DNA of 64,000 bases from Chloroflexota bacterium (GTDB lineage: Bacteria; Chloroflexota; UBA11872), in NCBI GenBank assembly GCA_022820025.1, contig JAJEGF010000015.1, positions 1-64,000 of the forward strand. The letters run 5' to 3'. Within the stretch, counting starts at the first letter, position 1. The number at the start of each line of letters is the position of its first letter. A program made the position numbers and the translations under genes. The notes under the pieces were generated by a model. It searched no databases, was not told where the DNA came from, and worked only from the letters and a program-made list of their open reading frames with translations. This document shows positions 1 to 64,000 of this stretch, one piece after another.

Positions 1-2524
1 CACGACCAACGAAGGCGCGGCCAACCAGACCGTGACCGTCACGGCGACCGCGCCGGCGGCGCCCGCGCGGCCGACGGCGCCGAATCCGAAGCCGCGGGAG
101 TTCACGGCGCAGTGGCGGGCGCCGGGGACCACCGGCGGCGCGGCGCTGACGGGCTACCACGTGCTCATGCGCGCCAACGGCGCCGCCTGGCCGCCGGATA
201 GCCAGGCGAAGAAGGTCGGCGCGACGACCCGCAGCTATACGTTCAGCGGGTTGTCACCCAACCGGATTTACTGGTTCAAGGTCAAGGCCTGCAACGGCGC
301 CAATCAGACCCGCTGCTCGGGCTGGTCCAGCCAGGCCTCGGTGACGTTGCCGATCGACAATCCGGGCACGCCGCGCTGGGGCTCGTTCAGCGCGGACGCC
401 ACGCAGATCCGGGTGACCTGGAGCGCGCCGAGCTACACCGGCGGGGTGGGCCTGACGGGCTATGGGCTGCGGCACTGGCGGGTGGGCGCGTCCGAGCCGT
501 CGAGCGCGCAAGTCACGGTCAACGCCCAGACCACGAGCCGCACGTTCAGCGGGCTGGCATCGGACACGTCCTATCGGTTCAGCATCCAGGCCTGCAACGG
601 GCCCAACCGCTGCAGCGGCTGGACCAACAAGGACGGCCGCACCGACTCGGCGCCGGAACCCGACCCGCCGGCCCGGGTGGGGCGGCCGACGTTCAGCAAG
701 ATTGGGCAGACCGAGTTCACGGCGAACTGGACGGCGCCGAACGACCACGGGACGGCGATCCGGGGGTACGGCCTCCAGTGGCGCCAGAGCGGGTCGGGCT
801 GGCCGAGCACGACGACCTGGCTGGGCGCCAGTGCGCGGAACCGGCGCGTCGACGGCCGGGCCGCGGGCACGACCTACGTGGTGCGCGTAAAGGCCTGTAA
901 CGGCAGCGGGGCCAACGGCCGTGATCGCTGCGGGGCCTGGTCCAGCGACGGGCGGGTGACGACGCTGGCCGAGACGGCCGTGCCGCAGAACCTGGACATC
1001 GTGCCGAGGGCCGGGCGCGAGGCGGTGCTGACGTGGGGTCCCCTGTCCGGGACCACGGAGTACCAGGTCCGGGCCCAGATCCTGGGACAGGCGGACTGGC
1101 ATGACGCGAGATGCGAAGGGGTGACGGGTGGACGGCCGACCGAACCCAAGTGCGTCATCGACCTTGAGTACATCACCAAACCAGGCGGCACTGCCGTTGG
1201 CCTGCAGAGTTACAAGGCCTATGCGCTGAGAGTTCAGGCGGTAAGCCCGCAGGCAAGCGAGTTCAGTGCGCCGATAGTGATCATCGACACGCCGATCTTC
1301 CGCGCCAAGGGCGCCAGTGGCAGCGTGGATGTGACCTGGACGCCGGTCGATTCCATTCACGGTGATATCACCGCCGGCGGGTCGTACCAGGTCAGGTACC
1401 GGAAGTTCAAGGGCGATCACACGTCGGTTGCCTGGGACGCCGCAGCCGAAGCGTTTGATCCGACCACACCCACGCCAGTTCTGCCTTCCGGAACCACGTC
1501 CTATTCGATCGGCAGCCTCGACAACTATGGGCTCTATGCCATCCAGCTCCGGTATGACGCTCCTCGACCCAACGCCCCGGCCATCACAGTCTTCGCGGCC
1601 CGCGACGCGTACGCCTGGCCGTCGGATCGGGCGGCAAGCGGCGGTGAGCGGGTTGGGACTTTTCCGCTAAGTAAGCCGGTCAGTAACCGGACCTACGCGT
1701 ACTACATCTGCAGCGATACGTTTCCGCGCGACATGGAACCGGATGAGCCCGACGATCCCGACCCGCCAGATGGGATCCGAGCCAAGTCACGGGCCTTCAT
1801 CCGGGATGCGTTTTCCCAGTGGGCAACCGCCACGACGACGGAGAGAGGTACGAGTCTAATTGCGATGACGTACATGGGCACGACGTACGCCGACTATCGG
1901 CCGCTTATTGAACCTATTGTGAATACGATTAACAGCAGCGTCGCAGATGGAGATCCTCCAGCGACGATTAGAATGCATGTGGAAGACGTGATACGGCAAC
2001 TCGGCGATCTCGCTGGGATCCTCGATCAAGATAAGGAGCGCAGCGAGGTTATTTTCGTTGATGTTCCAGTCGAGGAAGGTATCGGATCAAGAAGGACCAA
2101 GCGATATGTATACTTTAGTGAAGTGTCGCAGACAATTGGTCTTAACGCATGCGTGTTCACGGCACTAGCATGTGCAGCAGATGAAGAGAAGGACGGCCAA
2201 TTGAGAACTGACATACTTTTCAACGGAAAGTCGTTCGAGAATAACGAGTACTTTAATTGGGACATTCCGAGCGTAACCTTCAATCAGTGTACTTCGGTTA
2301 GCGGATCGGATATCGACACTGCAAGGAGTCTGTATTCGACCACAGTCCATGAAGCCGGGCACGCCCTTGGGATACGCGGGACCAGCAGATCTGGTGGGAC
2401 CAGGAGACAGGTCCACCATTCGCTCGTTGACGATCAGTCGATCATGAATTGGAAGAGCACTCTGTGCTCGCCAACGCCGTTCGATGTCATGGCGATTTAT
2501 GCCTTGTATCAAGCCGAAGATTGA
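1..2524 (+). CDS. Secreted FN3-repeat protein with C-terminal zincin-like protease domain (5' end outside window)
   Basis: The reading frame is open to the left edge; the first available start (GTG at 32) lies inside a fibronectin-III domain, so the N-terminus and any signal peptide are missing. Counting from that GTG, FN3 domains lie at about residues 10-107, 110-208 and 212-312, with two weaker ones to about 525. The first three carry the signature ACNG...RCSGWS, whose two cysteines could form a disulfide. The last ~190 residues look like a metzincin-type protease: HEAGHALGI at 773-781, then a Met-turn-like SIMNW. The usual third zinc ligand (HExxHxxGxxH) is a glycine here; a histidine in the following VHHS may replace it. 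The protease part is visibly less GC-rich than the FN3 part. Probably a surface or secreted adhesin-protease; substrate unknown. Confidence 0.75.
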   Translation, partial: TTNEGAANQTVTVTATAPAAPARPTAPNPKPREFTAQWRAPGTTGGAALTGYHVLMRANGAAWPPDSQAKKVGATTRSYTFSGLSPNRIYWFKVKACNGANQTRCSGWSSQASVTLPIDNPGTPRWGSFSADATQIRVTWSAPSYTGGVGLTGYGLRHWRVGASEPSSAQVTVNAQTTSRTFSGLASDTSYRFSIQACNGPNRCSGWTNKDGRTDSAPEPDPPARVGRPTFSKIGQTEFTANWTAPNDHGTAIRGYGLQWRQSGSGWPSTTTWLGASARNRRVDGRAAGTTYVVRVKACNGSGANGRDRCGAWSSDGRVTTLAETAVPQNLDIVPRAGREAVLTWGPLSGTTEYQVRAQILGQADWHDARCEGVTGGRPTEPKCVIDLEYITKPGGTAVGLQSYKAYALRVQAVSPQASEFSAPIVIIDTPIFRAKGASGSVDVTWTPVDSIHGDITAGGSYQVRYRKFKGDHTSVAWDAAAEAFDPTTPTPVLPSGTTSYSIGSLDNYGLYAIQLRYDAPRPNAPAITVFAARDAYAWPSDRAASGGERVGTFPLSKPVSNRTYAYYICSDTFPRDMEPDEPDDPDPPDGIRAKSRAFIRDAFSQWATATTTERGTSLIAMTYMGTTYADYRPLIEPIVNTINSSVADGDPPATIRMHVEDVIRQLGDLAGILDQDKERSEVIFVDVPVEEGIGSRRTKRYVYFSEVSQTIGLNACVFTALACAADEEKDGQLRTDILFNGKSFENNEYFNWDIPSVTFNQCTSVSGSDIDTARSLYSTTVHEAGHALGIRGTSRSGGTRRQVHHSLVDDQSIMNWKSTLCSPTPFDVMAIYALYQAED

Positions 2525-2537
2525 GTTGGTGTTGACG

Positions 2538-4865
2538 ATGACGCTGGTGAGAGCGACGCCGACGCTACAACGCGTGGTGGTGGGACTCATACTGGCGATG
2601 CTGACGCTGGTTGGGTGCGAGCCGGCGTCGAGCGCCGGGCCGCCAGCCAAGGACGGCAACGCCCTAGTCTCAGTTTCTGAAGCAACAGCCTCAGCCTCTG
2701 CCGATGTGATCTCGGATTCGGCCGTGTCTCCCGCGGCCAGCGCTCGTGTGGCCAAAGGCGGGGCGGCGACTACCGACGGGCTGCCAATTGCCTCGGGCCA
2801 CAGCCCGAGGCCCAGCCGAACGACGATCGTCTCGGAAGCACGTGCAACACATCCGCTCGCCCCGACACCAACGCTTACACCGGACCCCGACGAACGTCGC
2901 ATCCCGCCGCCAATCTCCTACGACGGCTATCCGTGCGATCCGTACGTCATCGATGCTCTTGAGCGGTGGTTCTGGGAGAACACGGTGCGCTGGGCGGCGG
3001 ACGGCTCGGCGGTGTTCTTCAGCCAGGGGCCGGCTGTGTACGGGGCGGCGGTCGACGGCGCCTGGGCGCGGGCGGTGGCGGATGCCTCCGGATGGGTCAA
3101 CCCGCGCCTGGCCTGGCATCCAAGAGTCGAGACGGATGTCGTCGTGGGTCCGATGACGTACTTCGACATCTCCCCCGAAGGTGACCGGCTGGTGTATGCC
3201 ACCTGCGCGTACCGGGAAGAAGCCGTCACGGGCACGGAACAGGCCAGCGCGGAGATTGACCGGCAGTTCCTCTTGAGCCTGGGCTATCGCCCGCAATACA
3301 CGGGGCCGTTCCACCCCGGCTACGAGTTGGCGGTGGTGGGGTTGGACGGGGGGGCGGTTGAGCGGCTGACGACGAACATGCGCTTTGACAACTATCCGGC
3401 CTGGTCGCCCGATGGGACGCAAATTGTCTACTTAGCAGGTAGCAGCGTCCGGCTCGCGGGTCTCGTCGCCATGACGGCAAAGGGCGACTACCTAAGGATG
3501 ATCTTCACCGGCGAGCACATCCTCGGCCTGCATCCGCCGCAGTGGTCGCCGGACGGCACGCGGTTGGCGGTGGTGGGCAGCGACGACTCCAAGTTGCGGC
3601 AGGCCGTGCTGACCGTGAACGCCAACGGCGGGGACCTGCGGCGGCTGGGGCGCACGATCAGCGGGCCGAGCTGGTCGCCGGACGGGCGGCGGCTGGCCTT
3701 TGTGGGCGCCACGGACGACGAGGGTGACGCGTGGGGCCTGCTGACGATGGCCGCGGACGGGACGGACGTGCGTGAGATACCGCTTCCGCCGGACTGGGAA
3801 CCCCACTATGCGGGCGGTCACGACATCCTCAGTTCCATGGCCGAGTTCGGCGATGGGTGGATCCCCACGCTGGCGTGGTCGCCGGCGGGCGACCAGCTGC
3901 TGTACACCTGCGGCCAACGGATCTGCGTGGTGGGGCTGGATGGGACGCCGGTGGGCCGGTCGCCGCTCACGTGGCGAGCGGATAAGTGGGATGCGTCAGG
4001 GAGCGTGGCGGCCTGGTCGCCGGACGGGACGCGCATTGCCGTGGCCCGGAGCGTGGTATGGGCTGACTACCAGTCCCATGGACCGTTGCCGCTGGAGGCC
4101 GCGGTGTACACGATGGCGCCGAATGGATCCGACCCGCGGGTGCTGGCCGCCTACGACGACTACCTTGAGGTGCGCCCGCTCAGCCGGCGGCATGCGGACG
4201 TTCGCGTGGACGTCACGGGGTGCGCGGCCGGGATGGCGGTGCCCGAGCCGGCGGCCAACCCCGGCCTGGTGCGGGACTGCGAGACGCTGCTGCGGGCGCA
4301 GGCCGCGTGGGGGCGCGAGCCTGGCTGGAGCGTCGAGGTTCCGATCCAGGAATGGGCCGGGGTTGGCCTGGGCGGCTCGCCCCCACGCGTGCGACATGTC
4401 GAGATTCACCGGCAGGTGCTCGGTCCGATCCCGGCGGTCCTGAGCGCCCTGGAGCAACTGGAGGTCCTGGACCTCAGCGAGAACGTCCTGGGCGGGACGA
4501 TTCCCCCGGAGTTGGGGCAGCTCAGCCGGTTGCGGGTCCTGGACCTGAGCCGGGGCGTCCTGAGCGGGACGATTCCCCACGAACTCGGTCAGCTGATTCA
4601 GCTGGACCGGCTGGACCTGGCCTACAACAACCTGGGCGGCTCAATCCCGTCGGACCTGGGCGCGATCGCCACGCTGCGGACGCTCGATCTCGAGAACAAC
4701 GACCTGACGGGCACGATCCCCTCCGAACTCGGCCAACTGCCCGATCTGGATGAAGTTCGCCTGGGCGGCAACCAGTTGACCGGCTGTCTGCCCGCCGGCC
4801 TCAGGTCGACTGAAAACTACGCGCACTGGGACCAGGGGCTGCCACGCTGCGAGGCGGCGGCGTGA
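2538..4865 (+). CDS. Lipoprotein with PD40/WD40-like beta-propeller and plant-type leucine-rich repeats
   Basis: The start chosen is the ATG at 2538, because it begins a classical lipoprotein signal peptide (hydrophobic stretch then LVGC, Cys27). An earlier in-frame start at 2484 would overlap the previous gene and only add residues. A low-complexity linker follows. Then come TolB-like propeller blades at about residues 280-530, each with a WSPDG motif (YPAWSPDGTQ, PQWSPDGTRL, PSWSPDGRRL, AAWSPDGTRI). The C-terminal ~140 residues are leucine-rich repeats of the LxxLDLSxNxLxGxIPxELGxL type, preceded by a cap containing LVRDCETLL. The product of 775 residues is probably anchored outside the membrane and used for binding. 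It lies between two other surface proteins and shares the DCETLL-LRR module with the next gene, whose start overlaps its stop by 4 bp. Confidence 0.8.
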   Translation: MTLVRATPTLQRVVVGLILAMLTLVGCEPASSAGPPAKDGNALVSVSEATASASADVISDSAVSPAASARVAKGGAATTDGLPIASGHSPRPSRTTIVSEARATHPLAPTPTLTPDPDERRIPPPISYDGYPCDPYVIDALERWFWENTVRWAADGSAVFFSQGPAVYGAAVDGAWARAVADASGWVNPRLAWHPRVETDVVVGPMTYFDISPEGDRLVYATCAYREEAVTGTEQASAEIDRQFLLSLGYRPQYTGPFHPGYELAVVGLDGGAVERLTTNMRFDNYPAWSPDGTQIVYLAGSSVRLAGLVAMTAKGDYLRMIFTGEHILGLHPPQWSPDGTRLAVVGSDDSKLRQAVLTVNANGGDLRRLGRTISGPSWSPDGRRLAFVGATDDEGDAWGLLTMAADGTDVREIPLPPDWEPHYAGGHDILSSMAEFGDGWIPTLAWSPAGDQLLYTCGQRICVVGLDGTPVGRSPLTWRADKWDASGSVAAWSPDGTRIAVARSVVWADYQSHGPLPLEAAVYTMAPNGSDPRVLAAYDDYLEVRPLSRRHADVRVDVTGCAAGMAVPEPAANPGLVRDCETLLRAQAAWGREPGWSVEVPIQEWAGVGLGGSPPRVRHVEIHRQVLGPIPAVLSALEQLEVLDLSENVLGGTIPPELGQLSRLRVLDLSRGVLSGTIPHELGQLIQLDRLDLAYNNLGGSIPSDLGAIATLRTLDLENNDLTGTIPSELGQLPDLDEVRLGGNQLTGCLPAGLRSTENYAHWDQGLPRCEAAA

Positions 4866-7792
4866 GACGAGTCCCATACGTCGCACGTCAGAACTCTGCC
4901 GTGGCCGCAGCCATGGACCGTCCGTGGCGGTGGGTCGTGACCTTGCTGACACTGCTGCTCGTGGCGATCGGCGGGGGGTGCGGAGCGTTTGATACCGCTG
5001 CCCAAGGATCATCCGGTACGGAGCGAGTCGGAGCGGCGGGCGCCCAAGGGGCGCCGGTGGCCGACGGGCTGTCAGTCGGGCTAGGTACAGTGCCAGCCGA
5101 GGCGCCCGGCGATATGGCCGTTGCCGATGCGTCGGACGGGCAGATGGCGGCGGCAGTGCCGGCGGCGTTGGACCGCAGCGGCGTTCGGCCGCCAGAAGCC
5201 CCTGGATCCGCCGCGGCGGCCTTCGCGACGGGCGAGACGGCCACGGTGGAGGCGTTGCTGGCCGATGGCCTGCATCTGGCCGGCGCCTCGCCGGTGCACC
5301 TGGCGATCCGGGGCACGCCGACGGCCAGTTCGGTGCGCTGTGAATGGCGGGGGATCGCGCGGACGGCCGCGCAGCGTGAAGATGCCATTCGCTTCTGGCT
5401 TCGGCTTGGGGCTGACGCGACGATTCCGGATACAGCCTACTTGGAGACACTCTTTTCGGTCGTATTGGACACGCTGGCCGCAGATTTTCGCGAAACGGCG
5501 AAGGCCAACTTCCGGGCGATTGCGCGGGGCGGGGAGTCGATGGAGTATCTGTTCCTGACCTGTTTCGCGGACTACGCGGTGACCGGGTTCCTGCTGGGCA
5601 GCGGCACCACGCCCACCTCGGTGACGGTGGCGTACGACCGGCGGGGCGAGGCGGCGGCGTACGAGTTGTACGTGCGGGAGCACGAGGCGGGCACCTTCGG
5701 GACAAGCCCGCGACAGACCCGGGGCGCCTACGAGGCGGGGTTGCAGGCGCAGGTGGTGGCGGCGGAGGCGGCGTTGAGCGCCGAGATCGGCGGGCGCGAG
5801 GCCGTCGTCTTCCTGGCGCCGATGGGGGCGCATAACGCCATCGGCTTCGAAGCCTGGCAGGCGGTGGCCTCGTGGGCGGTGGTGACAGACGACGCGGGGG
5901 TCGTGCAGGCCATCCGCGACGACACGCCGGCGGGTGACCCGGAGCACACCCAGACGCTGGCCAACCTGTCCAGCCGCGTTACCACGGCGGCGGCCGCCGA
6001 CGGCCAGGCGGCCAATCGGGCCACCACCGTGGGCGGTCTGCAGCCCTACTACCGCGACACGCTGAAGGCCTACGCCGACATCACCCCCGGCGACGGGCAG
6101 ACGACGACCTTCACCCCGGCCCAGCCGCCGGCGGCGCCCACCTGCACCAACGGCACGGTGATCCCCAGCCCCGCCGACAACCGCGAGTTGGTCAAGGACT
6201 GCGAGACGTTGCTGGCGGCCAGGGACACGCTGCGGGGAACGACCGCGCTGAACTGGGCCACGGTCACGGCGCTGACCGGCTGGACCGGCGTGACGACCGG
6301 CGGCACGCCGACGCGGGTGACGGGCCTCAGCCTGGCCAGCCAGTCCCTCAGCGGCACGATCCCACCCGCGCTCGGCCAGCTGTTCGCCCTGACGACGCTC
6401 AACCTCAGCAGCAACAGCCTGACGGGCGCCTGGACCACCGACAGCGACACGATCACGGGCGCCACCCACACGGTGGACGAACTGATCTGCGCCACGGCCT
6501 ATGAGGTGCGGGTGCGGGCCCGCGGCAGCGGCACGACCTACGCCGCCACCTGGAGCGCGCCCTCAGCCACGCTGACGGTGACGACCGGCGCGTGTCCGCC
6601 GCCGGCGTTCGGGGAGACGGCCTATGCCTTCAGCGTGGCCGAGGACAGCGCGACGGGCACGGCGGTGGGGACGGTCACGGCTACCATCACCGGCGCAGGA
6701 CCGGTGACCTACGCGCTGACGGCGGGCAACGACACGGGGGCCTTCGCCCTGGATGCGAGCCGCGGGGCCCTGACGGTGGCGGGAGCGCTGGATTACGAGA
6801 CGACCGCCAGCTACGGCCTCACCGTGACGGCCCGCGACCCCGCGGGTGGGTCCTCGACGGCGGCGGTGACGGTCACCGTGACGGACGTGGACGAGCCGCC
6901 GGCGTTCGGGGCCGCCGACTATGCCTTCACGATGGCGGAAGACGCGGCGGTGGGGGCGGCCGTGGGCACGGTGCCCGCGACCGATCCTGAGGGCGGCGCG
7001 GTGACGTACGCGATCACGGCCGGCAACGAGGCCGGGGCCTTCGCCATCGACGCCGGCAGCGGCGCGCTGAGGGTGGCCGCGGCCCTGGATTACGAGACCG
7101 CGGACGACTACAACCTGACCGTCACCGCCAGCGACGCCCAGGGCACCACAGCCACGGCGGACGTGGCGGTCACGGTGACGGACGAGGCCTACCCGCCCGG
7201 GTTCGGGGCCGAGAGCTATGCCTGGTCGGTGGCCGAGGACTCGGCCGTGGGGGCGGCCCTGGGCACGGTGTCGGCCACGGATCCAGAGGGCGGGGCGGTG
7301 AGCTATGCGATCACGGCCGGCAACGACGCGGGGGCCGTGGCGATCGACGCCAGCAGCGGGGCGCTGACGGTGGCGGCGGCGCTGGACTACGAGACCGCGC
7401 CCAGCTACGGCCTGACCGTCACCGCCGGCAGCAGCGACGGGGCCGCCACGGCCACGGTCCCGGTGACCGTGACGGTCACGAACGTCAACGAGGCGCCGGT
7501 GTTCGGGGCCACGAGCTATGCGTTCAGCGTGGCCGAGGACGCCCAACTCGCCACGACGATCGGCGCCGTCCAGGCGAGCGATCCGGAAGGCGGCACGGTG
7601 GTGTACGACATCACGGCGGGGGATGCGGCCCAGGCCTGGGCCGTCCATGCGCTGACGGGCGGGGTGGTGACCGGGGCCAGGCTCAACGCGGCCACGACGC
7701 CCAGCTACACGCTGACAATCCGGGCCGCCGTGCTGGAGGGCGGCCCGTCGGCCACGACGACGGTGACCGTGACGGTGACCAGCGCGGATTGA
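4862..7792 (+). CDS. Lipoprotein-like surface protein: unknown N-terminal domain, short LRR, four cadherin-like repeats
   Basis: The GTG at 4862 overlaps the previous stop (GTGA) and has GAGG 7 nt upstream, implying translational coupling. An ATG at 4913 is an alternative that starts directly at the hydrophobic signal (MDRPWRWVVTLLTLLLVAIG) ending in a lipobox-like GGGC. Residues ~95-440 form a domain I do not recognise. It is followed by the LVKDCETLL cap, one or two LRR units (~483-523), a short FN3-like piece, and four ~100-residue cadherin-like repeats from ~580 to the end. Each repeat has FGxxxYxFxVAEDxxxG, SxDPEGG..YxITAGN and LDYET motifs. Acidic DxDE/DYET residues would suit calcium binding. 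Probably an adhesion protein; role of the N-terminal domain unknown. Confidence 0.75.
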   Translation: MRRVPYVARQNSAVAAAMDRPWRWVVTLLTLLLVAIGGGCGAFDTAAQGSSGTERVGAAGAQGAPVADGLSVGLGTVPAEAPGDMAVADASDGQMAAAVPAALDRSGVRPPEAPGSAAAAFATGETATVEALLADGLHLAGASPVHLAIRGTPTASSVRCEWRGIARTAAQREDAIRFWLRLGADATIPDTAYLETLFSVVLDTLAADFRETAKANFRAIARGGESMEYLFLTCFADYAVTGFLLGSGTTPTSVTVAYDRRGEAAAYELYVREHEAGTFGTSPRQTRGAYEAGLQAQVVAAEAALSAEIGGREAVVFLAPMGAHNAIGFEAWQAVASWAVVTDDAGVVQAIRDDTPAGDPEHTQTLANLSSRVTTAAAADGQAANRATTVGGLQPYYRDTLKAYADITPGDGQTTTFTPAQPPAAPTCTNGTVIPSPADNRELVKDCETLLAARDTLRGTTALNWATVTALTGWTGVTTGGTPTRVTGLSLASQSLSGTIPPALGQLFALTTLNLSSNSLTGAWTTDSDTITGATHTVDELICATAYEVRVRARGSGTTYAATWSAPSATLTVTTGACPPPAFGETAYAFSVAEDSATGTAVGTVTATITGAGPVTYALTAGNDTGAFALDASRGALTVAGALDYETTASYGLTVTARDPAGGSSTAAVTVTVTDVDEPPAFGAADYAFTMAEDAAVGAAVGTVPATDPEGGAVTYAITAGNEAGAFAIDAGSGALRVAAALDYETADDYNLTVTASDAQGTTATADVAVTVTDEAYPPGFGAESYAWSVAEDSAVGAALGTVSATDPEGGAVSYAITAGNDAGAVAIDASSGALTVAAALDYETAPSYGLTVTAGSSDGAATATVPVTVTVTNVNEAPVFGATSYAFSVAEDAQLATTIGAVQASDPEGGTVVYDITAGDAAQAWAVHALTGGVVTGARLNAATTPSYTLTIRAAVLEGGPSATTTVTVTVTSAD

Positions 7793-7997
7793 GGAAGGAG
7801 TGAGCGGAGAGAAGTGAGAATTGAGAGAAAGAGGCGGAGGTTGGGAGGGTTTGGACGGGGTTGGGTGCCAGGGGTGGCTTGGGAGGGCTGAGGATGACCA
7901 TGGTGCTGGGTCCCGGCCGGGGACGCCGGGATGGCGGAGGGGTGGTTCGACACGGTCCTCCGACGGACTCCAGACCGGCTCACCACGAACGGGTGGG
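7791..7997. repeat. ~200-bp direct repeat, copy 1 (left of the toxin-antitoxin pair)
   Basis: Starts at the stop codon of the cadherin-repeat gene with GAGGAAGGAGTGAG and ends with CACCACGAACGGG. It shares long blocks with the copy at 8751-8971, including CCAGGGGTGGCTTGGG, GACCATGGTGCTGGGTCCCG and GGACGCCGGGATGGCGGAGG. It has no credible reading frame. The two copies bracket the VapBC-like genes. Confidence 0.8.
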
Positions 7998-8013
7998 TTG
8001 GGCGCCCGGAAGA

Positions 8014-8032
8014 GGCCGGTTACAAACCGGCC
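8014..8032. repeat. Short palindrome (8-bp arms) of the tagged intergenic element family
   Basis: GGCCGGTT-ACA-AACCGGCC, preceded by TTGGGCGCCCGGAAGA and followed by CCTAC. The same flanks surround a different palindrome at 9084-9104. Confidence 0.7.
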
Positions 8033-8071
8033 CCTACATGAGAGGGCTCAGCACGAATGGGGGCGGGGTGC

Positions 8072-8476
8072 TTAGTCCGAGACGAGGCTGACCTGGGGTA
8101 GGGTGGCCATTTGGCGGTCGAGGGTGAGGGTGTCAATGCCGGCACGGGCGTAGTCGTTGGCGATGAGACGGTCGAGGAGGCCGGGGCCGCGAGGCGCGGT
8201 GAGGGTTTCGAGTACGGCTTGTCCGTTCAGCGGGGCGACGAGGCCGCTGGTGAGGGTGGTGTGGAGGCCGGCGCGGGCGTCGGCCTTTGAGACGCCGTAG
8301 TGATGTTGGAGCGTGACGTACGCCTCGCCGATTACCTGGTTGGACGCCACGATCTCGACGTCCGCGGCACAGAGGTCGCTGAGCCGTTCGACGCAGAGGG
8401 TGTGCAGGTGCGGGGGCTGGCCGGTGACCAGCCGCACGAGAACCGAGGTGTCAATCCCGATATTTGTACGGGTCAT
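8072..8476 (-). CDS. PIN-domain toxin, VapC-like ribonuclease
   Basis: A 134-residue PIN-domain protein. VapC-type toxins are Mg2+-dependent endoribonucleases, usually acting on tRNA or rRNA, and are held inactive by the partner antitoxin. The acidic active site is visible: Asp9 (GIDTSVLVR), Glu51 (VIGEAYVTL), Asp102 (LLDRLIA) and Asp120 (TLDRQM). The start is the ATG at 8476, which overlaps the end of the upstream antitoxin gene by 26 bp and gives the usual length; the longer frame upstream just reads through the antitoxin. The order antitoxin then toxin is typical. The pair sits between two ~200-bp direct repeats, suggesting it arrived or was copied as a cassette. Confidence 0.85.
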   Translation of the reverse strand: MTRTNIGIDTSVLVRLVTGQPPHLHTLCVERLSDLCAADVEIVASNQVIGEAYVTLQHHYGVSKADARAGLHTTLTSGLVAPLNGQAVLETLTAPRGPGLLDRLIANDYARAGIDTLTLDRQMATLPQVSLVSD

Positions 8477-8696
8477 ACACCTCGTCCCGGAATTTGCGGA
8501 TGTCGAACGGGGGGGTGCCGGGCTTGATCTTGTCGGCGAGGGTTCCGAGCTTGGAGTAGTCGATGCGCCTGGGGCGCAGGGTGTAGCCGTCGGGACCTTC
8601 CAGCAGCTCGAGCCGGTCGCCTGGACCAACGCCCAGTTCGTCCAGCACGTGCTTGGGGAAGGTGACCTGACGCTTGGAGGTGATTTTGACGATCAT
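8451..8696 (-). CDS. AbrB/SpoVT-fold antitoxin, VapB-like
   Basis: An 81-residue protein. The first ~46 residues are a swapped-hairpin AbrB/MazE-type DNA-binding domain (MIVKITSKRQVTFPKHVLDE, then LGVGPGDRLELL). The charged C-terminal half (FDIRKFRDEVYDPYKYRD) is the part that would occupy the toxin. The start at 8696 has an excellent ribosome-binding site (AAGGAG, 7 nt upstream on the minus strand). It would bind and neutralise the overlapping PIN toxin and autorepress the operon from the short upstream region, as in characterised VapBC systems. Confidence 0.85.
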   Translation of the reverse strand: MIVKITSKRQVTFPKHVLDELGVGPGDRLELLEGPDGYTLRPRRIDYSKLGTLADKIKPGTPPFDIRKFRDEVYDPYKYRD

Positions 8697-8750
8697 GCGG
8701 GATCTCCTTACTTGAATGGTACTTCGAGTAAGGCAGGGTGGGGAAGGGGA

Positions 8751-8971
8751 GAGGAAGGAGTGAGGGAAGAGAAGTGAGGAGTGAGAGGCGGAGGAGGAGG
8801 TTTGGAGCCGTTGGACTGGCTGAGTTGCCAGGGGTGGCTTGGGTGCGGTCGCGTTGACCATGGTGCTGGGTCCCGGCCGCGGACGCCGGGATGGCGGAGG
8901 GAGGTGCCGGGGCTTGGGTGGTTCGACACGGGCCGGTGGGTACACCGGCCCGGCTCACCACGAACGGGGGT
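8751..8971. repeat. ~200-bp direct repeat, copy 2 (right of the toxin-antitoxin pair)
   Basis: Second copy of the element at 7791-7997, beginning GAGGAAGGAGTGAG and ending CACCACGAACGGGG. It contains its own palindrome at 8930-8951 (GGGCCGGTG-GGTA-CACCGGCCC), which copy 1 lacks. The shared blocks are not perfect copies, so the duplication is not recent. Confidence 0.8.
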
Positions 8972-9251
8972 GAGGAAGGAGTGAGCTGAGAGAAGTGAGC
9001 GTTCAGAGAAGAAGGACGGGGTGGAGATGGATCGAGGGCCGAATCTGCTAAGGAGAACGAGGTGGCTGGGGTGCGCGGAAGACGGGCGGGTCAGAGACCC
9101 GCCCCTACGAAAGATTGGGCGGGGGTGGGCGGAAGAGAAGGCGGGATTCCTCACTTCGCTGCACTGCGTTCGGAATGACAGCTGGCATGGGCACTAGAAT
9201 TGGGTGCGCCGGCGTATGGCCACGCCGGGTGTCAGGGGAGCGTCAGCCGTT
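8972..9251. repeat. Gene-free stretch with a third partial repeat start, a 9-bp-arm palindrome and a leader before aconitase
   Basis: Begins with the same GAGGAAGGAGTGAG opening as the two ~200-bp repeats, then diverges. At 9084-9104 lies GGGCGGGTC-AGA-GACCCGCCC, preceded by GGGGTGCGCGGAAGAC and followed by CTAC: the same tag and tail as the palindrome at 8014-8032. Further right is TTCCTCACTTCGCTGCACTG, resembling a common intergenic filler. AGGGGAG at 9234-9240 is the probable ribosome-binding site of aconitase. Confidence 0.6.
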
Positions 9252-11552
9252 ATGCCGGAGATTGAGTCGACGCCGGAACTGATCGAGGGCATTTATGCCG
9301 CCATGCGGGAGCGGCTGGCGGTGGTGCGGGAGCGGCTGGGGCGGCCGCTGACGTTGACGGAGAAGGTGCTGTACGGGCACCTGGACGATCCGGCGGGGCA
9401 GGAACTGGTGGCGGGCGAGAGTTACCTGCAACTGCGGCCGGACCGGGTGGCGATGCAGGACGCGACGGCGCAGATGGCGCTGTTGCAGTTCATGCTGGCG
9501 GAGCGGGACAGCGCGGCGGTGCCCTCGACGGTGCATTGCGATCACCTGATCCGCGCCTACAGCGGGGCGGACCCCGACCTGCAGCAGGCGCTGCTGGAAA
9601 ACAACGAGGTGTACGCGTTCCTGAAGAGCGTCTCGGCCAAGTACGGAATCGGGTTCTGGGCGCCGGGGTCGGGAATCATTCACCAAGTGGTGCTGGAGAA
9701 CTACGCGTTTCCGGGCGGGCTGATGATCGGCACGGATTCGCACACGCCGAACGCGGGCGGGCTGGGGATGCTGGCCTGCGGGGTGGGCGGGGCGGACGCG
9801 GTGGACGTGATGGTGGATTTCCCGTGGGAGGTCCTGCATCCCAAGGGCATCGGCGTGCACCTGACCGGGGAGCTCTCGGGCTGGACAGCGCCGAAAGACG
9901 TGATCCTGAAGGTGGCGGGGCTGCTGACCACGAGCGGCGGGACGAACCGGATCGTGGAGTATTTCGGCGAGGGCGCGGCGTCGCTGGCCTGCACGGGCAA
10001 GGCGACGATTACGAACATGGGCGCGGAACTGGGCGCCACGACCTCGGTGTTCGGGTACGACGAGCGGATGTCGGCGTACCTGCGGGCGACGGAGCGCGAC
10101 GAGCTGGCCGGGCTGGCGGATGCGAACCGGGACTTGCTGGCGGCGGACGCGGAGGTGCTGGCGGAGCCGGAGCGGTATTTCGAGCAGGTGATCGAGATCG
10201 ACCTTTCGGAGCTGGAGCCGCACGTGGTGGGTCCACACCGGCCGGACCTGGCGCGACCGATTTCGGAGTTGGCGCAAGCGGCGGCGGACGAGGGATACCC
10301 GGCGGATATTTCGGCGGCGCTGGTGGGGAGTTGTACGAACTCCTCGTACGAGGACATTTCACGGGCGGCGGACCTGGCGCGGCAGGCGGCGGCGCGGGGG
10401 GCGAAGGCGCGGATTCCGTTCCTGGTGACGCCGGGGTCGGAGATGGTGCGGGCGACGATCGAACGGGACGGGCAGCTGCAGGACCTGGAGTCGATCGGGG
10501 CGGTGGTGCTGGCGAATGCGTGCGGTCCGTGCATCGGGCAGTGGCGGCGGGACGACATCACGCCGGCGCGCGAGGGCGACCCGCCGAAGCGGAATTCGAT
10601 TGTCTCGTCGTTCAACCGGAACTTTCCGCGGCGGAATGACGGGAGTCCGAATACGTTCTCGTTCCTGACGAGTCCGGAAGTGGCGGTGGCGTTTGCGCTG
10701 GGCGGGCGGCTTTCGGCCGACCCGACGGCTTCGCCGGTTGGCGGGGACAACGGGGATGCCTTTGTACTGGAGCCGCCGGGGCCGGCGGCGGACATCCCGT
10801 CGGACGGGTTTATCGGGCAGCGGTACGGCTATGAGCCGCCGGCCGAGCATCCCGACGAGGTGACGGTGGCGATCGATCCGGATAGCGAGCGGCTGGAGGC
10901 GCTGGCGCCGTTTCCCAAGCGGACGGCGGAGCAGTTCCGTGGCATGCCGGTGCTACTGAAAGCGACGGGGCAGTGCACGACGGACGCGATTTCGCCGGCG
11001 GGCCGCTGGCTCCGGTACCGGGGGCACCTGACGAACATCAGCGACAACATGTTTATCGGGGCCAACAACGCGTTCGGGGACGAGGCGGGCACGGGCTACA
11101 ACACGGAGACGGGCGAGGACGACGAGCCGCTGGCGGATATCGCCACGTATTACCAACGGCAGGGGATCACCTGGGTGGCGGTGGGCGACCAGAATTACGG
11201 CGAGGGCAGCAGCCGGGAACACGCGGCGATGTCACCGCGGCATACGGGCGGCGGGGCGATCATCGTGCGGAGCTTTGCGCGGATCCACGAGGCGAATCTG
11301 AAAAAGCAGGGTTTGCTGCCGCTGACGTTCGAGGATCCGGATGATTTCGAGCGGATCGAGATCGATGACCGGATCACGTTGAATGACCTGGGCGAGTTGG
11401 CGCCCGGAAGGCCGGTGACGGCGACGCTGGAGCATTCGGATGGGTCGACGGCGACGATCCGGCTTAACCACACGTTGAACGACGAGCAGATCCGGTGGTT
11501 TTGGGCGGGGTCGGCGCTTAATCTGATTCGCGCGGGGAGCGATACGGGGTGA
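9252..11552 (+). CDS. acn: Aconitate hydratase, mitochondrial-like type
   Basis: Interconverts citrate and isocitrate in the TCA cycle through a [4Fe-4S] cluster in the cytoplasm. The 766-residue length and the spacing of the cluster cysteines (Cys361 in GSCTNSSYED; Cys424 and Cys427 in NACGPCIGQW) match the mitochondrial aconitase type. Other signatures are TDSHTPNAGGLG near the N-terminus and QNYGEGSSREHAA in the C-terminal swivelling domain. The ATG at 9252 is preferred over the frame's first start at 9204, because it begins at the conserved region and has AGGGGAG upstream. It stands alone between repeat-rich intergenic regions, so it is probably transcribed on its own. Confidence 0.95.
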   Translation: MPEIESTPELIEGIYAAMRERLAVVRERLGRPLTLTEKVLYGHLDDPAGQELVAGESYLQLRPDRVAMQDATAQMALLQFMLAERDSAAVPSTVHCDHLIRAYSGADPDLQQALLENNEVYAFLKSVSAKYGIGFWAPGSGIIHQVVLENYAFPGGLMIGTDSHTPNAGGLGMLACGVGGADAVDVMVDFPWEVLHPKGIGVHLTGELSGWTAPKDVILKVAGLLTTSGGTNRIVEYFGEGAASLACTGKATITNMGAELGATTSVFGYDERMSAYLRATERDELAGLADANRDLLAADAEVLAEPERYFEQVIEIDLSELEPHVVGPHRPDLARPISELAQAAADEGYPADISAALVGSCTNSSYEDISRAADLARQAAARGAKARIPFLVTPGSEMVRATIERDGQLQDLESIGAVVLANACGPCIGQWRRDDITPAREGDPPKRNSIVSSFNRNFPRRNDGSPNTFSFLTSPEVAVAFALGGRLSADPTASPVGGDNGDAFVLEPPGPAADIPSDGFIGQRYGYEPPAEHPDEVTVAIDPDSERLEALAPFPKRTAEQFRGMPVLLKATGQCTTDAISPAGRWLRYRGHLTNISDNMFIGANNAFGDEAGTGYNTETGEDDEPLADIATYYQRQGITWVAVGDQNYGEGSSREHAAMSPRHTGGGAIIVRSFARIHEANLKKQGLLPLTFEDPDDFERIEIDDRITLNDLGELAPGRPVTATLEHSDGSTATIRLNHTLNDEQIRWFWAGSALNLIRAGSDTG

Positions 11553-11630
11553 CTTTGATGCGTGAGCGGCGAAGGCACTCACCCCGACACCCGGTTTCAA
11601 AGCAACATAGACTCAGGCTCGCGCCTCGAC

Positions 11631-11678
11631 CGGAAGACCCTCACCCCAGCCCACTCCCACGGGGAGAGGGGGAAAGAG
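11631..11678. repeat. Tagged intergenic repeat of the CCCTCACCCC...GGGAGAGGGG type
   Basis: CGGAAGACCCTCACCCCAGC followed by an imperfect stem (CCACTCCC with GGGGAGAGGG). The CGGAAGA tag joined to CCCTCACC is also found at 21265-21279. It lies just upstream of the SthA-like gene, between two genes on the same strand. Confidence 0.6.
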
Positions 11679-11692
11679 TTGCCCTGGACTAG

Positions 11693-13090
11693 ATGAGAGA
11701 GCCCGAGAACTACGACATCGTCATTATCGGGACGGGTCCGGCCGGGCGGCGGGCGGCGATTCAGGCCGCCAAGGCGGGGCGACGGGTGGTATGCATCGAC
11801 CGCCAGCGCTACGTGGGCGGACAGGCCGTGCACCGAGGGACGATTCCCTCCAAGACGCTGCGCGAAGCGGTGATTCACGTGACCGGGGTGGGGCAGCGGG
11901 CGTTCTACGGGGCGTCGTACCGGGTGATGACCAACGTGACGATGGACGACCTGCTGCGCCGGACGGCGCAGGTGGTGCAGTCCGAGGTGGACGTGGTGCG
12001 GGATGGGTTCCTGCGCAACGACGTGGACATGCTGAACGGCATCGCACACTTCGAGGATCCGAACACGGTTGCGGTGCACACCGAGAACTCCATCCTGGAG
12101 CTCCGCACCGAAAAAGTGATCCTGGCGACGGGGTCGCGGCCGGCGCGGCCGGCGCACATTCCGTTTGACAATGAGCGGGTGGTGGACAGCGACGGGATCC
12201 TGGACCTTCGCACGATTCCGAAGTCGATGACCGTGGTTGGGGCCGGGGTGATCGGCACGGAGTACGCGAGCATTTTCGCGACGCTGGGCGTGGCGGTGAC
12301 GCTGATCGACGGCCGACGCGATCTGCTGGAGATGGTGGACGAGGAGATTGGCGAGGCGCTGAAGTACCGGATGCGCGAGGACGGGATCACGCTGCGACTG
12401 GGTCACAACGTATCGAGTGTCGAGTTCGACCCGCGGGGCCGGCCGGTGACCGTGCTGGAGACGGGCGCGAAGGTTGTGAGCGACGTGGTGATGTATTCGA
12501 TCGGGCGGCACGGCGCGACGGGCCTGCTGAACCTGGACGCGGCGGGACTGAAGGCCGACGCGCGCGGACGCCTGAAGGTGAACAGCTTCTTCCAAACCGA
12601 CGTGGAGCACATTTACGCGGTGGGGGATGTGATCGGACAGCCGGCGCTGGCTTCAACGTCAGCCGAGCAGGGACGGATGGCGGCGCTTCACGCGCTGGGG
12701 ATGGAATGCCCCGAGATCGACGACGACGAGTTGCCGATCGGGATTTATACGATTCCGGAGATCGCGCTGATCGGCAAGACGGAAGAGCAACTGACGGCGG
12801 CCGGGATGGCGTACGAGAGCGGGGTGGCGCGGTACAAGGAGATTGCGCGCGGGGCGATCATCGGGGACGACTTCGGAATCCTGAAGCTGCTGTTCGACCC
12901 GGACACGCGCAGGGTGCTGGGGGTGCACATCTTCGGCAGCCAGGCGAGCGAGTTGCTGCACATCGGGCAGGCGGTGATGGAGCTGGGCGGGACGATTGAC
13001 TATTTCGTGGAGACGATTTTCAACTATCCGACGTTCGCCGAGGCGTACAAGGTGGCGGGGCTGAACGGGGTGAACAAGCTGCTGCGGTGA
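11693..13090 (+). CDS. sthA: Soluble pyridine nucleotide transhydrogenase-like flavoprotein
   Basis: FAD-dependent enzyme of the dihydrolipoamide dehydrogenase fold, expected to balance NADPH and NADH in the cytosol. Visible motifs are the FAD-binding GTGPAGRRAAIQAAKAG near the N-terminus, the NAD(P)-binding VVGAGVIGTEYAS at about residue 180, IYAVGDVIG before the C-terminal interface domain, and the C-terminal FNYPTFAEAYKVA. The redox disulfide CxxxxC of lipoamide dehydrogenases is absent: the segment reads GGQAVHRGTIPSKTLREA, as in SthA-type transhydrogenases. The length of 465 residues is typical. It follows aconitase on the same strand but is separated by a repeat, so co-transcription is uncertain. 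Confidence 0.85.
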   Translation: MREPENYDIVIIGTGPAGRRAAIQAAKAGRRVVCIDRQRYVGGQAVHRGTIPSKTLREAVIHVTGVGQRAFYGASYRVMTNVTMDDLLRRTAQVVQSEVDVVRDGFLRNDVDMLNGIAHFEDPNTVAVHTENSILELRTEKVILATGSRPARPAHIPFDNERVVDSDGILDLRTIPKSMTVVGAGVIGTEYASIFATLGVAVTLIDGRRDLLEMVDEEIGEALKYRMREDGITLRLGHNVSSVEFDPRGRPVTVLETGAKVVSDVVMYSIGRHGATGLLNLDAAGLKADARGRLKVNSFFQTDVEHIYAVGDVIGQPALASTSAEQGRMAALHALGMECPEIDDDELPIGIYTIPEIALIGKTEEQLTAAGMAYESGVARYKEIARGAIIGDDFGILKLLFDPDTRRVLGVHIFGSQASELLHIGQAVMELGGTIDYFVETIFNYPTFAEAYKVAGLNGVNKLLR

Positions 13091-13459
13091 GGCGAGGCGG
13101 CTTCAGCGGTGAGCCTGCTTGCTGAGACATGAGGATTACCTCGTAGCCTCCTGCTGGAGGATTTAGGAGCACCTCTCTAATGCGCTGCGGACTGCCGTCC
13201 TCCGGCCTTGGCAGGTGGGGTAGGCAGCCACCCTCACCCCGGCCCTCTCCCTCAAGGGAGAGGGAGAAGGAGCGGGGTGCCCAGGCATCCGCAGGCGACG
13301 CGCACGGCTGCTCCCTGGCTCGCTCTTGCCTACGGGATGCAAGCACAGACCGAAGGCGCTGACCGGGTACCACGAGGGTGGGCTGACACGGGAATTCCGG
13401 ACCTGTCGGCGGACGGTGGCAGTATGGGCGGGTTGCGGGTTCAGGCGAGGTCATTTGAT
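13091..13459. other. 369-bp gene-free leader before TrpRS, with a CCCTCTCCCT/AGGGAGAGGG inverted repeat
   Basis: No convincing gene. A small stem CCTCC-TGCT-GGAGG lies near 13150. At 13243-13264 is a perfect 10-bp inverted repeat (CCCTCTCCCT, CA, AGGGAGAGGG) preceded by CACCCTCACCCCGG, a member of the intergenic repeat class also seen at 11631 and 21271. GGGTACCACG at 13365-13374 recalls the T-box antiterminator consensus but has no demonstrable partner structure. GAGG at 13447-13450 is the likely ribosome-binding site of the next gene. Confidence 0.5.
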
Positions 13460-14521
13460 ATGTCGGAGATGGACGACGCGCCGGATGGTGCACGCGGCCG
13501 CATCCTGACGGGGTTGCGGCCTTCGGGGCCCTCGCACGTGGGGCATTACGCGGGCGCGTTTTCACAGTGGCTGGAGCTGCAGGAGGAGTACGAGTCGTTC
13601 TTCCTGCTGGCCGATTACCAGGTCTCCGACTACGCCGACAACCTGCCGTGGATCCGCTGGGGCCTCTGGGAAGTGACGCTGGACTGGCTGGGGGTGGGGC
13701 TGGACCCAGACATCTCGCACTTCGTGATCGAGAGCGGGGTGCCGGAGTTCGCGGAGCTGACGCTGCACCTGAGCTGGTTCCTGGGGCTGGGTCACCTGCA
13801 ACGGAATCCGACGCTGAAGGCCGAACTGGCCGACCTGGAGTCGACCAACAAGTCGGTGCCGGTGGCGTTTTTCAATTACCCGGTGATGCAGATCTCCAAC
13901 ATCCTGCTGCCGCTGGCGCACCTGGTGCCGGTGGGGGAGGACCAGTTGCCGCACATCGAGATGACGCGGGACGTGGCGATCCGGTTCAACCGGCGGTTCG
14001 GGGAGACGTTTGTGGTTCCCCGGGGACGGGTGGGCGAGGTGCCGCGGCTGGTGGGGATCGACGGCAAGGGGAAGATGGGGACCTCAGCGGGGAACGCGAT
14101 TTTCCTGAAGGACTCCGAGGACACGCTGCGGGCGAAGGTGCGGAGCATGTTCACGGACCCGAAGCGGCTGCGGGCGACCGATCCGGGCACCGTGGAAGGC
14201 AACCCGGTGTTCATGTATCACGACGCGTTCAATCCCGACACCGATGAAGTGGACGACCTGAAGGCGCGGTACCGGAAGGGCAAGGTCGGCGACGTGGAGG
14301 TGAAGGACCGGCTGTTCAACGCGATGAACGCGTTCCTGGGACCGATCCGGGAGCGTCGGGCCGACTGGGAAGCGCGGCCGGACGACGTGCGGGATGTGCT
14401 GGCGGCAGGGACGGCGGAGACCAAGCGCCGGGCGGAGCCGCTGATGGAGCAGGTGCGGAGCGCGCTGGACCTGGACTATCTGAAGGACGGGCCGCCGCCG
14501 GCGCCGGAGGGCGCGCCGTAG
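13460..14521 (+). CDS. trpS: Tryptophan--tRNA ligase
   Basis: Class I aminoacyl-tRNA synthetase that charges tRNA-Trp. The ATP-binding HIGH-type motif appears as GLRPSGPSHVGHYAGA. The tryptophan pocket region includes PVMQISNILL and the GEDQLPHIEMTRDVA segment. The KMSKS loop reads GKGKMGTSAGNAI, a KMGTS variant. With the ATG at 13460 (GAGG 9 nt upstream) the protein is 353 residues, close to the family's usual 330-350. The longer frame back to 13208 runs through a repeat and is unlikely to be translated. The C-terminus ends in a proline-rich tail. The following NUDIX gene is 40 bp downstream on the same strand. Confidence 0.92.
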   Translation: MSEMDDAPDGARGRILTGLRPSGPSHVGHYAGAFSQWLELQEEYESFFLLADYQVSDYADNLPWIRWGLWEVTLDWLGVGLDPDISHFVIESGVPEFAELTLHLSWFLGLGHLQRNPTLKAELADLESTNKSVPVAFFNYPVMQISNILLPLAHLVPVGEDQLPHIEMTRDVAIRFNRRFGETFVVPRGRVGEVPRLVGIDGKGKMGTSAGNAIFLKDSEDTLRAKVRSMFTDPKRLRATDPGTVEGNPVFMYHDAFNPDTDEVDDLKARYRKGKVGDVEVKDRLFNAMNAFLGPIRERRADWEARPDDVRDVLAAGTAETKRRAEPLMEQVRSALDLDYLKDGPPPAPEGAP

Positions 14522-14561
14522 CGCGGGCCGGCATTCGTTTCGTTCGGGCAGGAAGGTCGAG

Positions 14562-15017
14562 TTGACGCCGCAGGACGATGGCGCGTTGCCGTGGATCCGG
14601 CCGCTGGCGCTGGCGGTGTTTCGGGACGGGCCGCGCATCCTGGTGGAGGACAACGCGGCGTGGGACCGGCGCGACTGGTTTTATCGTCCGCCGGGCGGGG
14701 GCGTTGAGTTTGGCGAACGGGCGATTGACGCGGTTCGGCGTGAGATGCGGGAAGAGTTCGAGGCCGAAATCAGGGACGTGCGGCAGTTGGGGACGCTGGA
14801 GAACATCTTCGACTATCACGGCCGGCCAGGGCATGAGGTCGTGTTCGTGTTCGAGGCGCGGTTTGCGGACGCTTCGTACTACGAGGCCGAGCGAATTGTG
14901 GGCACGGAGGGCGGCGGCACGCGGATCGAGGCGGTTTGGATTGATGTGACGGAACCGCTGGACCGGCCGTTGTATCCGAACGGGTTGCTGGAGCTGTTGA
15001 GGCGGTCCGGTGGCTAG
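14562..15017 (+). CDS. NUDIX hydrolase
   Basis: A 151-residue member of the family that cleaves nucleoside diphosphates linked to another group. The Nudix box is clear: GGVEFGERAIDAVRREMREE, matching Gx5Ex7REUxEE; the glycine after EE is replaced by Glu. The metal-binding glutamates of REMREE are present. Translation starts at TTG 14562, supported by AGGAAGG 5 nt upstream and by the absence of another good start. It follows the tryptophanyl-tRNA synthetase closely and may share its transcript. Substrate cannot be told from sequence; a housecleaning role is likely. Confidence 0.85.
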   Translation: MTPQDDGALPWIRPLALAVFRDGPRILVEDNAAWDRRDWFYRPPGGGVEFGERAIDAVRREMREEFEAEIRDVRQLGTLENIFDYHGRPGHEVVFVFEARFADASYYEAERIVGTEGGGTRIEAVWIDVTEPLDRPLYPNGLLELLRRSGG

Positions 15018-15030
15018 GTTCATCGTGCGC

Positions 15031-15047
15031 CTGCCGTCAGACGGCAG
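15031..15047. promoter_or_regulatory. 8-bp-arm palindrome upstream of the methyltransferase gene (possible operator)
   Basis: CTGCCGTC-A-GACGGCAG, a perfect palindrome around one base. A further half-site CTGCCGT lies at 15061-15067, 8 nt before the GTG start, and another (GACGGCAG) at 17968-17975 in the gap between the methyltransferase and the XRE regulator. It could be an operator for that regulator or simply a hairpin ending the NUDIX transcript. Confidence 0.4.
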
Positions 15048-15074
15048 ACTTACCGAACATCTGCCGTACACTAT

Positions 15075-17966
15075 GTGACCGTGCCAAGTCGAATGTCAGC
15101 CTCTTCCGCAGGCCGCACGCATGAGAGCGTGATCAACGCAGCGCTTGCGGAGCTATTTCAAGGCCGGGCCGGGCTGCGGGCCGAGGCGGAAGTGACACAG
15201 GCGGGCGGCGCGCGGCCGGACGTGGTGGTGTGGGCCGACAACGGGCCCGTGATCGTGGAGACCGAATACGCGCCCGCCCGAAGCCGGCACGCCGACGCGC
15301 TGGCCCGGCTGGGGATGCGGATCGACGGCGAGCGCGTGAGCGTAGCGTTTGCCGTATCCATCCCCGCCAACCTGCGCGCAGCGCCCCAGGCCCATCTCGC
15401 CGACCAGCTGGCCCTGGCAACCCTGGAGTGGCAAGAGTGGCGGGCCGACGGGACCTCAGGACCCCAGGTTCGCGGGACGGTCGACGAACTGGCGCAGGCC
15501 GTTCGCAGCGCGGAAGCGCCGGTGGACGACCTGGACCAAGCGGTGGAGATGTTGGAGCAGGGCGCGCAGCGGGCCGGCGCGCGGCTCTTTCGCGCGCCCG
15601 CCACGCTGCAGCACGTGGCCGGTGTTTTTGGGACCACGCCCGGCGACGAGGTGGCCAACATGGCCGCGCTGGTCATCATCAACGCCATGATGTTCCACGA
15701 GCGCCTGACCGAGGACATGCCGGGCATCCTCAAGGTCAGCAACCTTCGCTTCGGTCGTCACCTGATGGCTAGTCGTGTGCTCGACGAGTGGGACAAGATC
15801 CTGGCGATCGACTACTACCCGATATTCCGGATGGCGCGGGATGTGGTTGACCAATTCCCGTATAGCGTGGCACCGGAGGTGCTGGACCGCTGCCACTGGA
15901 CCGCCGAGCGCCTGCTGTCCATGGCCGCCACGCGTCGCCACGACCTGGCCGGCCGCATCTTCAACCGGCTGATCGCCGACCGGAAGTTCCTGGCCGCCTT
16001 CTACACGAAGATTCCGACGTCCACGCTGCTGGCGGGCCTGGCGCTGGACCCCTCGCGGTGGCCGGACGTGGACTGGAGCAATCCGGAGGCCGTGCGGCGC
16101 CTTACCGTGATCGATCCCTCCTGCGGCACGGGAACGCTGCTGATGGCCTGCTATCAGCAACTGGCGGACAACGCGCGCCGGGGGCGGCTGGCCGACGGTG
16201 ATGCCAGCGCCCAGACGGACGCGGAGCTTCACCGCCTGCTGATCGAAGACGTGATCCAGGGCACGGACGTGGTCCAGGCCGCCATCCACCTGACGGCGGC
16301 CACGCTTGCCGCGGCTTCGCCCTCCATCACGTTTCGACGCATGAACCTGCATACGCTGCCGCTGGGCGCGGACGGGGTGAACGGCGCGCGGTTGGGGTCG
16401 CTCGACTGGCTGACGCACGAGCGACTGGGATCCCTGTTCTCGGGCGCGGTGGAGCAGGTGAGCGGGCAGGGGCAAGACACGGAGCGCGAGGCGCCAATAG
16501 CGCAGCGGCCGTGCGCCGACCTGGTGATCATGAATCCGCCGTATACCCGTCACGAAGGACCAGGCGACGGCTCCGATACGTACACGACGGTGTTCGGTTC
16601 GTTCCGCGATCCCGAGGTCGAGCGACAGATGTCGCGGGCGCTCGTTCGCGCCCTGCGGGGAACGCCGGCCAACCAGCGAGTCGGCCTGGCGTCGGCCTTC
16701 GTCGTGCTTGCCGACCGGCTGGTGCGTGAAGGCGGGCGGATCGCCTTCGTCCTGCCCGTCTCGGCGGTGGCCGGGGCCGCCTGGGCCGGGGTGCGCGAAC
16801 TGTGGGCCGAGCGCTACGACGTTGAACACGTGCTTACGGTGCACGATCCGGAGCACCGTTCCCTGTCCGAAGACACCGGCATTGCCGAGGTGCTGCTGGT
16901 CGCGCGGCGGCTCAGGCCCGACGAGTCTCCGACGGGCCGGGTGACTTGCGTGAACCTGCGGCAGGCCCCGGCCCAGGTGACCGACGCCCTGGCCGTGTTG
17001 AACGCGGTACGGGCGGTACCCGCCGTGCAGCGAGTGGACGGGCCGCCGGTCGGCGGCAGTCCGCTGATGATCGGCGGCGAGCAGTGGGGCGAGCTTGTGG
17101 ATTCGCCGATAGCCGGACCACCTTTGCCCGGCGCGCGCTGGCGTTCAGCCGAGGTGGGGCAGCGCGCGCTGGCGCTGGCGGACGGCGTGGTCTGGTCGGC
17201 GGATGGCACGCGGGCGCTCGCCTCGATTCCAATCGCCCAGGTTGAGTCAATCGCTTCTGTCAGCCCGCACGACGGACAGATCCATAAGGACTCGATCGGT
17301 GTGTTCGACGCCTTTGACGGATTCGACGGGTTGGCACAGTTCCCAGCCATTTGGAGGCATCGCCAAGCGTTGCATCGCACTGCTCAAGCCGAGCCAAACG
17401 CCCGGCTCTCGCCTAAGCCAAGCCGTGACCACGCGAGGATCTGGGCTACGGCGGGTCACTTACACCTCACACGGGACATTCGATACAACTCACAGCGGGT
17501 AGCGACGGTGCGAACTCTCCAGCGCACCCTGGGCGTGCGTGCCTGGTACACGCTCAAGCTGAAGGACTGCACGCAAGGACAGCAGGAGAGAATGGAGGCT
17601 GCGCTGGCGCTCTGGTGCAACTCGACGTTCGGGCTGCTGTGCCACTCCAACCGCGCCAACCCGTCGCAATTGGGACGCGGCCAAGGAAGTCGAACGCTGG
17701 TACGGGAATTGCCGACACTGAACGTCCTGGAACTCGAACCCTGGCAGCTGGCTGCGGCAGCCGACACTTGGCGCGAGTTGGCGCAGGTGGAGTTCCAGTC
17801 GTTTCACCGGTGTGCGGTCGACCCGGCGCGAATTGAACTGGACCGCCTGCTGGTGCAGAACATCCTGGGGCTGGGCAGCGACGGTGAAGAGACGGCCCAG
17901 CGACTTCGCCAAATCCTGGCCGCGGAGCCGTCCATATACGGATCGAAAGATCCAGCGCTGGGCTAA
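15075..17966 (+). CDS. Large N6-adenine DNA methyltransferase, possible single-chain restriction-modification enzyme
   Basis: A 963-residue protein with a gamma-class N6-adenine methyltransferase core: the SAM-binding motif VIDPSCGTGTLLMACY at about residues 344-360 and the catalytic NPPY motif (DLVIMNPPYTRHEG, about 487-490). The N-terminal ~100 residues (ARPDVVVWADNGPVIVETEY) resemble a PD-(D/E)xK nuclease core, with Glu at the usual Lys position. The ~450 residues after NPPY would hold target recognition. This layout recalls type IIG or BREX PglX-like enzymes, but no separate restriction or specificity gene is nearby. Start: GTG 15075; ATG 15093 is an alternative. It is convergent with an XRE regulator only 15 bp away. 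It may methylate, and perhaps cut, specific DNA sites for defence. Confidence 0.75.
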   Translation: MTVPSRMSASSAGRTHESVINAALAELFQGRAGLRAEAEVTQAGGARPDVVVWADNGPVIVETEYAPARSRHADALARLGMRIDGERVSVAFAVSIPANLRAAPQAHLADQLALATLEWQEWRADGTSGPQVRGTVDELAQAVRSAEAPVDDLDQAVEMLEQGAQRAGARLFRAPATLQHVAGVFGTTPGDEVANMAALVIINAMMFHERLTEDMPGILKVSNLRFGRHLMASRVLDEWDKILAIDYYPIFRMARDVVDQFPYSVAPEVLDRCHWTAERLLSMAATRRHDLAGRIFNRLIADRKFLAAFYTKIPTSTLLAGLALDPSRWPDVDWSNPEAVRRLTVIDPSCGTGTLLMACYQQLADNARRGRLADGDASAQTDAELHRLLIEDVIQGTDVVQAAIHLTAATLAAASPSITFRRMNLHTLPLGADGVNGARLGSLDWLTHERLGSLFSGAVEQVSGQGQDTEREAPIAQRPCADLVIMNPPYTRHEGPGDGSDTYTTVFGSFRDPEVERQMSRALVRALRGTPANQRVGLASAFVVLADRLVREGGRIAFVLPVSAVAGAAWAGVRELWAERYDVEHVLTVHDPEHRSLSEDTGIAEVLLVARRLRPDESPTGRVTCVNLRQAPAQVTDALAVLNAVRAVPAVQRVDGPPVGGSPLMIGGEQWGELVDSPIAGPPLPGARWRSAEVGQRALALADGVVWSADGTRALASIPIAQVESIASVSPHDGQIHKDSIGVFDAFDGFDGLAQFPAIWRHRQALHRTAQAEPNARLSPKPSRDHARIWATAGHLHLTRDIRYNSQRVATVRTLQRTLGVRAWYTLKLKDCTQGQQERMEAALALWCNSTFGLLCHSNRANPSQLGRGQGSRTLVRELPTLNVLELEPWQLAAAADTWRELAQVEFQSFHRCAVDPARIELDRLLVQNILGLGSDGEETAQRLRQILAAEPSIYGSKDPALG

Positions 17967-17981
17967 CGACGGCAGATCTGG

Positions 17982-18329
17982 CTAGGCGGGATCTCGGTCG
18001 GTTAGCAGGGTGTCGATGGTGGTGTCGAGGGCGGCGGCGAGCCTGGCGTGGGTGGCGGCGGAGCCGGGTTTGCGGCGGCGTTCGATTTCGGAGAGGTAGC
18101 TGGGGGAGATGCCGGCCTGGCGGGCAAGCTCGCGCAGCGTCAAACCGCAGTGGGTGCGGAAGGCAACGAGCGGAGATTCGCCGCGGATGATGGCGAGTGC
18201 GACGGGGTGGGGGATGCGGCTGCCGTCGTCGGCTTCGAGGGCGGCGAGGTGGTCCTCCAGATTCTCGATGCGCGTGAGCATCGCCTGATAGGCGGTTTGG
18301 GTCAGTTGGACGGTTGCTTCACCAGCCAT
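17982..18329 (-). CDS. XRE-family helix-turn-helix regulator
   Basis: A 115-residue DNA-binding protein. The C-terminal half holds a clear HTH_3 domain (LTLRELARQAGISPSYLSEI, then ALDTTIDTLL). The N-terminal half is a helical region (AYQAMLTRIENLEDHLAALE) that may dimerise. The start at 18329 has GGGAG 5 nt upstream on the minus strand; the frame's earlier start at 18353 lacks one. Proteins of this build are often antitoxins of RelE/HigB-type pairs, but no toxin gene is visible beside it. Its end lies 15 bp from the end of the methyltransferase gene, so it could alternatively act as a control protein for that enzyme. Confidence 0.75.
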   Translation of the reverse strand: MAGEATVQLTQTAYQAMLTRIENLEDHLAALEADDGSRIPHPVALAIIRGESPLVAFRTHCGLTLRELARQAGISPSYLSEIERRRKPGSAATHARLAAALDTTIDTLLTDRDPA

Positions 18330-18620
18330 AAGGCTCCCTCGCGTGCCGCCCACGAACGATGATTGTGACGGCGAACGGCTGTGATCAATTCATCAGTCGG
18401 TCCGACGGCCGCCAGCACCCAGCCTAGCGTCACAGCGGGCCAGTTAAGCAAAGGCCGCTGATTCGGTAGGCTTACCGGGCGGTCGGGCGGTGCTGCGTGT
18501 GAGCGCGCCCCGGCCTCCAGGTGGATATACGAAGCGGCAGCCGCATGGGTGCGGCGATAAGGACGGCACAGGGACCGAAAGTCACGCCGCCACCCAGGCC
18601 AGACGAGGAGCAACCCAGGG

Positions 18621-21179
18621 ATGACAAGCCAAAACGGTAGCGCCGTGGCGACACTGCGACGGGCCGCGGCCCAACAGGTAGCCACCGAGCACAGCGTCGA
18701 GATTCCCGACTACGACCGGGACCGACTGGAAGACGTTGGGTTCATAACCGCCATGACGCTGGTTCTGTTGGGCAACTACGCCCAGACGGGGCACTTCGGC
18801 GGGCCGCTGGCCTATACGCCGTACAACGTGGCGCTGCACCTGGGCGGCCCGGAGAACGGGGCGCTGCGGTACGACTACCGACGGCCAAAGCACCCGTACT
18901 GCGACCGCTTCATGCTGGCGGGCGGGCACAACATCCCGACGGCATACGCGCTGTGGATGATCATGGGCGAGGCGATGGCGCGGAAGCACGCGGCGACGGG
19001 CGACGCGCAGTACGCCGTGGACCCGAACATCGGGATGCTGGCGATCGACGCGCTGGGTTTCCGGCGGGGTCGCGAGGCGCTGGACACGCTGCTGGAAGAC
19101 AACGGGCTGGCCGATGACCCGCTGTTCGCGCAGGCGAAGATTCGCGGCATCCGCTCGCTGGCGGGACACGCGGAGACGACGGACCTGACGAATGACGTCA
19201 ACGGCGGTCCGTCGGGCATCGGGGTTGCCACGGCGGCCGGCAAGGCGGCGTTCTGGGACTTCGTGGGGGCGGACGACTCGCTGAAGGTGATCGCGCTGGA
19301 AGGCGAGTTCGCGATGACCGAGGGTCACGCGCAGGAACTGAAGACGCAGGCGCTGGCGCAGAAGGTCGGGAAGCGGCTGCGAATCCTGCTGTCGTACAAC
19401 AACGCCGGGATCGACGACTCGCTGGTCGGCGGCGTGATCGGCGAGGACGTGGCCGAGGGCTACGTGATGGAGGACCAGTGGACCTCCTACGGCTGGAACG
19501 TGTTGTCACTGGACGACGGGAACGACTACGACCAGGTGATGGCCGCGCTGAAGATGATGGAGGACTGGGACCCGGACGACCGCCGGCCGCTGATCGTGGT
19601 CGGGAAGACGACCAAGGGCTGGTGGCCGAGCGCCCAGGACGGCCAGATCGCCGGCTTCGGCGAGCAGTTGGTGGGCTATCACAGCCATCCGTACGAGATG
19701 AAGATGAATGAGCCGTACTTCGTGGCGCTGGCCGAGAGCTTCGAGCAGCGCTATGGCGTGCAGTTCGAGGGCATCCGGGAAGGCGCGGTCGGCGACGAGC
19801 GCGAGCGGCTGATCCAATTCAAGACGAACATCGACGTGGCGATGTCGGTGCTGAACCAGAACGGCCTGGGCGACTGGCTGGCGGACAAGCTGGTGGAGAT
19901 TGGCGACTCGCTGAACGACGAGCTGCCGTTGCGGATCGACACGAGTTCGGATCCGTTCCAGGACGAGCGGCTGCAGCCGCAGAACATCCCGCAAGAGCCG
20001 CAGTCGCTGGAGGTCATCAACGAGTTCTCGGGCGAGACCTCGACGGTTGACATCGAGCTGTTCAAGAAGGCCGGCGACGTGGCAGGTACGCGGCGGGCGA
20101 TCTCCGAGATCATCAAGTGGACCAACTACGTGACGGACAACCGATTCATCACGCTGGCGGCCGACTTGTCGAGCTCGATCAACGTTGAGAACGGCGCCCT
20201 GTGGGGGCACTACGACCCGATTGGCAACCCGTTGGGCACTCGCATCAAGGCGCCGATCGAGGAAGCCGGGAATGCATCGTCAGCGATCGGGTTCGTGAGC
20301 CAGTCGGCGTCGATGGACCCGGACGTACACGCGGGCGTGTGGGCGCTGAGCGGTACGTACGGCGCGTTCACGCCGCTGATGTACCTGCCGGCGCGGGTGT
20401 GGAGCCAGCAGAACCAGGACAGCCCGTTCCGGGTGGGCGTGCTGCACATCCTGGCGGGGCACTCGGGGCCGGAGACGGCAGCAGACGCGCGGACGCACTT
20501 CGGCATTTTTGCGCCGCAGGTGTGGAAGCTGTTCCCGCGGGGCCAGGCGATCAACCTGAGCTTCTGGGACTACAACGACGTGGCGCCGGGGTACTTCGCA
20601 GCCGCTTCGCTGGCAGCGCAGGACCCGAACGTGGGCGTGATCATCATCGAGGTGGCGCGGCCGGACTTCCCGGTGGCGGACCGGAACACGTTTGCCGACT
20701 CGGACCCGCTGGCGGCGGCCAAGGGCCTGTACCTGATCCGCGACTGGGATCCGGACCAGCCGGCGCAGGGCACGGTGTTCGTGCAGGGCTCGAACTCAAC
20801 CGTAAACCTGGTGAACGTGCTGCCGCGGCTGGACGAGGCCGGGGTGAACGTGCGGGTGGTGGCCGTGGTGAGCGAGGAGCTGTTCGCTCGCCAGCCGGCG
20901 TCCTACCGCGAGTCGATCGTGTCGGACGCCAGCCGGTATGACGCGATGGTGGTTTCGACCGGCACGCGGCGATTCCCGCCGGTGAGCGGTCTTGGACCGC
21001 TGACGGACGAGTACTCGCTGTGGTCGGACTGGGACGACCAGTGGCTGACCGGCGGGACGGAGCCGGACGTGATCGCGGAAGCGCATTTGGACGCGGACTC
21101 GATCTATGCCGGTATCAAGCGGTTTGCCGAGGACCACGACTCGCGGCTGGCGAGGCAGCAGGCGGCGGTTGGGTTGTAG
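18621..21179 (+). CDS. Transketolase-like thiamine diphosphate enzyme
   Basis: An 852-residue, single-chain enzyme with all three transketolase/E1 modules: an N-terminal thiamine-diphosphate domain (LEGEFAMTEGHAQELK ... LLSYNNAGID in place of the usual GDGEL/DNN motif), a central pyrimidine-binding domain starting near residue 480 (FITLAADLSSS ... GVLHILAGHSG) and a C-terminal domain ending near 840. It would transfer two-carbon units or act on a 2-oxo acid. It is much longer than the usual ~660-residue transketolase, with an insertion between the first two domains and an atypical cofactor motif, so the substrate is uncertain. ATG 18621 has GAGGAG 10 nt upstream. It has no co-oriented neighbour. 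Confidence 0.7.
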   Translation: MTSQNGSAVATLRRAAAQQVATEHSVEIPDYDRDRLEDVGFITAMTLVLLGNYAQTGHFGGPLAYTPYNVALHLGGPENGALRYDYRRPKHPYCDRFMLAGGHNIPTAYALWMIMGEAMARKHAATGDAQYAVDPNIGMLAIDALGFRRGREALDTLLEDNGLADDPLFAQAKIRGIRSLAGHAETTDLTNDVNGGPSGIGVATAAGKAAFWDFVGADDSLKVIALEGEFAMTEGHAQELKTQALAQKVGKRLRILLSYNNAGIDDSLVGGVIGEDVAEGYVMEDQWTSYGWNVLSLDDGNDYDQVMAALKMMEDWDPDDRRPLIVVGKTTKGWWPSAQDGQIAGFGEQLVGYHSHPYEMKMNEPYFVALAESFEQRYGVQFEGIREGAVGDERERLIQFKTNIDVAMSVLNQNGLGDWLADKLVEIGDSLNDELPLRIDTSSDPFQDERLQPQNIPQEPQSLEVINEFSGETSTVDIELFKKAGDVAGTRRAISEIIKWTNYVTDNRFITLAADLSSSINVENGALWGHYDPIGNPLGTRIKAPIEEAGNASSAIGFVSQSASMDPDVHAGVWALSGTYGAFTPLMYLPARVWSQQNQDSPFRVGVLHILAGHSGPETAADARTHFGIFAPQVWKLFPRGQAINLSFWDYNDVAPGYFAAASLAAQDPNVGVIIIEVARPDFPVADRNTFADSDPLAAAKGLYLIRDWDPDQPAQGTVFVQGSNSTVNLVNVLPRLDEAGVNVRVVAVVSEELFARQPASYRESIVSDASRYDAMVVSTGTRRFPPVSGLGPLTDEYSLWSDWDDQWLTGGTEPDVIAEAHLDADSIYAGIKRFAEDHDSRLARQQAAVGL

Positions 21180-21253
21180 CCGACGGTGAGCTGCGGGCCT
21201 CACCTACCGTTCGCTCGAAACCACTCTCATAGGAGACCTTTGTGAAACCCAGG

Positions 21254-21425
21254 GTTGGGTGCGCGGAAGACCCCTCACCGGTTTCGGCCGAAGACGGCCG
21301 AACCTGCCTCTCCCCTTGGAGAGGGTGAAGAACCGCGGCCTCCAACTGTCTTCGTCCCTGGTGAGTTGGGTGCAGGGAAGCCCCCTCGCCCTGACCCTCT
21401 TCCCTGGAGCGAGATTGAGACGGGC
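21254..21425. repeat. Two tandem copies of the tagged intergenic repeat in a 391-bp gene-free gap
   Basis: The gap 21180-21570 has no gene I can support. Copy 1 starts GTTGGGTGCGCGGAAGACCC (21254 on), continues CTCACCGG, then an 8-bp stem TTCGGCCG-AAGA-CGGCCGAA (21283-21302) and CTCTCCCCTTGGAGAGGG. Copy 2 starts GTTGGGTGCAGGGAAGCCCC near 21365, followed by CTCGCCCTGACCCTCTTCCC. The tag matches those at ~8000, ~9070 and 11631. The strong stems could also end the transcripts from both sides. Confidence 0.65.
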
Positions 21426-21570
21426 GGACACCTGAGGACAAGGGGCTTTACGCAAAGGTCTGCAAGAGCGGGTGCATCTGCGAGGTCGAGTGGCATTTGC
21501 AAGGGTCTCCACGGGGAGCGGGAGAAAGGGCGTCGCTTGGGTTGTAGGTAGCCCGACGTAAGTTCGCGCG

Positions 21571-22449
21571 TCAGTCGGAGACGGGGATTTCGAGGAAGTC
21601 CTCGCCGAGGGTGATGTGGCCGGTGAAGTTGGCGCGGGCTTCGGCGAGCATGGCGGCCTGGCGGTCCGGGTGATCGGCGGTGGTGTCCAGGTGGACGAGG
21701 ACGAGGCGCTTGGCGTTGGCCTGGGCGGCGATGCGGGCGGCGCCGGCGGCGCCGGTGCAGCTGGTGGCGATTTCGGGCCAGCGGTCGATTTCGTCCTGAA
21801 GGTCCATGGCCATGTGGACGAGGACGTCGGCGTCGCGGGCGAACTCGACCAGCGCCGGAAGGGGCCGGGTGTCGCCCGAGATGACCACGGAGGCGGAGGG
21901 TGTTTCCAGGCGATATGACAGCGAGGTGAGGTAGGGCTGGACGTGGCGGGCGGGGCCGGTGGTGACGGTCCAGTGGTCGCCGACGACAGCTTCGTCCTCG
22001 TCCAGTTCGTGGACGACCAGCGTGGGGAGCGTGCGGGGCATGGGGCCGCCGCGAAGCTGGTGGATGCGCTGGCTGAGGGGGTGGCGGGTGCGGGCCTGGA
22101 GGTCGGGGCCGTAGACGCCTTCGGGGCCGAAGAGCAGATCGGCGATGCGGCGGAGCGGCGGGGGGCCGTAGACGGTGAGGGCATCGCCGGCGCCAGCGCC
22201 CTGGTCCCAGCGGGCCATGACGAAGTGGCCGAAGTCGGCCATGTGGTCGAAGTGGTGGTGGGTGAAGAAGAGCTGGTCGATGGCCAGGGGGTCGATGGAC
22301 GAAGTGAAGAGGTTCATGGCGGAGCCGGGGCCGAGGTCGAAGATGGCGCCGGCTTCGTCCGATAGAACGGCGATGGACTGGCCGGCGCGGTGGGCGCGGG
22401 GGGTGGGATTGCCGGTGCCGAGGAGGACGAGGCGGAGGTTGGTGCTCAT
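21571..22449 (-). CDS. Metallo-beta-lactamase-fold hydrolase (RNase Z-like)
   Basis: A 292-residue binuclear-metal hydrolase. The HxHxDH motif is at residues 64-69 (FFTHHHFDHMADF), with further ligands likely in VVISGDTRPL and LVLVHLDTT. The N-terminus MSTNLRLVLLGTGNPTP is typical of the RNase Z/arylsulfatase-like branch. Its start overlaps the stop of soxG (ATGA), so it is translationally coupled as the last gene of the sarcosine oxidase operon. RNase Z itself is unlikely from this context; a small-molecule role linked to sarcosine or folate metabolism is possible but is an inference. The longer frame to 22812 reads into soxG and is rejected. Confidence 0.8.
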   Translation of the reverse strand: MSTNLRLVLLGTGNPTPRAHRAGQSIAVLSDEAGAIFDLGPGSAMNLFTSSIDPLAIDQLFFTHHHFDHMADFGHFVMARWDQGAGAGDALTVYGPPPLRRIADLLFGPEGVYGPDLQARTRHPLSQRIHQLRGGPMPRTLPTLVVHELDEDEAVVGDHWTVTTGPARHVQPYLTSLSYRLETPSASVVISGDTRPLPALVEFARDADVLVHMAMDLQDEIDRWPEIATSCTGAAGAARIAAQANAKRLVLVHLDTTADHPDRQAAMLAEARANFTGHITLGEDFLEIPVSD

Positions 22450-23051
22450 GTCGCGTTGGAATCGGGGAAGCGGAGGCCGAAGTCGCGGGCGGAGTCTTTG
22501 AGCCAGGCGGCGACGTAGGGGGCGAAGCTGCGGCGGACGATGATGTCGAAGGTGGGCGTGTCGTCGACGGCGATCAGCAGGGCCTGGGCTCGGGCGAGCA
22601 TGGTCTGGGCACAAGCGCCGGGTGGGAAGACGGAGGGATGGAGATCGAGGGCGCAGCCGCGGGCGAGGACGTCGAGCGCGGAGGGGCCGGACAGGCGAAT
22701 GACCGTTTGGCCGGCGCTCGTGTCGACGACGGAGGCGAAGCGGGCAGTCAGGGCGGCTTGGAGATCCGTGACCAGGGAGTCGGGATGGTGGTGCTCGGTT
22801 AGCAGGAGCCATTCGTCCGGTCCGAGCCAGGCGGCTAGCAGTTCTTGGCCGGCGGCTGTGGTGTTGGGGGTGAGCGGGAGTCGGACGCCGAGCACTTGTT
22901 GGATCGCAGCGAGGGCTTCCGAGTCGGCGGGATCCAATCGCAGATTGACGTGCGTGAGGAAGGGGCGTTCGAAGAGCTGGCCTTCATGAGGAAGAGGCTG
23001 CGTGGGTTCGATTGCGCCGAGCGGTGAGCGGCGGGGTATTGGGTTAGACAT
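22446..23051 (-). CDS. soxG: Sarcosine oxidase, gamma subunit
   Basis: A 201-residue small structural subunit of heterotetrameric sarcosine oxidase. Family features include RLSGPSALDVLARGCALDLH and the C-terminal FDIIVRRSFAPYVAAWL. It folds like part of an aminomethyltransferase domain and stabilises the alpha subunit. It starts inside the last codons of soxA (8-bp overlap) and its stop overlaps the next start, so translation of the whole operon is tightly coupled. Confidence 0.85.
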   Translation of the reverse strand: MSNPIPRRSPLGAIEPTQPLPHEGQLFERPFLTHVNLRLDPADSEALAAIQQVLGVRLPLTPNTTAAGQELLAAWLGPDEWLLLTEHHHPDSLVTDLQAALTARFASVVDTSAGQTVIRLSGPSALDVLARGCALDLHPSVFPPGACAQTMLARAQALLIAVDDTPTFDIIVRRSFAPYVAAWLKDSARDFGLRFPDSNAT

Positions 23052-26028
23052 GCTGGCGGGCGCCCTGAGGGTCGTAGAAGACGGGGTGGCAGCTGCGGGC
23101 GGGGAGCCAGCGGTCGTCGTCGAGGGTGGCTACGTAGAGGCGTTCGCCAAGGGCGGCGCGGCCGCCGGCGACCATGGCGAGGGCGATGGAGCGGCCAAGG
23201 ACGGGGCTGAAGTAGCTGGAGGTGACGTGGCCGCGCATGGGCAGGGGGCGCCGGCGGCCGGGCGCGTCCACGACGTGGCCGCCTTCGGGCAGGACCTGGG
23301 CGGGATCGTCGGTTAGCAGGCCGACGAGCTGTTTACGATCGGGGCGAACGGAATCGGGGCGGCTGAGAGAGCGCTTGCCTAGGAAGTCCTTGCGGCGGGA
23401 GAGCAAGCGGCCGAGGCCGACGTCTTCGGGTGTGACCGAACCGTCGGTTTCCTGGCCGACGATGATGAAGCCCTTTTCGGCGCGGAGGACGTGCATGGTC
23501 TCGGTGCCGTAGGGGGTGATGCCGAAGGAGCGGCCGGCGTCGAACAGGGCTTCCCAGACATGGCGGGCGCGGTCGGCGGGGACGTTGATTTCGTAGGAGA
23601 GTTCGCCGCTGAAGCTGATGCGGAAGACGCGCGCGGGGACGCCGGCGACAGTGCCTTCGCGGAAGGTCATGAAGGGGAAGTCCTCGCGGGCTAAGGGGAT
23701 GTCGGTACCGGCGGCGGCCAGCACTTCGCGGCTGCGGGGGCCGGCGAGGGCGATGTTGGACCAGTGCTCGGAGACGGAGGTGAGGTAGACGCGGAGGTCG
23801 GTCCACTCGGTTTGCAGCCACTGTTCGAGCCAGGCGAGTACCGGGGCGGCGTTGGCGGTGCTGGTGAACATGAGGTAGCGCTGGTGGTCGAGGCGGGCGG
23901 TGACGCCGTCGTCGAAGATCATGCCGTCTTTGCCGAGCATGAGACCGTAGCGGCAGCGGCCGGGGCGGAGACGTTTCCAGGCGTTGGTGTAGACGCGGTC
24001 GAGGAACTCGCCGGCGTCGGGGCCGGTGACTTCGATCTTGCCGAGGGTGGAGTAGTCGAGGATGCCGACGCGGTGGCGGACGGCGAGGCACTCGCGGGCG
24101 ACGGCTTCGTGCATGGATTCGCCGGGGTGGGGGTAGTACCAGGCGCGGCGCCATTGGCCGACGTTTTCGAAGCGGGTGCCGGCGGATTCGTGCCAGTCCT
24201 GCATCGGGGTGACGCGGACGGGGTCGGCCAATTCGCCGATATGGCGGCCGGCGATGGCGCCGAGGCTGACGGGGGAGTAGGCGGGGCGATGGCGGGGGGT
24301 GCCGACGGAGGCGGGATCGCGACCAAGCAGTTCGGCGATGACGCCGGTGGCGAGGGGGTTGGCGAGCTTGCCCTGGTCGGGTCCCATACCAAGGGTGGTG
24401 TAGCGCTTGACGTGCTCGATGGATTCGAAGCCCTCGCGGAGGGAGAGACGGAGGTCGTCGAGGGTGACGTCTTCGTGGACGTCGACGAACTGGGGTTTGG
24501 TGCGAGCGAGGTCGCCGGGGGGTAGCCAGTAGGGCTTGAGATCCGAGGTGGGAGTCTCGGCGGCCTGGGGGGCTGCCGGAGTGTGGCCGTTGGAGCAGCC
24601 GGCTGCCGCGGCGGCAGCGGCGCCCGCGGCCGTGCCCTGGCGGAGGGCGGAGGCCAGGTCCAGTTGGCCGGTAACCGCGCCGGCGGGGTGGATGTCGTGC
24701 GAGGGCTGGGGGGCGAAGGCGGCGATTTGGGGGTTCCAAGTCATGGGCGCACCGGCCTGGGCGTGGAGGTGGAGGGCGGGGGCGAAGCCGCCGGAGACGC
24801 CGAGGAGGTCGCATTCGACGGTGCCGAGCGGGGCGCCGTCCAGGGAGCAGAGCTCGGCGGCGGCGAGGCGACCGCGGCCGTGGGCCTGAACGACGACTGC
24901 GCCGGTGTGGATTGGAATGCCTTGCGCGCGGGTCTGGGCTGGGAGGATGCCGTCGGGATCAACTCGAACATCGGCGATGGCGGCGACGGGGACTTCCGCT
25001 TCGACGAGGTCAAGGGCGGTGCGGTAGGCGGAGTCGTTGTTGGTGAAGAGGACGGCGCGCGAGCCGGTGACCACGGCGTAGCGGTTCACATAGGTGGAGA
25101 TCGCGCCGGCGAGCATGACGCCGGGGCGGTCGTTGTTGGCGAAAAGCAGGGGGCGTTCGTGGGCGCCGGTGGCGAGGACGATCTGCCTGGGCAGGACGCG
25201 CCAGACACGGGCGCCGCTTTCGGCACCGGCGTTGTCGGGTTGGTCGGTGTGCAGGCGCTCGGCGAGCAGGACGAGATTGCTTTCGTAGAGGCCGAAGGCG
25301 GTGGTGTTGGGAAGGAGCGTGACGTCGGAGGCTGATGAGAGTTGGGCGGTGGCCGCGTCGGCCCATTGGGGTGCGGGGAGGCCGTCGACGCGCTCGGAGG
25401 TGGAAAGCAGGCCGCCGCCGAACTTGGCCTGTTCGTCGGCGACGATCACGCGGGCGCCAGTCTGAGCGGCGGCGCGGGCGGCGGCGAGGCCGGCCGCGCC
25501 GGCGCCGACTACCAGGACGTCGCAATGGGCGTGGACGTGGTCGTAGCGATCGGGATCGGGGGCGTCGGGCGCGTGGCCGAGGCCGGCGGCGTGGCGCAGG
25601 AAATGCTCGTAGAGCGGCCAGAAGCGTCGCGGCCACATGAGGGTCTTGTAGTAGAAGCCGGCGGGGATGAACGGAGCGGCGAGACCGAAGGCGGACATGA
25701 GGTCGAAGTCCAGGCTGGGCCAGGCGTTGACGTGGCGGACTTCGAGCCCGGGCGTGGCGGGGGTGACGGTGGCCAGCCGATTGGGGAGGGTGCGGGCGCC
25801 GCGGCCGAGTTGGACGAAGGCGTTGGGGTCTTCGGCGCCGGCGGAGACGATGCCGCGGGGGCGGTGGTACTTGAAGCTGCGGCCGACGAGGGTGACGCCG
25901 TTGGCGAGGAGGGCGGAGGCGACGGTGTCTCCGCGGAAGGCATCGATGGGGCGTCCGTCGAAGGTGAATTGGAGGGGCTCGTCGCGGTGGATGCGGCCGC
26001 CTTGGGTGAGGCGGAAGGGCTGGCTCAC
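23044..26028 (-). CDS. soxA: Sarcosine oxidase, alpha subunit
   Basis: Largest subunit (994 residues) of the enzyme that demethylates sarcosine to glycine and passes the one-carbon unit to tetrahydrofolate as 5,10-methylene-THF. Domain order: an N-terminal ferredoxin-like domain without cluster cysteines (DGRPIDAFRGDTVASALLAN), a Rossmann NAD/FAD domain (LVVGAGAAGLAAARAAAQTG at about 170-190), an amino-oxidase region, and a C-terminal glycine-cleavage-T-like folate domain (RVGILDYSTLGKIEVTGPDA). The GTG at 26028 overlaps the soxD stop (GTGA); the frame extends to 26544 but that part only shadows soxB. The gene order soxB-D-A-G is classical. Confidence 0.93.
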   Translation of the reverse strand: MSQPFRLTQGGRIHRDEPLQFTFDGRPIDAFRGDTVASALLANGVTLVGRSFKYHRPRGIVSAGAEDPNAFVQLGRGARTLPNRLATVTPATPGLEVRHVNAWPSLDFDLMSAFGLAAPFIPAGFYYKTLMWPRRFWPLYEHFLRHAAGLGHAPDAPDPDRYDHVHAHCDVLVVGAGAAGLAAARAAAQTGARVIVADEQAKFGGGLLSTSERVDGLPAPQWADAATAQLSSASDVTLLPNTTAFGLYESNLVLLAERLHTDQPDNAGAESGARVWRVLPRQIVLATGAHERPLLFANNDRPGVMLAGAISTYVNRYAVVTGSRAVLFTNNDSAYRTALDLVEAEVPVAAIADVRVDPDGILPAQTRAQGIPIHTGAVVVQAHGRGRLAAAELCSLDGAPLGTVECDLLGVSGGFAPALHLHAQAGAPMTWNPQIAAFAPQPSHDIHPAGAVTGQLDLASALRQGTAAGAAAAAAAGCSNGHTPAAPQAAETPTSDLKPYWLPPGDLARTKPQFVDVHEDVTLDDLRLSLREGFESIEHVKRYTTLGMGPDQGKLANPLATGVIAELLGRDPASVGTPRHRPAYSPVSLGAIAGRHIGELADPVRVTPMQDWHESAGTRFENVGQWRRAWYYPHPGESMHEAVARECLAVRHRVGILDYSTLGKIEVTGPDAGEFLDRVYTNAWKRLRPGRCRYGLMLGKDGMIFDDGVTARLDHQRYLMFTSTANAAPVLAWLEQWLQTEWTDLRVYLTSVSEHWSNIALAGPRSREVLAAAGTDIPLAREDFPFMTFREGTVAGVPARVFRISFSGELSYEINVPADRARHVWEALFDAGRSFGITPYGTETMHVLRAEKGFIIVGQETDGSVTPEDVGLGRLLSRRKDFLGKRSLSRPDSVRPDRKQLVGLLTDDPAQVLPEGGHVVDAPGRRRPLPMRGHVTSSYFSPVLGRSIALAMVAGGRAALGERLYVATLDDDRWLPARSCHPVFYDPQGARQHV

Positions 26029-26291
26029 GAGGAGTTTCCGTAGGTGCTGGCGCCGAGGATTTCGTTTGTGACGGTGTCGCGTTCGACGATGAACCAGCGG
26101 CGGCAGCCAGCGGTGTGGCACCACTGTTCGCGGTGGCGGCCGCGTCGGTTGTCGCGCATGAAGAGGTAGTCGGCCCACTGCTCGTCGGTTAGCGCGTCGG
26201 GGTCGGCGGGGCGGGGGATGTCGGCCTCGCCGCCGAAGGTGAACTCGTCGTCCTCGCGGGGTCCGCACCAGGGGCAGGGGATGAGGAGCAT
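26025..26291 (-). CDS. soxD: Sarcosine oxidase, delta subunit
   Basis: An 88-residue zinc-binding subunit of heterotetrameric sarcosine oxidase. The zinc ligands are visible at Cys6 and Cys9 (IPCPWCGPRED) and His59 and Cys63 (WCHTAGCRRWF), the positions used in characterised SoxD proteins. The conserved CPWCGPRxxxEF opening and the RDNxRGxHREQW stretch support the call. It sits 6 bp after soxB and overlaps the soxA start by 4 bp. Confidence 0.93.
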   Translation of the reverse strand: MLLIPCPWCGPREDDEFTFGGEADIPRPADPDALTDEQWADYLFMRDNRRGRHREQWCHTAGCRRWFIVERDTVTNEILGASTYGNSS

Positions 26292-26297
26292 GGCGGA

Positions 26298-27548
26298 TCA
26301 GTGGGCCACGGCGGCGGCGCCGTGCTCGTCGATCAGGGCGCCGGTGGTGAAGCGGTCGAGGGAGAAGGGTTCGTTGAGGGGGTGGGGTTCCTGGTGGGCG
26401 AGGGTGTGGGCGAAGACCCAGCCGGAGCCGGGGGTGGCCTTGAAGCCGCCGGTGCCCCAGCCGCAGTTCATGAAGAGGCCCTTGATCGGGGTGCCGGAGA
26501 TGATGGGGCTGGCGTCGGGACAGACATCCACGGTGCCGGCCCACTGCCGAAGCATGCGGACGCGGCTGAAGATCGGGAAAAGCTCGCAGACGGCGGCGAG
26601 GACGTGCTCGATGATGCGGAAGTTGCCGTTCAGGTCGTAGCTGACGGGGGCGTCGATGCCGGCGCCGAGGACCAGTTCGCCGCGGTCGGTCTGGTGGATG
26701 TAGACGTGGACGGCGGACGACATGACGACGGGGTCGAAGACGGGCTTGAGCGGTTCGGTGACGAGCGCTTGCAACGGATGCGACTGGATGGGGAGGCGGA
26801 TGCCGGCCATGGAGGCGAGCACGCTGGCGTTGCCGGCGACGACGAGGCCGACGGCGCCGGCGCGGATCTCGCCGCGGGTGGTTTCGAGCGAGGTGACGCG
26901 GCCGTTGGCTGTGCGGATGCCGGTGACTTCGCAGTTTTCGACGATGTCGACCCCGAGCGCGTCGGCGGCGCGGGCGTAGCCCCAGGCGACGGCGTCGTGG
27001 CGGGCCACGCCGCCGCGGCGTTGCAGGGTTCCGCCGAGGACGGGATAGCGGGTGTGGGGCGAAGTGTTGAGGATGGGGACGAGCTTGGAGACCTCATGGG
27101 TGGATAGGAGTTCGGCGTCGATGCCGTTGAGCTGGTTGGCGCCGACGCGGCGGGCGAGGTCGCGCATTTCCTGTTCGGAGTGGCCGATGTTCAGCAGTCC
27201 GCGCTGGCTGAACATGACGTTGTAGTTGAGCTCCTGGCTCAGGCCTTCCCAGAGCTTGAGGGAGAATTCGTAGATGTGGGCGCTGGCATCCCAGAGGTAG
27301 TTGGAACGGACGATGGCGGTGTTGCGACCGATGTTGCCGCCGCCCAGCCAGCCGCGCTCGAGCACGGCGACGTTGGTGACGCCGTGGAGCTTCGCGAGGT
27401 AGTAGGCGGTGGCCAGGCCGTGGCCGCCTGCGCCGACGATTACAACGTCGTAGGACGGCTTCGGTTCAGCCTTGCGCCAAGCGGGGGTCCAGTCGCGGTG
27501 GCCGCGCAGGCCGCGACGGATGAGGTTGGGGAGCGAGTAGAACTGCAT
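26298..27548 (-). CDS. soxB: Sarcosine oxidase, beta subunit
   Basis: Catalytic flavoprotein subunit (416 residues) of heterotetrameric sarcosine oxidase. The FAD-binding motif is [20 protein letters not shown] (residues 34-53), followed by the family signature [16 protein letters not shown]. His184 in [13 protein letters not shown] corresponds to the residue that covalently holds FMN in the family. The conserved C-terminal [15 protein letters not shown] is present. It is the first gene of the operon soxB-soxD-soxA-soxG-MBL; the promoter should lie in 27549-27730. No glycine betaine or dimethylglycine gene lies beside it in this window. Confidence 0.93.
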
Positions 27549-27730
27549 GCGCGGCTCGGGTGCCCAGGGGCGAGGGCAGGGTAGCGCGGTTCAGGACGTC
27601 AGGGCGTGGTGGGGCTCAGGAAAGCAGGCAAGTTCGATAGAGAACTCGCTACGTGCGTGGCTGCGACGGCTGGATGCTTAGCGACGCTTGATGCCCAGAG
27701 CCCATGCCCGAGTTTCGCCGTGCTGCGCCG

Positions 27731-27946
27731 TTAGCCGGCCAGCCGATCGACGGCAATCACGACACCGGCGGCCGCGGCAGCCGCGGCCAGGACAAGTCCG
27801 GCCAGCCAGCGGGTTTGCGAGGCCATGGCGGCGGTGATGCGGGTTTCGAGGGCAGCGAGATCGGCCTTGGTCGCGTAGTGACGCAGGGTGCGGTCCAATT
27901 CCTCGCGCAATTCAGAGCGAGTGAGCGGGGCTTCGTCAATTGCCAT
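27731..27946 (-). CDS. Small tail-anchored protein, short member of a three-gene family (copy A)
   Basis: A 71-residue protein. The N-terminal half is a charged helix (LTRSELREELDRTLRHYATK, then ADLAALETRITAAMA). It runs directly into QTRWL and one hydrophobic C-terminal helix (LAGLVLAAAAAAAGVVIAV) ending VDRLAG. It lacks the 11-residue repeats of its two paralogues. The ATG at 27946 is chosen because all three copies then begin MA(I/V)(D/E); an upstream GTGGAGGC block is conserved among the three. It probably sits in the membrane by its C-terminus with the helix facing the cytoplasm. Function unknown. Confidence 0.65.
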   Translation of the reverse strand: MAIDEAPLTRSELREELDRTLRHYATKADLAALETRITAAMASQTRWLAGLVLAAAAAAAGVVIAVDRLAG

Positions 27947-28079
27947 CAAGCTTGCGCCTCCACCGCCCATGCACCGATCCAAGATCCTGAATTGATGGTT
28001 GCATGCCGATGTTGTTGCGGCAAGCCTCGATTAGATTGAGCCAACCCCGGGGCCGCCAGAGTCCGACCGACAGGCACCT

Positions 28080-28460
28080 TCAGGCAGCCAGGCGCTCGAC
28101 GACGATTACGACACTGGTGGCCACCGCTGCCGCGGCCAGGACGAGCCCGGCCAGCCAGCGGGTTTGCGAGGCCATGGCGGCCGTGAGATCGGCAATCACG
28201 GACGAATGGGCGGCGGCCTGGTCGGCCAAAGCGGAGGTGTGCGCGGCAGCCTGGTCGGCCAAAGCGGAAGTGTGTGCGGCCGACTGCTCGGCCATGGCGG
28301 AACTATAGGCGGCTGTCTGCGCGGCCATGGCCTGCGTGATGCGGGTTTCGAGGGCGGCGAGGTCGGCCTTGGTCGCGCAGTGGCGCAGGGTGCGATCCAA
28401 CTCGCTGCGCAACTCCTCACGCAAGTCGTCGCGGGTAAGCGGGGAAGTCTCCACTGCCAT
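28080..28460 (-). CDS. Small tail-anchored coiled-coil protein, long member (copy B)
   Basis: A 126-residue paralogue of the genes at 27731 and 28564. The N-terminal helix (LREELRSELDRTLRHCATKA) has a 4-residue insertion (RSEL). It is followed by hendecad units AMAAQTAAYSS, AMAEQSAAHTS, ALADQAAAHTS, ALADQAAAHSS and a final VIADLTAAMAS, then QTRWL and a transmembrane helix. The 11-residue spacing suits a right-handed coiled coil. The 33-bp DNA repeat units are nearly identical, so copy number can change by slippage. ATG 28460 is preceded by an in-frame GTG. I do not recognise a named family; membrane-anchored DUF1640-like coiled coils have a broadly similar build. Confidence 0.65.
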   Translation of the reverse strand: MAVETSPLTRDDLREELRSELDRTLRHCATKADLAALETRITQAMAAQTAAYSSAMAEQSAAHTSALADQAAAHTSALADQAAAHSSVIADLTAAMASQTRWLAGLVLAAAAVATSVVIVVERLAA

Positions 28461-28563
28461 CACGCCTGTGCCTCCACCGCCCCTGAACCGATCCGATTAC
28501 CTGAAATGATGGTTGCAATTCGATACTGTTCGGTCAAGACGCGGGTAGGTCCGGGCCGCGGTG

Positions 28564-28866
28564 TCAGCCGGCCAGGCGATCGACGACGATTACGACGCTG
28601 GTGGCCACTGCCGCCGCTGCCAGGACGAGCCCGGCCAGCCACCGCGTTTGCGAGGCCATCGCGGCCGTGAGATCGGCAATGGCGGACGTGTGAGCGGCAG
28701 CCTGCTCGGCCAAGGCGGACGTGTGCGCCGCCGTGAGATCGGCCATGGCAGCGGTGAGGCGGGTTTCGAGGGCGGCCAAGTCCGCCTTCGTCGCGTAGTG
28801 GCGCAAGGTGCGGTCCAATTCCTCGCGCAGTTCGGCGCGGGTCAGCGGGGCTTCGTCAATTGCCAT
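28564..28866 (-). CDS. Small tail-anchored coiled-coil protein, middle member (copy C)
   Basis: A 100-residue paralogue. The N-terminal helix (APLTRAELREELDRTLRHYA) is almost identical to copy A, then come units AMADLTAAHTS, ALAEQAAAHTS and AIADLTAAMAS, QTRWL and a C-terminal hydrophobic helix ending VDRLAG. Relative to copy A it carries a 29-residue insertion (two hendecads plus a heptad); copy B carries 51 (four hendecads plus a heptad). The upstream sequence is partly conserved with the other copies. This is the first gene of the array on the minus strand. Confidence 0.65.
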   Translation of the reverse strand: MAIDEAPLTRAELREELDRTLRHYATKADLAALETRLTAAMADLTAAHTSALAEQAAAHTSAIADLTAAMASQTRWLAGLVLAAAAVATSVVIVVDRLAG

Positions 28867-28987
28867 CAAGCCTGAGCCTCCACCGCCCGAGGTTGGAATC
28901 GAACTCTTGGTCTGATTGTTGCACCGCACCTGTGCTCCGGCAATGCGCGAGAAAGCTCAAACGTAGGCGGGCCGCTAAGTGCCCGAG

Positions 28988-30772
28988 CTAGAGGGGCCAG
29001 ACGAGGGGGACGACGATGAGGGAGACGATGAGGACGACGAGGGTGAGCGGGCCGCCGACCTTGATGAAGTCGATGAAGCGGAAGGCGCCGGTGTTGTAGA
29101 TGAGCACGTTGGACTGGTGGCCGATGGGGGTCATGAAGGCTGTGGATCCGGCGATGGCGACCATCATCAGGACAGCATGGGAGGCGATGCCGAAGCTGGC
29201 GGCGATGCCGAGGCCAATGGGCGCGACGAGCACGACGGCGGCGGCGTTGGACATGAGCTGGGTGAGCAGGGACGTGAAGATGAAGATGCCGGCCAGGACA
29301 GCGATCGGGCCGAGGGGGCGCAGCGTATCGGTGACCGCCTGGGCGAGGTTTTCGGCCAGGCCGGTGGTCTGCATGGCAGTGCCGAGGGGGAGCAGGGCGG
29401 CGATGAGCACGAGCGTGCGCCACTCGACGACGGCATAGACGCGGTTGTAGGGGAGCACGCGGGTTACGACGATGAGCGTCGCGCCCAGGACGCCGGTCAC
29501 GGCGATGTGGGCGACATTCGCAGCTGCCAGCCCAATCGCCAGAGCCAGGATGGCCAGCGGCACGAGCATGCGCGGTCGGGGAAGCACGACCCGGGCGCGC
29601 TGGGAGAGGACGATGAAGTCGGTGGACTCTTCGAGGTCGGCCACCCGAGCGCTGGGCATGCGGACCATGAGTACATCGCCGGTCTCGATTCGCTGATCGC
29701 GGAGCCGGGTCCGCAGGCGCGTGCCCTGACGCCAGATGCCAAGGACGAGACCTCCGAAGCGGTTGCGAAAGCGCATGGCCGCAATCGAGAGGCCACGGCT
29801 AGAGAATGTGGGGCCAGCGACCAGTTCCAGCACGGTGGCCTGCTCGTCTTCGGTTTGCAAGCGGCCGGGTTCGAAATCTCGCTCGGATGTGAACTCGACA
29901 CCCTCGGACTGGGTCAGGCGGAGGACGTCGTCAGGCTCGCCCTCGACCAGGACCACGTCGCCTACGTAAAGCACCTCTTCGGCGGTGGGGAAACGAAGGC
30001 GGCGTCCGTCGCGAAAGATCTCCATGACCGAGATGTCAAAGCGCGGCCGCCAGCGCAGTTCGCGGAGGTTCTTGCCCACGATTGAGGCGCCGGCCGGGAC
30101 GCGGACTTCGGCCAGGTAGTCCCGAGTCTGGGCTATGCCTTCGTCAAAGTCGGGGCCTTGCCGATCGGGCACGAGGCGGCGGCCGACGGTTACGAGATAT
30201 AGCAGGCCGGCACCGAGGATGGCGGCGCCGGTGGGGGCGAAGTCGAACATGCCGAAGGGGCGGTGGCCGGCCGCGGCCAGGGCGTCGCTGACCAGCAAGT
30301 TGGGCGGGGTGCCGATCTGAGTCATCAGCCCGCCCAGCATGGAGCCGAAGGCGAGGGGCATGAGCAGACGCGAGGCGGAGGCGTTGGCGGCGCGGGCGAG
30401 GGTGACGGCGGCGGGCATGAGGATGACGGTGGCCGCAATGTTGTTGATGAAGGCGGACATGCCGCCCACGACCAATACGAGCAGGACGGTGAGGACGGCG
30501 ATGCGGGTTCCGCCGTAGCGGACGATGGCCGAGGCGAGCGCGGCGGGCGCTCCGGCTTCCACCAGGCCGGCGCTGAGGATGAACATAGCGGCGACGGTGA
30601 TGACGGCCGGGCTGGCGAAACCCGCGAAGGCGGTGGGGGCGTCCACGGTGCCCGTGAGCCCGAGGACAAGGAGGACGAGAACACCCACACCTTCGGGAGG
30701 GAGCCGCTCGGTGGCGAACAGCACGAGCGCGCCGATGACGCACCCGATAACGATCCAAGCTTCAGGCGTCAT
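28988..30772 (-). CDS. SLC13/DASS-family transporter with two RCK_C domains
   Basis: A 594-residue inner-membrane transporter. Two blocks of transmembrane helices flank a soluble centre of about residues 210-390 that contains two TrkA-C-type (RCK_C) domains (ASIVGKNLRELRWR and TFSSRGLSIAAMRFR). The conserved SLC13 hairpin motifs appear in both halves: FINNIAATVILMP with QIGTPPNLLVSDAL, and SNAAAVVLVAP with TPIGHQSNVLIYN. The family imports dicarboxylates, citrate or sulfate with Na+; the RCK_C subgroup is often annotated as a sulfate/anion permease. Substrate is not decided here. It is divergent from the zinc alcohol dehydrogenase, with 88 bp between for both promoters. Confidence 0.85.
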   Translation of the reverse strand: MTPEAWIVIGCVIGALVLFATERLPPEGVGVLVLLVLGLTGTVDAPTAFAGFASPAVITVAAMFILSAGLVEAGAPAALASAIVRYGGTRIAVLTVLLVLVVGGMSAFINNIAATVILMPAAVTLARAANASASRLLMPLAFGSMLGGLMTQIGTPPNLLVSDALAAAGHRPFGMFDFAPTGAAILGAGLLYLVTVGRRLVPDRQGPDFDEGIAQTRDYLAEVRVPAGASIVGKNLRELRWRPRFDISVMEIFRDGRRLRFPTAEEVLYVGDVVLVEGEPDDVLRLTQSEGVEFTSERDFEPGRLQTEDEQATVLELVAGPTFSSRGLSIAAMRFRNRFGGLVLGIWRQGTRLRTRLRDQRIETGDVLMVRMPSARVADLEESTDFIVLSQRARVVLPRPRMLVPLAILALAIGLAAANVAHIAVTGVLGATLIVVTRVLPYNRVYAVVEWRTLVLIAALLPLGTAMQTTGLAENLAQAVTDTLRPLGPIAVLAGIFIFTSLLTQLMSNAAAVVLVAPIGLGIAASFGIASHAVLMMVAIAGSTAFMTPIGHQSNVLIYNTGAFRFIDFIKVGGPLTLVVLIVSLIVVPLVWPL

Positions 30773-30860
30773 TGCGCCCTACTGACGGCCAGGCAGCTCA
30801 CGCCTTAGGATACGCTTCGATCAACGCGTCCGTCCCGACCGGGCCGATCGGAGCGAAGCC

Positions 30861-31976
30861 ATGGCTGAGACCGGCATTGCCGCCACCTATCACGGAACCA
30901 ACATTCCGTTCGACCTTCGGGAATACCCTGTGCCCGACCCCGAGCCCGGGGCGGCCGTGCTGGCGATGACGATGGCGAATGTGTGCGGATCGGACCTGCA
31001 CTACTGGCGGGGCGACATCGACGTGGTGAAGATGGGCCGGCCGACGCCGATGGCGCTGGGGCACGAAGGCACCGGCAAGATCCACAAGCTGGGCGAGGGC
31101 GTGACGACGGACACGCTTGGCGAACCGCTGACCGAGGGCGACCGGGTGGTGTTCCAGTACTTCTACCCGTGCATGCAGTGCCCGACCTGCCTGAAGGGCC
31201 ATACCTACGCCTGCCCGACGCGGCAGTTCGACCGGACGCAAAGCGCGGACGTGTGGCCGCACTTCCGGGGCACGTTTGCCGAGTACTACTACCTGCACCC
31301 GAAGCACGCGATGTTCAAGGTGCCGGACTCGTTGTCGGACTTGGAGATCGCAGGGATTAACTGCGCGCTGTCGCAGGTGGTCTCCGGGTTGGATCGCGCA
31401 GGATTGACCTTTGGCGAGACGGTCGCGATCCAGGGGGCCGGCGGACTGGGCGTGTACGCGGCCGGAATCGCCAAGGCCCGAGGGGCAGCGAAGATCATCG
31501 CGATTGACGGCGTGGACGAACGGCTGGACCTGATCCGTGAGTTTGGCGCGACCGACGTGGTCGATATCCGGGAGTACGAGACGCCGGAAGAACGGGCGGA
31601 CGCGGTGCGCGACCTGACCGGCGGCCTGGGCACGGACGTGACGCTGGAACTGGTTGGTCATCCCGGCGTGGTGCGTGAAGGGCTGGACATGACAGCTCAC
31701 GGCGGACGTTACCTGGAGATCGGCAACATCAACGTGGGCTGGGACACGGAGTTCGACCCGTCGGTGATCGTCTTCAAGAGCATCTCGGTCATCGGGGTCG
31801 CGCATTACAAGGCGGAGGATCTGCGGAACTCGCTGAACTTCCTGGTCGATTACAAGGACAAGCTGCCGTTCGACCGGATCCTGTCGCACACGTTCCCGCT
31901 GTCGCAGATCGATCACGCGATGGAGCAGCAGGACAAGGGGTACATCACGCGGTCGGCGCTGATTCCGGGGAGTTAG
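30861..31976 (+). CDS. Zinc-dependent medium-chain alcohol/polyol dehydrogenase
   Basis: A 371-residue NAD(P)-dependent dehydrogenase. Catalytic zinc ligands are Cys42 (VCGSDLHYW) and His68-Glu69 (LGHEGTG). The structural zinc cysteines are 104, 107, 110 and 118 (CMQCPTCLKGHTYAC). The coenzyme-binding motif is GAGGLGVYAAGIAKARGA. GGAG lies 8 nt before the ATG. The substrate is unknown; threonine-, sorbitol- or aryl-alcohol-type activity would fit this fold. It stands alone, divergent from the SLC13-type transporter, which could deliver its substrate. Confidence 0.85.
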   Translation: MAETGIAATYHGTNIPFDLREYPVPDPEPGAAVLAMTMANVCGSDLHYWRGDIDVVKMGRPTPMALGHEGTGKIHKLGEGVTTDTLGEPLTEGDRVVFQYFYPCMQCPTCLKGHTYACPTRQFDRTQSADVWPHFRGTFAEYYYLHPKHAMFKVPDSLSDLEIAGINCALSQVVSGLDRAGLTFGETVAIQGAGGLGVYAAGIAKARGAAKIIAIDGVDERLDLIREFGATDVVDIREYETPEERADAVRDLTGGLGTDVTLELVGHPGVVREGLDMTAHGGRYLEIGNINVGWDTEFDPSVIVFKSISVIGVAHYKAEDLRNSLNFLVDYKDKLPFDRILSHTFPLSQIDHAMEQQDKGYITRSALIPGS

Positions 31977-32076
31977 CGATCGGATGCACGATTCGTGATT
32001 GCGGCCGGGGAATCGAGCTGCGAGTGATCGTCAGGCTGGGTTCTCGAGTCTGTGGGCCGAGCGGCGGGGGTAGCTG

Positions 32077-32964
32077 ATGGAGATATGGGCGGCGGTATGG
32101 GACGCGTTCAACGCGCCGCTATTCAGCCTTGGCGCAGACCCAGTAACGCCGCTGAGCCTGATCGTACTGGTCCTAATCTTCGGGGTGAGCTGGTTCGTGG
32201 CCGGGCGCGTGCGCTGGGCGCTGGAAGACCAGATCGCCAACCGCGTGGAGGAGATCCCGGAGGGGCTCCTGCACGTCATCGGGAACCTGGCGCGGTACAC
32301 CATCATCTTCATGGGGTGGTTCATCGGCCTGCGGTCGGTGGGCTTCCAGTTGGACGCCGTGCTGGTGGTGTTCGGGGCGCTGGGCGTGGGGATGGGCTTC
32401 GGCCTGCAGAACATCGCCAACAACTTCGTTTCCGGCGTGATTCTGCTGGTGGAGCGCCCGATCAAGGTGGGGGACGTGGTAAGCGTGGCCGGCGAGCTTG
32501 GGACGGTTGAGCGGATTGGAATCCGGGCGACGACGCTTCGCAAGTTTGACCAGACCCAGGCCATCGTGCCGAACGGCGAGTTGATTTCCACGGTGGTGAA
32601 CAACTGGACGCTGGACGACCGGCGGGTGCGGGTGGACTTTGTGGTTGGCGTGGCCTACGGCTCGGACACGCGGCTGGTGGAGCGTCTCATCCGGGAGGCT
32701 GTGACAGAACATGAGCTGGTGCTGGGCGATCCCGAGCCGCGGATCTTTTTCTTCGAGTTCGGGGATTCGTCGTTGAATTTCCGGGTACTGGCGTACGTGG
32801 CCGACATCAGCGAGCGATTCTCGACGCTGAGCGACCTGCACTTCACGATCGACGAGAGTTTCCGGGAACACGACGTGGAGATTCCGTTCCCGCAGCGGGA
32901 CCTGCATTTGCGGTCAGTCGACTCGGACGTTTCGTTGCGGCATACGCCGACGGATCCGAGCTAG
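32077..32964 (+). CDS. mscS: Small-conductance mechanosensitive channel (MscS)
   Basis: A 295-residue channel that opens on membrane tension to release solutes after hypo-osmotic shock. Three transmembrane segments fall in the first ~120 residues. The pore helix shows the glycine/alanine pattern GALGVGMGFGLQNIANNFVS, followed by the conserved GVILLVERPIKVGDVV, then the beta domain (GTVERIGIRATTLRKFD ... VPNGELIS) and the C-terminal cage (IRILFFEFGDSS-like region). The length matches E. coli MscS. The ATG at 32077 is the only good start. It may serve osmotic protection together with methylated-amine catabolism, but that is inference. Confidence 0.92.
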   Translation: MEIWAAVWDAFNAPLFSLGADPVTPLSLIVLVLIFGVSWFVAGRVRWALEDQIANRVEEIPEGLLHVIGNLARYTIIFMGWFIGLRSVGFQLDAVLVVFGALGVGMGFGLQNIANNFVSGVILLVERPIKVGDVVSVAGELGTVERIGIRATTLRKFDQTQAIVPNGELISTVVNNWTLDDRRVRVDFVVGVAYGSDTRLVERLIREAVTEHELVLGDPEPRIFFFEFGDSSLNFRVLAYVADISERFSTLSDLHFTIDESFREHDVEIPFPQRDLHLRSVDSDVSLRHTPTDPS

Positions 32965-33025
32965 CGGTCGGGCGGGCCTGAAGAGTCGATGCCGGGCAGG
33001 CAGCTGGCGTTAGTCTGTGCGAAAG

Positions 33026-33052
33026 TTCGGGTTAGCATAGGCTAATCCCGAA
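33026..33052. promoter_or_regulatory. Candidate DtxR/MntR-type operator upstream of the ABC ATPase
   Basis: A 27-bp near-palindrome: TTCGGG then the core TTAGCATAGGCTAA then TCCCGAA, with one base of asymmetry. The core resembles the TTAGG..AG(G/C)CTAA boxes of the DtxR/IdeR family. It lies about 70 bp before the ABC ATPase start, and a DtxR-type regulator gene follows that ATPase. Likely a metal-dependent repressor site. Confidence 0.5.
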
Positions 33053-33119
33053 GACATACGCCCGATTCCACCCGTGAGTTGTGAGTGACCGACGGTCTGT
33101 GGCGCGCAGGGACGCGCCC

Positions 33120-34148
33120 ATGAGCCTGGCGTTGCGCTGCAGCAATCTAACCAGGCGGTTCGCTGGCGTGACGGCTGTGAACGGCGCGTCGCTCGAGGTT
33201 GCGACCGGCACGTTGCTGGCGTTGCTGGGACCGAGCGGCTGTGGGAAGACCACGCTGCTGCGCCTGATTGCGGGTCTCGACCGACCACACGCCGGGACTA
33301 TTGAAGTCGATGGCCGCGTGGTGGAGTCGACTGCGGAGCACGTGCCGCCGGAGCGACGAGAGGTTGGGCTGGTATTCCAGGAATATGCGCTGTTTCCGCA
33401 CCTGAGCGTTGCGGACAACGTGGCGTTCGGGCTGTCGCGCGGACCGGATCAAGCGGTGCGAGTGGCGGAGATGCTGGGCCAGGTGGGGCTGGAGGGCCTG
33501 GGAACGCGCATGCCGCACGAGCTATCGGGCGGGCAGCAGCAGCGGGTGGCGCTGGCGCGGGCGCTGGCGCCCGGCCCGCGCCTGATCATGCTGGACGAGC
33601 CGTTTTCGAACCTGGATCCGGCCCTGCGGGAGGGGGTGCGGCGCGAAGTGCGGCGGGTGCTGCGGGCGGCTCACGCGACGGCCATCATCGTTACGCACGA
33701 CCAGGAAGAAGCCATGAGCCTGGCCGATGAGGTGGCGGTGATGATGGACGGCCGCATCCTGCAGCAGGTTGCCCCGACCGAGCTGTACCGGCGTCCGGCT
33801 TCACGGCAGGTCGCGGAGTTTGTGGGCGACATTAACGTGATTAATGGACGGGCCATCGGACGGGCGGTGGTCTGTGATCTGGGCACCATTTCGTTGCTGG
33901 ACGACCTGTATGGGCCGGCCGACGTGCTGATCCGACCGGAAGCGCTGCAGTTGACCGAGGATCAAGGCGGGCAGGCGATACAGGTTGGCCGGAGCTTTTA
34001 CGGGCACGATCAGATGATCAATCTACGGTTCGACTCGGGTCTGCGACTGTCCTCACGAGTGGGTCCGACGTTCGTGTTTCGGCCCGGAACGCGGGTTCGA
34101 GTGCAGCTAAGCGGAGACGTGCTGGCCTTTCCACGCGCGGGCGAGTAG
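33120..34148 (+). CDS. ABC transporter ATP-binding protein, iron/polyamine (FbpC/PotA) type
   Basis: A 342-residue ATPase. Walker A is GPSGCGKTT (residues 37-45), with Q-loop VFQEYALFPHLS, signature LSGGQQQR, Walker B LIMLDEPFSNLDP and H-loop VTHD. After residue ~240 comes a TOBE-like regulatory domain (DVLIRPEAL ... PGTRVRVQLSGDVLAF). This arrangement is that of ferric-iron, polyamine or sulfate importers. No permease or binding protein is adjacent, so it is an orphan here. ATG 33120 (AGGGA upstream) is preferred over GTG 33081. The downstream DtxR-type gene and the upstream DtxR-like box argue for iron or manganese transport. Confidence 0.85.
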   Translation: MSLALRCSNLTRRFAGVTAVNGASLEVATGTLLALLGPSGCGKTTLLRLIAGLDRPHAGTIEVDGRVVESTAEHVPPERREVGLVFQEYALFPHLSVADNVAFGLSRGPDQAVRVAEMLGQVGLEGLGTRMPHELSGGQQQRVALARALAPGPRLIMLDEPFSNLDPALREGVRREVRRVLRAAHATAIIVTHDQEEAMSLADEVAVMMDGRILQQVAPTELYRRPASRQVAEFVGDINVINGRAIGRAVVCDLGTISLLDDLYGPADVLIRPEALQLTEDQGGQAIQVGRSFYGHDQMINLRFDSGLRLSSRVGPTFVFRPGTRVRVQLSGDVLAFPRAGE

Positions 34149-34196
34149 CGACGCCCGGTGCCGGGAGCCCACGCGTCCGTGGCAGAATTGCATCCA

Positions 34197-34859
34197 ATGC
34201 CGCTCACCAGTACGACCGAGGATTACCTCCTCGCCATTTACGGAATGCGGGCCGAGGCGGAGCCGGTGATCAACGCCCGGCTGGCCGAGCGGCTCCACGT
34301 CGCCGCGCCTACCGTATCGGCGACGCTGGACCGCCTGGCGCGCGACGGACACATCTGGATCGACGAGCGGCGTCAGATTTACCTGACGCTGGGCGGCGAG
34401 CGGGTGGCGGAGCGGCTGGCCCGGCGGCATCGCCTGATCGAACACTGGCTGATCCGCACGCTGGGCATGGGCTGGGCCGAGGTGCACGAAGAAGCCGATC
34501 GGCTGGAGCACTCGGTGTCCGAGGAGTTAACGGAACGCATTTCGGCATCGCTCGGTCATCCGGCAACCTGCCCGCATGGATTGCCGATTCCCGGCAACTA
34601 TCCAGAAACCGATGTGGGACAGTTCTTTAGCCTTGGCCGGGCCGAACCCGGCCAAGTGGTGCGGATTGTGCGCCTGTCCGAGCCGGCTGAGGACGACGGC
34701 GACTTGCTGCGGTATTTCGAAGAGAAGCAATTGGTGCCCGGTCACATCATGACGGTTCGGGAGATCACGCCTTCGGGGAGCCTCGTCCTGGAACTGGATG
34801 GCGAGACGGTTGTGGTTGATGAGCGCGTCGCCGCCAACCTATGGGTCATGGCGGCGTAG
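34197..34859 (+). CDS. DtxR/MntR-family metal-dependent transcriptional regulator
   Basis: A 220-residue repressor. The N-terminal winged helix is typical (STTEDYLLAIYGMR ... RLHVAAPTVSATLDRLARDG). A dimerisation/metal-binding domain follows (RRHRLIEHWLIRTLGMGWAE, ADRLEHSVSEELTERI, HPATCPHGLPIP), with the expected E/H/C metal ligands, and then a C-terminal FeoA/SH3-like domain (GQVVRIVRLSEPAEDDG). With Fe2+ or Mn2+ bound, such proteins repress metal uptake genes. The start at 34197 gives the canonical N-terminus; GTG 34158 would add 13 residues. It lies 48 bp after the ABC ATPase and is probably in the same operon. Confidence 0.88.
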   Translation: MPLTSTTEDYLLAIYGMRAEAEPVINARLAERLHVAAPTVSATLDRLARDGHIWIDERRQIYLTLGGERVAERLARRHRLIEHWLIRTLGMGWAEVHEEADRLEHSVSEELTERISASLGHPATCPHGLPIPGNYPETDVGQFFSLGRAEPGQVVRIVRLSEPAEDDGDLLRYFEEKQLVPGHIMTVREITPSGSLVLELDGETVVVDERVAANLWVMAA

Positions 34860-34903
34860 GACGTCCTCATCCGACGGCTGACCAGCGAGACCGGACAGCA
34901 TTG

Positions 34904-37486
34904 ATGCCGCACGTACAGCCCAACCACGTCATCACCGTGCGCCCAGCCATTCCCGACGAGTTGCGGGGATTGCGGGATTTGGCCTACGACCTCTGGTGGG
35001 CCTGGAATCCTGACGCCCAGGACATATTTCGGCGCATCGACCCGGATGCGTGGCAGGCAACACAACACAACCCGGTGGCGCTGCTCGGTCGCGTCACGAC
35101 AGATCAACTGGCAGCGCGTGCTGCCGACTCCGCGTTCGTTCACGATCTGGAGCGCGTGGTGGAGCGCCGCCGCCGGTACCTGGAGACACGCAGCTGGTTC
35201 TCGACCGCACTGCCGGAGGCGGGTGATCTAGCCGTCGCGTATTTTTCCATGGAATACGGGATCACCGAGTCAGTCCCGCTGTATTCGGGGGGGTTGGGCG
35301 TCCTGGCCGGGGACCATGTCAAGGCCGCCAGCGACCTGGGCGTTCCGCTGGTCTCGGTGGGGATGTTGTACCGCCAGGGGTACTTCCGTCAGACCATCGA
35401 TCCATCCGGCAGTCAACAGGAACTGCATCCCGAGACGGACTTTTACAGCCAGCCGGTCACCATGCTGACCACTTCGGACGGGGCGCCGCTGACGGTAGGC
35501 GTTCCGATTACCGACCGTTGGGTGGAGGCGCGCGTTTGGCGAATGAACGTCGGGCGATGTCCGGTATTGCTTCTGGACGCCAACGTGCCACGCAATGCGC
35601 CGGAGGATCGCGAACTTACCGCCAAGCTCTACCAGGGCGACTCCGACGTGCGCATTCGGCAGGAGATCCTGCTGGGGATCGGCGGGATGCGCGCGTTGCG
35701 GGCGACGGGGATGAACCCGACGGTGATGCACCTGAACGAGGGGCATAGCGCCTTTGCGTTGATCGAGCGTCTCCGGGAGTTGCGCGAGGGGACAGGACTG
35801 TCATTTGAAGCGGCTCTGGAAGTCGTGCGGGCCGGGGCGGTGTTCACGACCCATACGCCAGTTCCCGCCGGTCACGATGAGTTTCACCCGCACCAGGTCG
35901 CTCATCATCTTGGCGCCTACCTGGGTGAGTCCGGCATCGATACCGACCGGATTACGGAGATTGGCCAGTATCCGGACGGGCGAGAGCCGTCGCCGTTCTG
36001 TATGACGATCCTGGCGCTGCGCGGGGCCGCGTGGCGCAACGGGGTATCGCAGCTGCACGGCGAAGTCACGCGGCGAATGTGGCAGTCGCTCTGGCACGAC
36101 GTTCCCTGGTCGGAAGTGCCCATTCAACACGTGACGAACGGTGTGCATCTGCCGACCTGGGTGTCCCGCGAGCTGGCGGATCTCCTGGGGCGGTATCTCG
36201 GCCCGGAGTGGGCCCTGCTTTCCGATCGGGACGTGATTCGCGAGGGATTGGACGCGATACCGGACGACGAATTCTGGCGTGTGCATACGCGGCGGCGCGA
36301 GCGGTTGGTGGCCAATGTTCGACGTCGCCTGCGGGCGGTGGTGGAGCGTCGCTGGGGCTCGGGCGCGGAACTGGCCGACGCCAGCGCGGCACTTCAGCCG
36401 AACGCCCTGACGGTGGGATTCGCCCGGCGCATTGCGCTGTACAAGCGCCCGACGCTGCTCCTTCACGACCTCGAACGCTTGCGCGCCTTGCTGACCGACG
36501 CACGGCGCCCTGTCCAGATCATCTTTGCGGGCAAGGCCCATCCGGACGACGTGATGGCCAAGGACCTGGTCCGCGAGATTCACGAATTGAGCCGCGACCC
36601 GAGCTTCGCGGGCCGCGTGGTGTTCGTAGAGGACTACGACATGGACCTGGCGCGGGACCTTGTTCAGGGCTGCGACGTGTGGTTGAACCAGCCGGTGCGG
36701 CCACAGGAGGCCAGTGGAACCAGCGGCATGAAGGCGGCAGCCAACGGGGTGCTGAACGTCAGCGTGCTGGACGGCTGGTGGGCCGAGGCGTACGCGCCTC
36801 ATATCGGCTGGGCTATTGGGCGCGCGGATGACGACGTTGACGATCCGCAGCGCGATTCGAACGACGCCGCCGCGGTCTACCGGTTGCTGGAGCGGTCGGT
36901 GGCGCCCCTGTTTTATGACCTAGGCCTTGACGGGACACCGACACGCTGGATCGAGCGCGCCAAGGCGTCAATCGTCATGGCCCTGACGGATTTCGGCGCG
37001 CACCGCATGATGCGCGAATACACCAGTGAGTTTTATCAGCGAGCCGATGCGCTGCAGCGCACGCTTGTCGGTACTGACTACGCACCGGCGCGGTCGCTGG
37101 CCGACTGGCTCGTCCGCGTTCGGGAGCAGTGGGACTCCGTACAGATTCTGGACGTGAATCTGACCGGTGGACCTGAAGTAAGCGTTGGGTCCGCGCTGCC
37201 GGTGCAAGCGCGAGTGTCGCTGAACGGCTTGCGAGCGGATGAGTTGACGGTGCAGATTTATGTGGGCCGGATCGGCAGCGACGGCGCCGTTGACGGCGGT
37301 CTGACATTCGAGGCGCGGCCGGTGGGGCCTGACGGCGAAGGCACTCAGTGGTTCGAATCAACAGTGCCCCTGAGCCAGAGCGGCCGGATGGGCGTGGCCG
37401 TGCGCGTGGTGCCTCGGCATCCGCACCTGACGGACCCGGTGGAACACGGGCTGGTCCGATGGAGCCTGCCTGCGGCCAGCGGCTGA
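34904..37486 (+). CDS. glgP: Alpha-glucan (glycogen/maltodextrin) phosphorylase
   Basis: GT35 enzyme that releases glucose-1-phosphate from alpha-1,4-glucans using pyridoxal phosphate. Length (860 residues) and order fit the shorter bacterial/archaeal type: an N-terminal DUF3417-like stretch (ELRGLRDLAYDLWWAWNPDA), the catalytic entry AYFSMEYGITES, PLYSGGLGVLAGDHVKAASD, HLNEGHSAFA, THTPVPAGHD, and the PLP site EASGTSGMKAAANGVLN with its lysine. The C-terminal ~130 residues form an added beta-rich domain. The ATG at 34904 starts at the conserved region. No glycogen synthesis gene is adjacent. It follows the DtxR regulator by 44 bp, probably without functional connection. Confidence 0.92.
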   Translation: MPHVQPNHVITVRPAIPDELRGLRDLAYDLWWAWNPDAQDIFRRIDPDAWQATQHNPVALLGRVTTDQLAARAADSAFVHDLERVVERRRRYLETRSWFSTALPEAGDLAVAYFSMEYGITESVPLYSGGLGVLAGDHVKAASDLGVPLVSVGMLYRQGYFRQTIDPSGSQQELHPETDFYSQPVTMLTTSDGAPLTVGVPITDRWVEARVWRMNVGRCPVLLLDANVPRNAPEDRELTAKLYQGDSDVRIRQEILLGIGGMRALRATGMNPTVMHLNEGHSAFALIERLRELREGTGLSFEAALEVVRAGAVFTTHTPVPAGHDEFHPHQVAHHLGAYLGESGIDTDRITEIGQYPDGREPSPFCMTILALRGAAWRNGVSQLHGEVTRRMWQSLWHDVPWSEVPIQHVTNGVHLPTWVSRELADLLGRYLGPEWALLSDRDVIREGLDAIPDDEFWRVHTRRRERLVANVRRRLRAVVERRWGSGAELADASAALQPNALTVGFARRIALYKRPTLLLHDLERLRALLTDARRPVQIIFAGKAHPDDVMAKDLVREIHELSRDPSFAGRVVFVEDYDMDLARDLVQGCDVWLNQPVRPQEASGTSGMKAAANGVLNVSVLDGWWAEAYAPHIGWAIGRADDDVDDPQRDSNDAAAVYRLLERSVAPLFYDLGLDGTPTRWIERAKASIVMALTDFGAHRMMREYTSEFYQRADALQRTLVGTDYAPARSLADWLVRVREQWDSVQILDVNLTGGPEVSVGSALPVQARVSLNGLRADELTVQIYVGRIGSDGAVDGGLTFEARPVGPDGEGTQWFESTVPLSQSGRMGVAVRVVPRHPHLTDPVEHGLVRWSLPAASG

Positions 37487-37604
37487 TGTCGTGCCACGGC
37501 TTTGCGGGCTCTTGCAGACGCGATAGGATTTGAGAGCCGGAGCCGTGCTTAGCTCTGGCTTCTTTGTGCACTCGCTGCCGTCCCACCAGGGGGAGTCTTC
37601 GTCG

Positions 37605-37844
37605 ATGACGTATGTGATCTGCGAGCCGTGCATTGGCACCAAGGACGCTTCGTGCGTGGACGTGTGCCCCGTGGACTGTATCCATACCACCGACGAAGCC
37701 GAGATGTACTACATCGATCCCGAGGAGTGCATCGACTGCGGCGCCTGTGAGCCCGTGTGCCCGGTGACGGCGATCTTCCCGGACTTTGACGTGCCGGACG
37801 AATGGGAAGAGTGGACGAAGGTCAACGCCGACTTTTTCCAGTAG
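37605..37844 (+). CDS. Ferredoxin with two iron-sulfur cluster motifs
   Basis: A 79-residue electron carrier of the bacterial 7Fe/8Fe type. First motif: CIGTKDASCVDVCPVDC (C-x7-C-x3-C-P). Second motif: CIDCGACEPVCP, a full CxxCxxCxxxCP. The acidic tail (DVPDEWEEWTKVNADFF) is typical of the FdxA-like group. The start at 37605 follows a GGGGGAG ribosome-binding site; the frame's earlier start would add 25 unrelated residues. It would supply low-potential electrons to cytoplasmic oxidoreductases; its partner is not in the window. Confidence 0.92.
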   Translation: MTYVICEPCIGTKDASCVDVCPVDCIHTTDEAEMYYIDPEECIDCGACEPVCPVTAIFPDFDVPDEWEEWTKVNADFFQ

Positions 37845-37904
37845 GCCGGGACGTGCGCTGACCCGGGACGGTTGGACCGGACGTTAGCGATCGGCTTCGG
37901 GAAG

Positions 37905-39164
37905 CTACGCGAGGGTCGGTCGGGTTGTCGCGCCTTTCGTCATCTCCTTCAGCGCGGTGTAGGCGGGGCGGGGCGATCCGTCCGGGCGGAGGAGACCAAA
38001 GGCGAATTTCTCGTCCTCCGGGCCAACGACAGCCTGGAAGTTGAGGTTCCAGACAAACGCGTGGGTGATGTAGGGCGCCGAGTCCCTGATGAGCTGGAAC
38101 GCATCAACCAGAAATTGGGCCTGATCTTCCTCTGAATTGTCCGCCCCGAACCCGTAGGCCGGGTCGGCGTTCGCCGTTGACCACCCCATCTCGGTGAGCC
38201 AGATGGGCTTATCGGCGTCACCGTTGGCCTCCATGATTGCGCGATGCTGGGTGTAGCGCTGGAAGTAGAAGCTGCCGTGGCCGTTCCAGCCGGACCCGCG
38301 CTCGGTGCCGATTGCCTGGGTGGGGGCGTTGTTGAAGCCCCCGGGATGCATACCCCAGGCGTCGAAGGCCTGGCGTGCGATGCCATCGCGATACGCGTAG
38401 ATCTGCTCGAGAAAACGGACGTCATCAATGGCCTGGACCTGCTGGTCGGGGATATCCACGTCACCGGCGGGCGTTAGGGCGCCACCGACGGTGATCGCGT
38501 CCGGGTCACCGGCCTTGACGCCTTCGTTTCCCGCCAACATCAACTCGACAAACTCGCCGGCGTCAATCTGCCCGTAGCCCCATTCGCGCGCGAGGTTGGC
38601 TTCGTTCCACAACTCGTAGGCATGGACATGGCCGCGATAGCGTCCGGCCAAGGCCTGCATGAAGTCGCGGAAGTCCAGCGGATCGCCCGGCGGCCCGTGG
38701 GAACGGTCGGCCAGGGCCCAGGTCGGCGCCCGGACGACGCTGAGGAGCAGCTTGATTCCGGCGCTGCTGACGGCGGCGACAACCTTGTCGAGCTCGCGCC
38801 AGTCAAAGCCGCCCTTTTCGATCGGTTCCGTCTGACTCCACTCGACCTGCTGTTTGAGCCAGTCGAAGCCGGCCTCAAGCGTGCGATCCACGATCAGGCC
38901 ACGGTCCTGGTTGTAGAGGTGAGCCTGGAACCCGTAACCGGCAAGGCGGCGCAGTCCGTCGTCAACCTGCGGCGGCGGGGTGGCGGGTTGGGGAGCGGGC
39001 GTGGTTCGGGGCGCGACCACCACGGACCCGGTTGTGTCGGTCGGCGTGCCGGTTGCCGCCGGCGTCGCGGGGGGCGCGTCCGGTTCGCCACAAGCCGCCA
39101 GCGCTGCCGATACGCCTGCCAGCGCCAACAGGCGCCGGCGCGAGAGCGAATGCCGGGCTATCAC
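37905..39164 (-). CDS. Lipoprotein glycoside hydrolase, GH5/GH39-like TIM barrel
   Basis: A 419-residue exported enzyme. The N-terminus is a Tat-like lipoprotein signal (SRRRLLALAGVSAALAAC, lipobox LAAC, Cys25) followed by a Pro/Thr-rich linker to about residue 68. The barrel shows the clan-A glycosidase pair: Glu188 in YELWNEANLA (acid/base) and Glu325 in WLTEMGWST (nucleophile). VVRAPTWALADRSH and FAFGLLRPDGSPRPAY also fit cellulase-superfamily sequences. It probably hydrolyses a beta-linked polysaccharide or glycoside outside the cell; substrate not predictable. Convergent with the ferredoxin and divergent from the Band-7 gene. Confidence 0.8.
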   Translation of the reverse strand: MIARHSLSRRRLLALAGVSAALAACGEPDAPPATPAATGTPTDTTGSVVVAPRTTPAPQPATPPPQVDDGLRRLAGYGFQAHLYNQDRGLIVDRTLEAGFDWLKQQVEWSQTEPIEKGGFDWRELDKVVAAVSSAGIKLLLSVVRAPTWALADRSHGPPGDPLDFRDFMQALAGRYRGHVHAYELWNEANLAREWGYGQIDAGEFVELMLAGNEGVKAGDPDAITVGGALTPAGDVDIPDQQVQAIDDVRFLEQIYAYRDGIARQAFDAWGMHPGGFNNAPTQAIGTERGSGWNGHGSFYFQRYTQHRAIMEANGDADKPIWLTEMGWSTANADPAYGFGADNSEEDQAQFLVDAFQLIRDSAPYITHAFVWNLNFQAVVGPEDEKFAFGLLRPDGSPRPAYTALKEMTKGATTRPTLA

Positions 39165-39333
39165 ACGGAATCTCCGTTCCCAGCGCGGCTGAATGCGGCG
39201 GGTCGGTACCGAACATCCTTGTATCCGCGCGGCATGGATGGTATCAACGGAGTAAGAAAGATGTCGGAATCACCGACCCGGTTCGGGCGAGCAGCCGCGC
39301 AGCGGCGCCCCGCACCAGAGGGGACCACTGTTG

Positions 39334-40212
39334 ATGGGCACAAATAGATACGGAAACACCGCCGTGGGCACGATTGTGATCGTGATTGCCGCGGTCATCG
39401 TGATGGGGCTGTTCAGCGTGCGGTTTGTAAACGTCGGTGAAGTCGGCGTGCTGCACACGTTTGGGGTGGTTGACCAGACGCCACGACCCGAAGGCCTTCT
39501 GGTCAAGGCTCCCTGGGCCAGCCTGGAGACGCTGAGCGTACGGACCCAGCAGTTGACGATGAGTTCGCGGGCTGAAGACGCCAGCCCAAGCGCGACGGAC
39601 CAGACGGTGCGCACGCTGACCTCCGAGGGTCTGTCGGTTGGGTTGGACATCACGACGCTGTACCGCCTGAAATTCGCGGATGCGCCCATGGTGTTTCAGC
39701 AGATTGGCCCCAATTACGTCGAGATTGTGGTCCGACCGGCAATCCGGGACGCGATCCGTGACGTGGTTGGCGAGTTCCAGGCCGAGGCTCTGTATACAAC
39801 CGCACGCACCGAGGTTGCCGAGAAAATCGAGGCGCAGCTGCAGAGCATCCTGTCGGAGCGAGGCGTTCTGGTAGAGAACGTGTTGCTGCGCGACGTGTCG
39901 CTGCCACAGCAGATCACCACGGCGATCGAGCGGAAGCTGGCGGCCGAGCAGGCCATTGAAGAGCGGGCATTCCGGGTTCAGGAAGCCGAGCAGGAGGCTC
40001 AGCGACGGGTGGAGGAAGCCACCGGTATCGCGGAGGCCAACAACCTGATTAACGAATCGCTGACGGCGGCCGTGCTCCAGGACAAGTACATAACGGCGCT
40101 GCGTGAGATCGACTCCGGCAGCGTGGTGTATGTCCCGACCAATCCGGACACCGGACTGCCGGTGATCCTGGGGACGCCGGCGATCGGCTCGGGCGGCGGC
40201 GGATCGCCGTAG
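39334..40212 (+). CDS. SPFH/Band-7 (prohibitin-like) membrane protein
   Basis: A 292-residue protein with one N-terminal transmembrane helix (TAVGTIVIVIAAVIVMGLF), a Band-7 domain (VNVGEVGVLHTFG ... GLSVGLDITTLYRL ... FQAEALYTTARTEVAEKIEA) and a long charged coiled coil (AIERKLAAEQAIEERAFRVQ, then EAEQEAQRRVEEA). Such proteins form large ring assemblies that organise membrane microdomains or regulate membrane proteases. The ATG at 39334 has AGAGGGGA upstream; the adjacent TTG at 39331 is less likely. The C-terminus is a Gly/Ser-rich tail. No FtsH or NfeD gene is adjacent. Confidence 0.88.
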   Translation: MGTNRYGNTAVGTIVIVIAAVIVMGLFSVRFVNVGEVGVLHTFGVVDQTPRPEGLLVKAPWASLETLSVRTQQLTMSSRAEDASPSATDQTVRTLTSEGLSVGLDITTLYRLKFADAPMVFQQIGPNYVEIVVRPAIRDAIRDVVGEFQAEALYTTARTEVAEKIEAQLQSILSERGVLVENVLLRDVSLPQQITTAIERKLAAEQAIEERAFRVQEAEQEAQRRVEEATGIAEANNLINESLTAAVLQDKYITALREIDSGSVVYVPTNPDTGLPVILGTPAIGSGGGGSP

Positions 40213-40299
40213 CCGGGCGGCACGGGCGCGGGCCAGGACCCTGGCGGCAGCGGTTGTTGGGGTAGGATGCCGCGCGCCCGGGTCGCGGGGCCTGCCGAC

Positions 40300-40372
40300 G
40301 GGCGGTTAGCTCAGCTGGCAGAGCGCTACGTTTACACCGTAGAGGTCGCAGGTTCGAGCCCTGCACCGCCCA
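40300..40372 (+). tRNA. tRNA-Val (anticodon TAC)
   Basis: Complete cloverleaf: acceptor GGGCGGT with ACCGCCC, D-arm GCTCAGCTGGCAGAGC, anticodon stem CTACG with loop TTTACAC, and T-arm CAGGTTCGAGCCCTG. Anticodon TAC reads GUA. CCA is not encoded (ACCT follows). Confidence 0.95.
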
Positions 40373-40397
40373 CCTGGCCCGGATTGCCGCAGGCCCC

Positions 40398-40473
40398 GGC
40401 GAGGTAGCTCAGTCGGTAGAGCAGTGGACTGAAAATCCATGTGTCGGCGGTTCGATTCCGCCCCTCGCCACCA
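40398..40473 (+). tRNA. tRNA-Phe (anticodon GAA), CCA encoded
   Basis: Complete cloverleaf: acceptor GGCGAGG with CCTCGCC, D-arm GCTCAGTCGGTAGAGC, anticodon loop CTGAAAA (anticodon GAA), T-arm GGCGGTTCGATTCCGCC, then A and encoded CCA. It is 25 bp after tRNA-Val and probably co-transcribed with it. Confidence 0.96.
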
Positions 40474-40632
40474 AACGGTCCAGTGACGGCCTTGCGTTTG
40501 CGCGGCGCAGTGCCTGAATCGCAGGGGCGAGAGACGGCACTTTGTCAAGAGCACGTGGACCGCGAGCAAAGCGTGTACCGTCAGCGCTGACCGACGGGCC
40601 GATTACGGCGGATCTGAGCGTGGGGGACGTCC

Positions 40633-42168
40633 ATGGACCCACTGAATATCGTCGTCATCTGTCTCGACACATTTCGAGCCGATATCGTCGGGCCCGATCA
40701 GAAGTTCAGCAGTATTGCGACTCCCGCACTGGACGCACTGGCGGCCGAGTCGGTGCGCTTCAACCGCTGCTTTACCGAGCCCGGGCAAACGATCCAAGTG
40801 CGCAACGGCTGCTTCACGGGCCGCCGCGGATTCCCTTACGCGCATGGGTACTACGGCTGGCATGAGATTCCCGACGAGTACCCGACGATAGCCGAGATCC
40901 TGTTGGAGGAGGGCTACGCCACTGGCCTGATCGCCGACACGCCGCACCTGTTCAAGCCCAACATGAACCAGCACCGGGGATTCATGACGTGGGAGCACAT
41001 TCGCGGCGCGGGCGGCGACGGCTGGCGGACGGGCTCGTGGGACCTGATCCGCGACCTGTTCAAGGACTACTTTGGCGCCTACGAGCCGGCGGTGCCCGAG
41101 GCCTCGGCCCAGTCCCTGAGCGGCGAGAGCGCCTTTCTGCAGCACCTGCACAACGTCCGCGACCGCCGCGAGGAGGCCGATTGGCCGGGCGCCCAGGTCT
41201 TTGCCTCGGCGCGACGCTGGGTGCGAGACAACGCCGGGAATGCCCCGTTCTTCCTCTGGATCGATTGTTTCGAGCCGCACGAGGTGTTCGATCCGCCGCT
41301 GGGCTACGTGCGGCGCTACAACGACTCCTGGCAAGGGCCGATCTACCAACAGCCCCGGCACATCCTGCACCCGTCGTTCTCGTCGGACATGCAGGGCGCG
41401 GATCTTGACGTGACGTCGGCGGACTTCATCGACTACTACACGTCTTGCTACAAGGGTGAGGTCACATTCACGGATGCGCAGATCGGCGCGCTGCTGGACG
41501 AGCTGGATCAGATGAAGCTGCGGGATGACACCGCGGTGATCTTCTTCACCGACCACGGCACGGAACTGGCCGACCACACCGGCTGGGGTAAGCGGAACAC
41601 CGAACTGCATCCGTTCAATACGCAGCAGAACCTGACGATCCGGCATCCCGACGCGCGTTATCGCGACCTGGACGTGGATGCCTGGGTTCAGAACTATGAC
41701 CTGGGCCCGACCATCCTGGATCTGGCGGGATTGTCGGAAGCGCCATCGACCATGAATGGGCATAGCGTCTGGTCGCTGGCGACCGGGGAGCGAGATTCGC
41801 TGCGGTCGTACGTGACCACGGCGTGGGCCGGCCGCGTGTCAGTGCGTGACGAGCGCTGGGTTTATGCCACGGGCTGGGACTTCGAAGATTCGAAGCCGGA
41901 ACTGTATGACTTGCGCGCAGACCCCGATGAACTGCACAACGTTCACGATTCGCACCCGGAGATCGTAGGCGACCGGCGGTCGCGAATTGAAGAACTCCTG
42001 GGTACGCCCATTCCACAGCCGTATAGCCAGGATCGCTTCGGCCCAACGGTGGGCGGCCTGCGCAAACCGCTCTACGCCACCTCGTACGCACCAGTTTTCT
42101 ACGGTGCGCGTCAGGCCTGGGATAACCCACGAGCTCTACCAGGACAAGGCGCGGCAGGCGCGAAGTAG
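40633..42168 (+). CDS. Sulfatase-like alkaline-phosphatase-superfamily hydrolase lacking the formylglycine cysteine
   Basis: A 511-residue enzyme of the sulfatase fold. Metal-binding elements are present: VVICLDTFRAD near the N-terminus and FFTDHGTELADH in the C-terminal half. At the modification site, where type I sulfatases have (C/S)xPxR followed by TGR, this protein reads TIQVR (residues 53-57) followed by NGCFTGRR. The catalytic Cys/Ser is therefore Thr53 and the proline is Gln. Thr is used as nucleophile by other members of the superfamily (for example nucleotide pyrophosphatases), so it may be an active phospho- or sulfo-hydrolase without maturation. GGGGGA precedes ATG 40633. Convergent with an aldo/keto reductase. 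Confidence 0.8.
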   Translation: MDPLNIVVICLDTFRADIVGPDQKFSSIATPALDALAAESVRFNRCFTEPGQTIQVRNGCFTGRRGFPYAHGYYGWHEIPDEYPTIAEILLEEGYATGLIADTPHLFKPNMNQHRGFMTWEHIRGAGGDGWRTGSWDLIRDLFKDYFGAYEPAVPEASAQSLSGESAFLQHLHNVRDRREEADWPGAQVFASARRWVRDNAGNAPFFLWIDCFEPHEVFDPPLGYVRRYNDSWQGPIYQQPRHILHPSFSSDMQGADLDVTSADFIDYYTSCYKGEVTFTDAQIGALLDELDQMKLRDDTAVIFFTDHGTELADHTGWGKRNTELHPFNTQQNLTIRHPDARYRDLDVDAWVQNYDLGPTILDLAGLSEAPSTMNGHSVWSLATGERDSLRSYVTTAWAGRVSVRDERWVYATGWDFEDSKPELYDLRADPDELHNVHDSHPEIVGDRRSRIEELLGTPIPQPYSQDRFGPTVGGLRKPLYATSYAPVFYGARQAWDNPRALPGQGAAGAK

Positions 42169-42243
42169 TCGAGGAGCGTCACGCGACGGCCTGCGCGGCT
42201 CCCGACGCCGATGACGCGTGTCAGAGGAGCGTGTTGGGAATTT

Positions 42244-43221
42244 CTAGGTCAAGGAACCCGGACTCCGCGTTACCTGATTAAGTTCGCGGAGTTCTTCGGC
42301 ACTCAGGCTCCAGGACAGGGCGTTGAGGTTGGCGTCGACCTGATCGGGCGTGTCGACGCCCATGAGGGTCACCGACACTTCCGGATGGGACCGGACCCAG
42401 TTGAGCGCCACGTGGGCCGGGGCGCAGGCGCGGGCGGCGGCGATGCGTTCGACGGCGGCGAGAACCCGGAAAGCTCGCCCGCGAAACGTCTGGTCGTACT
42501 CGGAGCGCCTGCGGGGCGCCGCCATCACTGAGCCAGGCGGGGGCGGACGATTGGGTCGGTAGAAGCCGGTGAGGAGGCCGACGGCCAGGGGGCTGTAGGC
42601 GAAGAACCCGACCTGTTCCGCGCGGCAGAACGGAAGCAGTTCAAGCTCGGGCGTGCGGTCGAGCAGGTTGTAGGGGTGCATGATCATGGCGGGACGAGGG
42701 CCGCCGAGGCGCTCGGCAATCATGGCGGCCTTGCAGGACTCCCAAGCGGAAAAGCCGGACATGCCCCAGGCGCGGGCCTTGCCCTGGCGAATCACGTCCA
42801 GCATGGCGCTGACCGTCTCTTCGAGCGCGGTGTCGGGATCTCGCCAGTGGACGATGTAGATGTCGACGTGGTCGGTTTGGAGGCGACGCAGGCTGCGATC
42901 GATCTCGCGATTGATGTGCATGCGCGATCCGCCGAGATCGTTTGGGCCCGGTCCGATGGGGCAGCCGACCTTGGAGGTGATGACCACGTCGTCGCGGCAG
43001 CCGGCTATGGCGCGTCCGAGCGCGATTTCGGAGGCGCCGCCGTAGGGTGTGGCCGGCGTCTTGCCGTAGAAATTGGAGCAGTCGAGGAGGGTTACGCCGC
43101 GTTCGATCGCGCGCCTGATGGCGGTTTCCATGATGCGAAGGTCAGTCTGGTTGCGGAATCCGCAACCCAGGCCCACGCGCGAGACCCGGATGCCGCCGGA
43201 TCCGAGCAGTGCGAATTCCAT
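42244..43221 (-). CDS. Aldo/keto reductase (first of two)
   Basis: A 325-residue NADPH-type (beta/alpha)8-barrel oxidoreductase. The catalytic tetrad is complete: Asp47 and Tyr52 (LLDCSNFYGK), Lys84 (ITSKVG), His125 (YIVHWRDPD). The C-terminal coenzyme site includes VSVTLMGVDTPDQVDANL. The acceptor is unknown; similar proteins act on sugars and aldehydes. It follows the phytanoyl-CoA dioxygenase-family gene by 18 bp on the minus strand, so the two probably form an operon. Confidence 0.88.
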   Translation of the reverse strand: MEFALLGSGGIRVSRVGLGCGFRNQTDLRIMETAIRRAIERGVTLLDCSNFYGKTPATPYGGASEIALGRAIAGCRDDVVITSKVGCPIGPGPNDLGGSRMHINREIDRSLRRLQTDHVDIYIVHWRDPDTALEETVSAMLDVIRQGKARAWGMSGFSAWESCKAAMIAERLGGPRPAMIMHPYNLLDRTPELELLPFCRAEQVGFFAYSPLAVGLLTGFYRPNRPPPPGSVMAAPRRRSEYDQTFRGRAFRVLAAVERIAAARACAPAHVALNWVRSHPEVSVTLMGVDTPDQVDANLNALSWSLSAEELRELNQVTRSPGSLT

Positions 43222-43239
43222 GATTGAGTCGATTCGGCG

Positions 43240-44028
43240 CTAGACGCAGCCGGGGAAGGACCGGCCGCGCACCTGGATGAACGGGGGGACCTTGGGGGCG
43301 TCGGTCACGGTTTCGTCCTTGATCGTGGCGGCGCGCATGTAGTGGACGGCGGAGCCGCGACGGCGATGGGGCGTGGTGTTGGGGCGGCTGGAGTGGAAGA
43401 CGAGGCTGTGGTGGAAGCTGACGCCGCCGGCCGGGATCTCCACGGGCACCGGTTCGAACTGGCCGACGAAGGAGTCTTGAAGACTCGCCTGCACGGTCCT
43501 TGGAATCATGCCCCAGCGGTGGGTGCCGGGCGCCATCCAAAGGCAGCCGTTGGCGATGGTGGCGTCGTCCAGCGCGCACCAGGCGGTGACGAGGTCCATG
43601 GGAAACAGGTCGCGCCAGGACCCGGAGTCCTGATGCCAAGCCTGGGCCGATCCGTGGTACGCGGGCTTCATGAGGATCTGGTCGAGATAGAGCTTGATGT
43701 CGTCGCTGCCCAGCAGGTCGGCGATCACGTCAACCAGCTTGGGGTTGCGCACGTGGGCCAGCATGACATCGTCGTAATGAGCAACCTTGTAGATCTTGCG
43801 AACGGCGAGGGCCCGGTCTTCGGGGAGTGGGCCGTCGCGCAGGCCGGGCTCGACCTGGACGCAGTCGTCGGGGACGTGGGGCGCGCGACCGCCGGCAATT
43901 TCGTCGGCTCGGTCCCTCACGGCCGCCATGTCGGACTCAGACAGGAGATTCTCGACGACGAGGAATCCGTCGCGTCGGAACTGTTCGACCTGGGCAAGTG
44001 ACAGCGTGTGGAATCCGTTGGCGTTCAT
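43240..44028 (-). CDS. Phytanoyl-CoA dioxygenase-family (PhyH) oxygenase
   Basis: A 262-residue Fe(II)/2-oxoglutarate-dependent oxygenase. The iron ligands are His132 and Asp134 (WHQDSGSW) and a distal histidine in SFHHSLVFHSSRPN (about residue 212); the Arg-rich HRRRGSAVHYM would hold 2-oxoglutarate. The start at 44028 has GGGAGAG 6 nt upstream; the longer frame to 44076 is not needed. The family hydroxylates diverse small molecules (lipids, osmolytes, phosphonates, natural products). Here it forms a two-gene unit with the aldo/keto reductase, suggesting hydroxylation then carbonyl reduction of one substrate (inference). Divergent from rtcB. Confidence 0.85.
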   Translation of the reverse strand: MNANGFHTLSLAQVEQFRRDGFLVVENLLSESDMAAVRDRADEIAGGRAPHVPDDCVQVEPGLRDGPLPEDRALAVRKIYKVAHYDDVMLAHVRNPKLVDVIADLLGSDDIKLYLDQILMKPAYHGSAQAWHQDSGSWRDLFPMDLVTAWCALDDATIANGCLWMAPGTHRWGMIPRTVQASLQDSFVGQFEPVPVEIPAGGVSFHHSLVFHSSRPNTTPHRRRGSAVHYMRAATIKDETVTDAPKVPPFIQVRGRSFPGCV

Positions 44029-44098
44029 TGGCGCTCTCCCGAATCGAGCGGGGTGTCGGCGCTGCCGCCCCAGCATATCGGGAGCGTAGGTTTAAGGG

Positions 44099-45301
44099 AT
44101 GAGTAACGCGCGCGTTCACATCTTTGGCCAGGGCGATCCGCGGGCCGTGGCGCAACTGAACCGTTGTCTGCGGCAGGCGACCTACGGTGTGCTGTGCGCG
44201 GATCACCACGTGGGGTATTCGGCGCCGATCGGCGCGGCGATTGCCTATCCGCGGCATGTCTCGCCGTCAGGCGTGGGGTACGACATTGGCTGCGGGAACC
44301 TGGCGGTGCGGACGCCGCTGCAGGCTTCGACCGTCGACACCGCAGGGGTGATGGACGAGATCGTGCAGACGATCAGCTTTGGGCTGGGGCGCAAGAACCG
44401 GGAGTCGGCGGACGATCCGGTGCTGGAGCGCATACGCACCGCCGAGTTCGCGCCGCAGCGGCGGCTGCTGAAGCTGGCCGAGGAGCAACTGGGCACGGTT
44501 GGCGCGGGGAACCATTACGTGGACCTGTTTGCCGATCAGCAGGACCGCCTGTGGATCGGGGTGCACTTTGGCAGCCGTGGCTTTGGGCATCGCACGGCCA
44601 CGGGATTCCTGGCGATGGGCGAGGGCAGGAAGTTCACGGACCGACCGCGCACGAACAACATGGACGCGCCGCCGGTGCTGTTCGAGGTGCGGTCGGAATT
44701 GGGCCAGGCCTACATAGCCGCGATGCGGCTGGCGGGCGCCTATGCGCACGCGGGCCGCCGGTGGGTGGTGGAGCGAATCCTGAAGCTAATGGGGACGCAG
44801 GCGGACCTGACAGTGCACAACCATCACAACTTTGCCTGGGAGGAGAAGCATTTCGGACGGACGTTCTGGGTGGTGCGGAAGGGGGCGACGCCGGCGTTTC
44901 CGGGTCAGCAGGGGTTCGTGGGCGCGACGATGGGTGGTACGTCGGTGATCCTGGAGGGCCTTGACTCGCCCGCTTCAAAGCAGGCGCTGTACAGCACGGT
45001 GCACGGGGCCGGGCGGGTGATGTCGCGGCGCCAGGCGGCGGGCCGGCGGCGGTACAACCGGAAGCGGAAGCAATGGGTGCAGACGGCGCCCGGCGTGGTG
45101 GATTGGCCGAAGGTGCGGCGCTCGATACGCCGGCAAGGCATTGAGCTACGGGGTGGCGGAGCCGATGAGGCGCCGGAGGCTTACAAAAACCTGGACCAGG
45201 TGCTGGCCGAGCATTCGGGGACCGTGCGGGTGACGCACCGGTTGCGGCCAATCGGGGTGGCCATGGCAGGGGCGAATACGTTTGATCCGTTCAGGGACTG
45301 A
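44099..45301 (+). CDS. rtcB: RNA-splicing ligase RtcB
   Basis: A 400-residue GTP- and Mn2+-dependent ligase that joins 2',3'-cyclic phosphate (or 3'-phosphate) RNA ends to 5'-OH ends, for repair or tRNA splicing. Metal and active-site motifs are all visible: PSGVGYDIGCGN, GAGNHYVD, GVHFGSRGFGH, VHNHHNFAWE, and the guanylylated histidine in STVHGAGRVMSRR. Length is that of the bacterial family. No archease or RtcA/RtcR gene is nearby. It is divergent from the phytanoyl-CoA dioxygenase-family gene with a 70-bp shared upstream region. Confidence 0.93.
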   Translation: MSNARVHIFGQGDPRAVAQLNRCLRQATYGVLCADHHVGYSAPIGAAIAYPRHVSPSGVGYDIGCGNLAVRTPLQASTVDTAGVMDEIVQTISFGLGRKNRESADDPVLERIRTAEFAPQRRLLKLAEEQLGTVGAGNHYVDLFADQQDRLWIGVHFGSRGFGHRTATGFLAMGEGRKFTDRPRTNNMDAPPVLFEVRSELGQAYIAAMRLAGAYAHAGRRWVVERILKLMGTQADLTVHNHHNFAWEEKHFGRTFWVVRKGATPAFPGQQGFVGATMGGTSVILEGLDSPASKQALYSTVHGAGRVMSRRQAAGRRRYNRKRKQWVQTAPGVVDWPKVRRSIRRQGIELRGGGADEAPEAYKNLDQVLAEHSGTVRVTHRLRPIGVAMAGANTFDPFRD

Positions 45302-45343
45302 CGCACGGGGCTGCGCCCGTTCCGAGCGCTCGGTGAGATTGGG

Positions 45344-46447
45344 CTAGTAACGAGCGCGTAGCGGTCGGTCGACTGCGTAGCGTGTGTCGTAACGCCCGGG
45401 GAACTCGACGGGGAGTTCGCCCGAACCGATTGCCTGGATGAGCGGAGATCCCATTGTGCGCAGCGGCAATCGCACGAGGGTGTGGGTGCGGGCGGATTCG
45501 TACATGGCCATCATGACTACCTGGTTCCTGATGGCCAGATGCGCGTCGTTGCGGTTGTCGTTCGCGTCGCCGCGCGCCCAGCGGGCCAGGCCGTCCAATT
45601 CGCGCAGGAACACGTTGTCCAGGGTCTGCGTTGGCGCCGGCGTCTGCGTCACCCCGTGGCCCCGGCGCACGAGGCGAACGGCGAAGTCCGGCGCCAGAAA
45701 CGCGCCGGGCCACATAAGCACGCCGTCGGTTCCGGTCACCGTCTGGTACTGCCAGTCGTAGGCCGGATTGGGCGGAATGTCGCCTTCGAACGAGACGCGA
45801 ATGTCGCCGGCGAAGGAGATCAGGCCACCGGACAACTCTTCGGAAGGCCAGCCGCGTTCGTAGCGGTCGCTGCGGCGCTGGACGTTGGCAATGACCCACT
45901 CGGGCTCGGGATCACCCAGCACGTATTGCATGTAGCTGAGGACGTGGGTGCCGTTGTTCATCAGGCCGCCCTCTTCGAGGCAGACGGTGGCGGTGAGCGG
46001 CGTGCCGATGGCGCCCTCGGCCACGAGCGCCCGGGCCTGCTCATGCACGGTGTACCAGCGCATCATGTGGCCGATGGCGAGCTTGACGCCGTTCCGCTCG
46101 CAGGCCGCCAGCATGGCCCGGGCCTCGCCCAGGCTGCCGGCCATGGGTTTCTCGCAGAGGATGGCGCGCGGCGGATAGCGGGTGGCGGCCAGAATCGTCT
46201 GCGGGGCATGCCAGCGGGCCGGCGTGGCGATGCTGAGGAGGTCGGGGCGCTGCTCGTCCAGCATTCGCTCGAGGTCGCGGTAGCGGCGCAGGGTCGGAAA
46301 CTGGCGGCTGGCGCGGTCAAGCGGGACCGGGTCGAGGTCGCAGACGGCGGTTAGCTCGACGCCCGGGACCTGAAGGTAGGTGCTGGCGTGCTGGCGGCCG
46401 GCCCAGTTGAGGCCGACGACGGCAGCGCGCAGGGGTTCGACCGACAT
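45344..46447 (-). CDS. Gfo/Idh/MocA-family NAD(P)-dependent sugar dehydrogenase
   Basis: A 367-residue oxidoreductase. The N-terminal Rossmann fold has AAVVGLNWAGRQHAS and ELTAVCDLD; the catalytic EKP motif is ILCEKPMAGS; the C-terminal alpha/beta domain includes LMNNGTHVLSYMQYVLG, with the His expected in catalysis. It probably oxidises a sugar, inositol or related polyol. ATG 46447 is preferred to TTG 46453. A degraded fragment of this gene's middle part recurs on the same strand at 52115-52275, upstream of hydrolase 4, showing that this gene's 5' region was duplicated with the hydrolase array. Confidence 0.88.
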   Translation of the reverse strand: MSVEPLRAAVVGLNWAGRQHASTYLQVPGVELTAVCDLDPVPLDRASRQFPTLRRYRDLERMLDEQRPDLLSIATPARWHAPQTILAATRYPPRAILCEKPMAGSLGEARAMLAACERNGVKLAIGHMMRWYTVHEQARALVAEGAIGTPLTATVCLEEGGLMNNGTHVLSYMQYVLGDPEPEWVIANVQRRSDRYERGWPSEELSGGLISFAGDIRVSFEGDIPPNPAYDWQYQTVTGTDGVLMWPGAFLAPDFAVRLVRRGHGVTQTPAPTQTLDNVFLRELDGLARWARGDANDNRNDAHLAIRNQVVMMAMYESARTHTLVRLPLRTMGSPLIQAIGSGELPVEFPGRYDTRYAVDRPLRARY

Positions 46448-46714
46448 CAGCAACTCTCCGAACGCGCTACACCAGACATGGTGCTTACCATGACCATGCG
46501 GACACTATGGCGCGTTGGCCCGAACCTTTCCAGGCCCGAGAGCGACGCGTGGGCGTTGGTGGCGACCCACGGCACTTCGGCAGGGACACATGGCAGGCGT
46601 GACTGGAGCGTGCAAGCGGAGGATTCGTCTGACGAAATGGGTTGCGGTCCTGGCCAGCGACGACCGTATTGATATCGACCAATTGTGTCGGACCTGGGCG
46701 CGAAGTCTCAGCGG

Positions 46715-48310
46715 ATGAGGCGTCGCCTGCCCTGGCCGCGGGGCCTAATCCGACGTCGTGTGCTGGCCACGCTGGCCGGTCTCGCAAGTCTGGCGGCAAT
46801 TGCAGTAATTGTCGTGGCGGCCACCAGACCCGGTCCGGAACTCCCAGCCTGCGAAACCGCCACATTCACGCCGCCGGACTTTCAATCGCCGCCGTTCGCG
46901 TTCGATCCAGAGGCACGGGCTTCGGCGTTAGGCCAAGCCATGGTGAACAGGGATTACCACCGCGCCTACGGAATGATGGCGCTGGAGGCACTACCTCTCG
47001 ACTCATTCTGCGATTTCACGCTGAAATACCGCTGGTTTCCGACCAGTGACGACAGCCGAACGTTCGACGAAATAGACCACGTTCGGATCCTGGGTTTCGA
47101 TCCTTACTCGGATTCGCTAGACGTCCAACTGCGCCTGGTTGAGCGCACCCAGACAGACGAAGGGACGCCGGCCGCTGCCGGATACGTCACCGTGAGGCTC
47201 CTGCGCGACGGGCGCTTCACGTTTCTCGACGTCGACGAGGCCATGACCGACGAGGGTCCGGTAACGGATTTTCCGCCGCCGCCGTACGCGAACTTGTCGG
47301 CCTTTGAGGAAACCGAAGTCGTGGTGGGACGGGCGCCCTGGGAACTGGACGGCACACTCACGGTGCCTCGAGGGCCAGGGCCCTTCCCCGCCGTGGTGCT
47401 GGTGCATGGGAGCCGCTATTCCGATCGCGACGGTACTGCGGACGCGACCAAGGCGTTTCGGGACCTGGCGTGGGGTCTGTCCAGCCAGGGTGTGGCCGTG
47501 CTTCGCTACGACAAGCGCACGCTGACGCACGCGCTGGCATTTGCGCGCCAGTCGGACTTCACCCTGGACGACGAACTGGTGAACGACGCGCTGGCGGCGC
47601 TGGCGCTGCTGCGTGAGACGCCACGAATCGATCCGGCGCGAATATTTGTACTGGGTGCAAGTCTGGGAGGATTCGCCGCACCGCGCATCGCTCAACGCGA
47701 TCCCGGGCTTGCTGGCCTGATCATGGTCTCTGCGCCGAGTGGAACGCGGCTGGAGGCGCTCATCCGAAATGCTGAACGGAGGTCCGAACCTGACGCACAC
47801 CTTGACGAAGCATTCTTGCGCCGCTTCCAAACGAGGCTGAGGGCCCGCGCCATGGCACGGGCGGCGCTGGCCGCCGGCGTGGCGCCGTCCCTCGACCTGC
47901 GCGCGCGCGCCGCCTACCACCTGGATATTGCCGATTACCGGCCGGAGTTGGTGGCTCGCGACCTCCCCGTGCCCTTACTAATCCTGCACGGTGGGCTCGA
48001 TGGGCAGCTGGATACCGAAGAAGCCATGGGCTGGATTCGCAGTCTCCGTGGCCGGGACGACGTTACGTTTCGTATGTACCCCTATCACGGCCACATTCTG
48101 TACGACTCGATCGAGGAGGCGGCATGGCAGGAGCTGTACGGACCGGACCCGCGGCCCCGCGTCCACGTGAGCCCGGCGGCTGTCGGAGATATTGCGGGGT
48201 GGATTCAAGGCAAGCGGGTACGACTGGCCTGCGTGGACTGGCGAGCGTGGTTTGCAACCTGTCACGGCGGTCCGACCGCCTGGTTTCGAGGGACAGCCTT
48301 TAACCCGTGA
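46715..48310 (+). CDS. Membrane-anchored alpha/beta hydrolase with DUF3887-like domain, paralogue 1 of 6
   Basis: A 531-residue protein: signal anchor (VLATLAGLASLAAIAVIVVA), a conserved PACE...PPFAFDPEARA stretch, a DUF3887-like domain with a further Cys (DSFCDF), then WELDGTLTVPRGPGPFPAVV and an alpha/beta-hydrolase fold. Catalytic triad by position: Ser316 (LGASLGGF), Asp in HGGLDGQL, His in YHGHILYD. The C-terminus carries C-x5-W-x3-C (CVDWRAWFATC). Four conserved cysteines suggest disulfides outside the membrane. ATG 46715 is chosen by analogy with paralogues that begin MRxR; GTG 46685 is possible. It lies upstream of paralogue 2 and is divergent from the Gfo/Idh gene. Likely an esterase or thioesterase; substrate unknown. 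Confidence 0.8.
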   Translation: MRRRLPWPRGLIRRRVLATLAGLASLAAIAVIVVAATRPGPELPACETATFTPPDFQSPPFAFDPEARASALGQAMVNRDYHRAYGMMALEALPLDSFCDFTLKYRWFPTSDDSRTFDEIDHVRILGFDPYSDSLDVQLRLVERTQTDEGTPAAAGYVTVRLLRDGRFTFLDVDEAMTDEGPVTDFPPPPYANLSAFEETEVVVGRAPWELDGTLTVPRGPGPFPAVVLVHGSRYSDRDGTADATKAFRDLAWGLSSQGVAVLRYDKRTLTHALAFARQSDFTLDDELVNDALAALALLRETPRIDPARIFVLGASLGGFAAPRIAQRDPGLAGLIMVSAPSGTRLEALIRNAERRSEPDAHLDEAFLRRFQTRLRARAMARAALAAGVAPSLDLRARAAYHLDIADYRPELVARDLPVPLLILHGGLDGQLDTEEAMGWIRSLRGRDDVTFRMYPYHGHILYDSIEEAAWQELYGPDPRPRVHVSPAAVGDIAGWIQGKRVRLACVDWRAWFATCHGGPTAWFRGTAFNP

Positions 48311-48464
48311 GGCTCAAGCCGGTGGGACGCGCATGGACGGCGCCGGGTTGGTCACGTTTGACGGCTGCGGCGGCGGCGTACGCTACAAAGGGCGGTAAGG
48401 CGCGACGGAGCTTAGATGAGGGGCTGGAGCCATCCGGCTGCCACCGGGTGCTTCCAGACTCCGA

Positions 48465-50051
48465 GTGACCTGGCGGACGCCTGCCGGCCTTGCCCTGGCC
48501 GCTGGGTTGTTCGGCAGTGGGTTGGCTGCGCTGGTGGTTGTGGCATTCGTCATCATCAGCAGGTCGGGCCCTGCCTGTGAGGCAGCGACACCGGCGCCGC
48601 CGGACTTTGCGGCGGCGCCGTTCGCCTACGACCCGGAAGCGCGCGCCCTGGCCTTTGGACAGGCGCTCGTCGACCAGGACTACCAGCGCGCGTACGCGAT
48701 GCTGTCCCCGGAGCAGTTTCCCGTCGGCTCGATCTGCGAGCTCGACCTGGAGAGCTTTCGGTCGCTGACCGGCGATGGGGCGAGCGTTTCCCTGGTGACT
48801 CCGCAAGGGATTCCATTGGATGAGGCACCCGGCGGGCGCAATGACTCGCCGCCAACCTCGGCCATGGGTTTCGTGGCTGCCTACGACAGCATCGAGGTGT
48901 TCATCCGGCTGTCACCGCGCCAGCCGTCGGCGACGACGGTGACCTACCTCCGGCTCACGCTGCTGCGAGACGGTCGTGTAGCTCAGGGCACACCCCTCGA
49001 GCCGCTGATCAAGCTGCGTCCGGTTAGGGAGTTTCCGTCCCCGCCGTACGCAGACCTGGAGGCATTCGAAGAGATCGATGTCGTGGTGGGGCAGGCGCCC
49101 TGGGCCCTTGGCGGCACCCTGACGATGCCACGCGGGCCCGGGCCCTTTCCCGCTGTTGTGCTCGTGCCGGGGAGCGGGTATCCCGATCTCGACAGCACGG
49201 GCGGCGCAGTCAAGCCGAGCCGCGATCTTGCCTGGGGACTGGCAAGTCAAGGCATAGCCGTGCTGCGCTACGACAAGCGCACGCTGACGCACGCGCTGGC
49301 TTTGGCGCGCCAGCCCGACTTCACGCTTGACGATGAGCTGGTGGACGACGCCCTGGCCGCCGTGGCTTTGCTTCGCCAGACGGCGCGACTCGATCCCGCG
49401 CGCATTTTTGTGCTCGGGAGCAGTTTGGGCGGCTTCGCCGCTCCGCGAATCGCGCAGCGCGATCCTTCGCTTGCCGGCCTCATCATCGAGTCCGCGCCGA
49501 GCGGGCGCTTATGGGGTGGATATGTGGGACACGCGCTACGGATCGCCCAAGCAGACGGAAGTATTTCGGAGATGGAGCAGCGTCGGATCGACAGAGTCAG
49601 GGCGCGTGTGGGAACGATCGAGGCGCTGATTGACGATGGAGCCACGCTCCCCAACATGACCGTGCGCTCGGCCTACTTCCGGGATCTTGCCGGATACCGG
49701 CCGGAAACCGTGGCGCGCGACGTGATAGTTCCGATGCTGGTGTTGCACGGCAACCTTGACGGGGTCCTGAGCCAGGCCGATCTCGCAGGCTGGACTCAGA
49801 GCCTCCGTGGGCGCCGGGATGTTGTATTCCACCTCTATCTCGAGCATATGCACGGCCTCTTCGATCGGCGCACGGTGAGCGGACCCGACATTCGTCCCGC
49901 CGGTCACGTCAGCGAGGAGGTCGTGGACGACATAGCCCGCTGGATTGCCGGCGAGCGGCCGGAACACCAATGCGTGGACATTCAGGCTTGGAATGTCGGC
50001 TGCCGTGGTGGACCTGCGGCATCGTTCGATGGGGTGGCTCGCGCCTCGTGA
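48465..50051 (+). CDS. Membrane-anchored alpha/beta hydrolase, paralogue 2 of 6
   Basis: A 528-residue paralogue with a signal anchor (LALAAGLFGSGLAALVVVAF), PACEAATPAPPDF, a DUF3887-like region (Cys in VGSICELD) and the hydrolase domain. Triad: Ser320 (LGSSLGGF), Asp in HGNLDGVLS, His in LEHMHGLFD. C-terminal motif CVDIQAWNVGCRGG. The strongest blocks shared with paralogues 1 and 3 are VLRYDKRTLTHALA and DPARIFVLG. Only a GTG at 48465 fits as start, giving a shorter cytoplasmic N-terminus than in paralogues 3-5. It is 154 bp after paralogue 1, so each copy may have its own promoter. Confidence 0.8.
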   Translation: MTWRTPAGLALAAGLFGSGLAALVVVAFVIISRSGPACEAATPAPPDFAAAPFAYDPEARALAFGQALVDQDYQRAYAMLSPEQFPVGSICELDLESFRSLTGDGASVSLVTPQGIPLDEAPGGRNDSPPTSAMGFVAAYDSIEVFIRLSPRQPSATTVTYLRLTLLRDGRVAQGTPLEPLIKLRPVREFPSPPYADLEAFEEIDVVVGQAPWALGGTLTMPRGPGPFPAVVLVPGSGYPDLDSTGGAVKPSRDLAWGLASQGIAVLRYDKRTLTHALALARQPDFTLDDELVDDALAAVALLRQTARLDPARIFVLGSSLGGFAAPRIAQRDPSLAGLIIESAPSGRLWGGYVGHALRIAQADGSISEMEQRRIDRVRARVGTIEALIDDGATLPNMTVRSAYFRDLAGYRPETVARDVIVPMLVLHGNLDGVLSQADLAGWTQSLRGRRDVVFHLYLEHMHGLFDRRTVSGPDIRPAGHVSEEVVDDIARWIAGERPEHQCVDIQAWNVGCRGGPAASFDGVARAS

Positions 50052-50362
50052 GACTCATGCCGGCCGTGGGGATACGGGTGACGCCGCAACTGCGTTACAG
50101 ATACGGAATGTGCCTGAGATGGGCACGTGCCCACTCCGAGCGCTTGATACCGTGGCCAGTTTGTGTGCAATAAGGGCCAAGGCCGCTGTGGAATTCGCAA
50201 CGACCCGCGCGAATGACCAGTCGTTCGCCCGCGTCTCTGAGGCTCCCATGTGAAGGCGGAGAACGCACCGTTGCTGCGGACGACTCGGGTGCTGCAAGGC
50301 ACGTGGCGGCGTAGGCTGCCAATCGACGAAAGGCGCGACGGGGCACAACGGGAGACCGGGAC
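50052..50362. other. 311-bp spacer between hydrolase paralogues 2 and 3
   Basis: No gene supported. The last ~50 bp (GGCGGCGTAGGCTG ... AAGGCGCGACGGGGC) resemble the region before paralogue 2 (GGCGGCGTACGCTA ... AAGGCGCGACGGAGC), consistent with a duplicated promoter/leader. GGGAG lies 8 nt before the ATG of paralogue 3. Confidence 0.45.
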
Positions 50363-51982
50363 ATGCGGCTGCGACTGGGAAACCGGCGTCTGCGGGTGTC
50401 CTGGTGGCCACACGTCAGTGTGGCGCTGGCGTTCGGGCTGTTGAGCAGCGGATTGGCCGCGCTTGTTTCGCTAACGCTCTTGGTTGACCGCGACACGGTC
50501 CCGGCGTGCGAGGCGGTGACGCCGACGGAGCCGGACTTTGAGGTGGCGCCGTTTGCCTATGACCCGGAGGCGCGCGCCCTGAGCTTTGCGCAGGCTCTCT
50601 TGGATGAGGATTACCGCAGCGCGTACGCGATGTTGGCGGTCGAGCTGCAGCCCGCGGCATGGCTCTGCACGTACCCGCTTGAGGATCACCTGGGGTCGAT
50701 GGCCGAGGACTTTGGGAGCGTGGCGCTGGACGCGACCGTCGGAGGGCGGGCTCACGCCGCTGGCACCGTGAGTGGCAACGACGAGCACAGGGCGGCGTAT
50801 GGTTTTCTTCCGTTTTCGGATGAGTTGGAGGTCTGGCTCAAGTTCACGCGTCGTCAGCCCACGACCCTGCCGCCGGTGATCGCGAAAGTGGTGCTCGTGC
50901 GCGATGGGCGGGTGTCCAGATTCTGGTTTCATCAGGTCCTGAGCACAGTCGGCCAACTGCCGGACTTCCAGGCACCGCCGTACGCCGACCGAACTACTTT
51001 CAATGAGATCCCGGTAGTGATTGGCCACGCGCCGTGGGAACTTGGCGGAACACTGACTCTGCCGGACGGGCCCGGTCCTTTTCCAGCTGTGGTCCTTGTA
51101 CCAGGCGGCGGGTATGCGGATCGCGATTCCACCGGGCTAGCCGCCAAAGCCTTCCGCGACCTTGCGTGGGGACTGGCGAGCCAGGGCGTGGCAGTCCTGC
51201 GCTATGACAAGCGCACGCTGACGCACGCGTTGGCCTTTGCGCGCCAGCCCGAATTCACCCTTGACGACGAGCTCGTGGACGACGCGCTGGCGGCGGTGGC
51301 GCTGCTCCGTCAAGAGCCGCGAATCGATCCAGCGCGCGTTTTCGTTCTGGGAAGCAGTCAGGGCGGCTTCGTGGCGCCGCGCATCGCGCAGCGCGACACG
51401 GCCATTGCCGGCCTCATTCTCTATTCGGCACCGGCGGAGTCCAGACGCGAGCAGCAACTGCGTGACCTTCAGCAACGCATACGCGACGTCAGCCGCGTCG
51501 CCGCCTCATCCGTGGAAGGACGATGGCTTGACCTCAGGCGGGACTACGCCGCAGCGGTGGCTGGGAGTGAAGGAGCGCCACCGCACATCAAGGTGCGTCC
51601 CGGCTACCCGTTTGAACGGGATGGGTATCGGCCGGACCTAGCCGCCCAGGATGTGCGCAGGCCGTTCCTGATCCTGCACGGAGCCCTGGATCCAGTGGTG
51701 ACACGCGAGACCATGATCGGATGGGCCCAAAGTCTGCGCGGACGTGACGACGTTGTGTTTCGCCTGTACGCCAATCATGACCACGGCCTGTTCGACTGGC
51801 GCGATCTGCGCGGTCCCGGTACTCGTCCGACCGGTCACGTCAGCGAGGAGGTCGTGGACGACATTGCGCGTTGGATTGCGGGCGAGCGGCCGGAAAATCA
51901 ATGCTTGGACATTCATGCTTGGCAGGCGGGTTGCCGCGGCGGACCCGATGCGGCGTTCCGTGGGGTTGTTCGCGACCCATGA
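50363..51982 (+). CDS. Membrane-anchored alpha/beta hydrolase, paralogue 3 of 6
   Basis: A 539-residue paralogue starting MRLRLGNRRLRVSWW, then a membrane anchor (VALAFGLLSSGLAALVSLTL), PACEAVTPTEPDF and a DUF3887-like domain (Cys in AAWLCTYP). Triad: Ser332 (LGSSQGGF), Asp in HGALDPVVT, His in ANHDHGLFD. C-terminal motif CLDIHAWQAGCRGG. ATG 50363 has GGGAG 8 nt upstream and is a reliable start that helps fix the starts of the others. It is very close to paralogue 2 in the last 60 residues (VSEEVVDDIARWIAGERPE identical in both), pointing to recent duplication or gene conversion. Confidence 0.82.
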   Translation: MRLRLGNRRLRVSWWPHVSVALAFGLLSSGLAALVSLTLLVDRDTVPACEAVTPTEPDFEVAPFAYDPEARALSFAQALLDEDYRSAYAMLAVELQPAAWLCTYPLEDHLGSMAEDFGSVALDATVGGRAHAAGTVSGNDEHRAAYGFLPFSDELEVWLKFTRRQPTTLPPVIAKVVLVRDGRVSRFWFHQVLSTVGQLPDFQAPPYADRTTFNEIPVVIGHAPWELGGTLTLPDGPGPFPAVVLVPGGGYADRDSTGLAAKAFRDLAWGLASQGVAVLRYDKRTLTHALAFARQPEFTLDDELVDDALAAVALLRQEPRIDPARVFVLGSSQGGFVAPRIAQRDTAIAGLILYSAPAESRREQQLRDLQQRIRDVSRVAASSVEGRWLDLRRDYAAAVAGSEGAPPHIKVRPGYPFERDGYRPDLAAQDVRRPFLILHGALDPVVTRETMIGWAQSLRGRDDVVFRLYANHDHGLFDWRDLRGPGTRPTGHVSEEVVDDIARWIAGERPENQCLDIHAWQAGCRGGPDAAFRGVVRDP

Positions 51983-52114
51983 GACACGACCCGTTGGAAC
52001 TGACGTGCGCCGCATCCCAATTGCCGTCACGCCGTGGATTGTCACTGAGGTTGGCGAAGCCTGGATTGGACTGCTTCATCCAGACCTGAGGATTGAGTCA
52101 GAGGACGAGTCCGC

Positions 52115-52275
52115 GTGGGCGTCGACCGGGCGGCTGAGCGCGGGCGGGCTGCCTTTCATGGGTTTTCTCGCAGAGGACGGCGGCCTTCGAGCTACGGCCA
52201 AGATGCTCCGCGGGGCGTGCCAGCGCTGTGTCGTGGAAGTGCTCTGGTGCGCGCCGGATATTCGCAAGCAAGGTC
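52115..52275 (-). pseudogene. Decayed fragment of the Gfo/Idh/MocA dehydrogenase gene
   Basis: Read on the minus strand, one frame gives QRWHAPRSILAVARRPP and another gives AVLCEKTHERQPA. These match WHAPQTILAATRYPP and ILCEKPMAGS of the intact gene at 45344-46447, but with a frame shift between them. The DNA block CATGGGTTTTCTCGCAGAGG (52158 region) corresponds to 46142-46160. It lies upstream of and opposite to paralogue 4, the same arrangement as the intact gene before paralogue 1. Confidence 0.7.
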
Positions 52276-52366
52276 AGAGGCCGCAGCAATGCGCTTGATA
52301 CCGCCTTGCACATGAACTCACTATGGAGGCCTGAGCCAGGGGCACTCGGCCAGGAGTGGGCGCGGC

Positions 52367-53908
52367 ATGCGGATTCGGCCAGGGACGTGGCGGTTACGCG
52401 CGGCCTGGTTTACACACGCCGGCCTGGCTGCCGTGGTTGGACTGGCTGGCAGCGGCCTGGTCGTGCTCGTCGGTCTGACGCTCCTGGTCGACAGACTTGC
52501 GGTCCCGGCTTGTGAGGCCGCTTCGCCGACGCCGCCGAATCAAGAGGCGGCACCCTTTGCGTTCGATCCGGAGGCGCGCGCGCAGGCGTTTGTGCAGGCA
52601 ATGGCCAGCAACGACTTTCAGACCGCGTACGGGATGGTGGCTCTTGAAGAGTTTGGCAGCGCCTCGCTCTGCGAGCTGAACCTCGAGCACTTCTGGCGAG
52701 CGGTCGCCAACGGCCACACGACCTTGCTGTCGGTGGAACGATTCTCTCCACTGGTCTACGCGGCCGTGTACGACTACCTGTCAATCCGGCTGCGCCTCAC
52801 GTTTGGCGCGGACGGGGAGCCAGAGCAGCCGGCGCGCGAAGCCTATATCGAGGTGTTGCTTACCCCGGATGGCCGGACTGCCTCTTACGGCTACTTCTCC
52901 GTTCTGACCCAACTTGGGCCTCCACCGGAATCACCGCCTCCGCCGTATGCGGCTGCAGATTCCTTCGCGGAGAGCCAGGTCACCGTGGGCACGGCGCCAT
53001 GGGAGCTTGGCGGCACGCTGGCGATGCCGCGAGGCGCCGGGCCGTTTCCCGCCATCGTCATCCTGGGCACCGGCGGTGGACGTGACGGAGTGGAAGGCGC
53101 GAACAAGCGGGATCGTGATTTCGCCCAAGGGTTGGCGGCGCATGGCGTGGCGGCGCTGCGTTACGACAGCCGTCCGTGGGCCTACGGATTGGAAGCTGCA
53201 CGGCAGCCGGAGTTCACGATGGCCGACGAAACCGTCGACGATGCCCTGGCAGCCGTAGCTTTGTTGCGGCAGATGCCGCGAATCGATCCGGAGAGGATCT
53301 ACGTGCTCGGCATCGGTTTCGCCAGCTTTGCGTCTGTGCGCGTCGCACATCTTGACTCTGAACTTGCCGGATTGATCCTGATCTCACCGTCAGCCGGTCT
53401 GATCTGGGATTGGGCCTGGCGGGCACACCAGGAGCGCGCCGATGTTGACGAATTCGTGACGGAGCAGGAGGCACGCGACGTCAAGATGCTCAAGGCGCGG
53501 GCGGCAACGATTGCGGCCGTTGCCGCCGGAACGGCGCCACCGCCCGACCTTGGCGTTCGCATCGACTATCACCTCAACCTGGTTACGTACCGACCTGAGC
53601 GAGCCTCACGCACCTTGAAAACCCCCATTCTGGCTCTGTTTGGCGACCGCGACGGCGTTGTACCGATCGAGGACCCCGAAGCTTGGATCTCCAACCTCCT
53701 GGGGCGTGCGGATGCCGCAATTCGCGTATATGAGGGGCACAGTCACGGCATGTTCGATGTTCTGAAGATGAGCGGGCCTGAAACTCGCGGGCAAGGCCAC
53801 GTGGACGAGGAAGTGATCGTTGACATCGTCGCCTGGATCAAAGGCGACTGGCCCAGGCAGACCTGCCAGGGCCTTGAAGCCTGGTATGCCGGCTGCCGCA
53901 CTGGCTGA
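52367..53908 (+). CDS. Alpha/beta hydrolase paralogue 4 of 6, nucleophile lost (likely non-catalytic)
   Basis: A 513-residue paralogue beginning MRIRPGTWRLRAAWF, with anchor, PACEAASPTPPNQ, DUF3887-like domain (Cys in SASLCELN) and hydrolase fold. The nucleophile elbow reads VLGIGFASF: aligned with LGSSLGGF, the Ser is Gly317 and both following glycines are changed. The acid (FGDRDGVVP) and histidine (EGHSHGMFD) are kept, and the C-terminal CQGLEAWYAGC motif is intact. The block that reads YDKRTLTHA in others is YDSRPWAYG. The reading frame is undamaged, so it is probably a maintained pseudo-enzyme with a binding role rather than a dead gene. The decayed Gfo/Idh fragment lies upstream. Confidence 0.78.
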   Translation: MRIRPGTWRLRAAWFTHAGLAAVVGLAGSGLVVLVGLTLLVDRLAVPACEAASPTPPNQEAAPFAFDPEARAQAFVQAMASNDFQTAYGMVALEEFGSASLCELNLEHFWRAVANGHTTLLSVERFSPLVYAAVYDYLSIRLRLTFGADGEPEQPAREAYIEVLLTPDGRTASYGYFSVLTQLGPPPESPPPPYAAADSFAESQVTVGTAPWELGGTLAMPRGAGPFPAIVILGTGGGRDGVEGANKRDRDFAQGLAAHGVAALRYDSRPWAYGLEAARQPEFTMADETVDDALAAVALLRQMPRIDPERIYVLGIGFASFASVRVAHLDSELAGLILISPSAGLIWDWAWRAHQERADVDEFVTEQEARDVKMLKARAATIAAVAAGTAPPPDLGVRIDYHLNLVTYRPERASRTLKTPILALFGDRDGVVPIEDPEAWISNLLGRADAAIRVYEGHSHGMFDVLKMSGPETRGQGHVDEEVIVDIVAWIKGDWPRQTCQGLEAWYAGCRTG

Positions 53909-54051
53909 TTCGCACTCGCCAACCCGAATAACACGCCAGTCGTTGCTCCGAGCATCACAGCCCGCTGTTGAGGTATTCGACCATTGCTTGACGACGCGAG
54001 CGCTACAGTGGGTCGCCATCGTTTGCCGCCTGACTACGACGACTCAGGGGA

Positions 54052-55263
54052 GTGGCACCAATCCGAATAACCAATATCCGCTTGACGGAACTGCACGGCC
54101 TCTTTGAGTCGGACGGTGAGTTCTGGGAAGAGCGGCTGGTGCGGCCGCTGGATGTGTATCCGGAACACAAACGGGATCCGGACCAGCACATTCCCAAAGC
54201 GCGAGAGGTCGACGGCGCCCACGATCTTTCGTGGGTCTTCGTGACGATCGAGACCGATCAGGGCGTGAGCGGGATGGCCGGGCCGATCGACGTGCCTGAT
54301 GCCTATGTCATCGACACGCAGATCACGCCGTTCATCCTGGGCGCGGATCCGCTGGCCAGCGAGCGAATCTGGGATCAGTTGTACCGGCTGATGATTCACG
54401 GCCGCAAGGGATCGCCGATGTTTGCGTTGAGCGCCATCGACACGGCGCTGTGGGACCTGAAAGGCAAGTGGCTGGGGCAGCCGCTGTACCGGCTGCTGGG
54501 CGGGCCGGTGCGGACGTCGATTCCGGCCTACGCCAGTGCGCTGGGTTTCTCCATCGAGCCCGAGCGGGCAGCGGAACGCGCGCGGCAGTTCGTGGCCGAG
54601 GGATACACGGCGACCAAGTGGTTCGTGCGCTACGCCCCTGACGACGGCGAGGCGGGCGCCCGGCGCAATGTTGAATTGATGTGCGTGCTGCGCGAGGCCG
54701 TGGGCGACGACGTGGACGTGATGATCGACGCCTGGAGCAGCTGGAACGTGCGCTACACGCTGGACATGGCGCGGCGGATGGCCGAGTACCGACCGTATTG
54801 GATCGAGGAGCCGGTCAAGTCCGACGACATCGCCAACTATGCGCGGATTCGGGCGGCGTCACCGGTCCCCATTTCCGGCGGCGAGCACGAGTACACGCGC
54901 TGGGGCACGCGCGATTACATGAAGGCCGGCGCGGTGGACATCTACCAGGCCGACACCATGTGGGCGGGCGGCGTGAGCGAAATGCTGAAGATCGCGACGA
55001 TCTGCTCGGTCTACGACGTGCCGCTGATTCCGCACGGGGCGTCGGTTCCGGTCAACGCGCATCTCAGCGCGGCCTGGCCGCCGCCGCTCTGTCCCTACGT
55101 GGAGTACCTGGTGAAGTGGAACGAGCTGCGGCAGTTCTTCTTCAAGAATCCCGTCGTGCCGGCCAACGGCATGATCAGCCCGCCGGATGGGCCCGGCGTC
55201 GGCGTGGAGATCGACGAGTCCAAGGTGACCGCCGAGCGTGAACTGAACTGGCGAGAGGCCTGA
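54052..55263 (+). CDS. Mandelate racemase/enolase-superfamily sugar-acid dehydratase (L-rhamnonate dehydratase-like)
   Basis: A 403-residue enolase-superfamily enzyme. Mg2+ ligands are expected at Asp of VMIDAWSSW, Glu of WIEEPVKSDD and Glu of ISGGEHEYT; the general-base His lies in IPHGASVPVNAH. The C-terminus (PANGMISPPDGPGVGVEID) resembles rhamnonate dehydratases. It would dehydrate an acid sugar to a 2-keto-3-deoxy acid. The annotated GTG at 54052 directly abuts an AGGGGA, which is too close to act as ribosome-binding site; a start slightly downstream is possible. It interrupts the hydrolase array between paralogues 4 and 5 and is convergent with an aldo/keto reductase, suggesting a sugar-acid route (inference). 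Confidence 0.85.
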   Translation: MAPIRITNIRLTELHGLFESDGEFWEERLVRPLDVYPEHKRDPDQHIPKAREVDGAHDLSWVFVTIETDQGVSGMAGPIDVPDAYVIDTQITPFILGADPLASERIWDQLYRLMIHGRKGSPMFALSAIDTALWDLKGKWLGQPLYRLLGGPVRTSIPAYASALGFSIEPERAAERARQFVAEGYTATKWFVRYAPDDGEAGARRNVELMCVLREAVGDDVDVMIDAWSSWNVRYTLDMARRMAEYRPYWIEEPVKSDDIANYARIRAASPVPISGGEHEYTRWGTRDYMKAGAVDIYQADTMWAGGVSEMLKIATICSVYDVPLIPHGASVPVNAHLSAAWPPPLCPYVEYLVKWNELRQFFFKNPVVPANGMISPPDGPGVGVEIDESKVTAERELNWREA

Positions 55264-55292
55264 CGGTTCGACGGACCGGCTGAGGCGCGGAG

Positions 55293-56252
55293 CTACCCGG
55301 ACGTCTGCCCGCGGATGACGGCAATTTCCTCGGCGCTCAGGTACGGCGGATCGCCGACGGGGGTGTTGGCCGCGATGTCGTCGGCGTTGGAGAGTCCGAC
55401 GATGCATGTCGACGCGGCTTCATGGCCCAGGACGAATCGCATCGCCGTCTCATACGGCAATTCGTCGCGCAGGTCGGCGATGTCCTGGATGCGTTCGCGC
55501 GGACCGGCGGCGTCGGCCAGGCGCTCGCGGAACATCTCGGACTGACGCCAGTCGCTGGCCGGCAGCGCGGCTAGCTCCGCCTCACTCAGGAGGATCAGGC
55601 CGTTGGCGAACGGCGAGCGCGCGAAGACGCCGGTTCCGTGCTCGGCTGCCAGCGGCAGCAACTCGTCGCCGGCCCCATCATCGACGGCGTTGTAGGGAGT
55701 CTCGACCACCGGCGCGCCCCAGCGTCGGATGGCTTCGACGGCGGTCTCTGGCTCACCGGTCCTGGCGGAGATGCCCCACCAGCGGATCTTGCCGGCGGCC
55801 TGAAGCTCCTGCAGCACAGCGAAGGGCTCTTCGTGCTTGACGATGTGCAGCGGCGGGTCGTGCAGGAGATAAGCGTCGATGTATTCGGTGCGAAGGCGGC
55901 GCAGGGCCAGATCGCAGGCGTCGCGAATGCGCTTGGGCGAGTAGTCGCGCGGCTGCTTGGCGCCCTGAATGGACTGCGCGCCGTCGGTGCCGGGCAGGTA
56001 GCCGACCTTGCTGATGATGAAGGCGTCGTCGCGACGGCCGTAGAGCGCCTCGCCCAGCAGGACTTCGCTGCGGCCGTTGCCGTAGACCTCGGCGGTGTCA
56101 AAGGTGGTGATGCCGGCGTCGAAGGCCTGCTGCACCAGGCGAACGCCGTCCCAGGCCGGGAAGTCGCCCCAGGCCTGGCCGCCGATTTCCCAACAGCCCA
56201 TGCAGAGGGCACTGACGCGCTCGCCGGTGGCCCCAAGACTCCGCATTTCCAT
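55293..56252 (-). CDS. Aldo/keto reductase (second)
   Basis: A 319-residue (beta/alpha)8 oxidoreductase with a complete tetrad: Asp52 and Tyr57 (TFDTAEVYGNG), Lys82 (IISKVG), His131 (YLLHDPPLH). It resembles the L-galactose/D-arabinose dehydrogenase-like branch. ATG 56252 has GGGAGA 8 nt upstream on the minus strand; the longer frame to 56444 runs into the intergenic region. Neighbouring the sugar-acid dehydratase, it may oxidise or reduce the same sugar. A decayed copy of its first part lies at 58200-58400, upstream of paralogue 6, evidence of block duplication. Confidence 0.88.
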   Translation of the reverse strand: MEMRSLGATGERVSALCMGCWEIGGQAWGDFPAWDGVRLVQQAFDAGITTFDTAEVYGNGRSEVLLGEALYGRRDDAFIISKVGYLPGTDGAQSIQGAKQPRDYSPKRIRDACDLALRRLRTEYIDAYLLHDPPLHIVKHEEPFAVLQELQAAGKIRWWGISARTGEPETAVEAIRRWGAPVVETPYNAVDDGAGDELLPLAAEHGTGVFARSPFANGLILLSEAELAALPASDWRQSEMFRERLADAAGPRERIQDIADLRDELPYETAMRFVLGHEAASTCIVGLSNADDIAANTPVGDPPYLSAEEIAVIRGQTSG

Positions 56253-56565
56253 GGCTGATCTCCCGAGTGTTCCGCCAGTGCCCGCCGTGGCGGGGTTTTG
56301 GCACGTGGCATGCCTGGACGCGAGTCCGCGACGCATCGCACGCCCGCGGCGCTGGTCTGCGAGCATAGACAATTGGCAGAGTTGAGGGCGCACGAACGAC
56401 GACAATCCCGCATGGCCATTTCCGCTCGCCGTGTGCACGGCCAACCGGCAGCGCTTCCAGCTTGATGCTTGTGTGCGTGCCGGCAGTGGCGCGACGTGAC
56501 GTGAGACGTCGCATCGTCCGAGCGCCAGTTTGGGAGCCGTGGCGGCTCGGGGAACCGGAGAGCTT
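56253..56565. other. 313-bp divergent promoter region between aldo/keto reductase 2 and hydrolase paralogue 5
   Basis: No gene supported. It must hold promoters for both strands. GGAG at 56557-56560 is the probable ribosome-binding site for the GTG at 56566. No operator-like palindrome stands out. Confidence 0.4.
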
Positions 56566-58248
56566 GTGAAGTTTCGGTGGACGGCGCGGCAATTGAACGC
56601 GGCGTTGGGTATCGCCGGAGTGGTCGGGGCTGTGGTGTTGGCCGCTAGCTTTACGCTGTTTGTGAGGCACGACGCCCAAGAAAAGGCCGTGATCCGCGAG
56701 GATCCTTACTGCTGGTCGGCGCAGCCAGCCGCGCCGGACTTCGAGGCCGCGCCATTTGACTTCGACCCAGGCGCGCGGGCGCAGGCCTTCGCAACGGTGC
56801 TCATGGAGAATGACTCACGAGCCGGCTACAGCATGCTGGCGCCCGAGTTTCTTCCGTCCGACACGCTCTGCGAGTACCCCCTGGAGGCGCTCTGGCGCCA
56901 GCAGGTGTACGGGCTGGACCCCAGCGACTATCTCTTCGATGCAAGCGTGCAGATCGATAGCAGCGCGTCGATCGTATTCTCACCGCTCAACGACGAACTG
57001 AGCCATTGGTTGCGCGTGATTCCCTCACCCTGGGATGACCGCCCCTGGGAAGCCGCCCCGGTGCGCGTCTCGCTATTGCGTGACGGACGGGTCGTTCGAT
57101 TCGAACCGGACCACGCAGAACGAGAACTTGGACCGTTGCCGAGGCTTCTGCCTCCACCGTACGCGGATCTCACCGCATTCGAGGAGATTGAGGTCACGCT
57201 GGGAGAGGCTCCGTGGCAGGTGGGCGGCACGTTGACTGTGTCGAAAGGTCCGGGGCCGTATCCGGCCGTAGTTCTCGTCCAGGGACAAAGTCTGCGTCCT
57301 GACCGTGACGGGACATTCGCCGCCACCAAGAAGAACCGCGACCTGGCCTGGGGGCTGGCGAGCCGGGGGATTGCCACGTTGCGGTACGACCAACGCACGT
57401 GGACACACGCGCTGGCCTTTGCGCGGCAAGACGAGTTCACCATCGACGACGAGTACGTGCTGGACGCGCTGGCCGCAATCGAAGCCTTGCGCCAGACGTC
57501 GCGAATCGACCCGGCCCGAATTTATGTCCTCGGCCTGAGCCTTGGAGGCTTCGTGGCGCCGCGAATCGCCCGGCAGGCACCTGACCTGGCTGGTGTCATT
57601 GTCGCCTCAGCGCCCAGTGGCGGGTTTCGGCAGAGCAGGGTTCGAGCCCTTGAGCGGGAGCTAAGCACCATCAGGACCAAGGATTCGGAAGATCCATCGG
57701 CAGCCTTCCTGCAACGCATCATCGACCGGACCCGGGCGCAGGTTGCGGACGTTGAGGCCCTGGCGGCCGGCGAAGCCATGATGCCGGACATATCCGTGCG
57801 ACCGTCGTACCACCTTGACCTGGCGGCGTACCGTCCCGAGGAGACCGCGCGCGATCTGACAGTGCCGCTGCTGATCCTTCACAGCAACGCCGACACGCGC
57901 CTGACGCAAGTCGATGCGATGGGCTGGATCCGCGGGCTACAGGGACACGAGGACGTGGTCTTTCGTCTCTACGCCGACCTCAGTCACGGGTTGGTGGACT
58001 TCACGGCGGGGACCGGGCCGGACTTGCGGCCGCATGGCTATGTTGGCGCTGAGGTGATCGGGGACATCGCGGCCTGGATCGGCGGTGCGCGGCCTGAGCT
58101 GCCGTGTATCGGCACGCCAGGCTGGCGGGCCGGGTGCCGCGGAGGCATGGCCCCCAGTGGCGCCTTTGGCCGTGACGTGATGCAACCAAGACGAGCCAGG
58201 CCGAAAGTGCTGTCCTCCAGGCAGCCGCGCCGCCTCCCGTTGCGGTAG
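56566..58248 (+). CDS. Membrane-anchored alpha/beta hydrolase, paralogue 5 of 6
   Basis: A 560-residue paralogue. GTG 56566 (GGAG 5 nt upstream) starts MKFRWTARQ, matching the MRxR starts of its relatives; TTG 56530 would add 12 residues. Anchor ALGIAGVVGAVVLAASFTLF, then a diverged cysteine segment (YCWSAQPAAPDF), a DUF3887-like region (SDTLCEYP) and the hydrolase domain. Triad: Ser325 (LGLSLGGF), Asp in HSNADTRLT, His in ADLSHGLVD. C-terminal motif CIGTPGWRAGCRGG. Unlike the others it continues ~30 residues past this motif into a basic tail (QPRRARPKVLSSRQPRRLPL), part of which is antisense to the decayed aldo/keto reductase copy. Confidence 0.8.
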   Translation: MKFRWTARQLNAALGIAGVVGAVVLAASFTLFVRHDAQEKAVIREDPYCWSAQPAAPDFEAAPFDFDPGARAQAFATVLMENDSRAGYSMLAPEFLPSDTLCEYPLEALWRQQVYGLDPSDYLFDASVQIDSSASIVFSPLNDELSHWLRVIPSPWDDRPWEAAPVRVSLLRDGRVVRFEPDHAERELGPLPRLLPPPYADLTAFEEIEVTLGEAPWQVGGTLTVSKGPGPYPAVVLVQGQSLRPDRDGTFAATKKNRDLAWGLASRGIATLRYDQRTWTHALAFARQDEFTIDDEYVLDALAAIEALRQTSRIDPARIYVLGLSLGGFVAPRIARQAPDLAGVIVASAPSGGFRQSRVRALERELSTIRTKDSEDPSAAFLQRIIDRTRAQVADVEALAAGEAMMPDISVRPSYHLDLAAYRPEETARDLTVPLLILHSNADTRLTQVDAMGWIRGLQGHEDVVFRLYADLSHGLVDFTAGTGPDLRPHGYVGAEVIGDIAAWIGGARPELPCIGTPGWRAGCRGGMAPSGAFGRDVMQPRRARPKVLSSRQPRRLPLR

Positions 58249-58400
58249 ACCTCGACCGTTTGGATCGTGGTGATGCCGCCATCGAGAGCCTGCCGGACCG
58301 GTCGAATGCCGCCGATTTCCTAACAGCCCACGCACAGGGCGCTGACGCGCTCGCCCATTGCCCGCGGACGCCGCATTTTCATGGCCGATCACTCGAGGCC
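58200..58400 (-). pseudogene. Decayed 5' fragment of aldo/keto reductase 2
   Basis: On the minus strand this matches the beginning of the gene at 55293-56252. Shared DNA blocks include GTAGACCTCG followed by GGTGGTGATGCCG, CCGATTTCC(T/C)AACAGCCCA, and GCGCTGACGCGCTCGCC(G/C). An internal deletion and frame breaks have destroyed the coding sequence. It occupies the same position relative to paralogue 6 as the intact gene does to paralogue 5, marking a tandem block duplication. Confidence 0.75.
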
Positions 58401-58476
58401 AGACGTCGAGCCGCTCGCAGGTTGCGCTGACCTTGGGCCAGAATCCGGCGCCGTCGGACAGGACACCAGGTTGACA

Positions 58477-60006
58477 GTGCGGCTGAGGCCCACGAATTGG
58501 CTGCATCTTGCCGCGTGGTGGACGCACGTTGTGGTGGCGGTGGGATTAGGGCTATTCGGCGTCGCGATCACCGTGTTGGTGAGCATCGTCCTGATCTTCG
58601 ATGCCGTCACCACGACGGCTTGCGAGGCGGCGACGCCCGCGCCACCCAACTTCACGGTGGATCCGTTTGCGTTTGACCCGGAGGCACGCGCGCGGAAGTT
58701 CGTGGAGTCAATGGCGAATGATGAGTTCCAGACCGCATACGAGATGCTGGCGCAGGAGGCGTGGGGCACGGAGTCCTATTGCGCGGTCAGCCTCGAGAGG
58801 TTTTGGAACCAGGCTGCTGAGTTAGATGGCGCCAAACTTGTGGCTGTGAATCAACCTGACTCGGGCTCTTTTGCCCCAGTCTTCAATCGCCTGGAAATCC
58901 CTCTGCGGTTGACCGTTGAGTCGGGCGGGGACCTGCGGGACGTGTATCTAGATGTGTCGTTTCTCGCAGACGGTCGAATTGCCGGCGTCGAGTTCGACTC
59001 GCTGATGACTGACGTGGGAAGGGACCAGTTCTTCCCTCCGCCGCCTTACGCAGACCCGGATCGTCTTCAGGAAACTGACGTCACACTCGGCGAGGCACCG
59101 TGGGACTTGACGGGAACCCTCACCCTCCCCACAGGCTCCGGACCGTTTCCTGCGGTCGTACTCGTCGGTGGCAGAGACCGCGATGGCACTGGGCCCACAA
59201 CTAAGCTGACCCGGGATCGGGCCTGGGGTTTGGCGGCTCACGGAGTTGCCAGTTTGCGCGTCGATCGGCGGACGCATGCACACGCATTGGCGACCGCGCG
59301 TCTCAAGGAGTTCACGATTGACGACGAGCTGGTCGATGACATGCTCGCAGCCGTTGAATTGCTGCGGCGGACGCCTCGGATTGATCCTGGTCGAATCTAC
59401 GTGATGGGCGGGAGTCTTGCTGGCTTCGCGACGCCAATGGTCGGTCTGCGCGACCCGACAATAGCCGGAGTGATTATCGCGGTGGCGCCAAGCGGATTAC
59501 TTCACGACGTGGCGTGGCGCCAAAGGCAGCTTCGAACGGGACTGGACGGAGAGGTGACGTCGCTGGAGCAACGCTTAGTTCAGTCCGCCAAGGCCCGCTC
59601 GGAAGCGGTCAGCGCGTGGCTGCGGGGGCAGGGCGAGCCTCGCGACATGGCTGTCCATCGAAGCTACTACGAACACCTGGGCACGTACCGGCCTGAAGAT
59701 GCCGCCTACCGCCTGCTCATGCCGATCTTCGTCATATCCGTTGACCGGGATCGAATCGTGCCTCCGGAGGACGCGGAAACGTGGATACGGACGCTGGGCC
59801 TTCGGCGCAATGTCGCGTTTCGCCTTTACCGCGGCCACAACCACTCGCTGATAGATGAGCGCGGATTCACCGAGTCGACCGCGGCCGAGGGGAAGTACGC
59901 GAGTTGGCAAGTCATATCCGATATCGCGACGTGGATTGACGGAGGGTGGACGGATCGCTGGTGCACGAATCAGCAAAACTGGTTCGCCGGGTGTCGGGGT
60001 GGGTAG
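58477..60006 (+). CDS. Membrane-anchored alpha/beta hydrolase, paralogue 6 of 6
   Basis: A 509-residue paralogue. The GTG at 58477 (start MRLRPTNWLH) is chosen because paralogues 3-5 begin the same way; the frame opens at 58381, inside the decayed reductase fragment. Anchor HVVVAVGLGLFGVAITVLVS, TACEAATPAPPNF, DUF3887-like domain (TESYCAVS), hydrolase domain with Ser313 (MGGSLAGF, the second glycine of the elbow changed to Ala), Asp in SVDRDRIVP and His in RGHNHSLID. C-terminal motif CTNQQNWFAGCRGG ends the protein. The YDKRT block is VDRRTHAHA. It is the most diverged catalytically plausible copy and closes the array. Confidence 0.78.
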   Translation: MRLRPTNWLHLAAWWTHVVVAVGLGLFGVAITVLVSIVLIFDAVTTTACEAATPAPPNFTVDPFAFDPEARARKFVESMANDEFQTAYEMLAQEAWGTESYCAVSLERFWNQAAELDGAKLVAVNQPDSGSFAPVFNRLEIPLRLTVESGGDLRDVYLDVSFLADGRIAGVEFDSLMTDVGRDQFFPPPPYADPDRLQETDVTLGEAPWDLTGTLTLPTGSGPFPAVVLVGGRDRDGTGPTTKLTRDRAWGLAAHGVASLRVDRRTHAHALATARLKEFTIDDELVDDMLAAVELLRRTPRIDPGRIYVMGGSLAGFATPMVGLRDPTIAGVIIAVAPSGLLHDVAWRQRQLRTGLDGEVTSLEQRLVQSAKARSEAVSAWLRGQGEPRDMAVHRSYYEHLGTYRPEDAAYRLLMPIFVISVDRDRIVPPEDAETWIRTLGLRRNVAFRLYRGHNHSLIDERGFTESTAAEGKYASWQVISDIATWIDGGWTDRWCTNQQNWFAGCRGG

Positions 60007-60129
60007 TCGTCGGCGGATTCCGGGTACAAGGGCCTTGCACTTCACTCGCGCCACCAGGCGCGGGCCATCGGCTTGAGACGCCGTGGGGGGCCTGCCGGCG
60101 AATGCATGCCGAAGCGAAAGGAGTTGCTG

Positions 60130-60708
60130 ATGCCGGATCGGGATCGAGCCGACCGCAAGGCGGCCAGCCACCGGTATGTTGCCTTGCTACGCGGCATCAA
60201 CGTGGGCGGCGGAAACAAGCTGCTCAAGGGCGAGTTGGTCGAGATATTCGCGGAGGCGGGGTGCCGGGACGTCCGGACGTACATCCAGAGTGGCAACGTG
60301 GTCTTTCGAGCGGCTGCATCGCTGGCGGACGGTCTCTCAGCACGGATTACAGCCGCGATCGCTTCGAGCCACGGATATCAGATTCCGGTGGTCATTCGGA
60401 CGGGGGCGGATCTGGCCAGCGTCGTCAGCGGTAACCCGTTTCTCGCCGCGGGCGCGGATCCGGGCAAGCTTCACGTTGGCTTCCTCGCCGAGACGCCGGA
60501 TCCGGCACGGGTGGCGACGCTCGATCCGGATCGCTCGCCGCCCGACGCCTTTGAGCTGCGAGGAAACCAGGTCTTCCTGCACTATCCCGCCGGCGTCGCG
60601 CGGTCAAAGCTCGACAACGCGTACTTTGACCGCACGTTGGGCACGGTCTGCACCATTCGCAACTGGCGCACTGTTTGCAGGCTTCACGAGATGGCAAACG
60701 GCGCTTGA
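60130..60708 (+). CDS. DUF1697 family protein
   Basis: A 192-residue cytoplasmic protein of unknown function. The family signature is clear: YVALLRGINVGGGNKLLKGE, then RTYIQSGNVVF, and the C-terminal RNWRTVCRLHEM. The start at 60130 has AAAGGAG 7 nt upstream; the frame's earlier start at 60073 lacks one. It follows hydrolase 6 by 123 bp on the same strand and is convergent with the secreted repeat protein. Confidence 0.88.
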   Translation: MPDRDRADRKAASHRYVALLRGINVGGGNKLLKGELVEIFAEAGCRDVRTYIQSGNVVFRAAASLADGLSARITAAIASSHGYQIPVVIRTGADLASVVSGNPFLAAGADPGKLHVGFLAETPDPARVATLDPDRSPPDAFELRGNQVFLHYPAGVARSKLDNAYFDRTLGTVCTIRNWRTVCRLHEMANGA

Positions 60709-60731
60709 CGGTGTCGAGGAGCGCAAAAGAA

Positions 60732-60770
60732 GCCGCGGGGCCTGTGCCTGGTCGGCACGGGCCCCGCGGC
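60732..60770 (-). terminator. Strong intrinsic terminator (17-bp stem) between convergent genes
   Basis: GCCGCGGGGCCTGTGCC, loop TGGTC, GGCACGGGCCCCGCGGC; one G-U pair otherwise perfect. On the minus strand it is followed by CTTCTTTTGC, a T-rich tract, so it mainly ends the transcript of the gene at 60815-61630. It may also stop transcription from the DUF1697 side. Confidence 0.8.
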
Positions 60771-60814
60771 CGGCGGGAGTGGCGCTAGTCGCGCAGGGGG
60801 GAGGGAGTGCGCGG

Positions 60815-61630
60815 CTAGGCCGTAGCGGGGGTTGCTCCGATCGGCAGGGTTACCTTGTCGGCGCCTGCTCCGGCGCCTCGATAATGGCGACCGTGCCCGC
60901 GACCGCAGTCGCGGAAGCCGGACTTACCGCGACCCTTCATGTGGGCGCCGCCCTCGGCCTCCAGGGCCGATTCGATGCGCTCGCGCATTGACTGGCGGAG
61001 TTCGTCGGCCTTGTCGGCGTCGACGCGGCCGTTCTCGATCGCTGCGGTCAGCCGCGTTTCGAAGGCCTCCATGGCAGCGTCCGTGACGGCGCTCACGTCG
61101 CCGTCGGCTTGCACGATGATGTCGGACAGGCTGTCGCCGTCGGAGAGGTTGGTTCGGATGTCCTCGACGGACACACCCGTCTCTTCCGAGACGATGCCGA
61201 CCAGCCCGACGCCCTTGCCGCCGACGCGGCCGCGGCTCTTGCCGCGCTTGCCTTCGTACGTACCGGCCAGCCAGTCGCGGACTCGCTGCTCGACGGCGGC
61301 CTTGTAGTCGTCCACCTGGTCGGACTCAAGCCGGCCGGCTTCCACCAGTGCGTCGACCTTGTCATCAAGTCCTGTCAGCGCGGCCGTGACCACGGCCTCC
61401 AGGTCGCCGCCCTCGGCTTCGATGATGTCGGCCAGCGACTCACCGCCCTGCAATCGAGTTCGTATTTCTTCCGTGCTGAGACCAGTCTGTTCCTCAATCG
61501 CCGTCGCGGCGTCGGACTTTCCGCCGCCGCGACCAAAGCCGCCATGCGCGAGTACCGCGCTGACCGTGACGGCGGTCAACAGAACGACAGCTGCCACCGC
61601 CGCAACGAGGGTTCGAATACGGAGTCTCAC
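60815..61630 (-). CDS. Secreted two-repeat helical protein with Gly/His-rich ends
   Basis: A 271-residue protein I cannot name. GTG 61630 has a strong AAAGGAGG and starts a signal peptide (RTLVAAVAAVVLLTAVTVSA) cleaved before HGGFGRGGGK. Two related ~85-residue units follow: unit 1 TGLSTEEIRTRLQGGESLAD with LDDKVDALVEAGRLESDQVD, unit 2 TGVSVEDIRTNLSDGDSLSD with ETRLTAAIENGRVDADKADE. A basic Gly/His tail (FRDCGRGHGRHYRGAG) could bind metal. The repeats resemble the short helical pairs of DUF2680/YckD-like secreted proteins. It lies beside a response regulator on the same strand and ends in a strong terminator. Possibly a periplasmic or extracellular stress or metal-binding protein. Confidence 0.6.
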   Translation of the reverse strand: MRLRIRTLVAAVAAVVLLTAVTVSAVLAHGGFGRGGGKSDAATAIEEQTGLSTEEIRTRLQGGESLADIIEAEGGDLEAVVTAALTGLDDKVDALVEAGRLESDQVDDYKAAVEQRVRDWLAGTYEGKRGKSRGRVGGKGVGLVGIVSEETGVSVEDIRTNLSDGDSLSDIIVQADGDVSAVTDAAMEAFETRLTAAIENGRVDADKADELRQSMRERIESALEAEGGAHMKGRGKSGFRDCGRGHGRHYRGAGAGADKVTLPIGATPATA

Positions 61631-61769
61631 GACGCCTCCTTTCGCAAGCGCTGGGCCAATGCGAGGCCAGCACAACGTTTACGAAAAGCAGTGTTGGGGC
61701 GGCTGATGGACGCGCGATGCACGGCCCATGCGAGTTCCGTGCATTTTTTCCGCGGGGCGCTGTGGGGCG

Positions 61770-62468
61770 CTACTCGTCGCTTGGCTGGGCGAAACGGTAG
61801 CCCACGCCAGGCACCGTGAGTACATAGCGCGGACGCGACGACACGGGTTCAATCCGCCTGCGCAGGTTGCGAATGTGGCTGTCGATAGAACGCGGCAGCG
61901 TGGGGCGATCATCGTCCACGATGCGCTCGACCAGGGCCTCTCGTGTAAACACGCGTCCGGGATGGCGCATCAGCGAGGCCAGCAGATCAAACTGCACCTT
62001 TGTCAGGGGGATCGTCTCGCCGTCGCGTCGGACCTGGCGAGTGCCCGGGTCCAATGTCAGACCCCCGACCCGAAGCGGTCCATCGTCCGGCTCCTCTGTA
62101 GAAGCTCGACGCAGCAGCGCATGCACACGCGCCACGACTTCACGGATGTCGAATGGCTTGGTGACGTAGTCATCGGCGCCGATCTGCAGGCCCACAACTT
62201 TGTCGGTGATGTCGTCGCGGGCGGTCAGCATGAGAACCGGAATGTTCGATTCGGCTCGGAGTTGACGGCAGACGTCCAGACCCTGGACATCAGGAAGCAT
62301 CAAGTCCAGCACCACGGCGTTGGGCCGGCGCTGACGCGCCAACCGTAGCGCCTCGGCTCCGTCGCCGGCGGTTATGACGCTGAATCCATCGCGCTCCAGG
62401 TAGGCGCGAACGACACGCCGGATGTCGGGCTCGTCGTCAACCACCAGGATTAGTCTCGAACTTGCCAT
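61770..62468 (-). CDS. OmpR/PhoB-family response regulator
   Basis: A 232-residue two-component regulator. Receiver domain: acidic pocket DDE (residues 11-13), phospho-acceptor Asp55 (VVLDLMLPD), and the conserved T and K in MLTARDDITDKVVG. The C-terminal winged helix includes FDLLASLMRHPGRVFTREAL and RSIDSHIRNLRRRIE. The ATG at 62468 is the natural start; the longer frame is spurious. It is divergent from a histidine kinase gene 209 bp away and upstream of, and co-directional with, the secreted two-repeat protein, which may be its target (inference). Confidence 0.92.
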   Translation of the reverse strand: MASSRLILVVDDEPDIRRVVRAYLERDGFSVITAGDGAEALRLARQRRPNAVVLDLMLPDVQGLDVCRQLRAESNIPVLMLTARDDITDKVVGLQIGADDYVTKPFDIREVVARVHALLRRASTEEPDDGPLRVGGLTLDPGTRQVRRDGETIPLTKVQFDLLASLMRHPGRVFTREALVERIVDDDRPTLPRSIDSHIRNLRRRIEPVSSRPRYVLTVPGVGYRFAQPSDE

Positions 62469-62677
62469 GCCGGGTTCTGCCGACCTTTCGGCATTAGATT
62501 CGATACCTTCGATTCTTACACGAGATCTTGGCGATGCCCGTCGACCGCAGCAGGCGCCCTGCTCCACGGTGCGTCTGCGATGGACAGCGTGCATAGCGCT
62601 TGCACACGGCATGCACGCGCGGTCGATACGCTCACGATTGGATGGAATCCGATACCGAGCCGGAGGTCGGCCGAGCG

Positions 62678-64000
62678 ATGAGCCTGCGTGTGCGTTTGAC
62701 GCTGGCGTTCGTGGCCGTGTCCCTGGTTGCTGTCGGAGTCACGGCACTGCTGATCAATCGGTCAATCGCCGCCAGCTTTCACCGCTACGCCACCAACGTT
62801 CGCGAGCGGCAGCAAACGGCCGTCGCCGAGCAACTCGGCCTTGCCTACGGCGCCAATGGCACGTTTCAGTTGCGCCGCGGCGGACCCGGTCGAGGTTTGC
62901 CCTACCTGGTTGTGGATCACAACGGTGCAATTGTCGGCGGGAACGTAGAACTCGGCCGTTTGGACCAGCCCCCCGATCTTGACCATTGGCGACCGATTCC
63001 CGTTGAGTCCGATGGCCGGGCCGTGGCCACGGCCTACTTTGCCGACGTTGGAAGCCGCGGCCTGCCGCGCGAAGTTCTCGCGCAGCTTCGATTTGCCGAG
63101 GACGTATTCCTTCGAGAAATCGGTATTGCGCTGCTGCTGGCCCTGCTGGCCGGCGCGGGTGCGGCGGTGGCCGTGGCCGTGTATTTGGCGCGGCAGGTCA
63201 CGCGGCCGGTTCGCACCCTGCGTGAGTCGGCTGAGGCCATCGCCCAAGGTGACCTCTCGCGACGCACCGGCATCCGGCGCACGGACGACATCGGCGCGCT
63301 GGCGCGCTCGTTCGACCAGATGACGGAGACGCTGGAGCGCAACGAGGAGTCGCGCCGCCAGCTCTTTGCGGACATTGCGCATGAGTTGCGAACGCCGCTC
63401 GCCGTGATTCGCAGCACCGTCCAGGCGCTGGGTGACGGGGTCTACAAGCCCAGCGCAACCCATGTTGAAACCGTTATGCGGCGCGTCGATATGTTGACCC
63501 AGCTCATCAACGACATTCGTGACCTCTCACTGGCGGACGTCGGCCAGCTACGACTTGCGACGACAAGTGTTTCGGCTCGTTCGCTCTTGGAGGCGGCCCG
63601 CGAACGCCATACCCCGCAGGCCGCGGAGCGCGAGCTGACGCTTGACAGCGAGATCACCGCGGGCGACGTAACGCTTCTGGTTGACCGGAACCGGATTGAC
63701 CAGGCTCTCGATAACCTCATTCGCAACGCCGCATTTCACACGCCTGGCGGAGGGACCATCACGCTTCAAGCACGCCGGACAACAGACGAGCGCGGACGAG
63801 CCTGGGTGTCGCTGGACGTCATTGACACCGGTGCTGGTTTCGATCCCGACGAGTTGACGCGGGTGTTCGACCGGTTCTATCGCGCGGATTCCTCGCGCAG
63901 CCGGGCGCAGGGTGGAACCGGGCTGGGCCTGGCCATCGTGCGCGGTATCGCACGGGCGCATGGGGGTGAGGCTTTCGCCCGCAACAACACCGATGGTCCC
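62678..64000 (+). CDS. Sensor histidine kinase (3' end outside window)
   Basis: The frame is open from ATG 62678 to the right edge (441 codons seen). Order: transmembrane helix 1 (LTLAFVAVSLVAVGVTALLI), a ~120-residue extracytoplasmic sensor region, helix 2 (IGIALLLALLAGAGAAVAVA), HAMP domain (RQVTRPVRTLRESAEAIAQG), the phospho-accepting H-box LFADIAHELRTPLAVIRS, and ATPase motifs N (DQALDNLIRNAAFHTP), G1 (VIDTGAGFDPDEL) and G2 (GGTGLGLAIVRGI). It should phosphorylate the divergent OmpR-type regulator. An in-frame ATG at 62642 would add 12 residues. The signal sensed is unknown. Confidence 0.92.
   Translation, partial: MSLRVRLTLAFVAVSLVAVGVTALLINRSIAASFHRYATNVRERQQTAVAEQLGLAYGANGTFQLRRGGPGRGLPYLVVDHNGAIVGGNVELGRLDQPPDLDHWRPIPVESDGRAVATAYFADVGSRGLPREVLAQLRFAEDVFLREIGIALLLALLAGAGAAVAVAVYLARQVTRPVRTLRESAEAIAQGDLSRRTGIRRTDDIGALARSFDQMTETLERNEESRRQLFADIAHELRTPLAVIRSTVQALGDGVYKPSATHVETVMRRVDMLTQLINDIRDLSLADVGQLRLATTSVSARSLLEAARERHTPQAAERELTLDSEITAGDVTLLVDRNRIDQALDNLIRNAAFHTPGGGTITLQARRTTDERGRAWVSLDVIDTGAGFDPDELTRVFDRFYRADSSRSRAQGGTGLGLAIVRGIARAHGGEAFARNNTDGP

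Follow-up and report, generated by a model that had tools for sequence, protein, structure and literature searches.

Six similar genes on one strand of a Chloroflexota genome raise the question of where such a family came from and whether all of its members can still be enzymes. Within the window, the stretch of 64,000 nucleotides of contig JAJEGF010000015.1 that was analysed, they are situated on the + strand and are designated W1 (46685..48310), W2 (48465..50051), W3 (50363..51982), W4 (52367..53908), W5 (56530..58248) and W6 (58381..60006). Their open reading frames (ORFs) code for 513-572 amino acids and have uncertain start codons. In accordance with the initial annotation, all six share one layout, in which a hydrophobic anchor at the N-terminus is followed by a putative DUF3887/NTF2-like region and an α/β hydrolase. 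Four cysteines are conserved, and FDPEARA-like, GTLT/GTLA and DPARIFVLG-like blocks are found in their alignment. Identities to W1 are 53, 48, 40, 46, and 40% for W2 to W6, respectively, and W1 as a query recovers all five others with E ≤ 7.3e-104, so that the likeness is not due to chance and the genes are true paralogues. No further family genes were found in the same genome.

The term "array" applies with one restriction, as the row is broken between W4 and W5 by two unrelated genes. One (54052..55263, + strand) encodes a sugar-acid dehydratase-like member of the enolase superfamily (MR_MLE) and is a conserved flank of the array; the other (55293..56444, - strand), divergent from W5, encodes an aldo/keto reductase whose true start is probably internal to the ORF. 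On the left, a gene for a Gfo/Idh/MocA-type dehydrogenase (45344..46453, - strand) flanks the array, and such a gene beside a family copy is conserved in 10 genomes. An 88-bp scrap at 58310..58397 is 83% identical to positions 56180-56267 in the reductase gene and is a probable duplication scar; pieces similar to it occur in loci L010 and L022 as well. The W6 ORF, the start of which is uncertain, overlaps this scrap with its first 17 bp. A scan for sigma-70-like promoters (0 sites versus a shuffle mean of 1.7) and terminator-like sites (3 versus 8.5) gave counts no higher than in shuffled sequences and is therefore uninformative on operon structure.

Regarding the origin of the family, 40 copies are distributed over 11 of 13 genomes of the genus, with 1-6 copies per genome and none in the other two. 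The family was not found in 6 genomes of the sister genus, and a search at the EstD threshold gave no match in 28 genomes of the class outside the genus. In a sample of 301 genomes of the phylum, 16 genomes elsewhere in the phylum possess one locus each, and equal multi-copy numbers were not seen. Phylogenetic analysis with 13 outside homologues places all 40 genus copies in one clade with 100/100 support, which is recovered in 100% of 200 bootstrap trees, and none groups separately with distant taxa. The expansion in this lineage, as proposed initially, is thus supported and is specific for the genus within the genomes searched. Absence of the family, at the EstD threshold, from the 28 other class genomes requires either a founding transfer or losses elsewhere and might be taken to favor six independent arrivals by horizontal transfer; this explanation is rejected by the single clade, is at odds with the location of many copies in one neighborhood, and is extremely improbable. 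That neighborhood has the Gfo/Idh/MocA dehydrogenase gene on one side and the enolase-superfamily gene on the other, with exceptions in genomes G004, G005, G008, and G009, where copies are on other contigs or far away.

About 12 orthologous groups can be distinguished across 11 related genomes, and they would have arisen by duplication and loss, much of it within the neighborhood just described. Orthologues of W1, W2, and W4 are present in three other genomes each, those of W5 in five and those of W6 in four, and W3, which forms a long branch, has none among the 12 other genus genomes. Absence of the family in genome G001 could reflect loss instead of later gain. No simple empty site was found there: judged by contig coordinates, some 2.5 Mb separate the RtcB gene from the enolase-superfamily gene, and the surroundings of RtcB gave no Gfo/Idh/MocA match.

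A hydrophobic N-terminal stretch is present in all 40 genus copies and probably forms a helix that holds the proteins in the membrane with their domains outside. In lipoproteins, the cysteine of the lipobox follows directly after the hydrophobic stretch. Anchoring as a lipoprotein was considered and rejected, as C1 is situated 4-31 residues past the best hydrophobic stretch and the W5 group reads DPYC in six of six members. C1 and C2 are retained in 40/40 copies, C3 in 38/40, and C4 in 39/40, and it is probable that C1 pairs with C2 and C3 with C4 in disulfides that stabilize the N-terminal domain and the C-terminal tail. The DUF3887-like domain of the initial annotation is not matched by Pfam DUF3887 (PF13026), which gave no hit above cut-off in the own genome, among the six full proteins, or among the four N-terminal pieces tested. 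What stands are indirect signals. In an hhalign comparison the N-terminal domain aligns with DUF3887 at P 1.2e-4 over 26 columns with a probability of 55% (reversed control, P 0.41), the N-terminal pieces of W4 and W6 show weak sub-threshold matches to MecA_N, and in 12 of 40 members the EstD profile match extends into the N-terminal region. AlphaFold models of W2 and W4 display a helix-then-strand order in this domain; no NTF2 entry occurs among the listed fold matches of these models. On such indirect evidence the domain may be NTF2-like and derived from DUF3887.

Assignment of W1-W6 to the α/β hydrolase superfamily follows from scores for Pfam Hydrolase_4 (PF12146) of 31.6-52.9 bits in all six copies (cut-off 27) and from the fold predicted for W2 (pLDDT 84.3) and W4 (pLDDT 87.2), both of which match solved hydrolases in Foldseek searches. 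Structural neighbors of the two models are feruloyl/cinnamoyl esterases, PET46, and lipases, and a search of a viral fold library returned mostly generic hydrolases. Substrate hints obtained in this way from models are generic fold matches. A complete Ser-Asp/Glu-His triad is present in 26 of the 40 family members, and in the window it reads Ser-Asp-His in W1, W2, W3, W5, and W6. For these triad-complete copies the extracellular processing of esters that had been proposed is plausible, judging from their residues, and the likely substrates of Ser-Asp-His copies at the cell surface would be small acyl or aromatic esters. Identity among the six copies is 0.30 for the cap and 0.33 for the N-terminal domain compared with 0.56 for the core, which makes cap and N-terminal domain the most divergent regions, and through these fast-diverging parts the active copies may differ in specificity.

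Ester processing does not fit the 14 of 40 copies that deviate from the triad, W4 among them, and the triad is not common to all six genes as had been assumed. In W4 the nucleophile elbow reads GIGFASF in place of the GxSxxGF of the five other copies, and the nucleophile is therefore missing; glycine occupies this position in 4/4 orthologues, and the cysteines are intact across the four genomes. Serine is absent in 8/40 copies, at least three changes are required for serine alone, and triad columns reading EHD, NSR, SGQ, SSD, or GSD indicate that some members have lost two or three residues. One might argue that all copies are still enzymes, the odd members having a rearranged active site: the SVH group retains Ser and His, and an Asp located two residues ahead of its regular site might serve, and W4 has Asp, His, and a Ser three residues past the lost position while retaining the hydrolase fold in its model. 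However, the glycine shared by all W4 orthologues, the eight serine-less copies and the members short of two or three triad residues make this quite unlikely.

If catalysis has been lost, the inactive copies might be decaying duplicates heading for loss, and copy numbers from 0 to 6 across species, a short family-like fragment (L014:482-697) and the looser constraint on the group V pair, in which triad residues are missing in both members (ω 0.26-0.50 by region), would agree with this. Yet the frames of inactive copies are open, and dN/dS is 0.19-0.34 for the Ser-less W4 group (six pairs), 0.20 for the X pair, in which all three triad residues are lost, and 0.22-0.29 for the SVH group, compared with 0.19-0.43 for the W1, W2, W5, and W6 groups. 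Three inactive groups are thus under constraint like the active groups, and the W4 type has been retained in four genomes. Decay is therefore disfavored for these three groups and, as a general explanation, is very unlikely. The W4 group combines loss of a catalytic residue with continued constraint and classifies as a pseudoenzyme, with its inactivity predicted from the sequence.

In the W4 group the cap is the least variable region, whereas the reverse applies in 4/6 active groups. The respective test (p = 0.0005) was one of 11 uncorrected tests and survives correction for 11. Instead of a new function, this conservation might reflect gene conversion in this region or a locally reduced mutation rate, as dS in the W4 cap is about half that in the core (0.32 versus 0.61); even so, the cap has the lower ω (0.09 versus 0.15), and we consider such a local effect possible but rather improbable. 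Cap conservation does not hold as a hallmark of inactive copies in general, since it is clear in W4 only and other inactive groups lack it.

Triad loss combined with preservation by selection suggests a second, non-enzymatic job. The explanation that we favor, with some but not strong confidence, is that surface esterases have diversified by duplication and that some have turned into retained non-catalytic proteins. The genus-specific, EstD-related hydrolases would be anchored in the membrane with their domains outside, the NTF2-like domain preceding a capped hydrolase and two disulfides serving as braces. Some groups, including that of W4, would have lost catalysis and been kept as non-catalytic surface proteins that most likely bind a ligand or partner. 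More tentative, and in our opinion doubtful, is a surface esterase/pseudoesterase system in which active copies process esters, and paralogues devoid of catalysis would serve as receptors, adaptors, or regulators, either for the same ligands or for molecules on the surface of a host sponge; the W4 group, whose cap is nearly invariant, would be the foremost candidate for such a role. The source bacterium is probably sponge-associated, and if this holds, the array is also an indication of surface chemistry specific to the genus; the esterase/pseudoesterase system, if true, would mean that enzymes have turned into binding proteins repeatedly within a single genus of symbionts. A young, genus-restricted family with triad losses in several lineages, purifying selection on the tested copies, and active and inactive copies side by side in the array offers a natural experiment on such a transition.

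Among known enzymes, EstD of Thermotoga maritima is described as the type of bacterial lipolytic family X, with the nucleophile motif GHSLG and PMSF-sensitive esterase activity on C5-C8 esters (PMC6622161). The NCBIfam profile EstD (NF041096) matches across the hydrolase in 40/40 genus members (best E 2.9e-62), with a best score of 211.4 bits that lies far below the curated cut-off of 600 for an EstD equivalog. Judged by these matches and by the same domain order, the six copies are distant relatives of EstD. Unlike EstD, the genus family is multi-copy, has four added cysteines, includes 14 members with an incomplete triad, and shows GHSLG in none of 40 rows, with GSSLG, GASLG, and GLSLG among the forms in active groups. 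Its nearest outside relatives in the tree are, along with actinobacterial homologues, the single-copy proteins L065-L067, L069, and L026 from other Chloroflexota and one Armatimonadetes bin, which likewise consist of an N-terminal domain and an EstD-type hydrolase. In contrast to the genus family, these proteins match PF13026 above cut-off, L065 and L066 have a lipobox-like cysteine, and C2, C3, and C4 are absent from the rows checked. Feruloyl/cinnamoyl esterases, PET46, and other capped hydrolases (PDB 8b4u, 7z2v, 7wwh, and 3pf8), the top Foldseek matches, have the same fold with an inserted cap, at 13-21% identity in the top matches, and differ from the genus family in that the entries, as listed, comprise neither an NTF2-like domain nor a membrane anchor. 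Among the matches listed from open-licence PMC articles (titles and abstract starts), none dealt with an expansion of EstD or DUF3887 proteins in Chloroflexota. For SAR202 Chloroflexota, paralogue expansions of catabolic enzymes have been reported, in which the excerpted text shows no tie to EstD-type esterases or inactive copies (PMC10444878). Those expansions, proposed to widen the substrate range, resemble the present case in being paralogue expansions within the same phylum (PMC10444878).

The six plus-strand open reading frames W1 to W6 (46685-48310, 48465-50051, 50363-51982, 52367-53908, 56530-58248, and 58381-60006) encode members of one protein family, W2 to W6 being 53, 48, 40, 46, and 40% identical to W1. 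The initial annotation of an array of six paralogs on one strand is borne out, but it needs correction in that the row is broken between W4 and W5 by an enolase-superfamily gene (54052-55263, plus strand) and an aldo/keto reductase gene on the opposite strand (55293-56444). Intergenic gaps in the array, the reductase interval excepted, are 132-384 bp. Within its own genome (3.63 Mb, 92 contigs), W1 as query retrieves W1 to W6 and two weak partial matches, and the family profile retrieves the identical six. A duplicated scrap of 88 bp at the start of W6 (58310-58397) is 83% identical to DNA within the reductase gene and is probably a duplication scar; because of its position, the start codon of W6 is doubtful. 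Similar pieces are also present in the loci L010 and L022.

The postulated expansion in this lineage is supported by the distribution of the family, as 40 copies are spread over 11 of the 13 genomes of the genus (six each in G000 and G004, five in G003 and G006, four in G008 and G009, three in G007 and G010, two in G005, and one each in G011 and G012) and none of 28 other genomes of the class has a match at the EstD threshold. The family profile finds one partial match in one of these same 28 (G040). No copy is present in G001 (a single contig, completeness 94%) or G002 (completeness 76%). In two neighbor genes these genomes have diverged further than any other of the genus: RtcB shows 79% identity in G001 and no match in G002, and the enolase-superfamily gene shows 78% in G001, 57% in G002, and 67% in the sister genus. 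As the G002 value falls below that of the sister genus, this match may be a paralog. In a sample of 301 genomes of the phylum, with at most five candidates scored per genome, 26 genomes match, ten belonging to the genus and 16 outside it; among the outside genomes, 15 have one match each and G294 has two adjacent fragments, several of these 16 matches being weak and partial. Scanned with a peptide pattern, the species-genome collection yields 26 loci, 17 from Chloroflexi/Chloroflexota bins with full-length members and nine more distant.

In both trees, built with 7 and 13 outside rows, the family forms one side of a 100/100 branch, and 12 groups are distinguished by eye in the family tree. Orthologs of W1, W2, and W4 occur in three other genomes each, those of W5 in five, and those of W6 in four; W3 has no ortholog in other genomes of the genus and a long branch. 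In ten genomes the first recognized gene past a Gfo/Idh/MocA dehydrogenase gene (45344-46453, minus strand, in the window) belongs to the family, at 0.2-2.3 kb, where unrecognized genes could intervene, and in eight genomes the enolase-superfamily gene has a copy upstream at no more than about 2.1 kb. Exceptions are G012, where the enolase-superfamily gene is about 20 kb away within an inverted block, and G005, where it is on a separate contig; in G011 a search at E 1e-100 does not find it. A contig end cuts the left flank in G007, whose three copies are dispersed over 31 kb, and in G004, G005, G008, and G009 some copies are on other contigs or far along. A short family-like fragment adjoining the Gfo/Idh/MocA gene in G004 (L014:482-697), 57% identical to W3 and excluded from the 40 copies, is possibly the remnant of a lost copy. 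An RtcB-family protein encoded near the array (44099-45301) is present once per genome in 12 of 13 genomes of the genus and in neither of two sister-genus genomes searched at E ≤ 1e-60. On the other side, a 286-residue reading frame adjoining the array (60815-61675, minus strand), without match in Pfam or NCBIfam, is 75-94% conserved in the loci where it is observed, and an OmpR-type response regulator (61770-62612, minus strand), also conserved downstream, is a candidate regulator.

All 40 members match the NCBIfam EstD profile (best E value 2.9e-62), at scores that do not exceed 211 bits, where the cut-off is 600, and in 12, including W4 and W6, the match extends to N-terminal positions of the profile. 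EstD, the type member of lipolytic family X, is described as carrying the motif GHSLG, being most active on C5-C8 esters, and being inhibited 96% by PMSF (PMC6622161). Since GHSLG is found in none of the 40 aligned family rows, the family is here called EstD-related rather than EstD. The N-terminal domain had been called DUF3887-like. No window protein matches PF13026 (DUF3887) in a Pfam search, but the label is probably right by descent, since the first helix aligns at the equivalent place when the N-domain profile is compared with five DUF3887 relatives (26 columns; P 1.2e-4, probability 55%; reversed control P 0.41). DUF3887 itself exceeds the Pfam cut-off in five of six outside homologs scanned, the exception being that of Saccharothrix (L028). 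The domain is described as NTF2-like, found fused to hydrolases, with small-ligand binding suggested (PMC3924330).

A hydrophobic stretch of 19 residues close to the N-terminus (mean Kyte-Doolittle 2.07-2.80) is present in all 40 members and is preceded by more basic than acidic residues in 39, both counts depending on where the rows were trimmed, close to the beginning of their match to the profile; together these features suggest that the domains lie outside the membrane. The conserved cysteines C1 to C4 are retained in 40, 40, 38, and 39 of 40 members. Among seven aligned outside rows, only L026 has a cysteine at the C1 column and none has C2, C3, or C4, so that the family has likely gained two predicted disulfides. 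AlphaFold models of W2 (pLDDT 84.3, pTM 0.85) and W4 (pLDDT 87.2, pTM 0.85) consist of an N-terminal helix-then-strand domain followed by a hydrolase whose cap is helical and, in W2, occupies about residues 345-420. Among solved structures, the models most resemble PET46, feruloyl and cinnamoyl esterases, a Thermoanaerobacter lipase, and a Chloroflexus hydrolase.

The layout claimed for all six copies stands, but an intact triad in each does not, W4 being GDH. At the nucleophile, acid, and histidine columns, of which the Asp calls are the least certain, the family comprises 25 SDH, one SEH, four GDH (W4 and its three orthologs), four SVH, two EHD, and one each of NSR, SGQ, SSD, and GSD; therefore, 26 members look competent by triad and 14 do not. 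The serine is missing in eight of 40. Parsimony on the family tree, in which the catalytic columns were retained, requires three changes for Ser and four for any triad loss. Constraint continues in the W4, X, and SVH groups, with dN/dS of 0.19-0.34 in the W4 group (six pairs), 0.20 in the X pair, which lacks all three triad residues (one pair), and 0.22-0.29 in the SVH group; the comparison groups W1, W2, W5, and W6 show 0.19-0.43. Group V, with triad residues missing in both members, is looser (0.26-0.50 by region), and for L014_G004_1104 there is no close ortholog for such a comparison. The initial reading of ester processing is plausible for the 26 competent-looking members but not for the other 14, including W4, and is incomplete as a functional reading.

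Names of bins among the genomes contain RHO and COS, which fit Rhopaloeides and Coscinoderma, sponges studied in PMC8163846, and from which we infer a sponge habitat. Three adjacent genes at 32-7792 encode a eukaryote-like surface set of fibronectin-III, LRR/PD40, and cadherin-type proteins; fibronectin-III and cadherin classes are linked to sponge-associated genomes in the same source, and their genes in the first 8 kb would fit such a habitat. Elsewhere in the window, a 963-residue reading frame (15075-17966) has no Pfam match at E ≤ 1e-8, and one of 419 residues (37905-39164, minus strand) has none in Pfam at E ≤ 1e-5 or NCBIfam at E ≤ 1e-10.

Active copies would probably be tethered esterases on the outer side of the membrane, and the likeliest role of dead copies would be to bind a ligand or partner. 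The neighbors of the array (sulfatase, Gfo/Idh/MocA, aldo/keto reductases, PhyH oxygenase, and sugar-acid dehydratase-like proteins, some NCBIfam matches being below cut-offs) would fit the breakdown of decorated sugars, a weak link because they are also kept beside the single copies of G011 and G012. The family represents a known kind of enzyme in a new form, and its retained non-catalytic members are the point to follow.
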